Assembly: GCA_949959185.1 (NCBI GenBank)
Contig: CATLIX010000030.1
Location: 1-41,149, forward strand
Direction: 5' to 3'
DNA length: 41,149 bases
From: an uncultured Eubacterium sp.
GTDB taxonomy: Bacteria; Bacillota; Clostridia; Lachnospirales; Lachnospiraceae
A program made the position numbers and the translations under genes. Every line of letters starts with the position of its first letter. Within the stretch, counting starts at the first letter, position 1. The notes under the pieces are model-generated. The model saw only the letters and a list, made by a program, of their open reading frames with translations, was not told the DNA's origin and made no database searches. Shown here piece after piece: positions 1 to 41,149 of this stretch.

Positions 1-2
1 CT

Positions 3-66
3 TTCTCTTATAGGAAATCTATATACTTTAGCACTTCTCAGTAACACGGTGTTTCCTATAAGAGAA
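3..66. repeat. 15-bp perfect inverted repeat around a 34-bp spacer
   Basis: Arms 3-17 (TTCTCTTATAGGAAA) and 52-66 are exact reverse complements. The spacer is AT-rich. It lies just beyond the PAP2 gene terminator, so it could be a transcript-end hairpin of that gene or of a neighbour outside the window. It could also be a protein-binding or recombination site. No function is assigned. Confidence 0.5.
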
Positions 67-70
67 TGAA

Positions 71-105
71 ACAGCCCCCTGGAGTTTATCCCTCAGGCGG
101 GCTGT
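71..105 (-). terminator. Rho-independent terminator of the PAP2-like gene
   Basis: ACAGCCC-CCTG (71-81) pairs with CAGG-C-GGGCTGT (94-105), with one bulged base. Read on the minus strand the stem is followed by TTTCATTCTCTT, a moderate T tract. It sits 27 nt past the stop codon of the PAP2-like gene. Confidence 0.6.
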
Positions 106-131
106 ATAAGAGGAAAATTCCTTTCTCTCTT

Positions 132-806
132 TTATATTTCTCTGTACTGTCTCTTGTATACACGTCTCCTGCCGACGAGCAGTTCGCCACCATATACCAG
201 CGTATACATCACAATGGCCATAATACAGCCAGTAATCACATCAAACACGGAATGCTGTTTTAAAAACATGGTAGAAGCAATGATGGAAACCATCAGTACA
301 AAAGAAATTCTCCGAATCCATTTTTTCTCTTTCAGCTGTTCACTGTGCATAACGGAAAGGTGTACGCCGATGGAATTATACACATGGATACTGGGAAAGA
401 GATTGGTAGGCGTATCTACCATATAAAGCCCCTTCACCAACGTTACAAATATATTATCCCTCTCGAATACCCTTGGCCGCAGGTAATGGCCATTGGGATA
501 CACCGTGGACACCACCAGAAAAACCGTCATTCCCACAAACAGAAAAATGCATAGTTTGTAATAATCCTGTACATTCCGGAAAAAGAAAAATGTAATTGCA
601 AGGGCCACGTACCCAAACCACAGCAGATACGGTACGATAAACACCTCAATAAAAGGTATGTAGTCATCTATCGGCATATGAATTACATGGAAACGCCTGG
701 TCACCGTTTGTTCCAGGTAAGCAAACCATGCCAGATAAATCAGCAGATATGATAAAATCCACCCATGCCGATAACGATAAAAAAAGTCTTTTACTGTCTC
801 TTTCAT
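132..806 (-). CDS. PAP2-family membrane phosphatase-like protein
   Basis: A 224-residue integral membrane protein with about six hydrophobic segments (roughly residues 14-30, 50-76, 85-104, 140-152, 167-183, 190-212). The PAP2 signature is visible as PSIH at 138-141 and an S-x6-H-x3-D motif (S178, H185, D189), the phosphate-binding and catalytic elements of phosphatidate phosphatase/undecaprenyl-PP phosphatase-type enzymes. The first PAP2 motif is weak (YLRPR near 108-112). PSIH instead of PSGH resembles the PAP2_3/inositol-phosphoceramide-synthase-like subgroup. The substrate is probably a membrane lipid phosphate but cannot be named. It stands alone, with its own terminator. Confidence 0.8.
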   Translation of the reverse strand: MKETVKDFFYRYRHGWILSYLLIYLAWFAYLEQTVTRRFHVIHMPIDDYIPFIEVFIVPYLLWFGYVALAITFFFFRNVQDYYKLCIFLFVGMTVFLVVSTVYPNGHYLRPRVFERDNIFVTLVKGLYMVDTPTNLFPSIHVYNSIGVHLSVMHSEQLKEKKWIRRISFVLMVSIIASTMFLKQHSVFDVITGCIMAIVMYTLVYGGELLVGRRRVYKRQYREI

Positions 807-996
807 TCAATCATCACCCTGAACCTTTTCATTTCCCTTCCTGTTTTGCGGTCAGACGAAAAACTTCTGCCGCTTTGGGTTATCTCACTGGATTATAGCA
901 CAGGAAATGGGGAGAAACAATGAATTTTTACCGAATTAAGAATTTCTTTATAACTTCCTGTCCTTTTTTCTCACAAATTTCCATATCGTAAATGAA

Positions 997-1032
997 GCAG
1001 AAGCCCAACAGCTTTCCCTGTCAGGCTTCTGC
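997..1032 (-). terminator. Terminator-like hairpin after mtnN
   Basis: GCAGAAGCC (997-1005) pairs exactly with GGCTTCTGC (1024-1032). On the minus strand it follows the mtnN stop by about 30 nt and is followed by TTCATTTACG, a poor T tract. It is the most likely end of the HAD-luxS-mtnN transcript. Confidence 0.55.
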
Positions 1033-1062
1033 CATAAATATCTCAAATATTATATCAGGATT

Positions 1063-1761
1063 CTATATTCCCGGAAGCATATGCTCCACCAGAGCTGCCG
1101 AATGAACTGCCGCCGCTTTTTCAAAGGACGGATAATCCATTTCCGCGCTGTCATCCGCCTTATCTGAGATTGCCCGGATGATAACGAAAGGCACATGATT
1201 CAGATATGCGGCATGGGCGATGGATGCTCCCTCCATCTCCACACAGAATCCCTGGAAATTCTCTATAATCCTGTTCTTTACCTCTTTATCACTGATAAAC
1301 TGGTCTCCGCTTACCACTCTTCCCTGATACACTTCAATATCCGGATTCACTTCCTTACAGCAGGACACTGCAAGCTGTACAAGCCTGTCATCCGCCGGAA
1401 AAGCCAGACAGCCCATCTGGGGAACCTCCCCCAGGGGATACCCGAACACCCGCACATCCACGTCATGGTGGAGGGCGTCTGTGGATACCACGATATCGCC
1501 GATATTGATTTCATTTTTCAGAGAGCCTGCCACTCCCGTATTGATAATATGGGTCACTTCAAAACAGTCGCATAAAATCTGGGTACAGAGGGCCGCGTTT
1601 ACTTTGCCGATTCCGCTGCGTACAATCACAGTCTCTGTTCCGTTCAATGTCCCTTCCAAAAACTCCATGGAGGCCTTTTCCACCCTGCGGCGAATCTGCA
1701 TGGCCCATTTCAGTGCTTCCACTTCCAGCTCCATGGCGCCGATAATTCCAACCTTTTTCAT
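1063..1761 (-). CDS. mtnN: 5'-methylthioadenosine/S-adenosylhomocysteine nucleosidase
   Basis: Cytosolic nucleosidase that removes adenine from S-adenosylhomocysteine and methylthioadenosine, feeding S-ribosylhomocysteine to LuxS. The 232-residue length is normal for the family. It starts with the typical KKVGIIGAMELEV; E13 matches the catalytic Glu12 of the E. coli enzyme. The substrate-ribose motif VEMEG is at 174-178 and the catalytic aspartate is D200 in RAISDKAD. GVAGSL at 77-81 is the nucleoside phosphorylase glycine loop. The start is supported by AGGAG about 8 nt upstream. It is the last gene of a three-gene operon behind luxS, which is consistent with activated methyl cycle detoxification. 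Confidence 0.96.
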   Translation of the reverse strand: MKKVGIIGAMELEVEALKWAMQIRRRVEKASMEFLEGTLNGTETVIVRSGIGKVNAALCTQILCDCFEVTHIINTGVAGSLKNEINIGDIVVSTDALHHDVDVRVFGYPLGEVPQMGCLAFPADDRLVQLAVSCCKEVNPDIEVYQGRVVSGDQFISDKEVKNRIIENFQGFCVEMEGASIAHAAYLNHVPFVIIRAISDKADDSAEMDYPSFEKAAAVHSAALVEHMLPGI

Positions 1762-1816
1762 TCTGTTCTCCTGTCACCGGATCATGCCGGCCCTTTTGTC
1801 CGGCTCTCATCCGTTT

Positions 1817-2314
1817 CTATTCCATATCCTCTGTTTTCTCCGGATAAATCAGGTGCTTTTCATCTATTTTATAAAGTGTGTTCTCCAGATAACGGTTCGC
1901 CACATAATTGGTCATGGCAAGATTGTGATCCAGATAATTGCCGCAGTCCAACGCGCGGGCTCCCGGTATTTCTCCGCGGAAATCCCGGATAAATTCATAC
2001 ATTCCGGTGATTAATTTCACAATATCCCTGGACTCGTAATCCCCTGCCATCAGCAGATAGCAGCCGGTACGGCAGCCCATGGGCCCAAAATAGACGATTT
2101 TATCTTTATATTCCGGGTCATTGCGCAGATAAGTAGCTCCCAGATGTTCCAGGGTATGCATTTCCGCTGTGTTCATAACCGGCTCATCGTTCGGCGACGT
2201 CATACGCAAATCAAAAGTGGTCACCACTTCTTTTCCGATATGATCTTTGCGGGAAACATAAATTCCCGGCTCCAGCTTCACATGGTCTATGGTAAAGCTC
2301 GCAATTTTTTCCAT
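1817..2314 (-). CDS. luxS: S-ribosylhomocysteine lyase (AI-2 synthase)
   Basis: Converts S-ribosylhomocysteine to homocysteine and DPD, the precursor of autoinducer 2. The 165 residues carry the metal site HTLEH (H53 and H57), the catalytic cysteine in GPMGCRTG (C81) and the third metal ligand C124 in ALDCGNY, all in the usual order. The C-terminus is a few residues longer than in B. subtilis LuxS (157). The gene lies between the HAD hydrolase and mtnN with short gaps and the same strand, so the two consecutive steps of SAH breakdown are co-transcribed. Confidence 0.97.
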   Translation of the reverse strand: MEKIASFTIDHVKLEPGIYVSRKDHIGKEVVTTFDLRMTSPNDEPVMNTAEMHTLEHLGATYLRNDPEYKDKIVYFGPMGCRTGCYLLMAGDYESRDIVKLITGMYEFIRDFRGEIPGARALDCGNYLDHNLAMTNYVANRYLENTLYKIDEKHLIYPEKTEDME

Positions 2315-2345
2315 TATCAGTTCTCCCTTCTTCGTGTGTGTTCTG

Positions 2346-2990
2346 TTACTGTTCCTTAAAAATTTCTTCTACCACCTGGAGAAGCTGCTCCAGATCCGTA
2401 ATGGAAGGCACCTCCGCCTGGATAGTTCCATATCCGTTCTCCGCATGAATAAAAGGAATCTCCGCTTCTTCCGCCGCATAGTAGTCTCCCTGAACGTCTC
2501 CCACATAAACGGCTCTGTCCAGCTGGTTCCGCTCCACCACCATACGGATATTGCGGCCTTTCTCTCTTCCGGTTCTTCCAAAGCATTCAAAATCGTCAAA
2601 ATAACTTTCCAGTTTGTGATATTCCAGAAATGCTTCTATATAGCCTGCCTGGCAGTTGCTCACAATACTCAGATGATAACCGCGGTCCCTCAGATTCTGA
2701 AGGGTATCTTCCAGCCCTTTCATCAGAATGCCTCCGTGACTTCTGATATGCTCATTCTCTTTCTTACAGCAGTACGCCAGCATTTCCCGCCGGTCTTTCA
2801 TCTCAAATTCAGAAAAAAGAATATCCGAAATCTCATACATGCTCTTTCCCATAACTCCCTGGATCATCTCTGCTGTAATTGGTTTTTCTATGTCAAAATG
2901 TTCATCCAGCGCTGCCTGCCAGGATATTGCCACTTCCTCGGATGAATCCCACAGAGTGCCATCCAGATCAAATATAATCCCTTTTTTCAT
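2346..2990 (-). CDS. HAD-superfamily hydrolase (phosphatase)
   Basis: A 214-residue haloacid-dehalogenase-type hydrolase. Motif I is FDLDGT with D8/D10 as nucleophile and acid/base, motif II is the S in SIVSNC, and motif IV is VGDVQGDYYAA with two metal-binding aspartates. A helical C1 cap follows motif I, as in beta-phosphoglucomutase/phosphoglycolate phosphatase relatives. The start was set at 2990 rather than an ATG at 3014 because AAGGAGG lies 6-7 nt before 2990 and no ribosome binding site precedes 3014. It is the first gene of the luxS-mtnN operon. The substrate is unknown. Confidence 0.85.
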   Translation of the reverse strand: MKKGIIFDLDGTLWDSSEEVAISWQAALDEHFDIEKPITAEMIQGVMGKSMYEISDILFSEFEMKDRREMLAYCCKKENEHIRSHGGILMKGLEDTLQNLRDRGYHLSIVSNCQAGYIEAFLEYHKLESYFDDFECFGRTGREKGRNIRMVVERNQLDRAVYVGDVQGDYYAAEEAEIPFIHAENGYGTIQAEVPSITDLEQLLQVVEEIFKEQ

Positions 2991-3040
2991 GATTCCTCCT
3001 TCTGTACCAACCATATGCTAATACATTTTTCCATGCAGAG

Positions 3041-3093
3041 ACCCGAAAATCCTGTATGTTACGTCTGCCGGCCGCAACGCATGGTTTTCGGGT
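3041..3093 (-). promoter_or_regulatory. Inverted repeat in the leader of the HAD-luxS-mtnN operon
   Basis: ACCCGAAAA (3041-3049) and TTTTCGGGT (3085-3093) are exact reverse complements around a GC-rich 35-nt loop, 50-100 nt upstream of the HAD start. It could be an attenuator, a structured leader or an operator. I do not recognise a known riboswitch in it. Confidence 0.4.
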
Positions 3094-3183
3094 TCTTTAT
3101 TCTCTTCGACTATTTGGTTTCTATTCTATCATGTTTTTCCTGCAAAGTCCATATAACATCCAAAAGGAAATAAAAATTTTAGC

Positions 3184-3308
3184 AACAGTTCAGCCATAGC
3201 CTGAATTATGGGCGAATCATGCTTGCATGAATGAGCACAGAATGCAGGCTATGAGCGGAACGCCCCTTAAGCCTCAGACAGGAGCTGCGTCAGCAGCGGT
3301 CAGCCTGC
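3184..3308. repeat. Dispersed folded repeat, copy 1
   Basis: About 122 bp shared with copy 2 at a 175-bp offset with only a few differences. It opens with a long hairpin, CATAGCCTG (3195-3203) against CAGGCTATG (3245-3253), with an inner ATCATGC/GCATGA stem. CGCCCCTTAA (from 3260) can also pair with TTAAAGGGGCG near 3332-3342. A diverged partial copy lies at 10130-10194, so this is a genome-dispersed element rather than a local duplication. Confidence 0.8.
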
Positions 3309-3361
3309 CCGGCAGGCGGTCTGTGGCCTGTTTAAAGGGGCGTGGGCGGAACTGTTGCGAA

Positions 3362-3483
3362 AGTTCAGCCATAGCCTGAATTATGGGCGAATCATGCCTG
3401 CATGAATGAGCACAGAATGCAGGCTATGTGCGGAACGCCCCTTAAGCCTCAGACAGGAGCTGCGTCAGCAGCGGTCAGCCTGC
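3362..3483. repeat. Dispersed folded repeat, copy 2
   Basis: Second head-to-tail copy, offset 175 bp from copy 1, with the same outer hairpin (3370-3378 against 3420-3428). Its last nine bases run into the 3' end of the XRE regulator gene and supply that gene's stop codon. It therefore appears to have inserted at, or be anchored on, the end of the gene. The span 3015-3474 contains no other feature except the leader inverted repeat. Confidence 0.8.
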
Positions 3484-4368
3484 GTTGTTCCGCCCATTTA
3501 AAATCAGGGCCACAATCCCGCAGAGCAGCCCGCCTGTGGGCCAGACAATCCAGCAAATCCGCCAGAGGTCAAACACAAATCCTGTCACCAGAAATATGCC
3601 GGTGGCAAACAGCATAATACAGCCGCACCAGACGCCCACCCCCATATTTTTCCTTTTCTGTTCCGGACTGTTTTCCTTATTATAAGTATCCACTTCATAC
3701 TTTTCTTTTCCCATCCCGGCATAGATAAGGACGCCGATTCCCAGAGCAGCCAGCAACAGGAAAATTCCCTGATAAAAATCTTCTTTCATCCCTGCCCGCA
3801 GAGGAAATTCATCTCCGTTCATGCCGACCAGCGCTCCAATCAGTATAAGGCCGATTCCTGTGGCAATCCGTCTGGGAAACTGCTGATCAGATTTTTCCTT
3901 TTCTGCCGGTGTGTAAAAATCCGGAATCACCGGATGATTTTTCCGGTAAATATCATGTTCCATTCCGGCCACCACAAGCACCAGAACCGACACCACTGCC
4001 ATAGACATAAAAATCACATCTGACAATATTTCAGGGCTTTGAAACCCTTCCAGTATCTCGTAGACTGCCACCCCAAGAATCAGGAATGTGACGCCAAAGG
4101 TAATCTTTTTCCGCCTCTTTTCCATATGATTCTCATAGCCCTGACTGTCCGCCGTCTCCAGGAGCGCCGCCTCTTTTCTCAGCAGCGTATCCATATCACA
4201 GGAAAACAAATCGCACAGCTGAAGAATTTTCTCCATTTCCGGAAAAGAGGTTCCTGCCTCCCATTTGGATACGGTCTGTCTGGAAACATCAAGCTGTTCC
4301 GCCAGCTGCTCCTGCGTCAGATTTCTCTGCTTTCTGTAAAACTGTAAATTTTCTCCGAATACGTTCAT
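3475..4368 (-). CDS. XRE-family transcriptional regulator with membrane C-terminus
   Basis: 297 residues. Residues 7-62 form a Cro/CI-type helix-turn-helix (LTQEQLAEQLDVSRQTVSKW at 17-36), followed by a short linker and about six hydrophobic segments between residues 88 and 292. Fusions of an XRE domain to an integral membrane region are common in Firmicutes and are thought to be membrane-tethered regulators, but the signal is unknown. GAGGTG precedes the start by about 6 nt. The last codons and the stop come from the folded repeat at 3362-3483, so the natural C-terminus may have been altered. It is not obviously in an operon with aspS (145-bp gap). Confidence 0.85.
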   Translation of the reverse strand: MNVFGENLQFYRKQRNLTQEQLAEQLDVSRQTVSKWEAGTSFPEMEKILQLCDLFSCDMDTLLRKEAALLETADSQGYENHMEKRRKKITFGVTFLILGVAVYEILEGFQSPEILSDVIFMSMAVVSVLVLVVAGMEHDIYRKNHPVIPDFYTPAEKEKSDQQFPRRIATGIGLILIGALVGMNGDEFPLRAGMKEDFYQGIFLLLAALGIGVLIYAGMGKEKYEVDTYNKENSPEQKRKNMGVGVWCGCIMLFATGIFLVTGFVFDLWRICWIVWPTGGLLCGIVALILNGRNNAG

Positions 4369-4513
4369 ATTATTTCACCTCTCTGTTTTGTTCCTTCTGC
4401 GCTTCCGGTGAATTTATCTTACCGTATTCTGCATGTAAAGTCTGCCGATTTCCTGTTGCGTTTGAAGATTTTGATGTAAAGTTGCGGTTGCATTGGCGTT
4501 TTTACGGGGAAAA

Positions 4514-6313
4514 TCAGCTTTCAGACCCTTCCGGCTGCTGTACGGACAATGCCAGTTCTTCTAACTGCTTCTCCTCCACGGTACCCGGCGCTTCGGTCAT
4601 CAGGCAGGAAGCATCCTTTACCTTGGGGAAGGCAATCACATCCCGGAGAGAGTCGCACTGTACCATCAGCATAATCATCCGGTCCAGTCCAAAAGCAAGG
4701 CCTGCGTGGGGCGGAACTCCGTACTTAAAGGCATTTAACAGAAATCCGAACTGCTCATAGGCGCGCTCTTTGGTAAAGCCCAGCACTTCCAGCATTTTTT
4801 CCTGAATATCGTCCTGATGGATACGGACAGAACCGCCGCCCAGTTCTGTGCCGTTTAACACAATATCATAGGCTTTGGCCCGCACAGCTCCCGGATCTGA
4901 GTCAATCAGATGCCAGTCTTCTTCCATGGGCATGGTGAAGGGATGATGAGCCGCCATAAAACGGTCTTCTTCCTCGGACCACTCCAGCAGCGGGAATTCC
5001 GTCACCCACAGGAAATTGTACTGGTTTTTGTCAATAAGTCCCAGTTCTTTCCCCATTTCCAGGCGGATTGCTCCCAGCACATTCCAGACAATTTTATTTT
5101 TATCTGCTGCGAATACCAGCAGATCGCCCGGCTCTCCTTCCATTTTCTCCACCAGGGCCTTTAATACGGGCTCCTCCATAAATTTGGCAAAGGAAGATTT
5201 GTATGTCCCGTCTTCATTGACAGAAAGATATGCAAGTCCCTTCGCACCGCAGCCTTTGGCAAATTCCACCAGCTTGTCTATCTTCTTCCGGGGCATGGCT
5301 CCCTGGCCCTTCACATTCAGGCCCCGGACGGAACCGCCGTTCTCCAGCGCTCCGGTAAATACGCCGAATCCGCAGCCTGCCACCACCTCTGACACGTTCA
5401 CCAGTTCCATACCGAATCTGGTGTCCGGCTTATCGCTTCCATACCGGTCCATGGCCTCCTGCCAGGTCATCCTTGGAAGAGGCAGGGACACATCCACGCC
5501 GACTGCCTCCTGAAAGACATATTTCAGAAGACGCTCATTTACTTCCAGTACGTCGTCCACATCCACAAAAGACATTTCCATATCCACCTGGGTAAATTCC
5601 GGCTGGCGGTCCGCACGCAGATCCTCATCCCGGAAACATCTGGCAATCTGGAAATACCGGTCATATCCGGAGCACATCAAAAGCTGTTTAAACAACTGGG
5701 GAGACTGAGGCAGTGCGTAGAACGTCCCAGGATGCACCCGGCTGGGCACCAGATAATCCCTGGCTCCTTCCGGCGTGGATTTTGTCAGGATGGGCGTCTC
5801 CATCTCCAGAAATCCTTCCTGTGCCAGAAAATTACGCAACAGCATGGACACTTTGCTTTTCATCATCATATTGCGCTGAATATCCGGCCTGCGCAAATCC
5901 AGATAGCGGTAGCGCAGACGGAGGTCTTCCTTTGTCTGGGAGTCTTCCTCAATGGGGAAGGGCGGCGTCTCAGACTCTGAAAGAATCCGGATATCTTCCG
6001 CAATTACTTCAATATCCCCGGTTTTCAGATTCTCATTGACTGCTGCCGCACGTTTTTCCACTGTTCCTGTCACAGCCACCACATACTCGCTCCGCAGCGT
6101 TCCCGCTCTGGCAAATCCCTCGCTGCCCACTTTGGGCTCGTCAAATACAATCTGGAGCAGTCCGGTGCGGTCCCTTAAATCTATAAATATCAGGCTTCCC
6201 AGGTTTCTCCGTTTCTGTACCCATCCCATCACGGTCACCTGCCGGCCGATATCGCTGTCGGAAATCTCCGTACATCTGTGGCTTCTGTGTAATCCCTTCA
6301 TTGATTCTGCCAT
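4514..6313 (-). CDS. aspS: Aspartate--tRNA ligase
   Basis: Class IIb aminoacyl-tRNA synthetase charging tRNA-Asp (possibly also tRNA-Asn if the species uses transamidation). 599 residues, the usual bacterial size. The N-terminal OB-fold anticodon-binding domain contains GWVQKRRNLGSLIFIDLRDR. The catalytic core has motif 2 FRDEDLRADRQPEFTQ and motif 3 GLAFGLDRMIMLM near the C-terminus, with the bacterial GAD insertion between them. The start at 6313 has AGGAGG 7-8 nt upstream; an internal ATG four codons later is less well placed. It follows hisS by 90 bp on the same strand, a conserved Firmicutes pairing. Confidence 0.97.
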   Translation of the reverse strand: MAESMKGLHRSHRCTEISDSDIGRQVTVMGWVQKRRNLGSLIFIDLRDRTGLLQIVFDEPKVGSEGFARAGTLRSEYVVAVTGTVEKRAAAVNENLKTGDIEVIAEDIRILSESETPPFPIEEDSQTKEDLRLRYRYLDLRRPDIQRNMMMKSKVSMLLRNFLAQEGFLEMETPILTKSTPEGARDYLVPSRVHPGTFYALPQSPQLFKQLLMCSGYDRYFQIARCFRDEDLRADRQPEFTQVDMEMSFVDVDDVLEVNERLLKYVFQEAVGVDVSLPLPRMTWQEAMDRYGSDKPDTRFGMELVNVSEVVAGCGFGVFTGALENGGSVRGLNVKGQGAMPRKKIDKLVEFAKGCGAKGLAYLSVNEDGTYKSSFAKFMEEPVLKALVEKMEGEPGDLLVFAADKNKIVWNVLGAIRLEMGKELGLIDKNQYNFLWVTEFPLLEWSEEEDRFMAAHHPFTMPMEEDWHLIDSDPGAVRAKAYDIVLNGTELGGGSVRIHQDDIQEKMLEVLGFTKERAYEQFGFLLNAFKYGVPPHAGLAFGLDRMIMLMVQCDSLRDVIAFPKVKDASCLMTEAPGTVEEKQLEELALSVQQPEGSES

Positions 6314-6403
6314 AATTCTTCCTCCTGAAATTAATTCCTGATTTCACTTTCATTCTGTCTGCTTTTTACAACAGGGTATTCATCCTGTTTCTTATTTTTA
6401 TCC

Positions 6404-7666
6404 TCAGTCCCTGTTAAAAAACTCTTTTATTTCCGTATAGCCTTCCGCTGTCAGTTTTTCCTTCTGGAATTTTTTATTTTTATTCATGCGTGCTACCAGT
6501 ACCTGCTTCCCTGCCCTGCGTTCTTCCTGGGCCTGGGCCGTCACCTGGGCCAGTTTATCTCCCGGATAATTTTTTTCAATCAGATATGCAATTTTTTTCG
6601 ACTGTCCCGGTACCTGAAAACCGCTTTCCAGCAGCAGCAGGATAATCCGCTCAAAGCCGATGGAAAATCCGCAGGCCGGCACGTCATTTCCGGTAAATTT
6701 TCCAATCATTTTATCATAGCGCCCGCCTCCGCCGCAGCTTCCGCCGAATTCCGGCATGGCGATTTCAAAAATAGTTCCCGTATAGTAGGACATACCCCGC
6801 ACCAGCGTGGGGTCAAAGACCAGTTCAAATTCCGCCTCTTTTGTCTCGTTTACACAGGCCGCAATTTCTTTTAAACTGTCCGCCACTTCCTGTTCCAGAT
6901 AATCGCCCAGCCGCTCTGACAGCCAGGAAACGCCCTGAGCCACATCTTCTTTTCCCTGCATGTTCTGAAACAAATCCAGATATTTCTCAATGGACGCTTT
7001 TTCAAATCCGTTTTTCTCCAGTTCCCGGGCCACCCCTTCCAGGCCAATCTTGTCCATTTTGTCCAGAATAATGAATACCGTGTCGTAAGAATCCTCGGAA
7101 AATCCGCTGTAAGCCGCCATAGCTTTCAAAATTCGCCTTTCATTGATACGAATCTGGAAATTTTTGAAGCCTAACCTGCCAAGTGTGGTTGTGGTTGCAA
7201 GAATCAGTTCAATTTCTGCAAGATTACCTGCTTCTCCCAGAATATCAATGTCACACTGCATGAACTGGCGGTATCTTCCCCGCTGGGGACGGTCCGCCCG
7301 CCACACATTTCCCATCTGCAATGCTTTGAAGGGAGCCGGCAGGTTATTGACATTATTGGAATAGAACCTTGCCAGCGGCACCGTCAGATCATAACGCATT
7401 CCGAAATCCACCACATCATTTTCTTCTCTTGCAGTTTCCAGATTCAGCTTTTCCCCCCGTTTCAGTACTTTAAAGATGAGCTTCTCATTTTCGCCTCCCT
7501 GTTTGCTGCTGAGATTCCCGATGTTTTCCATACAGGGGGTCTCAATGGGGGTAAATCCAAAGCTCCGGTAAGTTTCTTTGATTACGTTCATCACATAATC
7601 CCGGATTTCCATTTCCTCCGGTAAAATATCTTTCATGCCGTTTACAGGCTTTTTTGCCAGTGCCAT
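6404..7666 (-). CDS. hisS: Histidine--tRNA ligase
   Basis: Class IIa synthetase that charges tRNA-His. 420 residues with motif 2 in VWRADRPQRGRYRQFMQCD, the histidine-specific LVRGMSYYTGTIFE loop, motif 3 GFSIGFERI and a C-terminal anticodon-binding domain (about 325-420). AAGGAGG lies just before the ATG. No T-box leader is visible upstream, and the gene is probably read with hemZ and aspS. Confidence 0.97.
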   Translation of the reverse strand: MALAKKPVNGMKDILPEEMEIRDYVMNVIKETYRSFGFTPIETPCMENIGNLSSKQGGENEKLIFKVLKRGEKLNLETAREENDVVDFGMRYDLTVPLARFYSNNVNNLPAPFKALQMGNVWRADRPQRGRYRQFMQCDIDILGEAGNLAEIELILATTTTLGRLGFKNFQIRINERRILKAMAAYSGFSEDSYDTVFIILDKMDKIGLEGVARELEKNGFEKASIEKYLDLFQNMQGKEDVAQGVSWLSERLGDYLEQEVADSLKEIAACVNETKEAEFELVFDPTLVRGMSYYTGTIFEIAMPEFGGSCGGGGRYDKMIGKFTGNDVPACGFSIGFERIILLLLESGFQVPGQSKKIAYLIEKNYPGDKLAQVTAQAQEERRAGKQVLVARMNKNKKFQKEKLTAEGYTEIKEFFNRD

Positions 7667-7739
7667 TCTGTTTCCTCCTTCAGTCCTGCTTCTGTATTAT
7701 ATCAGTATTTAATAGTGAATGATTCCATGCAGCCTTCTG

Positions 7740-9293
7740 TCATCCTTCCAGCAGCTTCCGCTTCCGTTCCGTCATTTCTCCGATTCTTTCCATATACTGA
7801 GCCACATCTTTTACATTCTCGCACCGCTCAATCCGTCCGTCGCTGCAAAGGCGCTTTGAAATGCTGCCGGCTCCCAGAGCCAGTATATCCTGTTTCTCCT
7901 CCATCATCAGAATATTATAGAGCCCGGCTTTTCCCTCCCTGGCATATCCTACGTTTTCAAAATTCCCGGCCATATTTTTCTGCCGGTACAGATAATAGGG
8001 CGACAGACCCATCTTTCCGGCATATGAGGCGGTCATCTCAATGATTTCCCGGCTGTTGGTCATCTCCATATCCCGGTATTCCTCAGAAAACATCTTCATC
8101 CTTGCGGCCCGCTTGATGGCAAGGGAATGGATGGTCAGATTGTCCGGGGCCAGCTCCTGAATCTGCTCCAGAGTATTTCTCACATCTTCCATGGTTTCTC
8201 CGGGCAGCCCCAGAATCAAATCCATATTGATGTTGTCAAACCCCATCTCTCTGGCCAGATAAAAACTCTCCAGCGTCTGCTCCGCAGTATGGCGGCGGCC
8301 AATCAAATCCAGCGTTTCCTGCTTCATAGTCTGGGGATTGATGGAAATTCTGGAAATTCCATGTTCCCGCAATACCTGCAGCTTCTCTCTCGTAACGCTG
8401 TCCGGTCTTCCCGCTTCCACCGTATATTCCAGCAAATTTGAAAAATCAAAGCAGGATTTTATTTTTGTCAGCAATCTGTCCAGCTGACGGGGCGCCAGTG
8501 TGGTGGGGGTTCCCCCTCCAATGTAAATGGAATTTAATTTCCTGCGGCTGCAAACCGCGGCGATAAAATCAATTTCCTGCTCCAGCGCATCCAGATACTC
8601 GTCCACCCGCCCCTGCCACTTTCCGATGGGCGAAGAGGAAAAGGAACAGTAGGAACAGATACTGGGACAGAATGGAATACCCACATAAAGGCTGTAGCCG
8701 TCCTGGTAATCAATCTGCTTCAGAAGCTCCAGTTCCCGTTTCGCAATCTCAATACTCAGGCTTATTTTCTGCTCCGACGCAAAATAAGTGTCCGCCATGT
8801 AAGTTCGGATTTCTTCTTCCCCTTTTCCCTGCTCCAGCATGGACATGGCAATTTTCACAGGCCGAATCCCCGTAAGGCTGCCCCAGGGCAGGGTACGTCC
8901 GGTATATTCCGACAACATTTGATAGAGGGTCTGTTTTAACCTGTCTTTTGTCATTTTCCGGTCTGAGAAATCTGTCTCCACCTGTTTTGACACTGCCAGG
9001 CGGTAACCGCCCCCCTGATAGTCCAGTCCTGATTTTTCACCGGAAACGGCTTCTGGCTCCTCCGGCGGAAGATACAGGGACAGTGCCATGACTCCTGCCG
9101 GGAAGTACCGTGCTTCCTCTTTACCCTCTCCATAAACAATTTCCATATGGAACAGGGGCGTCTGCTCCCGCTCCAGTCTGCCGATTTTCTCCGAATCGGC
9201 AAATACCTTTACTTCTTCCCCCGGAAAAAATGCTTTCACCAGAGAATGTATATCGTATTCAAATTCTGTCTTATTCAAACATACGGTTATCAT
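7740..9293 (-). CDS. hemZ: HemZ-type radical SAM protein (coproporphyrinogen dehydrogenase-like)
   Basis: 517 residues. The radical SAM cluster motif is FCPSICSYCSF with C209, C213 and C216, preceded by an N-terminal domain of about 200 residues as in the HemZ subgroup. GGGTPT near residue 265 is the SAM-binding glycine motif, and the C-terminal part matches the HemN C-terminal domain. B. subtilis HemZ is associated with oxygen-independent coproporphyrinogen III oxidation. In Lachnospiraceae, which often lack a full haem pathway, the substrate is uncertain. It is 12 bp from the MBL hydrolase and upstream of hisS, a recurring Clostridia arrangement. Confidence 0.9.
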   Translation of the reverse strand: MITVCLNKTEFEYDIHSLVKAFFPGEEVKVFADSEKIGRLEREQTPLFHMEIVYGEGKEEARYFPAGVMALSLYLPPEEPEAVSGEKSGLDYQGGGYRLAVSKQVETDFSDRKMTKDRLKQTLYQMLSEYTGRTLPWGSLTGIRPVKIAMSMLEQGKGEEEIRTYMADTYFASEQKISLSIEIAKRELELLKQIDYQDGYSLYVGIPFCPSICSYCSFSSSPIGKWQGRVDEYLDALEQEIDFIAAVCSRRKLNSIYIGGGTPTTLAPRQLDRLLTKIKSCFDFSNLLEYTVEAGRPDSVTREKLQVLREHGISRISINPQTMKQETLDLIGRRHTAEQTLESFYLAREMGFDNINMDLILGLPGETMEDVRNTLEQIQELAPDNLTIHSLAIKRAARMKMFSEEYRDMEMTNSREIIEMTASYAGKMGLSPYYLYRQKNMAGNFENVGYAREGKAGLYNILMMEEKQDILALGAGSISKRLCSDGRIERCENVKDVAQYMERIGEMTERKRKLLEG

Positions 9294-9305
9294 AGGATAC
9301 TCTTT

Positions 9306-9926
9306 CTATAAATAAGGATTATGGGCCCGCTCTGCGCCTATGGTTGTCAAATCCATATGGCCCGGATAAACTTTCACATCATCCGGGAGAACCATGAGCT
9401 TTTCTTTTATGGAACGTACAATCCCCGACATGCTTCCTCCCGGAAAATCTGTTCTTCCCACAGACTGGCAGAACAGAGTATCTCCGCTGAACAGAGCTTT
9501 TTCCTTTTCCAGATAATAGCAGCAGCCTCCTGCCGTATGTCCCGGCGTATGCAGAACCTTTAATTCCATACCGGCCAGATTCAATACTTCTTTGTCCTTC
9601 ACATACACATCCGCATGATACACATCTCTGCTGCCAATCATCAGAGAAACATTTTTGCCGGGATCCTCCAGAGTATCTTTTTCCGCCTCATGGGCATATA
9701 TTTTAATCCCAAACATCTCTGCCAGTTCCTCTGCCGCCATGGCGTGGTCAAAATGCCCGTGGGTGAGAAGCACTGCTTTCGGCTCCAGTTTTTCCCGCCG
9801 AATACGGTCGGCCAGCATCTCAGCAGAATCTCCGGGATCTGCAATCAGCATTTCTTTCGTTTCATTATTAATAATGAAATAACAGTTGGTTGCCACCTGT
9901 CCTACACAAAACTGCTCAATTTTCAT
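9306..9926 (-). CDS. MBL-fold metallohydrolase (glyoxalase II-like)
   Basis: 206 residues from the chosen ATG. The metallo-beta-lactamase metal motif is THGHFDH (H56, H58, D60, H61), followed by HTPGHTAGG, FSGDTLF and YPGHMD, which provide the remaining metal ligands. These single-domain proteins are often annotated as hydroxyacylglutathione hydrolase-like, but the real substrate is unknown. In-frame TTG and GTG codons lie 3-4 codons upstream, but no site has a good ribosome binding sequence. The ATG gives the N-terminus MKIEQF typical of relatives. First gene of the hemZ-hisS-aspS run. Confidence 0.85.
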   Translation of the reverse strand: MKIEQFCVGQVATNCYFIINNETKEMLIADPGDSAEMLADRIRREKLEPKAVLLTHGHFDHAMAAEELAEMFGIKIYAHEAEKDTLEDPGKNVSLMIGSRDVYHADVYVKDKEVLNLAGMELKVLHTPGHTAGGCCYYLEKEKALFSGDTLFCQSVGRTDFPGGSMSGIVRSIKEKLMVLPDDVKVYPGHMDLTTIGAERAHNPYL

Positions 9927-9974
9927 GATTTGCACCAAGTCTCAGGTGAAAATGCCTGCACTTTCATTTGAGAC

Positions 9975-10018
9975 GCAAACACAAAGGGTGAGAAATGTGT
10001 GTTTGCATTTTACCCTTT
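9975..10018 (-). promoter_or_regulatory. Pseudoknot-capable leader of the MBL-hemZ-hisS-aspS operon
   Basis: Two exact stems interlock. GCAAACACA (9975-9983) pairs with TGTGTTTGC (9998-10006). AAAGGGT (9983-9989) pairs with ACCCTTT (10012-10018). The order gives either an H-type pseudoknot or two mutually exclusive hairpins. It lies about 50-90 nt before the operon start and has no T-box GGTGG-type motif. The function is unknown. The rest of 9927-10303 holds only the partial repeat and the start of the chemoreceptor transcription unit. Confidence 0.4.
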
Positions 10019-10129
10019 CTTCTGTTTTTCTTTCACCCTTTTCCTTTCCTGCAGAAAAATAACAGTTATTTTATTATAACTCTTACTGTAAAAATTGACC
10101 AGATATTTTTTATATTATCTTCAATCCGT

Positions 10130-10194
10130 AACAGTTCAGCCATAGCCTGTATTGTGTGCGAATCGTGCTGGCATGTATGAGCACAAAATACAGG
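10130..10194. repeat. Dispersed folded repeat, partial diverged copy 3
   Basis: AACAGTTCAGCCATAGCCTG at the start is identical to the region 3184-3203. The following ~45 bases keep the CGAATCRTGC...GCATG...GAGCACA core with scattered differences, then the similarity ends. It lies upstream of the chemoreceptor gene. Confidence 0.7.
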
Positions 10195-10303
10195 GATTCC
10201 AGGCAAAAAGTCATATTGCATTTTACCGGAAAAGCCTATAAAATATACACAGGCATAGAAAATTAGTACTATATGCCGGAATAAATTACAGGAGTTGAGC
10301 AAA

Positions 10304-11953
10304 ATGAACCGAACAGGTAAAAAAACGCGTCATCTCGGACGCAAAGTAGGCAGCTTAACATTGTTTCTGCTGGTTGTCAGCATTGCCATAACTGTCCGCC
10401 TGTGCCTTTACATGTTCTACGAACAGACAATGGACATGCTGGAAAACCGCTGTGTCAACGGTACAAATATGCTGGCTTACCAGATGGAGCACTATGAAAT
10501 CAGTGACATGAACCAGCTGCTGGATGATTTAAAAGAACAGATGGGCTGTGAATTTACCGTTTTTGCAGGCGATGAGCGGGCCTATACCACTATTCAGCAA
10601 AACGGGGCTCGTGCAACGGGCACAAAACTGTCTGCTGAGCTCTCGGACATTGTGCTGAAACAGGGAAAATCCTATGTGGGGCGGGCAAAAATTCTGGAAG
10701 AAGATCATCTCTGCTCTTATGTCCCCGTCAAAGATTCCGACGGTAATATCACCGGTCTGATTTTCGCCGGAATTTCCATGGAAACCCTTTTCCGGCAGCT
10801 TAACCTTACCGTTATTCTTGCATGTGCAACAGGTGCGCTGCTTATCTTTGCCAGCATTTTAGTTATGGCTGCTTTTATCCGGCATTCTGTTTCCCGGCCT
10901 CTTGCCAGCCTTACCCGTCTGGCAGTCACCATGGAAGAAGGCAACCTGGGCCTTGAAACAGGCGAAACGCTGACGGTCAATATTCATTCTAACGATGAAA
11001 TCGGCCTTCTGGCAGAAATTTTTGAGAAGACTATTCTCCGGCTGCGGGGATATATCGGAGAAATTTCCGCCATACTGGAAGCGGTGTCCAACGGAAATCT
11101 GGAAGCGGAGACCACCCAGGATTATGTGGGAGACTTCACCTCCATAAAGACTTCTCTGGATACCATTCTGGAAAAGCTGAATGACACCATGGCTCAGATT
11201 ATGCAGAGTTCCGCTCAGGTTTCCAGCGGCTCCAGACAAATGTCCATAGGTTCTCAGGCTCTGAGTCAGGGAGCTGTGGAACAGTCCGGCGCCGTGGAAG
11301 AACTGGAGGGAACCATCCAGACCATTGCACAGCAGGTACAGCAGACGGCCGAACGGGCAGAACAGGCCAGCCATAAAGTGGAAGAAGTCAGCGAACATCT
11401 TTCAGAAAGTAACCAGAAAATGCAGGAAATGATAAATGCCATGGAAGAAATCAACGAAAGTTCCAGCGAAATAGGCAAAATCATCAAGACTATTGAATCC
11501 ATTGCACAGCAGACCAATATCCTTGCCCTGAATTCTTCTGTAGAGGCAGCCCGTGCCGGGGAGGCCGGAAAAGGATTTGCTGTGGTTGCCAGAGAAGTAC
11601 AGGAACTGGCCGGAAAGAGCACAGAAGCCTCAAAATCTACCGGTAATCTGGTAGAACGCTCTATTACAGCCGTGGGATATGGCACCAGGATTGCGAATGA
11701 AACCGCTGACCGTCTGGCTTCTGTGGTAGAGGGAACCGTTGAAGTTGTGGAAACCACCAACTGGATTGCAGACGCTGCCCGCACGCAGGCAGAAGCTGTG
11801 GCACAGATTCAGAACCGTATGATGCAGATTTCCGACGTGGTACAGACCAATTCCGCCACTGCGCAGGAAAGCGCCGCCACCAGCCAGGAACTCAGTTCTC
11901 AGGCCGGACTTCTGAAAAATCTCATGGAAAAATTTCATCTGAAACAATTCTGA
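10304..11953 (+). CDS. Methyl-accepting chemotaxis protein
   Basis: 549 residues. There is a short cytoplasmic N-terminus, TM1 about 16-36, an extracellular Cache-like sensor about 37-160, TM2 about 168-190, a HAMP domain to about 245, then a long helical signalling domain. The conserved tip reads [20 protein letters not shown], the site that docks CheA/CheW. The C-terminus has no CheR-docking pentapeptide. The ATG at 10304 was chosen because AGGAG lies 9 nt upstream; a TTG at 10295 is too close to it. The gene is opposite in strand to its neighbours and no che genes are in the window. The ligand is unknown. Confidence 0.93.
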
Positions 11954-11986
11954 CCGGTGTTTTCCGGATATACATACGTAAATCAA

Positions 11987-12031
11987 AATGTGCAATTCCT
12001 CCTCTCAGCATTGAAAGAGGGATTGCACATT
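11987..12031. terminator. Hairpin between convergent chemoreceptor and rel genes
   Basis: AATGTGCAAT (11987-11996) pairs exactly with ATTGCACATT (12022-12031), extended inside by CCTCT/AGAGG-type pairing. It sits between two converging genes and probably ends both transcripts. Neither side has a strong T tract (minus strand: TTTTGATTTA). Confidence 0.6.
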
Positions 12032-12070
12032 CTGACGCGCCGGGCACAATTGCAAAGCCGTATTCATCCT

Positions 12071-14473
12071 TTAACCTCTGGTCCTTTCAATATCAATGAC
12101 ACTTTCCACCTGACGGATTTTATCAATCATGCTGCTCAGTTCTTCCTTTCCTTTCGTCTCAAAGGACAGGGTGATGGTGGCCACCCCCTGCTTACTGGTG
12201 TTGGAATGAATGGCATTGATGTCAATCTGGCGCTCGGTCAGAATTTTCGTAATATCCACCAGCAGTCCGGTGCGGTTATTGCCGTATATTTTGATTTCCG
12301 CCATATACCGGCCGCTCTCCCCTTCCTCTGCCTGCCATTCCGCATCCAGAAGACGCGCCCGTTCCATCTCGGAAAGATTGATAATATTAATGCAGTCCGT
12401 ACGATGAATGGAAATACCCCTTCCTCTGGTAACAAATCCCACAATTTCATCTCCCGGTACCGGTGCGCAGCAGCGGGAAAACCGTACTGCCACGTCATTA
12501 ATGCCTCTGACCACAATTCCGCTTCCGGAACGCCTTTTTCCATGCTTCTCTTTACTGCTGCTTCCGTTGGAGGCGGCATTTCCCATCCCCTCATTGGCCA
12601 CATTGCGCAGGATATCTTCATCGGTAAGCACCGCTTTGTGGTCTTTTTTGTAATATTCCTGCATTTTATTGATAATCTGACCTTCTTTCAGGCCGCCGTG
12701 CCCCACTGCCGCCAGCACGGATTCCCAGTCCCGGAATCCATATTTCCGCATAATACGGGCCTGACAGGAAGTCTGATTCAGTTCCGGCCAGTTAATGCTT
12801 TTCGTTTTACAGTACTGGGCCAGAAGTTCTTTTCCTCTGGAAATATTTTCCTCTTTGAACTCACTGCGGAACCACTGATTGATTTTATTTTTCGCCTGGG
12901 TACTCTTAACCACATTCAGCCAGTCCCGGCTTGGACCTTTGGAATTCTGAGAAGTGAGCACCTCTATTCTGTCCCCGTTCTGAATCACATAATCAATATT
13001 CACCAGTTTCCCATTTGCCCTGGCGCCAATCATTTTATTTCCCACAGCAGAATGGATGCTGTAGGCAAAGTCTATGGGAGTAGAACCGTTGGGCAGGTTT
13101 TTCACATCCCCGGAAGGAGTAAAACAGAATACCGTGTCGGAAAACAAATCCAGATCGCTTTTCAGCAGGCTCATAAATTCCCGGTTGTCGGACATGTCTT
13201 TCTGCCACTCCAGAATCTGCCGGAGCCAGCTTAGTTTCTCCTCTTCCTGATTTTTCTCCGTCACTTTATTTCCATTGGAAACTTCCTTGTATTTCCAGTG
13301 GGCGGCAATACCGAATTCCGCCGTCCGGTGCATTTCCAGAGTACGAATCTGGATTTCAAAGGGCTGGCCGGTGGGGCCGATTAATGTGGTGTGCAGGGAC
13401 TGATACATATTGGGCTTTGGCATGGCAATGTAATCCTTGAACCGCCCCGGAATGGGCTTATACAGTTCGTGAATTACGCCCAGAGCCGCGTAACAGTCCT
13501 TCACGGAATTTACAATAATGCGGATGGCAAACAGGTCGTAAATCTGGTCCAGCGTTTTATCCTGATTCACCATCTTCTTATAGATACTGAAAAAATGTTT
13601 TGCCCGTCCGTCGATGGAAGCCTCAATCCCGGCGCCTTTTATATGGCTCTTCACTTCCTCCACCAGCTGAGATACATATTCTTCCCGCACGCTTTTGCGG
13701 ACCGCCACTTTTTCCACCAGATCATAATAGGCTTCCGGTTCCAGATATTTCAGTGACAAATCATCCAGCTCGATTTTTATCTTGGAAATGCCCAGACGCT
13801 GGGCAATGGGAGCGTAGATGTCCATGGTTTCCCGCGCCTTTTCTTTCTGTTTTTCCGGCTTCATATACTTCAAAGTACGCATATTGTGCAGCCGGTCAGC
13901 CAGCTTAATCAGGATAACCCGGATATCCTTTGCCATGGCCAGAAACATTTTGCGCAGATTTTCCGCCTGCACCTCCACCTTGTCAGCGTCATAGGACAAC
14001 TGTCCCAGTTTGGTAACGCCGTCCACCAGCAGGGCTACTTCCTCGCTGAATTCCTGCGCAATCTCTTCTTCGGTCATTACCGTGTCTTCTACTACATCAT
14101 GGAGAATTCCTGCAACAATGGTTTCCTTATCCAGCTCCAGCTCCGCAAGAATAATGGCCACACACAGAGGATGGATAATATAGGCCTCCCCTGATTTGCG
14201 CACCTGTCCCGTATGAGCCTCGTCTGCAATCTTATATGCTTTTTCAATCAACGAAATATCCGCGGAGGGATGATACCGCCTCACGCTGGTAATCAGTTCT
14301 TCATACAGACTTTCCGGACTTACAAATTCTTTGGTGGGTTTGATATGATCGTCCGTATGCATGGCCAGTTCTTCCTGTTCGTTCAGTTGAATCATTTTCA
14401 TATCTTCCATATGCACTACTCCATCCTGCAGGTTCTCTCTTCTTCCATCATTTATCTGACTTTTATCTGTCAT
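12071..14473 (-). CDS. relA: Bifunctional (p)ppGpp synthetase/hydrolase Rel
   Basis: 800 residues. The HD hydrolase domain has H125-D126 in AGILHDVVEDT. The synthetase domain follows, with the RFKD motif at 344-347, the basic version found in bifunctional Rel enzymes rather than the EFDD of E. coli RelA. Then come a TGS domain (about 449-510), a zinc-finger/helical region with RCCAPVPGDEIVGF, and a C-terminal ACT domain (about 728-800). The upstream ATG at 14473 has only a weak ribosome binding site. The ATG at 14410 (MEDMKMIQ) has GGATGGAG about 7 nt upstream and may be the true start. It controls the stringent response. Confidence 0.95.
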   Translation of the reverse strand: MTDKSQINDGRRENLQDGVVHMEDMKMIQLNEQEELAMHTDDHIKPTKEFVSPESLYEELITSVRRYHPSADISLIEKAYKIADEAHTGQVRKSGEAYIIHPLCVAIILAELELDKETIVAGILHDVVEDTVMTEEEIAQEFSEEVALLVDGVTKLGQLSYDADKVEVQAENLRKMFLAMAKDIRVILIKLADRLHNMRTLKYMKPEKQKEKARETMDIYAPIAQRLGISKIKIELDDLSLKYLEPEAYYDLVEKVAVRKSVREEYVSQLVEEVKSHIKGAGIEASIDGRAKHFFSIYKKMVNQDKTLDQIYDLFAIRIIVNSVKDCYAALGVIHELYKPIPGRFKDYIAMPKPNMYQSLHTTLIGPTGQPFEIQIRTLEMHRTAEFGIAAHWKYKEVSNGNKVTEKNQEEEKLSWLRQILEWQKDMSDNREFMSLLKSDLDLFSDTVFCFTPSGDVKNLPNGSTPIDFAYSIHSAVGNKMIGARANGKLVNIDYVIQNGDRIEVLTSQNSKGPSRDWLNVVKSTQAKNKINQWFRSEFKEENISRGKELLAQYCKTKSINWPELNQTSCQARIMRKYGFRDWESVLAAVGHGGLKEGQIINKMQEYYKKDHKAVLTDEDILRNVANEGMGNAASNGSSSKEKHGKRRSGSGIVVRGINDVAVRFSRCCAPVPGDEIVGFVTRGRGISIHRTDCINIINLSEMERARLLDAEWQAEEGESGRYMAEIKIYGNNRTGLLVDITKILTERQIDINAIHSNTSKQGVATITLSFETKGKEELSSMIDKIRQVESVIDIERTRG

Positions 14474-14493
14474 GTATTCGAAAATATTTCCTG

Positions 14494-14597
14494 TTTTCCT
14501 TCGTTAGCTTATCTGAATCTGCTTTTCATACGCAGACTCAGGAAAATACAGGTATTTTCCTTCGTTAAGCTATCAGTCCTTTTGGGACTGATAGCTT
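14494..14597 (-). promoter_or_regulatory. Structured leader upstream of rel, three successive hairpins
   Basis: Reading the plus strand: CTGAaTCTGC (14513-14522) pairs with GCAGAcTCAG (14532-14541). GGAAAATAC (14541-14549) pairs with GTATTTTCC (14552-14560). AAGCTATCAGTCC (14567-14579) pairs exactly with GGACTGATAGCTT (14585-14597), overlapping the stop of the acetyltransferase gene. TTTTCCTTCGTTAGC-type sequence also occurs twice, near 14494 and 14555. The last hairpin may end the acetyltransferase transcript, but it lacks a T tract on that strand. Confidence 0.5.
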
Positions 14598-15531
14598 ACA
14601 TTATAAATAATTTTGTCTGAAAATGCAACGTTTTCGTGTACCTTTGCATGTTCTTTCCCTGAATTTCCACTTCTTCCTCCCAGGAAAAGCCAAGTTTTTC
14701 TGCCAGATGAATGGAAATTTTATTTTCTTTTTCAATCAGACAGTGAATTTTCTCAAATTCTGTCCCTTCCTGGGCATACTGCAGAATTCCCTCACAGAGT
14801 TCTGTGGCATATCCCTGGTTCTGAAAAGGTTTTCCTATGACATATCCCAGCTCCAGCGCCGGTTTTCCGTGAATCTCCCGATTATTCAGACCTGCCCTGC
14901 CAATGATGGCTCCGGTGGATTTTTCCACTGCAGTCCAGGTACCGTATCCGTAGAACAGGTACATATTCTGAATATACGCTCTGGTATATTCTTCCTCTTT
15001 TTTCCTGTCTTCATACAATCCGTCTATATAATCTGTAATACCGTCGCCCTGATACAGCTCGTAGAGTTCCTCCAGATCCTCCGGCACGATTTCCCGCAGA
15101 ACGCACCGCTCTGTTTCAATTACCGTCCAGGGCAGCCCGTGTTTCCTCTGATACATCCGTTCCAGAAAATAAAAATCCACTTCCTCAAATCCCTCTATCA
15201 GAATCAGGGGCCCGGAAAGGCTCTGGCCCGGCAGCAGAGGATTGCGGTAACCCACCGCAGCAATTTCCAGTTCCTCTGCCAGGGCAAGGGTCCTGTCGGA
15301 AGCCCCCAGCAGCAGGCATTCCTCCGGTGCAAGTCTGTGCAGCTCCAGTACCGCCCGGAGCTTTTCTCCGGTATCTGCCTGAAACATATCCAGATTAATA
15401 ATCTGCACTCCGTAACGGTAAATACCGTCTAAAAGCTCTGTCAGTCCATCCTCCATCACAAAGCGCTCCGAATCTTCCGGTGTGGCCCTGTTCATTTCCT
15501 CCAAAGACAGAATCAGTCCCCGCAATGCCAT
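14596..15531 (-). CDS. HAD-like domain fused to GNAT acetyltransferase
   Basis: 311 residues. The N-terminal ~125 residues resemble the second half of a HAD phosphatase (APEECLLLGASDRTLALAEE then a hydrophobic strand and VGYRNP) but lack a DxDxT nucleophile motif, so this part is probably inactive or a binding domain. Residues about 135-300 form a RimJ/RimL-type GNAT fold with LELGYVIGKPFQNQGYATEL, the acetyl-CoA pyrophosphate loop, and a final IHLAEKLGF helix. The acceptor is unknown. Similar fusions occur in Lachnospiraceae. Confidence 0.8.
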   Translation of the reverse strand: MALRGLILSLEEMNRATPEDSERFVMEDGLTELLDGIYRYGVQIINLDMFQADTGEKLRAVLELHRLAPEECLLLGASDRTLALAEELEIAAVGYRNPLLPGQSLSGPLILIEGFEEVDFYFLERMYQRKHGLPWTVIETERCVLREIVPEDLEELYELYQGDGITDYIDGLYEDRKKEEEYTRAYIQNMYLFYGYGTWTAVEKSTGAIIGRAGLNNREIHGKPALELGYVIGKPFQNQGYATELCEGILQYAQEGTEFEKIHCLIEKENKISIHLAEKLGFSWEEEVEIQGKNMQRYTKTLHFQTKLFIM

Positions 15532-15691
15532 AATTCCCTCCTGTTCGGTATATCCTGTTATATGTTTTCTTTTCCCATTATGACACTGAAAACAGAAAAA
15601 AACAAGAAAGAATCTTCCCTGGAAAATGCAAACCCAAACATGTTATAATGATAAAAATTATAATCCATATCACCCGGAAAGGAATTTCAAA

Positions 15692-16876
15692 ATGAAACCA
15701 GCCCGTATTATTTTCATCAAAGGCCCCATAGAAACACTGACTTTCTTCTCCCTGCAGATTGCAGAAGCCCTGGAAGAACAGGGACTGGAAACCTGGTTCT
15801 GGGATATGAAGTCCCCCCTTGACAGCCGGGAAACCTTTCTGACATTCCATGATTTTGAGCACACAGTACTTCTTACTTTCAATTTTATCGGACTGAACGG
15901 AGAATCACAGTTCCAGTCAGAGCCCCGCGCCACTCTCTGGGAACAGTATCATATCAGAATCTGCTGCATTATGGTAGATCACCCCATGTATTATTTCCGG
16001 CAGCTTTCCGCCCGTCACAGTTCGCTCACCCTGTTCTGTATCGATTGGGACCATCAGGCCTTTACGGAACATTTTTATCCGGAATACGGCAGAGTCCATT
16101 TTCTGCCTCTGGCCGGCACCATGCTCCCGGAACCGAGGATACCATATTCGGAACGTGAAACAGACGTAATCTTTGCAGGAAACTATGCGGCTCCGGAAAA
16201 CCTGACCCGCCATATCAGGCATATGGATGAGGAAAGCCGGGAATTTTATTTTGGTTTGATTCAGGAATTTCTCTCCCGGCCTGACCAGCCCCTGGAGCAG
16301 GTACTGATACGCCGTCTGAAAGAAGAATTTCCTCAGATTACCAGAGAAGAAACCCTCTCCTGTCTCCATAACATGACATTTATTGATTTATATGTGCGCT
16401 CCTGGTTCCGCAGAAACATTATCCTGTCTCTGGCAGAGGAGGGTATTCCTGTTCTGGTTCTGGGAAAGGACTGGGAGTTGTCCGGGTGCAGCCGCCCCAA
16501 AAATCTGCTTCTGGCAGGCCAGCAGGATTCCCGCACCTGCCTTTCCCGGATGAGACATGCAAAGATTTCTGTCAATATTATGCCCTGGTTTAAAAAGGGA
16601 GCCCACGACAGGATTTTTAATTCCATGCTTCAGGGCTGTGCTGTAGTAACAGATTATTCAGATTACCTGCGAGAAATCCTGAAGGAAGGGCAGGATTCCA
16701 TGGAATTCACACTGGAACAGTATCAGGAAATCGGCGGGAAAGTCCGCTGGCTTCTCAGTCATCCCCAGGAAGCGGAAGCCATGGCGGAAGAAGGATACCG
16801 GAACGCTTCCCGGCAGCATACCTGGAAAAACCGCGCCTGTACCCTGCTGGAAATTATTTCTCATAGCAACGAATGA
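15692..16876 (+). CDS. CgeB-like glycosyltransferase
   Basis: 394 residues from ATG 15692, chosen because AAAGGA lies 9 nt upstream. An earlier in-frame ATG at 15626 has no ribosome binding site. The N-terminal half has a Rossmann-like start (ARIIFIKGPIETLTFF) and the C-terminal half carries the GT-B-type donor-site segment GAHDRIFNSMLQGCAVVTDY followed by EFTLEQYQEIGGKVRWLL, the pattern of the CgeB/Glyco_trans_1_2 family seen in spore-maturation and uncharacterised glycosyltransferases. It is probably cytosolic. The acceptor is unknown. It is opposite to the flanking genes and alone. Confidence 0.75.
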   Translation: MKPARIIFIKGPIETLTFFSLQIAEALEEQGLETWFWDMKSPLDSRETFLTFHDFEHTVLLTFNFIGLNGESQFQSEPRATLWEQYHIRICCIMVDHPMYYFRQLSARHSSLTLFCIDWDHQAFTEHFYPEYGRVHFLPLAGTMLPEPRIPYSERETDVIFAGNYAAPENLTRHIRHMDEESREFYFGLIQEFLSRPDQPLEQVLIRRLKEEFPQITREETLSCLHNMTFIDLYVRSWFRRNIILSLAEEGIPVLVLGKDWELSGCSRPKNLLLAGQQDSRTCLSRMRHAKISVNIMPWFKKGAHDRIFNSMLQGCAVVTDYSDYLREILKEGQDSMEFTLEQYQEIGGKVRWLLSHPQEAEAMAEEGYRNASRQHTWKNRACTLLEIISHSNE

Positions 16877-16917
16877 TGACAGAAAAATGACGGACAGCTT
16901 TACAGCCCCGTAATTTT

Positions 16918-17253
16918 TCAATTCATGGACACTTTATATTCCTCGCCCCAGTTCCACATAGCGTCAAGGACAGGTTTCAGACTTTGCCCTAATTCTGTCA
17001 GCGAGTATTCCACTCTTGGCGGCACTTCCGCATAGACTTTACGATTGACAAGACCGTTTTCTTCCATATCACGAAGCTGGGCAGTCAGCACCTTTTGAGA
17101 TACGCTGCCTATGGACTTCTTTAATTCTCCAAAGCGTTTTGTACCAGGAAGCAAGTCACGCAAAATCAATACTTTCCATTTATCGCCAATTAAAGTTAAG
17201 GTCGTTTCCACAGGACAGGCAGGTAATTCCTTTGCTGATTTTCGTTCGCTCAT
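16918..17253 (-). CDS. HxlR-family winged-helix regulator
   Basis: 111 residues. It begins CPVETTLTLIGDKWKVLILRDL, the hallmark N-terminus of HxlR regulators with the conserved cysteine. The winged helix follows (KSIGSVSQKVLTAQLRDMEE), then the PPRVEYSLTELGQSL wing and end. AAGGAGA precedes the start. It is divergent from the truncated MBL-like gene, the usual layout in which HxlR proteins control the neighbouring redox or detoxification gene in response to electrophiles or disulfide stress. Confidence 0.92.
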   Translation of the reverse strand: MSERKSAKELPACPVETTLTLIGDKWKVLILRDLLPGTKRFGELKKSIGSVSQKVLTAQLRDMEENGLVNRKVYAEVPPRVEYSLTELGQSLKPVLDAMWNWGEEYKVSMN

Positions 17254-17272
17254 TATACCATCTCCTTACAAT

Positions 17273-17289
17273 AGTTTCTGTCAGAAACT
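17273..17289 (-). promoter_or_regulatory. Palindrome before the HxlR gene, possible operator
   Basis: AGTTTCTG-T-CAGAAACT is a perfect 8-bp palindrome around one base, 20 nt upstream of the HxlR start. It is a candidate autoregulatory site, inferred from position only. Confidence 0.4.
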
Positions 17290-17380
17290 TTGTATAAAAT
17301 TTTACCATACTCCCTCAAAATAATCAAGATTTCAAATCTATAGTATCTTTTTGGTAACTATGCCACAATAAAGTGCTTAC

Positions 17381-17409
17381 TTTACACCTGAAACTGCCAT
17401 TCGTATAAT
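17381..17409 (+). promoter_or_regulatory. Sigma-A-type promoter of the truncated MBL-like gene
   Basis: TTTACA (17381-17386), a 17-bp spacer and TATAAT (17404-17409), giving a transcript start near 17416 and a ~65-nt leader to the ATG at 17484. GGAGG lies 8 nt before that ATG. Confidence 0.65.
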
Positions 17410-17483
17410 ATAGTCAGAAGCTACGGAGAGCGGCCGCTGCGAAGCTCGAAAATAACCAATCACAGAATCTGGAGGTCATCATT

Positions 17484-18044
17484 ATGAACAAGAACACATT
17501 TACTACTGTAAAACTGGCAAAAGGTGAAATGAATATTTACGATTTCGGCGGCATTAAGCTGCACGCGTACAAAACCAACGATTTTATCGACGATGAGGTT
17601 TTTATCATTGAGAAAAATGGCAAAGCCGTCATTATTGAATCCCCCTGCTTTTTTGATAATATAAAAGAACTTACGGAATATCTGAACGATGTTGAGGTCG
17701 AAGGTGTACTGATTGCCTGGCACGGCGCAGGAGCTGCTTTCCTGCCGAATGTCCCGAAATATGCAACACAAAACGCCGTAGACTATTCTGAAAATGGCGG
17801 AGGAAAGGCATTGGTGGATAATTTCACAAGCACATTCGGAGAAATTTTCGACAGTTCAATTCACAGGATTACCAATATCATCAAAGAGGGCAGGGTTACA
17901 ATCGGCGGTATGGATTTTGAAATCAAACAGACCCCAGAGGCATTCGACATTGTGATTTCTGAAATCAACGCTGTTTACACTCATATGCTCGGACACGACT
18001 GCCACTCGGCGTGTCCTTTGTTGGCCTTAACTATATTTATTTAA
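17484..18044 (+). pseudogene. 3'-truncated MBL-fold-like hydrolase
   Basis: The first ~175 residues are an MBL-fold-like protein of the kind paired with HxlR regulators. In it the metal motif is degenerate (LIAWHGAGAAFLPNVPKYAT instead of HxHxDH). The conserved segment HMLGHDCHS at the end should continue into a further ~30-40 residues. Instead the reading frame switches after position ~18008 to an unrelated hydrophobic tail, ACPLLALTIFI. The promoter and ribosome binding site are intact. I infer that the 3' end was displaced by the mobile element that begins here, so function is doubtful. Confidence 0.65.
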
Positions 18045-18140
18045 GTTTCATGCGAATACACACCGTTTTTTTACTTCAATTACATCATTTATTCTGGCTT
18101 ACTGATTTTCTGTTGCCAAAATGTTGCCGTCCAAATGTAT

Positions 18141-19064
18141 TTACGCTGTTTGTTCCACACAGTATCCGTAAATTAACTCATCTAATTCCTCATCCTCCAT
18201 AGACCCTCCATTCTCTGCATAAAAACGAGGCAGTTTTTGATGATACTCATTCAAGGCATCATTATCCTTTTTGGTATAAGAAACAGATTCATCATATTGC
18301 CAATGCTCTCCCGAAAATCTTTTCGCCTTTACTATCTCTTTTTTCGGAATAGGTTTATTCCCATCCATATACCCACCTTCTTCACGAATACGTTCAAGAA
18401 TAATTCTATTAAAATACTGATTTGTACTAAACAGATATTTTTTTCTGACAATATGTTTGGGCACAACAAGCAATTCCTGACTATTGATACAATATGATGC
18501 ACTTTCTATTTTTTTCCAACACAACTCTTTCATATCCCATGCCCAAAACTGCAAAATCCCGTTACTTCCCACACCATATTTCTTCATCTGCTTCAGTGTA
18601 AACTTATTCAACTGCTCATGAAGAATATTTGTAAGTAAGTCTGACAAACCATCCTCTGCAAAATCTGGAATCAACAATGGTAGATCTTCCACTCTTTTCA
18701 TCGTAGAGATTGCTGGAAGAAGTTTTTCTAAAGGAGCAAATATTTCAAGTAAGCCATTTACCGTGTTCCCTTTTCCATTATTACCACGACCATAGCCAAG
18801 CCGAGTTCCATTCTGCTCCCCACCATGTGATAGCAACTCCCTCTTTCTGCCTATATCTTCATCTCTATACGCTTTGTAAAATTCATCGAAAAATGACTGA
18901 ATCACCATATACGCTTCTTGGCACCATTCATCATCTGCTATTTCAATAAGCAACGGATCTATAAACAACAAATTATCATCATTGACAGCAACATCTACAA
19001 AATCATAACACAGATGCCCTTTTACTCCCTTATTCCAATATTCTGATACATAATGTTTCTTCAT
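18141..19064 (-). CDS. Unknown protein, 307 residues
   Basis: I do not recognise the family. No signal peptide or membrane segment is visible. Near the N-terminus there is a strand-rich stretch ending NLLFIDPLLIEIADDEW. Then come a charged helix and a glycine-rich loop, GYGRGNNGKGNTVNG, around residues 90-105. The C-terminus is acidic (EDEELDELIYG). The gene is AT-rich compared with the core genes to the left and lies at the inner edge of the mobile element. An accessory function such as defence or addiction is possible but nothing in the sequence shows it. Confidence 0.6.
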   Translation of the reverse strand: MKKHYVSEYWNKGVKGHLCYDFVDVAVNDDNLLFIDPLLIEIADDEWCQEAYMVIQSFFDEFYKAYRDEDIGRKRELLSHGGEQNGTRLGYGRGNNGKGNTVNGLLEIFAPLEKLLPAISTMKRVEDLPLLIPDFAEDGLSDLLTNILHEQLNKFTLKQMKKYGVGSNGILQFWAWDMKELCWKKIESASYCINSQELLVVPKHIVRKKYLFSTNQYFNRIILERIREEGGYMDGNKPIPKKEIVKAKRFSGEHWQYDESVSYTKKDNDALNEYHQKLPRFYAENGGSMEDEELDELIYGYCVEQTA

Positions 19065-19156
19065 AAACTTAGTACATCCTTTCTTCTCAATGGAAAATTT
19101 TTATTTTTTAGATTTCATTTTTGGGTACAAAAAATACACCCTGCACCATTTTTTAC

Positions 19157-19184
19157 TTGAAATCTGTCAAGGATGTGCTATACT
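19157..19184 (+). promoter_or_regulatory. Extended -10 promoter of a short RNA
   Basis: TTGAAA (19157-19162), a 16-bp spacer, and TGC-TATACT with the -10 at 19179-19184 and an upstream TGn. It points to the plus strand, where no coding gene follows. Confidence 0.65.
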
Positions 19185-19190
19185 ATTCTT

Positions 19191-19260
19191 GCAGTGAATG
19201 TGTATAACACATTGACAGAGGCGCATCAAAGCTATTGCCGTAGCTAATGATGTGCTTTTT
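19191..19260 (+). ncRNA. Predicted ~70-nt small RNA with terminator
   Basis: Downstream of the promoter at 19157-19184 the transcript would contain a perfect hairpin AATGTGT-ATA-ACACATT (19197-19213). A terminator follows: GCGCATCA (19221-19228) with AGCTA (19230-19234) pairs with TAGCT (19241-19245) and TGATGTGC (19248-19255), followed by TTTTTGTTTT. There is no open reading frame of note. It lies between two minus-strand genes and is antisense to any transcript joining them. The layout matches the second RNA at 24042-24108. Confidence 0.55.
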
Positions 19261-19277
19261 GTTTTACGATAATTCTT

Positions 19278-19676
19278 TTAATAATCTTCATCCACCTCCT
19301 TATTTTCCCCGTTCTCAAGCGCATCCAATACAGAAATATACAAAATCCTATCTTCCGTATCAAACTTAGCAACATAACGAATCGCTGGACTAAATTTCAA
19401 CCCGGTTAAAGTTGACAGATATTTCACAAAATCTTTACATCCGATTCTTATCCAACCGTTCTTCATTCTGCTGTAAAATTTATATGATTTTACATTTTCA
19501 GTGCCGTCATATTGCTTTACGCCAATGGTCATCGTCTTTTCATCAAATCCCACAACCACTTCTTCGGGATTTCCGAGAAGCGATATAGAAGGCAAATTAA
19601 ATCCAAGTGCCAATTCACTAATTGTAATATATGGCGCACCAGCCGCAACGCAATTCCAATCGAAATTGAATTTCAT
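19278..19676 (-). CDS. Unknown protein, 132 residues
   Basis: No recognised family. The start at 19676 was chosen because GAAGGAGGTGG lies about 5 nt upstream; a longer form to 19712 lacks a ribosome binding site. It is predicted soluble and beta-rich (EVVVGFDEKTMTIGVKQYDG) with an acidic tail ENKEVDEDY. It sits upstream of the 307-residue unknown gene on the same strand, with the small RNA in the 213-bp gap. Confidence 0.6.
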   Translation of the reverse strand: MKFNFDWNCVAAGAPYITISELALGFNLPSISLLGNPEEVVVGFDEKTMTIGVKQYDGTENVKSYKFYSRMKNGWIRIGCKDFVKYLSTLTGLKFSPAIRYVAKFDTEDRILYISVLDALENGENKEVDEDY

Positions 19677-19844
19677 AAATCCACCTCCTTCGTACTCAAT
19701 AATCTCTGACAAATCAAATTATATAGTAAACGCATCATGATGTCAACATGGTTATTGCAAAGAAACAACAAAAAACATTTTTTTACACTACGTTTAGAAC
19801 TACATCAAAACGCAAACTTTAAACACTTAGAAATCCAACAAAAA

Positions 19845-19883
19845 AGAAACTCCTATGCTATTCAAATTAGGATAGAAGTTTCT
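19845..19883 (-). terminator. Terminator of the beta-lactamase-like lipoprotein gene
   Basis: AGAAACTcCTAT (19845-19856) pairs with ATAGaAGTTTCT (19872-19883). On the minus strand the stem is followed by TTTTTTGTTGG. It lies ~150 nt past the lipoprotein stop. The rest of 19677-20033 is AT-rich and I see no gene in it. Confidence 0.65.
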
Positions 19884-20033
19884 TTTCGATTACAAATACA
19901 AATCAAACCCTCAATACCGAACATTTTGAGGTATATATCTTTCTTTTTATTCCCATTTTTTATATGCAAATAATTTTTCATTCAAATTAACTTGATGTTT
20001 CCAAAGTTTCCGAAACACAACAGGCACATCCAC

Positions 20034-21170
20034 CTATTTCAGAATCTCCAAAGCCATTTCTTTTGCTTTATTTCCAGAAACCTGCTCTCTCTGTTCACTA
20101 TCATTTAAGTATATAGCAAAGTATTTCCGTTCTTCATTTGATTCAGAAAAGCCAACGAACCATGCTTCTCCATTCCCACTCCCTGTTTTTCCATAAATTT
20201 TCTGTGTATCGCTTTGATCTACTAACATTATTCTTTTTAAAATTTCTATATTATCGCTTTCATAATCGCTTTTTCCTTCAAATATCCTTTGTAAAACTTC
20301 CACCTGCTCCAATGGCGAAATTTTTAACGAAGAATCCAACCAAAACCCATTCAGCATTTCCATAGGATTAATATTGCTACCATTCCACTCCGAAATATCG
20401 CAATTCCCATACTGTAATCCATTTAATTCTTCCTGTATTTTATCTTTGCCAACAGAATCTATTACTTTTCGAAAATACCATATACATGATTTTTGGAATG
20501 CTTCTTCTAAGGTTAAATCCCCATTCCAGTCTAAATTTCCATAGTTTGTCCCGTCATATCCCATTGTGGATGCTTCGTCAACAATAACACCATTTTGTAA
20601 TCCTGATAAAGCTGAAATAATCTTAAAAGTAGAATAAGGTGATTCTTCTTGCCTGCACATATCTTCATTAAAAAATGAATATTCCTCTTGTACTGGCGAA
20701 TAAATCACCGCACAGCCACTAATATCCTGAAATGCTTCGCTTAAATCAATCGTCTTTTCACTTACTTCTTGTTGTACTTCGTTCTGTTCTGTTTCCTCTC
20801 CAGCAACTTTTTCAAAGCTTACGCTACCTTTTGTTTTTTCCCCTGTAACTGTAATCTTATATGTTCCGCTCTCTTGAATTTCAATGTCAAAACTTTCAGA
20901 GGCTACCATATTATCGCTTTCATAAATTGGTGTATCACTATCTTTTTGAATCTTTATTGACAGTTTCCCACTGTCAACTACTACTTTCGCCCGAATGGTA
21001 TCTCCTGCGTCCAACAATAATGATTGTCCATCCGTAGTATTAAAAATTTTGTACTCCATAACAAATTGACTATCATTCCCTATTCTGTTGCCGTCAAATG
21101 ATGATTTTCCACATCCACTCAATGAAAATACAATAATAAAAATGCCAATTATACCTAAAAACTTTTTCAT
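20034..21170 (-). CDS. Class D beta-lactamase-like/penicillin-binding lipoprotein
   Basis: 378 residues. Signal peptide with lipobox LSGC (cysteine 20), so membrane-anchored outside the cell. Residues about 35-120 form a beta-rich domain of unknown type. The C-terminal domain has all the serine-acylase motifs in order: STFK at 180-183 (S180 nucleophile, K183 the lysine carboxylated in OXA enzymes), SCI at 228-230 followed by WYF as in BlaR1/MecR1 sensors, YGN at 254-256, KTG at 328-330 and AWFVGF. It may hydrolyse beta-lactams, or only bind them like the sensor domains; no BlaR-type protease half or BlaI is adjacent. AGGAGG precedes the ATG. Confidence 0.8.
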   Translation of the reverse strand: MKKFLGIIGIFIIVFSLSGCGKSSFDGNRIGNDSQFVMEYKIFNTTDGQSLLLDAGDTIRAKVVVDSGKLSIKIQKDSDTPIYESDNMVASESFDIEIQESGTYKITVTGEKTKGSVSFEKVAGEETEQNEVQQEVSEKTIDLSEAFQDISGCAVIYSPVQEEYSFFNEDMCRQEESPYSTFKIISALSGLQNGVIVDEASTMGYDGTNYGNLDWNGDLTLEEAFQKSCIWYFRKVIDSVGKDKIQEELNGLQYGNCDISEWNGSNINPMEMLNGFWLDSSLKISPLEQVEVLQRIFEGKSDYESDNIEILKRIMLVDQSDTQKIYGKTGSGNGEAWFVGFSESNEERKYFAIYLNDSEQREQVSGNKAKEMALEILK

Positions 21171-21357
21171 GTTGTCCTCCTATTTTAATCCGTAACGTAG
21201 CTGTTTTAATTATATCTCTCTGTTATTTCACTGTAAAGCAAAACTATCAAATCCCCACCAGCCAGTCAACAGTAAACTGAACAGCTACGCCGTTCTTGAC
21301 TAAAACTGGCGGAGATTCGGTTCATGGCGCTAAGAGGGCTTTAAGCCCCTCCTCATG

Positions 21358-22671
21358 TCAGCGGACTTCTCGATTGTGTTTTCTCCTTACATCCTTTTTC
21401 TGCTCGGCTTCTATCCGTTCCTGCTGCTTTGCTCGGTTAATCACAGCGTTTATCTGTTCAGAGCCGACCACCGCCTTTACACGCCCAAAATCTGCCGCCA
21501 CTATGCGCAATTCTCGGTTTTCCTCCAAGACTTCTTCCAGCCTGTTTGTCAGTCGCTCGTTTCCGCTCCGTTCCCTATTGTAAGCCGCTTGCAGCTTTGT
21601 AAACTTATTTGGAATATCCAGATACGCCGAATAAACAGAGCGCATTACTTGTACGATTTTCTTTATTAGCGGCTTTGCCTTCTTCTCCCGATACGACTTT
21701 GCAGATTCCATAACCGCTGCTTCTGGAAGCGTTTGCTCCGGGTCTGCAGAAAAATCTGCCGCCAGCTTCTCCATATTCTTTACCATAGGAGCAAGTTCAT
21801 TCATGCGCTTCTGATATTTATCCACCTGTTTCTGCGCTTTCTCTGCTTCTTGCCGGGACTCCTGTAAATCTTCCCGCAAGAAATGAATCTCATCATCAAC
21901 CTGCAACAACTGTTCATGCAAATCTTCGTTAATTTCTTGAAAAGTGGCATTTTCTTCTTGTAATTCTGCTTTCTTCGCTTCCAACTCTGCTACTTCTTTT
22001 GCCCGCTCCTTTTTCTCAAAATCCAGAACAGATAAATGCTTTTCATGTGTACCTTTTTTCTCCCATTCAAGCCCCTGTTCCAGCATGATAGCGGCAAGCT
22101 GTTCTTTCTCATAAGCCACCCACTGATTTAATTCCGTTTCCCGTCTTGTTCCGCCTTTAAATCCGAGAGCAGATAACGCCTGTTTCAAGGAAACTCTTGT
22201 ATCAAGCCCCCGCTTGCTTCCTGTCGTGTAAGGGATAAAATCAATATGGAGATGTGGAGTAGCTTCGTCCATGTGGAGATAAGCACTGAATACTCTCAAT
22301 GTAGGATTTCTACGTTGGAAGTCCCGCATATATTTGTCCAGCACCTTTTCCGCAAGCTGTCCATTCTCCGTTTTCGCTCCCATGTTGTCCTTATCCCCGA
22401 TTTGCAGGATAATCTCATGGAATGGTTTCTCCTGCTTGCCGGAACAGATTTTATCATAATAATCGTCAATGCGGCGGTCACTTCTGGTCTGCTTCGCATT
22501 GTACCGGGCGAGTGCTTCATCAAATAATTCGTGATATACATCTTTAACATTTTCGTTGCAGTATTCCACATTCAAACAGCTTCGCTCCGGGTCCGTGTTC
22601 TTAGCATGGAATTTTCTGCTGTTATGATTGACAGAGCCTTTTCCTGTCATAAAACTAATCGTTCGCTTCAA
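21358..22671 (-). CDS. MobV-family relaxase (Mob/Pre)
   Basis: Nicks and carries the transferred strand of mobilizable elements. The start is a TTG at 22671, because AAAGGA lies 6-7 nt upstream and the protein then begins MKRTISFMTGKGSVNHN as in relatives; the longer GTG form lacks a ribosome binding site. H16 (in SVNHNSRK) is the likely nucleophile by comparison with His22 of MobM. The metal motif HMDEATPHLHIDF (H133, H140, H142) is complete. Residues about 210-320 are a long charged coiled coil. 437 residues, apparently intact. No oriT is proven, but hairpins lie directly upstream. Confidence 0.92.
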   Translation of the reverse strand: MKRTISFMTGKGSVNHNSRKFHAKNTDPERSCLNVEYCNENVKDVYHELFDEALARYNAKQTRSDRRIDDYYDKICSGKQEKPFHEIILQIGDKDNMGAKTENGQLAEKVLDKYMRDFQRRNPTLRVFSAYLHMDEATPHLHIDFIPYTTGSKRGLDTRVSLKQALSALGFKGGTRRETELNQWVAYEKEQLAAIMLEQGLEWEKKGTHEKHLSVLDFEKKERAKEVAELEAKKAELQEENATFQEINEDLHEQLLQVDDEIHFLREDLQESRQEAEKAQKQVDKYQKRMNELAPMVKNMEKLAADFSADPEQTLPEAAVMESAKSYREKKAKPLIKKIVQVMRSVYSAYLDIPNKFTKLQAAYNRERSGNERLTNRLEEVLEENRELRIVAADFGRVKAVVGSEQINAVINRAKQQERIEAEQKKDVRRKHNREVR

Positions 22672-22689
22672 ACAATATCCTTTCTCCCT

Positions 22690-22865
22690 GTTCGGGTAAT
22701 CAGCGCCGGACACGGCGCATAGGCTTTGTTACTTTCGCCGAAAGTAACGCAAAAGCACTTTTGACAGGCAAGCCTATCAAAAATGCAACCTGCAAGCAGG
22801 TTTTGCGCCCTGCCGGGGGCTTTTCCGTCCTAACGGACGGGGCGGCTTTTCGCCGCCTTGATACC
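22690..22865. other. Hairpin cluster upstream of the relaxase, candidate oriT
   Basis: Four perfect hairpins follow each other: GTTACTTTC-GCC-GAAAGTAAC (22729-22749), AACCTGCAAGCAGGTT (about 22790-22805), CCGTCC-taac-GGACGG (about 22828-22843) and GGCGGC-ttttc-GCCGCC (about 22843-22860). CAAAAGTGCTTTTG-type symmetry also lies between the first two. MobV elements usually carry oriT just before mob, so the first hairpins are the candidate; the last two may be terminators for the RepA-like gene. Confidence 0.35.
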
Positions 22866-23007
22866 GCCGCTTTTCAGCTTTCCCCCAACAGCGCAACATT
22901 GCAATGTCTATAATCTTTGCAACCTTGCAATCTTCAAGAACGCAATTCCAAGACTGCAAAATTCTAATACCCTGCATTGTTGCGCTGTTGCCTTGCTCGT
23001 CCGTCAC
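22777..23007 (-). CDS. Possible small protein downstream of the RepA-like gene
   Basis: A 76-codon frame beginning with GTG that overlaps the RepA-like stop (GTGA). The first half (ATMQGIRILQSWNCVLEDCK) looks protein-like. The second half is basic and runs through the hairpin cluster. Translational coupling is possible but there is no independent support. Confidence 0.25.
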   Translation of the reverse strand: MTDEQGNSATMQGIRILQSWNCVLEDCKVAKIIDIAMLRCWGKAEKRRYQGGEKPPRPLGRKSPRQGAKPACRLHF

Positions 23008-23981
23008 TGTCTGATTTTATCCAATTTCCAATACCATGTATTGTTTATCCGCTTCGCCCGGACGCCTAACTCTTTCTTTGCATTTTCCAGTGTCCGCTTC
23101 GATATGCCCTGTTCGTCCGCTAGACTGAAAATCTCATTGCTTTGTATGGCGTTGTTTGTTTCTGCCAGTTCCCGAAGCAGACGCTTCGCCTGTTCCATTT
23201 TATTTGCTTTTGGGGCAATGCCGCCTAACACTTCATCAGCGGTAATCTCATAATCCCCTAGCCATTGAAAACCGTCCTCCGACAGTGCAAACGCTTTTGG
23301 GTGTCCGAACGCCGCAAGGTTGTTTTTAATCTGCACCACAGCCCTTATATTTTCTTCCCCCTCAACCCTGCCGACTAAGAGAACGCTTCTTGCGACTGCA
23401 AAAAAATCAATCGAACCCATTCCCCGGTATGCCGCCTTATTTCCCGCCGCTTTATTCATGTGACCGACAAGGACAATCGCACACTGGTATTTCTCTGCAA
23501 GTGCCGCTAATTTCTTTGTCATATCCCTTGCTTCGTTTGCCCGGTTCATATCCATACCGCCGCCCAAATAGGCTTGTATCGGGTCTAAAATCAACAGCCT
23601 TGCGCCTGTCTTTATAACAGCTTCTTCCAAGCGTTCATCTATCATGGAAAGAGATTTTATCTTTTCATCAATGACCGAGATCTTCTCACAGTCTGCCCCT
23701 GCCTGTTCTAACCGGGGCTTGACTGTATCGGCAAGACCGTCCTCCGCACTCTGATAGATGACATTCAAAGGCTTTGTAAAATTCATTCCACTGTCTAAAC
23801 TTTCTCCCTTAGACAGTTTCGCCGCTATGTTCAGAATAAATGTTGTCTTTCCGTCACCCGGATCGCCTTGAACAATAGTCAGCTTGCCATAAGGAATAAA
23901 TGGGAACCAAAGCCAAGAAACTTCCTGCGACTGTATTTCTGACAACTTAATCAACTGTAATTCTGTTTTTGTTTCTTCCAT
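23004..23981 (-). CDS. RepA/RecA-like AAA ATPase (replicative helicase-type)
   Basis: 325 residues. Walker A GDPGDGKTT is near residues 38-46, Walker B LLILDPIQAYLGGG is near 128, and VGHMNKAAGN follows, the layout of the RepA/DnaB-like AAA_25 family found in plasmids and mobilizable elements. The C-terminal ~70 residues look like a winged helix (SNEIFSLADEQGISKRTLENA). The start at 23981 was chosen because GGAGGG lies 5 nt upstream; the earlier ATG at 23993 contains that site. It probably acts in element replication or transfer. The leader is covered by the antisense RNA at 24042-24108. Confidence 0.85.
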   Translation of the reverse strand: MEETKTELQLIKLSEIQSQEVSWLWFPFIPYGKLTIVQGDPGDGKTTFILNIAAKLSKGESLDSGMNFTKPLNVIYQSAEDGLADTVKPRLEQAGADCEKISVIDEKIKSLSMIDERLEEAVIKTGARLLILDPIQAYLGGGMDMNRANEARDMTKKLAALAEKYQCAIVLVGHMNKAAGNKAAYRGMGSIDFFAVARSVLLVGRVEGEENIRAVVQIKNNLAAFGHPKAFALSEDGFQWLGDYEITADEVLGGIAPKANKMEQAKRLLRELAETNNAIQSNEIFSLADEQGISKRTLENAKKELGVRAKRINNTWYWKLDKIRQ

Positions 23982-24006
23982 AATGCCCTCCATTTCTGAA
24001 AAATCG

Positions 24007-24035
24007 TTGCCACTGGAAGAAACCTCTGCTATACT
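24007..24035 (+). promoter_or_regulatory. Extended -10 promoter of an antisense RNA
   Basis: TTGCCA (24007-24012), a 17-bp spacer and TGC-TATACT with the -10 at 24030-24035. It points away from the RepA-like gene. The same TGCTATACT core is used by the small RNA promoter at 19157-19184. Confidence 0.65.
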
Positions 24036-24041
24036 TGTATT

Positions 24042-24108
24042 GTGAGGTTGATAACAGAGGTTTTCCAGTTATCACAGCCCTAACAGTTGCCGCTGTCGGG
24101 GCTATTTT
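24042..24108 (+). ncRNA. Predicted antisense RNA to the RepA-like leader
   Basis: The transcript would hold GATAAC-(12-nt loop)-GTTATC (24050-24073) and then a terminator, AGCCC..ACAG (24076-24086) paired with CTGT..GGGCT (24093-24103), followed by ATTTTCTT. It is complementary to the minus-strand message between the mobC-like stop (24080) and the RepA-like start (23981). The arrangement matches countertranscript RNAs that limit Rep synthesis in Gram-positive plasmids. Role inferred from layout. Confidence 0.55.
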
Positions 24109-24469
24109 CTTCTCCGCTGATGTTACCCTGCCACAGATATTTTGCTCCTTCCAATACCCACAGGATAGCTTTCAGCATATCAAGACAGTCATTCCGCATA
24201 TCTTCCAGTCCCTCCGGCGTTAAATCTGCATCTGTCTTTTCAAACTGTTCCGTCACTTCCCGGATATTGGTCTGCATTATCTTTAGTTCCTCTACCAACT
24301 GATAAACCAGTTCTTTTTTGCCGACCACGCACACCCGGTTATAAATACAGGAACGGACAAAATAATCTTTCTTAGAAAGTCCGCTTGCCAAAATCTTTGC
24401 TTCGATTTCTTCCCTCTCTCTGGGTGAAATGCGAAAGCTGATTGTCGGGTATTTATGCACTCCACTCAT
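24080..24469 (-). CDS. MobC-like relaxosome accessory protein
   Basis: 129 residues. The N-terminus YPTISFRISPREREEIEAKI is a ribbon-helix-helix-type DNA-binding start followed by SGLSKKDYFVRSCI, the pattern of MobC/TraJ-like plasmid mobilization proteins. A long helix follows. The ATG overlaps the integrase stop (ATGA), which indicates translational coupling. It probably binds near oriT with the relaxase. Confidence 0.75.
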   Translation of the reverse strand: MSGVHKYPTISFRISPREREEIEAKILASGLSKKDYFVRSCIYNRVCVVGKKELVYQLVEELKIMQTNIREVTEQFEKTDADLTPEGLEDMRNDCLDMLKAILWVLEGAKYLWQGNISGEENSPDSGNC

Positions 24470-25032
24470 TCTTCTTCCTCCCTGCTGTTCTCAATCTCCA
24501 ATTTATCTGCAAGTTCCCCCTGCTTATTGGGATATAAATGTGAATAAGTATTTAATGTTGTTTCGATTTTCTCATGCCCTAACCGTTCCGCAATCGCTAA
24601 TGGCGTAAAACCCATTTCCACGAGCAACGAAGCGTGGGAATGACGAATATCATGCAAGCGTATTCTTTTCACTCCCGAAGCCTTGATACCTCTGATAATC
24701 TCATGCTCCATATAGGATTTTGTAAAACGGAACATTCTTTCGTCTGCCATAATTCCGTATAAGTGCGAAGTATACTCTTTTAATTCTTCTGTCAGAAACG
24801 GCGGTATCGTTATGATACGTTTGCTCTTTGGCGTTTTAGGCGGTGTGATAATATCCCTTCCCTCTATCCGCTGATAAGACTTGTTTACGGAAATGGTGCG
24901 CTTCTCTAAGTCAATATCATTGTAGGTAAGAGCAAGTAATTCTGCTTTTGTCAAGTAAAATCTAAAAAAAATATCATTCTCCGCTTTCAACGAAAAAGAC
25001 ACCACAGAACCAGCCCTATGATGTCTTTCCAT
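24466..25032 (-). pseudogene. Tyrosine integrase, N-terminally truncated
   Basis: Only the C-terminal catalytic half is left. It includes AELLALTYNDIDLEKRTIS, the RLHDIRHSHASLL box (His, Arg, His), the GHEKIETTLNTYSHLYP end with Gly-His and the nucleophilic Tyr, and a normal C-terminus. The arm-binding and core-binding domains are missing. The first catalytic Arg, expected just before xxELLAL, is also missing: the sequence there is YLTKAELLAL. The first ~30 codons from 25032 to about 24960 look like unrelated DNA. The enzyme should be inactive. The break abuts the serine recombinase module. Confidence 0.8.
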
Positions 25033-25050
25033 ATCATTTCCTACATTGCT

Positions 25051-26646
25051 TTATTTCAGTGTAACCAACTCTTTCTCTCCTGCTATTTCTTTGAAAAACC
25101 CATCATCCATCTTCCAGACAATTTCAATCCGTTCCTCACTGTAAACCTGTACGCTTTCGATTACAGTAAGCAGTTTGCCCTTGTCAAAGGTTTCAAGTGA
25201 TGCCAGACCTTCCAGTTCCGCCTCCCGTTCTTTCATTTGGAGTATCCGCTCCTTAATCTGCACAACCTCGTCTTTCAGCTCTGGCACTCTTTTTTCTATT
25301 TCCAAAATGCGGCTGGCTGTGTTTTCATACTCTTTAAGATACTGTTCCTTCGTGAGCCTGCCGGAACGGTAATCTTCATATAACCTTAGCTTTTTTGAGG
25401 ACAGCCGCTTTCCTTCCGCCTCCATCACTCTTATTTTTTCTTCAATAACTGACGTCTGCGACCATTCCTTTTTCTTTCTGCCTGCTTCTGCCGACACCAT
25501 TCCCGCCATAGTGCGTGTACAGGACAGTATGGCATTCTCAAGCAGCTCTTTGTCCACATGGATTGTTTTACATTCCGCAATGCCAGAAATCGCTGCCTGT
25601 CCGCATCGGTAGGCATTCCCCCAAGTGGTAGGGATAATCCGTCTCCCACAGTACGGACAGATAAGGATTGGCTGTGCTTTCCGTCCTGTCGGCACATTTT
25701 TCTTTTCATGCGTGAATGCCCTTGCATTTGCCGTGTCAAACAGTTCCTGTGACACGAGGGGTTCATGTGTCCCCTCCACGATGATCCATTCAGACCTGTC
25801 ATTTTTAATATGACGCTTTGAGCCGACAGCCTCCTGCCTTGTCTTGTTCCAGACCGTCTTTCCGAGATAAACCTCATTTTTTAGCATGTCTCCAATGGTG
25901 GTAATGCTCCACAGCTTTTTTTTCTTTTCCCTGTGACTTTTCCTGTTCAGCCCCATTGCCTGAAAATGTTCCATGCAGGTAGGCGTACCCTGCTCATTCA
26001 AAAACCGTGCAATCTCTGGTTTCTTCTTTCCTTCCGCAGCCATTGTGAATATCAGCCTCACAACCTCTGCCGCCTCTTTATCGGGGATTAACTGGTGTAT
26101 ATTCTCTGGATTTTTTAAATATCCGTAAGGTACAAATGCCGCCATGTACTCCCCATGCGCCGCCCTTGTTCCCATTGCGCTTCTTACCTTTTTTGACAAG
26201 TCTTTGCTGTACATGGAATTGATGATGTTTTTCAGCGCAACGCTCATTCCCCCTGTCATTCCCATGCAGTCCTCACTGTCAAACTGGTCATTTACGGAAA
26301 TGAAACGTATTCCGAGCAGGGGGAAAATTCGCTCAAGATAATTTCCTGTCTCTAAATGGTCCCTTCCGAACCTTGAAAAATCCTTGACGATAATACAGCC
26401 TATTTTCCCCTGCTTTGCATCATCCATCATTCTCCGGAAAGCTGGTCTTTGAAAATTTGTACCGGAAAATCCGTCGTCAACATACTCCAATGTATCTGCC
26501 ATATTGGAAAGACCGTTGCGCTGCATATAATCCCTGATCAGTATCCTCTGTGCTGCCACGCTGTTGCTCTCTGCCTTTACAATCCCGTCAACATTGTTAT
26601 CTTCGTCAGAAAGACGGATATATAGTGCAGTCTTTTTATTGTCCAT
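25051..26646 (-). CDS. Large serine recombinase 1
   Basis: 531 residues. The resolvase-type catalytic domain has the nucleophile S13 in ALYIRLSDED, then the helix AESNSVAAQ and the IIVKDFSRFGRDHLETGNYLE active-site arginine segment. A recombinase domain (about 165-300) is followed by a zinc ribbon (CPYCGRR...CGQ...C) and a coiled coil (about 370-480). TnpX/TndX-like. The start at 26646 was chosen because GGGAGG lies 9 nt upstream. It overlaps the end of recombinase 2 by 11 nt, so the two are translationally linked. Confidence 0.93.
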   Translation of the reverse strand: MDNKKTALYIRLSDEDNNVDGIVKAESNSVAAQRILIRDYMQRNGLSNMADTLEYVDDGFSGTNFQRPAFRRMMDDAKQGKIGCIIVKDFSRFGRDHLETGNYLERIFPLLGIRFISVNDQFDSEDCMGMTGGMSVALKNIINSMYSKDLSKKVRSAMGTRAAHGEYMAAFVPYGYLKNPENIHQLIPDKEAAEVVRLIFTMAAEGKKKPEIARFLNEQGTPTCMEHFQAMGLNRKSHREKKKKLWSITTIGDMLKNEVYLGKTVWNKTRQEAVGSKRHIKNDRSEWIIVEGTHEPLVSQELFDTANARAFTHEKKNVPTGRKAQPILICPYCGRRIIPTTWGNAYRCGQAAISGIAECKTIHVDKELLENAILSCTRTMAGMVSAEAGRKKKEWSQTSVIEEKIRVMEAEGKRLSSKKLRLYEDYRSGRLTKEQYLKEYENTASRILEIEKRVPELKDEVVQIKERILQMKEREAELEGLASLETFDKGKLLTVIESVQVYSEERIEIVWKMDDGFFKEIAGEKELVTLK

Positions 26647-28333
26647 TGTCTGCCGCCTCCCTTTCCTTTGTGTATGCCACCAGTTCATGCAGCATGTCAT
26701 CATATACCAGATGGACGGTCACTTTCCCTGCTGACAAAACTTCGATTTTGTCCACGAACGCATCCACCATCTTTTTTGTCAGGTGCCGGATATTCCTGTA
26801 TTTTTCAATGGCAGTTTCCCAGTTCCTGCTGGCACAGTAATTCCTGTCATACTTCTTCTGGTATTCTGTAACCTCATCTATTCTTTTACGGAGTTCTGAT
26901 TCCTTGACTGCCTCCTTATTTGCTAATGTTTCATACTGTTCCGCATCAATCAGACGCTCCGCATAATCTTCATATAACTGCTGTCTGCGTTCCGACACCT
27001 TTTCCATGTCATGGTGCAGTTTCTGGATCTCCCTAGTTAGCACGTCATACTTCTCCATACTTTCCGCTTTACGGTTCATTCTCTTTAACATTTCCATGCT
27101 GTCAACATACACATTCATATGGACACGGATAACACGGAGGACTTCATCATTAACGGCATTTTCAGAAACGCTTTTCCTGCTGCATCCCTTTTTTGTCAGG
27201 TGTCCCCCACATGCAAAATTGGCTGTCCCGTTTGAGCTTTTTACAAGGTACATGGTTGCCCCGCAGTCACCGCACACAATCTTCTTTTTATAGAAGTTCC
27301 GGCAGGCAAGCTCTCCCTTGTTTATCCTTCCATAATGCGTGGATTTTTCATGTACCTTCTTTAACCTTTCCTGTGCTTTGAGGTACAGCGCCCTCGGAAC
27401 TATCGCTTCATGGGTGTCCTCCACCATAATCCAGTTCTCTTTCGGCTCCTTCCACTGCTTTTTTTCTGCAAAACTGTCCCTGCCATGTTCATTATGCCTG
27501 CTGTCCCCTGCATAATAAGGGTTGCAGAGCATCCGTGAAATCGTCCCGCCGCTCCATTCAGGGTTGTAGTTTTTCGGCAGCTCCTTTGTCCTTTTGAAAT
27601 GCTTGTATGCTCTCGGTCCGATCACACCATCATCATTCAGGACTCTTGCAATCTGCGCATATCCCATTTCTTCATTTACGAACATTTCAAAAATACGCAC
27701 TACAACCGGGGCAGTTTCCGTATCTGCTATGATGCGGTGTTTGTCCAGCGGATCACTCATAAGCCCGTAAGCAAGGTTTCCGTTGACATTGCTGCCTTTT
27801 TTCCAGTTGGCACGGTAAGACGCCCTGATTTTTTTCGCCAGATCCCTTGAATAAAACTCATTGAAGATATTTGACATGCATACGGAGAGGTCTGCGCCTT
27901 CCCGGATGGAGTCATAACCATCCGTCACCGCAATGAACCGCACCTCAAAGAACGGGAATACCCTTTCCACATAATTGCCTGCCTCCACATAGTTCCTCCC
28001 AAGCCGGGACAGGTCTTTCACAATCACGCAGTTAATGCGTCCGTCCCTGATGTCCCGCATCATTTCCTCAAAGCCGCTTCTCTCAAAATTTGTCCCGGTC
28101 TGTGATACATCCATGTATTCACGTTCCACCACAATATCCTCTGCGCCTTCCACAAATTTTTTCAAAAGCCCCATCTGGTTCTCTATGGTTCCCCGTTCCC
28201 TGTTTGCCTCACTCTCAAGGGAAAGCCGTGCATACAACCCTGCTCTGAATATGGTCTTTTCTTCTTTTACAGCCACTGCCGATGTATCCCTGCCGACATT
28301 TACAAAATCAACTTTTCTCGATTTTCTTGCCAT
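26636..28333 (-). CDS. Large serine recombinase 2
   Basis: 565 residues. Nucleophile S38 in GLYARLSLES, active-site segment VIVKDLSRLGRNYVEAGNYVE, recombinase domain, zinc ribbon CGDCGATM...CGGHLTKKGC and a coiled-coil C-terminus. After the nucleophile it has ERGTIENQ where relatives have SNSI-NQ. The start at 28333 has GGGAGG about 8 nt upstream and lies one base after the stop of recombinase 3. It is clearly diverged from its two neighbours, so the three are old paralogs rather than a recent duplication. Confidence 0.93.
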   Translation of the reverse strand: MARKSRKVDFVNVGRDTSAVAVKEEKTIFRAGLYARLSLESEANRERGTIENQMGLLKKFVEGAEDIVVEREYMDVSQTGTNFERSGFEEMMRDIRDGRINCVIVKDLSRLGRNYVEAGNYVERVFPFFEVRFIAVTDGYDSIREGADLSVCMSNIFNEFYSRDLAKKIRASYRANWKKGSNVNGNLAYGLMSDPLDKHRIIADTETAPVVVRIFEMFVNEEMGYAQIARVLNDDGVIGPRAYKHFKRTKELPKNYNPEWSGGTISRMLCNPYYAGDSRHNEHGRDSFAEKKQWKEPKENWIMVEDTHEAIVPRALYLKAQERLKKVHEKSTHYGRINKGELACRNFYKKKIVCGDCGATMYLVKSSNGTANFACGGHLTKKGCSRKSVSENAVNDEVLRVIRVHMNVYVDSMEMLKRMNRKAESMEKYDVLTREIQKLHHDMEKVSERRQQLYEDYAERLIDAEQYETLANKEAVKESELRKRIDEVTEYQKKYDRNYCASRNWETAIEKYRNIRHLTKKMVDAFVDKIEVLSAGKVTVHLVYDDMLHELVAYTKEREAADNGQ

Positions 28334-28334
28334 C

Positions 28335-30038
28335 TTACACGACCTCCCTTTCCTTGACATTTACCCTTCCGTTTTCTTCCGTGCTTACCGTACAGCCTAC
28401 AGACTGTATCTGGCTGAGCGCCGACTGGAAACAGTCCTGAAAACAGAAATCTATCTCAATATGATTCTTGTCATACACTTTTACCCGCTCAATCAGCTCC
28501 ACCGCCGCAGTCCTGCTTAGTTCACTGATGTTCTGGTATTCCTTAAAATACCGGAGCCATTCATATTTATCCGTTTTGGCGTCAACCACATCCTGTATTG
28601 TGCGGCTGATTTTCCGTACCGCATCTTCCGCTTTTTTCCTCTTGTTGTTGTATCCTTCATACAGTTCTGCATAATCTTCTTTGGAAACAATGCCTTCTTT
28701 CAGATCTTCGTACAGCATGTCCCTCAGTTCCCTGCACCTTTGTATCTCCTGCTCTTTTGCTTCTTTCTGTCTTTCCAGTTCCTTTATTTCCAGCTCCTGA
28801 AACGGCACGGTATTGATGTATGCAAGGATTCTCCCCGCATCAAGCACACTGGCAATATGCGTCTTTAGCACATCAAACACCAGACGCTCCAGCTTGTCTT
28901 TTGGGATACGGTGTGTCCCGCACTGCTTCGTTGCAGCATTTTTTGAACAGATATAATAGGAATAAACCTTCCCGCCCGCCGGGACATTCCGCTTGATCAT
29001 CGGCGCACCGCAGTCCGCACACACGGCAAGCCCCGACAGCACATAGACTTCATCCTCATTTGGCGACGTCCTTGTGTCCATGCCGAGAAGCCTCTGGACA
29101 ATGGCAAATTCCCTCCTGCTGATGACAGGCTCATGATTGTCCTCAATCCTGACCCATTCTTCTTCCGGCTTATCCATAATCTTCTTAATCTTATGGTTTG
29201 GCGTGGAATGTTTTCCCTGCGTCAGTGTCCCGACATATACCTCGTTCTCAAGCACCCTGCGGACGGACATGGAACTCCACTCTGCCTGCTCATGTGTTTT
29301 AAAATTATCCTGGATACGGATGCCGAGGCTGTGTTTATACTCCATCGGTGACAATATCCCCTGTTCATTGAGGCAGTCCGCAATGGCTGTCTGGCTCATT
29401 CCGTGCAGCTTCATACGGAATATGTCCTTCACCACGCCTGCTGCATACAGGTCAGGAACCAGCCTGCTCCTGTCATTTTCATCTTTCTTATAACCATAGG
29501 GTGTAAATGCGCCTATGTACTCACCATTCCTGCGCTTTACTTCCAGATGGCTGCGTATCTTTATGGAAATATCCCGGCAGTATGCGTCATTCATCAGGTT
29601 TTTGAATGGAACGACAATATCATCCCTGCTGCTTTCCTCCTTGCTGTCAATATGGTCATTAACTGCAATGAACCGCACACCGAGAGCCGGGAACAGTCTT
29701 TCAATGTACTTCCCGGAATCAATATATTCCCTTCCGAAACGTGACAGGTCTTTTACGATCACACAGTCAACCGTTCCCCTTCTGATGTCATCCATCATCA
29801 TCTGGAACCCCGGACGCTCAAAATCGGAACCGCTGTAACCGTCATCCACACGTTCAGAAACCACTATAATATCATCTTTGTCTTTCAGGAAATCTTTAAT
29901 CAGATTTTTCTGGTTGGATATGCTGTTGCTCTCTGCCTTTGCTGCACTGGCAACATAACCATCTTCTTTTGAAAGCCTCACATAGATGGCTGCATGATAG
30001 ATTTTGTTTACTGTCAGACAGTCTGCTGTCTTATTCAT
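28335..30038 (-). CDS. Large serine recombinase 3
   Basis: 567 residues. Nucleophile S23 in AIYVRLSKED, SNSISNQ, active-site segment VIVKDLSRFGREYIDSGKYIE, recombinase domain, zinc ribbon CADCGAPM...CSKNAATKQC and a C-terminal coiled coil. The start at 30038 has AAGGAGG 8 nt upstream; the longer frame to 30089 has no ribosome binding site. First of the three recombinases in transcription order, after a 394-bp gap rich in palindromes. Confidence 0.93.
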   Translation of the reverse strand: MNKTADCLTVNKIYHAAIYVRLSKEDGYVASAAKAESNSISNQKNLIKDFLKDKDDIIVVSERVDDGYSGSDFERPGFQMMMDDIRRGTVDCVIVKDLSRFGREYIDSGKYIERLFPALGVRFIAVNDHIDSKEESSRDDIVVPFKNLMNDAYCRDISIKIRSHLEVKRRNGEYIGAFTPYGYKKDENDRSRLVPDLYAAGVVKDIFRMKLHGMSQTAIADCLNEQGILSPMEYKHSLGIRIQDNFKTHEQAEWSSMSVRRVLENEVYVGTLTQGKHSTPNHKIKKIMDKPEEEWVRIEDNHEPVISRREFAIVQRLLGMDTRTSPNEDEVYVLSGLAVCADCGAPMIKRNVPAGGKVYSYYICSKNAATKQCGTHRIPKDKLERLVFDVLKTHIASVLDAGRILAYINTVPFQELEIKELERQKEAKEQEIQRCRELRDMLYEDLKEGIVSKEDYAELYEGYNNKRKKAEDAVRKISRTIQDVVDAKTDKYEWLRYFKEYQNISELSRTAAVELIERVKVYDKNHIEIDFCFQDCFQSALSQIQSVGCTVSTEENGRVNVKEREVV

Positions 30039-30432
30039 AGCGTAGTCCTCCTTGTTTTCCGAAGGAAAATGCGGCTGCATTTCCTGCACGACGGCAGGAG
30101 CAGGGGCTTTTCCTCCTAAAATGTTAAGCAGGACAAACGCCAGTAAACTTTTATTAGATTTGATGCTGAAACAGATGTGCCTTTCTCACCGGACATCTGC
30201 TGTCTTTTCTCGAATCCTATATTAACATATCCTGCGGCATTTTTCCACTGCTTTTTTTATTTTTTCATGCGCCATCTTCCGGCTGTTACTGCTCACTGCG
30301 TTCCAGTAACAGGTAAAAATCCATGCAAAATCACCTTCTGTGATGGATTTTTACTTGAAAGTGGTACGTTTTCGCACGGAATTAGCAGTAAATGCTAATT
30401 CCTGTCTGCACAGTAACGTCCGTTTTTCTTTG
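30039..30432. repeat. Gene-free palindrome cluster before the recombinases
   Basis: Four perfect inverted repeats: CAGATGT/ACATCTG (30172-30199), CTGTTACTG/CAGTAACAG (30283-30312), GTAAAAATCCAT/ATGGATTTTTAC (30313-30354) and GGAATTAGCA/TGCTAATTCC (30378-30402). None has a typical terminator T tract on the minus strand. They could be recombinase binding sites, an operator array or a folded leader for the recombinase genes. No gene is seen in the stretch. Confidence 0.6.
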
Positions 30433-30681
30433 TCAAGCCATAAGGAGCAGGTTTTCAAAGGCATCCTCAAAACTTACTCCGTTATTTGCGAAACGTATTT
30501 TTACCATTGTGTTCCCGACCTTTACAAGATAGGGGTTCCCAACCTTCCTAAGATACTGCGCTTTCTTTTCCTCCACTGTCCTGTCCCTGTCAATCCTTAT
30601 CTTGCTGATGTCCTTTAATTCATCCAGTTTTACATCGTCAAAGTCCTGTTCCAAAAATTTTCTGTGTTCTTCTGCTGTCAT
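30433..30681 (-). CDS. Small transposon protein, 82 residues (DUF6870-like)
   Basis: Soluble acidic protein with a helical start (TAEEHRKFLEQDFDD) and a C-terminal strand-helix segment KVGNTMVKIRFANNGVSFED. This resembles small proteins from Firmicutes recombinase elements grouped as DUF6870; the assignment is from memory of the pattern. GGGAGG lies 7 nt before the ATG. Function unknown. Confidence 0.7.
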   Translation of the reverse strand: MTAEEHRKFLEQDFDDVKLDELKDISKIRIDRDRTVEEKKAQYLRKVGNPYLVKVGNTMVKIRFANNGVSFEDAFENLLLMA

Positions 30682-30775
30682 GCCATTACCTCCCAGTTAA
30701 AAAATGCTGCCGGATATTTCTGGCAGCTATGTATGCCGGACTGCTGATCCGGCTTGGAAAGGTGTTTTTGTCCTC

Positions 30776-31174
30776 TTACCACTTGCTTGCTTCAAGCCTC
30801 TTTTGGAAATTCCTGTATATCTCCTTATCCACCCACTCTGCATAATCCTTAGTGTCAATCAGTCCCTCTAAATCGTATATTCTGGAACGCATGGACTGCT
30901 CCACTCTTTCAGCGCTGTATTCCCCCAGTTCTGTCAGCTTCACAGTCAGCTTTTTCCTGATTTCTTCCTGCATGGTCTGCGGCATTGCTGCTATATAGTA
31001 AGGCGGCAGATATGACACACCGCTGTGCATGACTGCATCCTCATACTGATAGCTTTTTTCAAAGCTGAGAAGAAATTTCCGTATCTGGACTCTGGCTTTT
31101 CCCCGGTTCTCCTCACTGACTAATTCTGTCAGCCCGTCAAAGAACTGGACCAGTTCCGATTTTGTAAACCCCAT
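30776..31174 (-). CDS. Unknown protein, 132 residues
   Basis: A helical soluble protein beginning MGFTKSELVQFFDGLTELV, with a long charged middle and the end YRNFQKRLEASKW. AAAGGAG lies 8 nt before the ATG. It lies between the MazF-like gene and the 82-residue protein on the same strand. No family recognised. Confidence 0.65.
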   Translation of the reverse strand: MGFTKSELVQFFDGLTELVSEENRGKARVQIRKFLLSFEKSYQYEDAVMHSGVSYLPPYYIAAMPQTMQEEIRKKLTVKLTELGEYSAERVEQSMRSRIYDLEGLIDTKDYAEWVDKEIYRNFQKRLEASKW

Positions 31175-31328
31175 TTTTCCATACTCCTTTCGTACTGCAC
31201 ATACCCTTGTTCAGAATGACATACTCTGCCCTATAACGGACAAATATGTAAAAGCCGGACACCCGCCCGGCTCTAAAATAACCTTTCTTACAGTCTGACA
31301 CTGCTACCTGCCCTCAATCACTGCCATT

Positions 31329-31448
31329 TCAATAGATTCTCCCATATCTCCTGCGTCTCCCCTTCTTAAAAAACATCACTACTGAAACAACAAGCACGGA
31401 TAACACAAAAAATACGCCTGCTGTTGCAACTACTTTAATCCTGCCCAT
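31329..31448 (-). CDS. Possible small membrane peptide, 39 residues
   Basis: One hydrophobic segment (VVATAGVFFVLSVLVVSVVM) followed by the basic tail FKKGRRRRYGRIY, so an N-out/C-in single-pass peptide. The start at 31448 has AAGGTGG about 6 nt upstream; the longer frame to 31526 runs into the MazF-like gene. Single-span cationic peptides next to toxin-like genes can be toxins, but nothing here proves it. Confidence 0.4.
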   Translation of the reverse strand: MGRIKVVATAGVFFVLSVLVVSVVMFFKKGRRRRYGRIY

Positions 31449-31467
31449 ATTTTCCACCTTTTCCTTA

Positions 31468-31833
31468 TTAGTTGTACCTGTCAAACACACCCACCTGCAC
31501 CTGTACGCCCTCCGTGATCCTGTCAAGCGTTTCTACGTCAACTTTTCCCATGTGTTCTATGATACGGTCAAAGTTCAGCGCCGTCACCTGTTCGCATAAT
31601 GCGATGCTGTGCTGGTCAAGTCCCTCCGTCTTATATGATGATATGAATACATGGGTTGGCAGGCTCCGCTTCTTGTAAATCTTTGTTGACAGCGGAACTA
31701 CCGTAATGACGGTGCTGTGCTTGTTTGCCCTGTTGTTACTGACTACTACCACCGGGCGCATACCGCCCTGCATACTTCCCTGATACTGTACGCCCAAGTC
31801 CGCATACAGTATATCGCCTCTCCTTATCTTCAT
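31468..31833 (-). CDS. MazF/PemK-family endoribonuclease-like protein
   Basis: 121 residues. It starts KIRRGDILYADLG and continues with GGMRPVVVVSNN, NKHSTVITVVPLS and THVFI, the beta-strands and active-site loops of the MazF/PemK fold (the arginine in GGMRPVVV and the threonine in STVITVVPLST). No MazE-like antitoxin is adjacent. The ATG overlaps the stop of the dead resolvase-like gene (TGATG), so translation is coupled. In this module it may be a solitary toxin, an element-maintenance factor or a regulator. Confidence 0.85.
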   Translation of the reverse strand: MKIRRGDILYADLGVQYQGSMQGGMRPVVVVSNNRANKHSTVITVVPLSTKIYKKRSLPTHVFISSYKTEGLDQHSIALCEQVTALNFDRIIEHMGKVDVETLDRITEGVQVQVGVFDRYN

Positions 31834-32261
31834 CAGCAGCCTTTTCCCCCACCCCATATCGGTCTTTCCTTATCAGCAGGACACGTTGTTGTGTCATATA
31901 TATGGTACTGCATGGTGGAAAGCTCAAAGAAGCCGACGCCGATATTGGCGGCATCGTGCATAAATTCTTCCAGATTGGACTCGTCCGCTGTTATGTCAGC
32001 CATGTTCTCCACAACAACCGTATCATACTGCCCGGTAATCAACCGGGTAATCAGCATATTTACCGCATCACGGTCAATATCCCTGTTCGGTCCCTTGTTG
32101 ACAATTGTTTCATTCATTAACGCTATTCCTGCCATGCTGCACTTCTGTCGGTTCTCCTGAATGATCCTGCGAAGATTGCTTTCTGACTTGTTGGAGTTCA
32201 TAAACATGACTGCCGGATGCACAAGCAAGCCGACCTCAAAACTTTTCACATTACTGCACAT
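31833..32261 (-). CDS. Resolvase-like protein lacking catalytic residues
   Basis: 142 residues. The segment RDAVNMLITRLITGQYDTVVVENMADIT then EEFMHDAANIGVGFFEL follows the strand-helix pattern of serine recombinase catalytic domains (compare EEMMRDIRDGRINCVIVKDL then YVERVFPFFEVRFIAV in recombinase 2). The YxRxS nucleophile site is replaced by GLLVHPAVM, and the SRxxR arginines are replaced by ADITAD. There is no DNA-binding domain. The start at 32261 has AGGTG 6-7 nt upstream. It could form mixed dimers with the active recombinases. First gene of the module's transcript. Confidence 0.65.
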   Translation of the reverse strand: MCSNVKSFEVGLLVHPAVMFMNSNKSESNLRRIIQENRQKCSMAGIALMNETIVNKGPNRDIDRDAVNMLITRLITGQYDTVVVENMADITADESNLEEFMHDAANIGVGFFELSTMQYHIYDTTTCPADKERPIWGGGKGC

Positions 32262-32324
32262 GATAATCACCTATACTTTCTTCTATTTTCGTTGACTGAA
32301 ACAAAAGAGAAGTTTTTGCCGGCA

Positions 32325-32397
32325 TTATCCTCTCATACAGGAAAGCCTTGTCTGCTGTTATCTGATAACTGCAAGGCTTGCCTGTATCAGAGGATAA
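32325..32397. repeat. Long imperfect inverted repeat, 26-bp arms
   Basis: The left arm 32325-32350 and right arm 32372-32397 match in 24 of 26 positions. The 21-bp centre itself contains the palindrome GTTATCTGATAAC. GTGGCG-TTTC-CGCCAC (32400-32415) and TCTGA-AAATA-TCAGA (about 32437-32451) follow. It lies 65 nt upstream of the dead resolvase-like gene, so it is in that gene's promoter/leader region or at the module end. Confidence 0.7.
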
Positions 32398-32451
32398 CGT
32401 GGCGTTTCCGCCACATTACCCCTCTGTTCAATCTGAAAATATCAGATATTG

Positions 32452-32904
32452 CTCTCGCTGGTCCCCGAACCGGGTAACATACACTGGGACGGCTTATATC
32501 CCACGCTGCGCCTCCATCATGCCCAACCAGACGGAATCCACAGGCAGCCACTCCCGGAAAATGCTTTTCGCTGAAATTCCGACGCTGTTTTATCCCATTA
32601 TCTCTGACTGCCATGCCAGTAGGCACAATCCTCTGCTCTTAAAAACTTATGTTTTTTACCTTCACGGGCAACAATGTTATCCATTGCAGGTACATCTTCG
32701 CACGAAATGGGATTCTGCCACCCCTTTATCCCTACATAAGCATGAACGGATAAAAGGGCGAAAATAAAATCAGGTGTATGCGTGTCCTATTAAATTGTTT
32801 TGGCTTTCTCAAGCCTGCAACTATCATAACTGAAAGGGGAAGTTTTTCAGAGTGCCAGATTGCACTATTTATAGATGATATATGCCACCTTTTAGCACAT
32901 AAAA
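32452..32904. other. Gene-free stretch between recombinase module and secreted-protein units
   Basis: No convincing gene. A hairpin CCCTTTATCC/GGATAAAAGGG lies near 32721-32758. Short frames on both strands lack ribosome binding sites or protein-like composition. It probably holds decayed element-end DNA. Confidence 0.5.
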
Positions 32905-32943
32905 AAATCAGCCTCCGAACCGTTATAGATCAAAGACTGATTT
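32905..32943 (-). terminator. Terminator of the 33551/32992 transcription unit
   Basis: AAATCAG (32905-32911) pairs with CTGATTT (32937-32943). On the minus strand the stem ends in a run of seven or more T. It lies 49 nt beyond the stop of the 166-residue secreted protein. Confidence 0.65.
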
Positions 32944-32991
32944 CATTTAATGTTATCCAAACAAATGTGTTTATGGGGAATATTTATTCTA

Positions 32992-33492
32992 TTATTCTAA
33001 AATATAAGTTACTGTAATTTTAGGTCTTGAATATTTTGTACCCCCAATATATGCAGAACCAAGACTCGGAGACGCAATATTAGTCCCTGTCATGTATACA
33101 TACCATGTTCCGGCTGCTTTTTCAGCGATGAATAAATTGGTAGTAGTTACATTACCTCTGCCCCAACCAACTGTATGTGTTTCCCCGCTTGGACTGGTAA
33201 TTGTAATGTTCTGTGGCAATATTGCGCCTTTTCCACCGATTACAGATGCATTAGAGCAATCAATTTTAACTTCTTTTACAATCGCATTATCTGGCAGGCT
33301 GTTAAGGTTAAAAGTAATCGTATTAGAATCTCCTGTAACTCCCGGCATCAATGCAATCGACATATCTTTATTTGCTGTTTTTGTAACCGAGTCTGTGCCT
33401 GCTGCAAACGCTGTTACCTGTGAAGCAAACAACATTGTGAATACCAGAGCAACCGCTAGTATTTTTTTTACTTTTTTCATTGATTTTAACAT
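32992..33492 (-). CDS. Secreted beta-sandwich protein, 166 residues
   Basis: Sec signal peptide (LKSMKKVKKILAVALVFTML...TAFAAG, cleavage about residue 31). The mature part is a single beta-rich domain, with ITITSPSGETHTVGW, FIAEKAAGTWYVYMTGT and a closing strand RPKITVTYI. The order strand-SPSG-AGTW recalls proprotein convertase P-domains. It shares this pattern with the C-terminal domain of the 393-residue secreted protein at 35772-36953. The start at 33492 has AGGAGG about 9 nt upstream. It is co-transcribed with the 195-residue protein from the promoter at 34168-34238. No cell-wall anchor. Confidence 0.75.
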   Translation of the reverse strand: MLKSMKKVKKILAVALVFTMLFASQVTAFAAGTDSVTKTANKDMSIALMPGVTGDSNTITFNLNSLPDNAIVKEVKIDCSNASVIGGKGAILPQNITITSPSGETHTVGWGRGNVTTTNLFIAEKAAGTWYVYMTGTNIASPSLGSAYIGGTKYSRPKITVTYILE

Positions 33493-33550
33493 AATAGTAT
33501 TCCTCCTGTTTGTCAAATTCCCCTTATATGCATTTGTTGAATTACATGCT

Positions 33551-34138
33551 TTATGCTTTCATATCGAAATTATTTTGCACCACAACACTTTCATTTGTAA
33601 TCTCCACATTTGTTCCAGTGTTCAGCGCCTTTCTTGCATCGTGATACGCCTCATAATATGCTGATTTTAACGCTGAATGTACTCCTGTTTCTGCTTTTGT
33701 TTCTTTCTCATGCCACCCTACTCCTTGAGTGTATGTAAGAACTTCTTCCCCTCCCTCATTATATATATGAATCGCAGAACCTGTCCCCTCCCCTTGATAT
33801 TCAGCCTCATATGGTATTCCAAATAGAATGCAAAGCCACCTTTTATCTGCTTCTTCTATTTTTTTCATATCCCCCATATTTCCAGAGTTCATTGACTGAT
33901 TGAACTTACCTATCAGTGCTGCCCGATTTGGTGCCACTTTAGCAACCTCTGCTTTCCGCAAACTCATGAACTCATTCCCCATATATACACTGTTTTTCGC
34001 ATCTTTCTTAGCCAATTCAACAATTTTTTCTTTCAATGAATCTGTTAATTGCCACTTGTTCTTTTCAGAAGTTTTTTTAACACTACTGCCATAACTTCCA
34101 GACACCTTTAACGCATTGATAGTATTCGATATATCCAT
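33551..34138 (-). CDS. Unknown cytosolic-type protein, 195 residues
   Basis: No signal peptide and no recognised domain. The N-terminus is DISNTINALKVSGSYGSSVKKT. The middle has NSVYMGNEFMSLRKAEVAKVAP, and the C-terminal half has HIYNEGGEEVLTYTQGVGWHEKETKAE, then a helix and the end NNFDMKA. The start at 34138 was preferred because GAGGTG lies 6 nt upstream; GTG/ATG codons just before it would have none. First gene of the promoter-B unit, ~22 nt after the predicted transcript start. Confidence 0.65.
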   Translation of the reverse strand: MDISNTINALKVSGSYGSSVKKTSEKNKWQLTDSLKEKIVELAKKDAKNSVYMGNEFMSLRKAEVAKVAPNRAALIGKFNQSMNSGNMGDMKKIEEADKRWLCILFGIPYEAEYQGEGTGSAIHIYNEGGEEVLTYTQGVGWHEKETKAETGVHSALKSAYYEAYHDARKALNTGTNVEITNESVVVQNNFDMKA

Positions 34139-34167
34139 CTCCATCACCTCACTTTAAATTTGTCCTT

Positions 34168-34238
34168 AATATATACAATTGGGCAAAGGTTATCAATATC
34201 CTTTGCAGAAAATGAACTATTTGAGCAGAAAACGGACA
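34168..34238 (-). promoter_or_regulatory. Promoter B with tandem activator-type boxes
   Basis: Minus strand: -35 TTGATA (34191-34196), 17-bp spacer, -10 TATATT (34168-34173). Eight nt upstream of the -35 is a direct repeat with 20-bp period. On the plus strand the boxes read GCAGAAAATGAAC (34205-34217) and GCAGAAAACGGACA (34225-34238), i.e. TGTCCGTTTTCTGC-type on the minus strand. The architecture is the same as in promoter A (37169-37237). Such tandem boxes fit a dimeric activator, for example a LytTR response regulator, but none is in the window. Confidence 0.7.
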
Positions 34239-34240
34239 TA

Positions 34241-35683
34241 TCAAATTACGGGCATCAATTTCTCATAATATGATGAATTATTATTTGAAGCTATATTATT
34301 TGCTCTCTTAACAATGCTCATGCTCGAATTAGAGATGTTATATTCAACTTTAAAATTCGATATGCCATGCATTCCATACATTTTCTCGTAATCTTTAAGG
34401 CGATATATTTTATCCCGCAAATCCTCATATCTCGCATTACTCTCTTGCGAATTTAATAATTCGCACATTTTAGCTGGGAGTCCACTAATTTTACCATTTT
34501 CATCAATTCTAATATCATTCCATGTATATTTTCCATTTGTCGAGTTTTCAAGAAATTGGTTTAAATCCCTATAATCATTGATATAGTTAAATTCGCTTGC
34601 TGTCATATCTGAAGCCTGCATATAATAATCCCATAACGTATCAGACAAATCATCACCTATTGTGTCAAAAATCATCTTTTTCGTTTCTTCTGGAATCTCC
34701 CCTGTAATCATGAGTTTTCCTGAAATGTCTAACTCAATTCCCCATTCTTTTCTGCCCACATCTATTTCATTTTCTTCAATCTGCTCCATAATTTGGGGAT
34801 ATAAAACATTATATATTTTTCCTGAAGCTTCTGCTTTTTCATAATCTGTTAAGTTTGCAAAAATTTTAAGATACTTGATTTCATCATTGCAGAGTTTTTC
34901 GCCAGAAGCCATTTTTCTTAATAATTCCTCTACCGTTTCAGTTCCCATATACTTTTCATCATCTGGTAATGAATCATATTGTTCTTTGTGCAGTTTTTCT
35001 AACTCTTCTAAATATTGTTTTTCATACTGTCCCTTTACCTTCTCTCTCTCTTGTTGGTTATTTGCACCAAACATACCCTCTGCATGTTGTACACTGTTAC
35101 TATTTGTAGTGCTCTTATTTTCACTTATTTTTATTCTATATGACTCATTACTCTTTACATCAGCTCCAGCTTCATTTTCAACTCGAATAATATACCTGTC
35201 TGTAACACTATCCCAATCAGGTAAAACCACTTCTTTTGAACCCATACCATCAGTCTTTGCAGTACCTATCTGATTTCCATACATATCATATACAATTAAA
35301 TTGTAATTACATCCTTCGGGTATATTTTCTAATCGTATTGTTATTTGAGAAGAAATCCCCATCCTAGAATAAAATCCTTTCTGTTGATATGAAAAAGAAT
35401 AGTAATCTACATCTCCATTATGACTCAATGTACCTTCCAAATAACTATCTTTATTTCCAATAAGTGTATTCAAATCATAACTGCTATGATACTGATCCAC
35501 CTTATCATCATATTTCGTATGTTGACGGTAGCTGTCATTATTATTTTCTTTTGTCTTTTCTATCAAAACAGTTTCTTCATTTAATTCCTTCATCGGTGAC
35601 GCAAAAGATTTTCCTGTATTCCCTACATAATAGCGCCTTCCATCTAATAATCCTCCACTAACCAAGTGCGAATATCTTTGCAT
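34241..35683 (-). CDS. Unknown protein with PPC-like beta domain, 480 residues
   Basis: No signal peptide. Residues about 75-195 form a PPC-like beta-sandwich: LEGTLSHNGDVDYYSFSY, a strand with ITIRLENIPEGCNYNLIVYD, then DRYIIRVENEAG and ESYRIKIS, a pattern normally found in secreted proteases. Residues 205-250 are a charged coiled coil. The remainder is helical, ending in the low-complexity tail SNNNSSYYEKLMPVI. AGGAGG lies 9 nt before the ATG, just beyond the hairpin 35702-35738. It is downstream of the secreted 393-residue protein. Export by an unusual route, or a cytosolic role, cannot be told apart. Confidence 0.7.
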   Translation of the reverse strand: MQRYSHLVSGGLLDGRRYYVGNTGKSFASPMKELNEETVLIEKTKENNNDSYRQHTKYDDKVDQYHSSYDLNTLIGNKDSYLEGTLSHNGDVDYYSFSYQQKGFYSRMGISSQITIRLENIPEGCNYNLIVYDMYGNQIGTAKTDGMGSKEVVLPDWDSVTDRYIIRVENEAGADVKSNESYRIKISENKSTTNSNSVQHAEGMFGANNQQEREKVKGQYEKQYLEELEKLHKEQYDSLPDDEKYMGTETVEELLRKMASGEKLCNDEIKYLKIFANLTDYEKAEASGKIYNVLYPQIMEQIEENEIDVGRKEWGIELDISGKLMITGEIPEETKKMIFDTIGDDLSDTLWDYYMQASDMTASEFNYINDYRDLNQFLENSTNGKYTWNDIRIDENGKISGLPAKMCELLNSQESNARYEDLRDKIYRLKDYEKMYGMHGISNFKVEYNISNSSMSIVKRANNIASNNNSSYYEKLMPVI

Positions 35684-35701
35684 TGAATTTTCCTCCTAAA
35701 A

Positions 35702-35738
35702 ACGGAAGGCATTAAAAAAATCTTTTAATGCCTTCCGT
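35702..35738 (-). terminator. Intercistronic terminator/attenuator
   Basis: ACGGAAGGCATTAAAA (35702-35717) pairs perfectly with TTTTAATGCCTTCCGT (35723-35738) around five bases. On the minus strand it is followed by TTTTT and, within a few bases, the AGGAGG of the 480-residue gene. It should cut transcription after the secreted 393-residue gene and let a fraction through, or protect the 3' end of the upstream message. Confidence 0.75.
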
Positions 35739-35771
35739 GGCTATTTTTATACTTTTATAAATTCATTACAT

Positions 35772-36953
35772 CTATCCTACAATTATTCCAAAAGGCACTA
35801 AATAGTCAAGTGTCATCTGTGTCATTGTTGTGCAACGAGCATTAATGTATGAAATATTGTCTACCCAATGTACAGTTACTTTTGTTGCATAACTTCCATC
35901 GATTGAACCAGATGGCGGTGTTGTGTCAACCAAATCACTCCACCAACCGCCAGTCTGGGTTAAATGTATTGAATACCCTGCTGTGGCAGGAGTGTAGTAA
36001 TAATCAATGCTGGATGCATATGTATGATTTGCAAATGGCTTGGACTTATCAATAAATTTCACTCCGGTCAATGCATACTCCGTTGCAGTTCCACTCGGAC
36101 AAGTTATGGTTAAAGTCTGAGTTGTTACTGTTTGGCTCATTGAACGATTGTCCCATTTAATAGCAGCGTAATGTGTTGGATCAGAAAATGATGTAGTTTG
36201 TGCTATTGGTAATGGCTGTCCAGAATAGAATCCATAATGACAACCACTGGTTGTTGTATCATCTGCTGCTTTAAAAACAAAATAATAATTTCCAGTTGTC
36301 ATTCCCAAACATATGACTTTATTTGAATTGCCTGCTATTGTTTTCTTAGTTGAATAGTAACTGGTAAAATAACTGGTGACACCTGCCTCATCCGTAGATC
36401 TATATATTAAATTCAAGTCATTATCAAAAATAAACACATGTGAATTTGACTCTAACATGAATGTAACATAATTACTCCCTTCGGAAGATACCACATTCTG
36501 ATAAAAATGACCTTGATCAGCGGCATATGCGGAATCATTCAAGTATCCCTCTCTTAATGCGGTATTGTAATCTGCTGGTCCTTTAGGGTTCAGCAAAAAA
36601 CCACCCATTGCAAAACCTTCTGAGTTTTTAGGATATGTATTGTATATCTCCCTGTTACTTGACCATTTTTGCCATGAAAAGTCGTAAGCATATGTATTAC
36701 GGCTCCACATATACTTATTTGCTGCTCTTCTTGTTTCAGCCAACGCACTTACATCCTCGTCTCCAGTACTCTCGGTAAACTCATACTGTATTTCATCATC
36801 CATGAGATCCGAACTCAAATTTTGCAAATTGCCCCCTTCTGCTTCAAGATTCAGTTGACTGATCCTGCCTACATCTGCAGCATTGGCAGTTACTACTTGA
36901 CCGCATAGCAGCGTCACTGTTAATAAAGTTCCTAACCATCTTCTTACCTTCAT
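35772..36953 (-). CDS. Secreted protein with C-terminal P-domain-like fold, 393 residues
   Basis: Signal peptide at 1-25 (RRWLGTLLTVTLLCGQVV, cleavage after ANA). An acidic, possibly pro-region follows to about residue 70 (VSALAETRR could be a processing site). Then comes an aromatic-rich domain, YMWSRNTYAYDFSWQKWSSN, with strands such as YVTFMLESNSHVFIFDNDLN. Residues about 270-390 form a second beta domain, LTITCPSGTATEYALT, then PATAGYSIHLTQTGGWWSD and TKVTVHWVD, parallel to the 166-residue secreted protein. AGGAGG precedes the ATG. Expressed from promoter A. No enzymatic motif recognised. Confidence 0.7.
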   Translation of the reverse strand: MKVRRWLGTLLTVTLLCGQVVTANAADVGRISQLNLEAEGGNLQNLSSDLMDDEIQYEFTESTGDEDVSALAETRRAANKYMWSRNTYAYDFSWQKWSSNREIYNTYPKNSEGFAMGGFLLNPKGPADYNTALREGYLNDSAYAADQGHFYQNVVSSEGSNYVTFMLESNSHVFIFDNDLNLIYRSTDEAGVTSYFTSYYSTKKTIAGNSNKVICLGMTTGNYYFVFKAADDTTTSGCHYGFYSGQPLPIAQTTSFSDPTHYAAIKWDNRSMSQTVTTQTLTITCPSGTATEYALTGVKFIDKSKPFANHTYASSIDYYYTPATAGYSIHLTQTGGWWSDLVDTTPPSGSIDGSYATKVTVHWVDNISYINARCTTMTQMTLDYLVPFGIIVG

Positions 36954-37168
36954 TTTTTACCTCCTGATAAAAATAATATATTTATGGATATAATACTTTA
37001 TTTAATATGATTGTATAACTCCTATTAAATCGCGTAGAATTTTAAGAAAAACATACCAGGCATCTCACTAAACTTCACATAAACTGTATATGTAATAATT
37101 TAAATTGATGTACTATTTACTACAACGATAAACGCTATTCACACAACCACATACATATCCACACAATA

Positions 37169-37237
37169 AGTATATCAAGTCCAAAATCAAAATCAACCAC
37201 CCTAGCAGAAAGTGGACATAAATTGCAGAAAATGACA
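37169..37237 (-). promoter_or_regulatory. Promoter A with tandem activator-type boxes
   Basis: Minus strand: -35 TTGATT (37191-37196), 16-bp spacer, -10 TATACT (37169-37174). The -35 is preceded by a 20-bp-period direct repeat whose plus-strand boxes read GCAGAAAGTGGACA (37205-37218) and GCAGAAAATGACA (37225-37237), again 8 nt from the -35. It drives the 393-residue secreted gene with a ~208-nt leader. That leader fills the rest of 36954-37260, where I see no gene. Confidence 0.7.
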
Positions 37238-37260
37238 TATATCCTTCTTGTAAATATACA

Positions 37261-37296
37261 AAAGAGGATATTGCATCTTTGTACAATACCCTCTTT
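37261..37296 (-). terminator. Terminator of the peptide-maturation operon
   Basis: AAAGAGGATATTG (37261-37273) pairs with CAATACCCTCTTT (37284-37296) with one mismatch. On the minus strand it is followed by TTTTGTATATTT. It lies 19 nt after the stop of the last operon gene. Confidence 0.7.
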
Positions 37297-37314
37297 ATTC
37301 GTAAATAACCTGAA

Positions 37315-37956
37315 TTACTTATATATAATCTGGTTATTATATGCTTTTTCCGCATCACTCTTTCTTAAAGCCTCTCTCATATCCTCCTCTTTTTGAAGCT
37401 TTTTATCCAAAATCTCCTGTGATATACGCTTTGCTGCCTGCCGTTTTTCCAAATATTCTTCGAGCAGCTCTTTTTGCTTATCCTTCTTACTTTCACTTGT
37501 CTTTTTATAAAAGCTATCCTGAGAACGTGCATAAAATTCTGAATCATAACCAACAGGCCATGAGTCTCCCCGATAGTCCTTTAAAGAACTTCCTACTGTA
37601 AACACAGCAGAACAGTTTCTGGGAGCTAATGAACTCCCTAAATCTCTTTTGAGCAAATTCAAGATTTGCTGTTTATATTGCGGATCTTCTTTCATTTTCT
37701 TAAATGCATCTTCCGATATATTAATTGCTACATTACTGATTGTTTGGTGAACATTTATTTTGGAAAGTTCCTCATAAAATTCTTTTTTAAAAACTTCCAA
37801 TTCTTCTTCTGGCGTTAGCTGTTCTGTTTTCTCAGTTCCGTTTATCTGCTTTGAAGTAAGTTCCTGTGAAAAAACCTTTTCCTCACTTTGTTTGCTCCTT
37901 GTGTTTGCTACCATGCTACTTTCTCGCAAGTAATTATTTTGTACCATCAATGACAT
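37315..37956 (-). CDS. Unknown protein of the peptide operon, 213 residues
   Basis: No signal peptide. The N-terminal ~45 residues are polar and probably disordered. A compact segment follows, ELEVFKKEFYEELSKINV to ISEDAFKKMKEDPQYKQQ, then a strand region with FTVGSSLKDYRGDSWPVGYD. The rest is a long charged coiled coil (about 135-205). The middle resembles uncharacterised Lachnospiraceae proteins (DUF6033-like), from memory and unverified. It begins 1 nt after the acyl-carrier-like stop with AGGAG inside that gene, so it is tightly coupled to the peptide operon and may belong to its maturation or target set. Confidence 0.65.
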   Translation of the reverse strand: MSLMVQNNYLRESSMVANTRSKQSEEKVFSQELTSKQINGTEKTEQLTPEEELEVFKKEFYEELSKINVHQTISNVAINISEDAFKKMKEDPQYKQQILNLLKRDLGSSLAPRNCSAVFTVGSSLKDYRGDSWPVGYDSEFYARSQDSFYKKTSESKKDKQKELLEEYLEKRQAAKRISQEILDKKLQKEEDMREALRKSDAEKAYNNQIIYK

Positions 37957-37957
37957 A

Positions 37958-38221
37958 TTACAGTTCTCCTTTCTCTGAGATAATTATTTCTACAATATCA
38001 TTAAAAGTGTTAAATTTCCGTTCCGCTATCGCTATTTCAGGAACTTTTATTCCAAATTTATCCTCCACTGCTTCCAAAAATGATATCATTTGATAAGGTT
38101 CAACTCCAAATTTTCCAGATAATAAAGGAAAATTTTTAGCTTCATCTGGTAATGCATTTATATCTATCTTTAATGTCTCTTTTACAACTTCTGACAATCC
38201 ATTACGCACCTGCTCTTCCAT
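37958..38221 (-). CDS. Acyl-carrier-related protein without carrier serine (TIGR04069-like)
   Basis: 87 residues with the four-helix ACP layout (EDKFGIKVPEIAIAERKFNTFNDIV matching the EEEFGI..PD...... region). The phosphopantetheine site DSL is replaced by FGVEPYQMI, so no serine is available for the prosthetic group. This matches the acyl-carrier-related proteins described with CLI_3235-type peptide systems, which probably act as protein-interaction adaptors rather than carriers. GGAGGG lies about 6 nt before the ATG, overlapping the stop of the preceding gene. Confidence 0.8.
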   Translation of the reverse strand: MEEQVRNGLSEVVKETLKIDINALPDEAKNFPLLSGKFGVEPYQMISFLEAVEDKFGIKVPEIAIAERKFNTFNDIVEIIISEKGEL

Positions 38222-38235
38222 TGTTTACCCTCCAA

Positions 38236-39336
38236 TCAAAGCAATTCCATTTCGACATTTTCATTCAAGCATTCAATAATGTACTGCCCCATAGATTCAA
38301 CACTTGTTTCCGTAAAAATTTTTTCCAGCCCATTGGTATCTGCTGCTAACTTTGTTCTCAAATTTTCTATATCAGCTTGTTTTCGGGAAAAATATTCTAT
38401 TGGTATGGAACGATTTACTGTAAAAACGTCTTGTGCAGTGTCACTCAAATAGAAGCAATCTATATCTGACATATACTTATATTTCACAATCTGCTTCATT
38501 TCACTCACATACTTATCAGAAACATTGTTCCCATATAGACACATAACCAAAAAATCTGGATTAACGGCATTTAAAATTTCAAATGCATGAACCCCAAAAT
38601 GACCAACTTGAAATTTGCTTATTGGCATAATACCTTCCGGCACGCCCAAAATAATTACTTCTGGTCTTTCTTCCTGCTCAATCTTCTTAATAAAATGATT
38701 ATACAAAATAATCTTTTGTTCCGAAGGAATATTAGAATCCATAAAATCAGGAAAAGAATATGTATTATTCAAAAACACACTATTATTTCTTGAAGATATC
38801 AAAATAGCATGATATCCATTTTTTTCCAAGTATCTTTTTATAGCTAATTGTACCCCAAATTTACCTGTTTGCTCGCCAACACCTGCAACACATATTATTG
38901 GCGTATATATATCATGTAAAGCTAACGGACTAATATCTATATCGGAGATTTCATTTGCTTTCATTACATCTATCATATTTCCAGAATATTTTTTTACCAG
39001 TCGCAAAATTTTACTGTATACTGGTTCCTGAACTACTCTAGCAAATAATACTTTCTTACCATGTTTAAGAATATCCTCAAGAATTTCACATATCTGATCA
39101 TCCTGTATTTTATTTGCCGAACCTGTTATCCATACCGCATCTATTTTTTGATAATCATCCTCCGATAAAGTGGTTTGCACAGTATATCCGCATATGTTCT
39201 CTCTTTCTACTGCCCATCCATTGGGAGACAATAAAATCTGAATATTAATGTTTTTTAACATAGAACTATGTTGCAGATAGGGATACATTTCATTATCATA
39301 AGGAAATACTGCTACATTTATAAAATCATTATTCAA
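38236..39336 (-). CDS. Peptide maturation system protein, TIGR04066-like
   Basis: 366 residues from a TTG start at 39336, which has AGGAGG ~8 nt upstream. The N-terminal domain (VAVFPYDNEMYPYLQHSSML, VDAVWITGSA) is Rossmann-like. The C-terminal domain begins with a P-loop-like GVGEQTGKFG at 152-161, then ILISSRNNSVFL and VIILGVPEGIMP, as in DUF1611/dethiobiotin-synthetase-type NTPases. This combination beside CcpM and an ACP-like protein is the TIGR04066 setting. Its biochemical role in peptide maturation is not established; ATP or GTP use is inferred from the loop. Confidence 0.82.
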   Translation of the reverse strand: MNNDFINVAVFPYDNEMYPYLQHSSMLKNINIQILLSPNGWAVERENICGYTVQTTLSEDDYQKIDAVWITGSANKIQDDQICEILEDILKHGKKVLFARVVQEPVYSKILRLVKKYSGNMIDVMKANEISDIDISPLALHDIYTPIICVAGVGEQTGKFGVQLAIKRYLEKNGYHAILISSRNNSVFLNNTYSFPDFMDSNIPSEQKIILYNHFIKKIEQEERPEVIILGVPEGIMPISKFQVGHFGVHAFEILNAVNPDFLVMCLYGNNVSDKYVSEMKQIVKYKYMSDIDCFYLSDTAQDVFTVNRSIPIEYFSRKQADIENLRTKLAADTNGLEKIFTETSVESMGQYIIECLNENVEMELL

Positions 39337-39353
39337 TTTTTTCGCCTCCTAAC

Positions 39354-40772
39354 TTAATCAAAATGATACCCATGTTCTCTTAATACACAATATTCCTTCA
39401 ACTGTATTTCACATGTCTGTTTAACTTTTTCACAACGTTCCATTCGTTTCTCAGCCGATAAATCATCCCCATCTTCCATTCCTGCCGCACAAAGATTGCA
39501 AAAATCTCCTGCCCAACAAGTTTTGCATTTATTAGGCGTTAGTTGTGCGATATTTAGCAATTTGGAAACTTTTTCTATATTAAACCCCGTATCCAAATTA
39601 CCTAACACAAAAGCATTGCAACTTTCATTAACACGTTCACAAGGATAAAAATTCTCATCAACATTTACAAACAACCTTGTCGCTCCTGCAATACAAGCCC
39701 CAGACGGATGATATGCACTGCCACGTTTTCCTTTCGCAATAACTTTTTTATGAATATTCTCTTTCATTACTGCAACCTGAGCTTCCATGAACTTTGATAC
39801 ATATTTTTTATCCAATCTTCCTATCAAATACAAATATGCCTTAAACAACTCATATCTGTAATTTGTGTCAAAAAGTTCTGAATAGCGGATTTCATTTTTG
39901 GCACTGTTCTGATTTAATGTTGTAGCGCCAACGATTGCTGAAGTAATAAAATCATAAGTAAAAAAGTTGCTGCTGCATTGAAAATCATTTTGCTCATCAA
40001 GTACCGCATTAAAACTTATATTTTCCATATAAGCCGGGTATTTTTCTTTGATACGGTCAAGTTTGCTCATGACCACTTCAAAGGTACCCTTTCCGCTTTC
40101 AGCAAACACCCGGCTATTGTCTTGAACATTTTGTGGTCCATCCAAACTAATTGTTAAACTTACATCATTTGCATATAAAAAATCTACTATCTCATCAGTA
40201 AGCAACGTTGCATTCGTAGTCAAATTATATTTGACTTTTTTTCCTCGAAATACTTTATTAGCATAGTCGATAATCTCTCGGATTAATTTCATTTCTAATA
40301 AAGGCTCTCCACCATAAAAACTGATCAATCCATTCTCTAAGTTACCATTATGTTTATGATAAAAATCCACAGCTTTCTTTGCAGTTTCGATTGACATTCT
40401 TTTTTTGGTATGCACTCTATTTACATACGAACCTGAATACACACAATATTTACATCTTAAATTACAATTTTGAGTTACCTGCAAAATAAGCTGATGAACA
40501 TTATTTTTCATGTAATCATCTATTTGATCTGCTGCCGCATGTTTTATTTCTACATTTGTATTACAGCCTTTTAAAAATCCCTGTTCTTTTAACTTCTCTA
40601 TTTTTTTCATGGATACACTATCCATTTGTGTATATGTGACTTCTCTTGAAACTATTTTCTCAAGATTTTTATATAAATTTTCATCAATACGAATAATGGA
40701 AGTTGTATTTACATCAAACACATAATGCGATTCTACTGTTTCAAATAATTTTATAAATGGTATATCATTCAC
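39354..40772 (-). CDS. ccpM: Cys-rich peptide radical SAM/SPASM maturase CcpM
   Basis: 472 residues from a GTG start at 40772. AAGGAGG lies about 8 nt before it, whereas the ATG at 40793 abuts the upstream hairpin and contains the ribosome binding site. An N-terminal peptide-recognition-like domain (to about 85) precedes the radical SAM core, with cluster cysteines C103, C107 and C110 (NCNLRCKYC). YGGEPLLE is the GGE-type SAM motif. The C-terminal SPASM domain has FYPCERVNES and CKTCWAGDFCNLC for two auxiliary 4Fe-4S clusters. It should install thioether-type cross-links on the adjacent five-Cys peptide, giving a ranthipeptide/sactipeptide-like product. Confidence 0.92.
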   Translation of the reverse strand: MNDIPFIKLFETVESHYVFDVNTTSIIRIDENLYKNLEKIVSREVTYTQMDSVSMKKIEKLKEQGFLKGCNTNVEIKHAAADQIDDYMKNNVHQLILQVTQNCNLRCKYCVYSGSYVNRVHTKKRMSIETAKKAVDFYHKHNGNLENGLISFYGGEPLLEMKLIREIIDYANKVFRGKKVKYNLTTNATLLTDEIVDFLYANDVSLTISLDGPQNVQDNSRVFAESGKGTFEVVMSKLDRIKEKYPAYMENISFNAVLDEQNDFQCSSNFFTYDFITSAIVGATTLNQNSAKNEIRYSELFDTNYRYELFKAYLYLIGRLDKKYVSKFMEAQVAVMKENIHKKVIAKGKRGSAYHPSGACIAGATRLFVNVDENFYPCERVNESCNAFVLGNLDTGFNIEKVSKLLNIAQLTPNKCKTCWAGDFCNLCAAGMEDGDDLSAEKRMERCEKVKQTCEIQLKEYCVLREHGYHFD

Positions 40773-40793
40773 CCTTTTTGCCTCCTTGTACAT

Positions 40794-40837
40794 AGGTACA
40801 GAAAGATATTAAACACAAACAATATCTTTCTGTACCT
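40794..40837 (-). promoter_or_regulatory. 17-bp perfect hairpin between precursor and maturase genes
   Basis: AGGTACAGAAAGATATT (40794-40810) pairs exactly with 40821-40837 around a 10-nt loop. It has no T tract after it on the minus strand and ends ~5 nt before the ribosome binding site of ccpM. It probably stabilises the precursor mRNA end or weakly attenuates, giving more precursor than enzyme. Confidence 0.65.
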
Positions 40838-40870
40838 AGTTGTAGCATCTGATCTGTCTGAAAGACACCC

Positions 40871-41062
40871 TTAGAATGCCCATCTTCCTGAAATTGCAGT
40901 GGTCAAACCTTTGGAATAATTCTGCAAATTAACAGTAGAAAAAGCGGATGTATCAGTGCAGTTGTAACACGGAATAGAAGCGCACTGTGAATCGCAGCTA
41001 CAAGAGAATGCTACTAATGTTCCATCCTGAACCTTAGCTTTCTTTCCTAATGCTTTTTTCAT
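40871..41062 (-). CDS. Five-cysteine RiPP precursor, CLI_3235 family
   Basis: 63 residues. The leader-like start MKKALGKKAKVQDGTLVAF is the conserved beginning of CLI_3235-type precursors (K-LGKK...T-x-AY/F-x-C). The cysteines are C21, C23, C27, C32 and C35 in the core SCSCDSQCASIPCYNC. A polar C-terminal stretch follows, ending GRWAF. GAGGAGG lies about 8 nt before the ATG. It directly precedes ccpM. No double-glycine cleavage site is obvious. No transporter or protease is in the window; they may lie beyond the right edge. The product could be an antimicrobial or a signal. Confidence 0.88.
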   Translation of the reverse strand: MKKALGKKAKVQDGTLVAFSCSCDSQCASIPCYNCTDTSAFSTVNLQNYSKGLTTAISGRWAF

Positions 41063-41078
41063 CGTAATTCCTCCTCGT

Positions 41079-41118
41079 ATAATAAGTCTATAGCCAGTCA
41101 GAATAGGCTATAGACTTA
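41079..41118 (-). promoter_or_regulatory. 15-bp perfect hairpin in the precursor leader
   Basis: AATAAGTCTATAGCC (41079-41093) pairs exactly with GGCTATAGACTTATT (41104-41118). On the plus strand it is followed by CTTTTTTG, so it would terminate rightward transcripts. On the minus strand it lies in the precursor leader, immediately before GAGGAGG, like the hairpin before ccpM. Nothing else is seen to the window end. Confidence 0.65.
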
Positions 41119-41149
41119 TTCTTTTTTGATATAGATGCAGGATGATTTC

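Follow-up and report, generated by a model that had tools for sequence, protein, structure and literature searches.

Tandem-box promoters beside a CLI_3235-class RiPP cluster as probable operators of an agr-type LytTR regulator

Genes and promoter sites in the window

The window analyzed here, 41,149 nucleotides long, is a whole contig (C30, ending at position 41149) of an assembly of 114 contigs. It carries a CLI_3235-class RiPP cluster on the minus strand, in which the precursor peptide (40871-41062; CLI_3235 family TIGR04065, 33.6 bits, cut-off 26), the CcpM radical-SAM maturase (39354-40793; TIGR04068, 550.6 bits, cut-off 500) and a peptide maturation protein (38236-39336; TIGR04066, 242.7 bits, cut-off 200) all exceed the cut-offs of their families. 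The cluster also encodes an acyl-carrier-like protein (37958-38221), whose best match, TIGR04069, does not reach its cut-off (58.1 bits, cut-off 70), and a conserved protein with no assigned family (37315-37956). Perfect inverted repeats with 10-nt loops lie just upstream of the precursor gene (41081-41120, arms of 15 bp) and between this gene and CcpM (40793-40838, arms of 18 bp), and could tune the expression of precursor and maturase. Just 87 bp of contig remain upstream of the precursor gene, which places its promoter outside the window.

Downstream of the cluster, and separated from it by a terminator-like stem (37261-37296), we found two promoter sites and four genes, all on the minus strand. 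The presumed target of the site nearer to the cluster (site 2) is a protein with DUF6947 and CBM-like domains (35772-36953), whose presumed start codon lies about 200 nt from the site. A 480-aa protein (34241-35683) possibly belongs to the same unit; a stem-loop lies between the two genes. The presumed target of the other site (site 1) is a protein of 195 aa counted from the ATG at 34138 (33551-34138; the frame is open from 34147), and the next gene (32992-33516) encodes a protein whose start resembles that of a secreted protein, the signal peptide being judged by eye. The ties between box sites and downstream genes are conserved in relatives. In genome G056, homologues of both genes that follow site 2 stand behind one box pair with their order swapped, and in locus L104 the homologue of the first site 1 gene also stands behind a box pair.

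Two promoters share a tandem-box architecture

An earlier note on this DNA had claimed that two promoters share a tandem-box layout, with a 20-bp period, 8 nt from the end of box 2 to a TTGATW -35 element, and a spacer of 16-17 bp before a TATAYT -10 element. We found exact matches to this layout at 34168-34238 and 37169-37238, both on the minus strand. The box is 14 bp long, of the type TGTCC-N-TTTTCTGC, and occurs twice per promoter at a period of exactly 20 bp. Read on the minus strand, the boxes of site 1 are TGTCCGTTTTCTGC-TCAAAT-AGTTCATTTTCTGC (34238-34205; box 1 at 34225-34238, box 2 at 34205-34218) and those of site 2 are ATGTCATTTTCTGC-AATTTA-TGTCCACTTTCTGC (37238-37205; box 1 at 37225-37238, box 2 at 37205-37218). 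The gap of 8 nt is the same in both, and is followed in site 1 by TTGATA (34191-34196), a 17-nt spacer and TATATT (34168-34173), and in site 2 by TTGATT (37191-37196), a 16-nt spacer and TATACT (37169-37174). As the note had also stated, the spacing is shared while the surrounding sequence is unrelated, the flanks of the two sites being unlike. Both promoters thus have the form of LytTR-regulated promoters, in which a pair of direct repeats spaced by about 20-22 bp lies directly before the -35 element.

The -35 and -10 hexamers alone are not significant, since 39 promoter-like sites, both promoters included, occur in 32900-41149 compared with 38.7 in shuffled sequences; the signal therefore resides in the boxes. 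By arithmetic, the box pair is centred at about -60 relative to the predicted transcript start. A class II activator in the strict sense is positioned at about -41. The proposal of one activator in the class II position thus holds in part: a single activator is supported by the relatives described below, whereas the strict class II position does not fit a box pair centred near -60.

The box pair is rare in the genome

We scanned the 3.4-Mb genome for the core pair TTTCTGC-N13-TTTCTGC and found it at three places, two in the window and one on contig C57, with no match for the reversed-pattern control. The pairs are thus more than a chance occurrence, and three sites in the assembly are in keeping with the small regulon that had been proposed. 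Two additional pairs with N12 turned up in the same scan. When a TTG was required 8 nt after the core pair and up to 2 mismatches were allowed, eight matches were obtained in this genome (three perfect and five with 2 mismatches) against one for the control. Pairs with a 21-bp period (TTTCTGC-N14-TTTCTGC) gave two matches and two control matches, and were dismissed as noise because the counts are equal.

The box pair co-occurs with one LytTR subfamily

We searched the strict box pattern and a regulator alignment in the same 145 genomes, our own included. The alignment (A2) comprised four AgrA-like LytTR regulators from four pattern-positive genomes (G024, G022, G004 and G038), and a line at 330 bits was drawn after the search. 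The strict pattern occurs in 11 of the 145 genomes, at 20 places, and the reversed-pattern control gave no match. Twenty genomes have an A2 match at E <= 1e-45, ten of them above 330 bits. A regulator of this subfamily above 330 bits is present in 9 of the 11 pattern-positive genomes versus 1 of the other 134. The two pattern-positive genomes without such a regulator are our own and G020, neither of which has an A2-subfamily member at E <= 1e-45. The pattern-negative genome with a regulator above the line, G027, has a near site adjoining its regulator. The regulator frame contains one in-frame TGA in G004 (L053, 7981-8658) and in G027 (L085, about 8906-9625), and the regulator may therefore be inactive in these two genomes.

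Since the genomes behind A2 carry sites themselves and the 330-bit line postdates the first search, we repeated the test in a second set of 397 genomes of the bacterial family, with a cut-off of 1e-75 fixed before the search; 64 of these genomes are shared with the first set and 333 are new. The best 19 candidates per genome were scored in the first set and the best 7 in the second, so that absences of the regulator are uncertain and its presence counts are lower bounds. Across the 397 genomes the pattern was found in 17, the regulator in 18 and both in 13. Among the 333 new genomes, 13 have the pattern and 15 the regulator: 11 have both, 2 the pattern only, 4 the regulator only and 316 neither. 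The Fisher value for this table is 9e-16 and another in the analysis is 9e-12, both optimistic, and the counts are inflated, owing to kinship and near-identical pairs (G023/G024 and G422/G472). In 10 of the 11 new genomes with both, a site and the regulator share a contig and are at most 10 kb apart. In one genome, G253, the strict pattern match is unlinked to its regulators, one of which is flanked by sites with a 21-bp period. A LytTR response regulator had been suspected from the box periodicity, and this suspicion gains support from the co-occurrence of the box pair with one LytTR subfamily and from its fixed places in the regulator locus.

Sites occupy fixed positions in regulator loci

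To describe these places we took 33 loci from the 40 distinct regulator matches of both searches, several of them cut by contig ends. The main match of G056, near which sites were known, and lower-scoring matches in G035, G006, G026, G067, G073 and G074 were left out. A relaxed site is present in 21 of the 33 loci, with none for a reversed-core control, and the other 12 have no relaxed site. Ten loci have a site 130-234 bp upstream of the regulator, in sixteen a site lies 2.04-2.15 kb downstream of the regulator start, and two sites lie at +827 and +960. In L045 and L051 the site at +2.1 kb falls between the kinase and AgrB.

Spacing is similarly constrained, as counted over loci some of which were placed to include known sites. 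We counted TTTCTGC pairs on the same strand, up to 60 bp apart, over 26 regulator loci (465,136 bases): 31 have a spacing of 20 bp, 7 one of 21 bp and 6 another spacing. Sites with the 21-bp period form a minority in the relatives and occupy the same places as the others. Of 84 unique sites, 62 have a TTG that starts 8 nt downstream of box 2; among the 54 not preselected for TTGA the number is 34. A TA[TA]NNT hexamer starts 30 nt after box 2 in 45 of the 84 and 31 nt after it in 15. A weight matrix based on 19 unique sites yields, in simulated sequence, no more than about 1 background match per Mb at scores of 11-16. Applied to 609,754 bases of loci, it gives several dozen matches, many above 40, a list that is descriptive and not proof, since sites or regulator had guided the choice of these loci.

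Sites stand next to agr and RiPP genes in relatives

In G022 (L045) the gene order is LytTR regulator, kinase, site, AgrB, AgrD, site, with AgrB and AgrD assigned by family models. The RiPP genes join this arrangement on one contig of an uncultured Clostridiaceae (L109, CAMWUK010000013.1). The list there starts with regulator, kinase, box site, a homologue of the conserved protein at 37315-37956, precursor and a CcpM homologue 58% identical to that of the window, and continues with homologues of the TIGR04066 and acyl-carrier-like proteins, AgrB, AgrD, a subtilase, an ABC exporter and a second box site. Family models identified the regulator (LytTR and receiver domains), the kinase (GHKL), AgrB, AgrD, the CLI_3235 precursor, the subtilase and the exporter; the others were identified by BLAST. 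In both L109 and L045, then, agrB, agrD, a kinase and a LytTR regulator adjoin the sites, as expected of an agr regulon.

Across the relatives, the genes that stand behind box pairs include that of the regulator itself, agrB, those for RiPP precursors and exporters, and other cargo. The distance from the beginning of the box site to the precursor start is 131-134 bp in L104 and about 130 bp in L050, which is apparently from Petralouisia muris. Homology between our precursor and that of L104 begins only at the ribosome-binding site. L104 is not independent of G025 (L056), because their subtilase and exporter are identical at 100% of the protein sequence. RiPP genes are present in L108 with no site at a PWM score >=14, and the distant relatives L110 and L111 are without sites.

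A second agr-like kind, with kinase and AgrB-type genes, was seen in L046 (1235-3892) and L050 (14712-16666), AgrB being confirmed by Pfam in L050 only. It includes a LytTR regulator in L046, while L050 shows just a short frame with the last residues of the regulator.

A candidate agr circuit and its alternatives

Given the co-occurrence with the regulator and the linkage to it, both observed directly in other genomes, we consider it very probable that the box pairs serve as operator-promoters for the AgrA-like LytTR response regulator of an agr quorum-sensing system. In the window they adjoin a CLI_3235-class radical-SAM peptide (RiPP) cluster. In the proposed circuit, AgrB would process and export a peptide derived from AgrD, and a GHKL (AgrC-like) kinase would sense this peptide and phosphorylate the regulator. 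The regulator would then bind both boxes, immediately before the -35 element, and recruit RNA polymerase. Site 2 would drive 35772-36953, with 34241-35683 as a possible second gene, and site 1 would drive 33551-34138, with 32992-33516 as a possible second gene. If the arrangement is as in L104 and Petralouisia muris, the promoter of our own RiPP precursor would lie just past the contig end. This suggests that crowding switches on genes around the predicted bacteriocin cluster. By comparison with known systems and relatives, we infer binding, activation, the identity of the signal and the limits of the operons. The candidate operator and its regulon would be new but of the known LytTR/agr kind, and are linked to a RiPP class that has received little study, a reading that the sequence comparisons support well. 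Points against it are the site-bearing G020 without such a regulator, the new genomes with the pattern only or the regulator only, the 12 regulator loci and the L108 RiPP locus without a site, and the roughly 200 nt that separate site 2 from its presumed start codon.

For our own organism we infer the circuit, including the presence of its regulator, from the relatives, since the contig ends at 41149 and the assembly has no close regulator and no AgrB match in its 114 contigs. Relatives of the exporter in this assembly are at most 36% identical, the best-scoring one 26%. A gap at the contig end explains these absences most simply, because the L104 subtilase and exporter sit just upstream of the precursor, where the window contig breaks. 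A truncated or regulator-free mobile locus is a less simple alternative. It is improbable in our view that the sites are relics, with mobile cargo that came without its regulator and promoters that are now silent or constitutive. Such relics would agree with the missing regulator, AgrB and exporter and with the recombinase module that adjoins the cluster, but the boxes, gap and -35/-10 elements are intact at all three sites of this genome, and a contig break exactly where the exporter sits in L104 makes a gap the simpler explanation.

The sites might instead answer to another of the 15 LytTR-domain proteins matched in this genome, after loss or replacement of the original cognate, as the lack of a close A2-subfamily member would allow. 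We regard this as quite unlikely, because these proteins are distant (at most 32% identical to the four A2 regulators), none of their 15 loci has a box pair within the approximately 1.5 kb covered on each side of the domain, a range short of the +2.1-kb place, and none of the three sites in the genome is beside a LytTR gene. As for chance similarity of AT-rich promoter regions, the hexamers alone do occur at chance level, but three sites in 3.4 Mb with no control match, the reversed-pattern controls in the other genomes and the cross-genome association with the regulator leave it a negligible probability, and we rejected it in practice. Operators of an agr-type LytTR regulator remain our preferred reading of the box pairs.

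Comparison with known systems

The VirR boxes of Clostridium perfringens have a consensus sequence other than that of the window boxes, and the VirR regulon has other targets. The layout is alike, with an imperfect direct-repeat pair spanning 34 positions immediately upstream of the -35 element, and the consulted parts of the report indicate that spacing and helical phase matter (PMC2838878). In the HdrR/BrsR LytTR systems of Streptococcus mutans, according to the corresponding parts of their description, direct repeats also lie 8 bp upstream of the -35 element, the targets are bacteriocins and there is positive autoregulation; these systems differ in that their 9-bp repeats are separated by 12 bp (period 21) and that a membrane inhibitor protein stands in place of kinase and peptide (PMC6193735). 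For Clostridium acetobutylicum, the relevant sections describe agr quorum sensing (agrBD/agrCA) that controls a RiPP-type, lanthipeptide-synthetase-like gene adjoining agrCA, but the target is not a radical-SAM RiPP and these sections describe no box pair (PMC10301443).

Clusters of the CLI_3235 class with TIGR04068, TIGR04066 and TIGR04069 proteins and an ABC transporter are described, in the portions of the reports drawn on, for Roseburia intestinalis L1-82, together with a subtilase (PMC4573289), and for Paenibacillus polymyxa #23, whose SacP23 is a CLI_3235-family precursor reported to be active against MRSA (PMC10731318). These portions name no agr or LytTR regulator for either cluster (PMC4573289, PMC10731318). 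Among the literature matches listed, titles and abstract openings describe no control of CLI_3235-class clusters. The circuit proposed here would give this class a testable regulator, operator and signal system.

A recombinase module adjoins varied cargo

Three large serine recombinases in a row and a phage-integrase-type gene, assigned by Pfam, adjoin the cluster (24466-30089). The module also contains a PemK/MazF-like toxin gene (within 24466-32891). Parts of this region are shared with the relatives' loci at the DNA level: 30524-32891 matches L104, L105 and L050 at 84-85% identity, 31468-32892 matches L047 at 91%, and 27907-30008 matches L104, L105 and L047 at 68%. Different cargo abuts the shared stretch in L104, L105, L050 and L047, and box promoters lie within this cargo or ahead of it. 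Because a shared recombinase stretch is thus abutted by different cargo carrying box promoters, we tentatively raise the possibility of a horizontally transferable, plug-in regulon, in which a mobile recombinase module would gather varied cargo, each with the same agr operator-promoter and not necessarily with the regulator. If this were true, new cargo would connect straight to an existing agr system of that kind in the host. With an operator motif as sharp as this one, candidate quorum-controlled genes in the bacterial family can be picked out by sequence alone, cargo far from agr among them.

The third site of our genome (L018, 264-309, on contig C57) is near an MgtE gene and reads off the contig start. 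We considered whether it might be the promoter of the RiPP precursor of the window, which is unsupported, as the start of C57 has no convincing overlap with the window end. The 259 bp around this site share 95% identity with G020, and in both G014 and G020 the site is followed by an RNA-polymerase-alpha-CTD-like gene (the family model was run for G020). Small PF03118 proteins (RNA-polymerase alpha C-terminal domain) adjoin box sites or agr genes in L018 (508-1128), L045 (12021-12806) and L055 (172-927), and genes related to them make up one cluster of 10 members among the loci that were compared.
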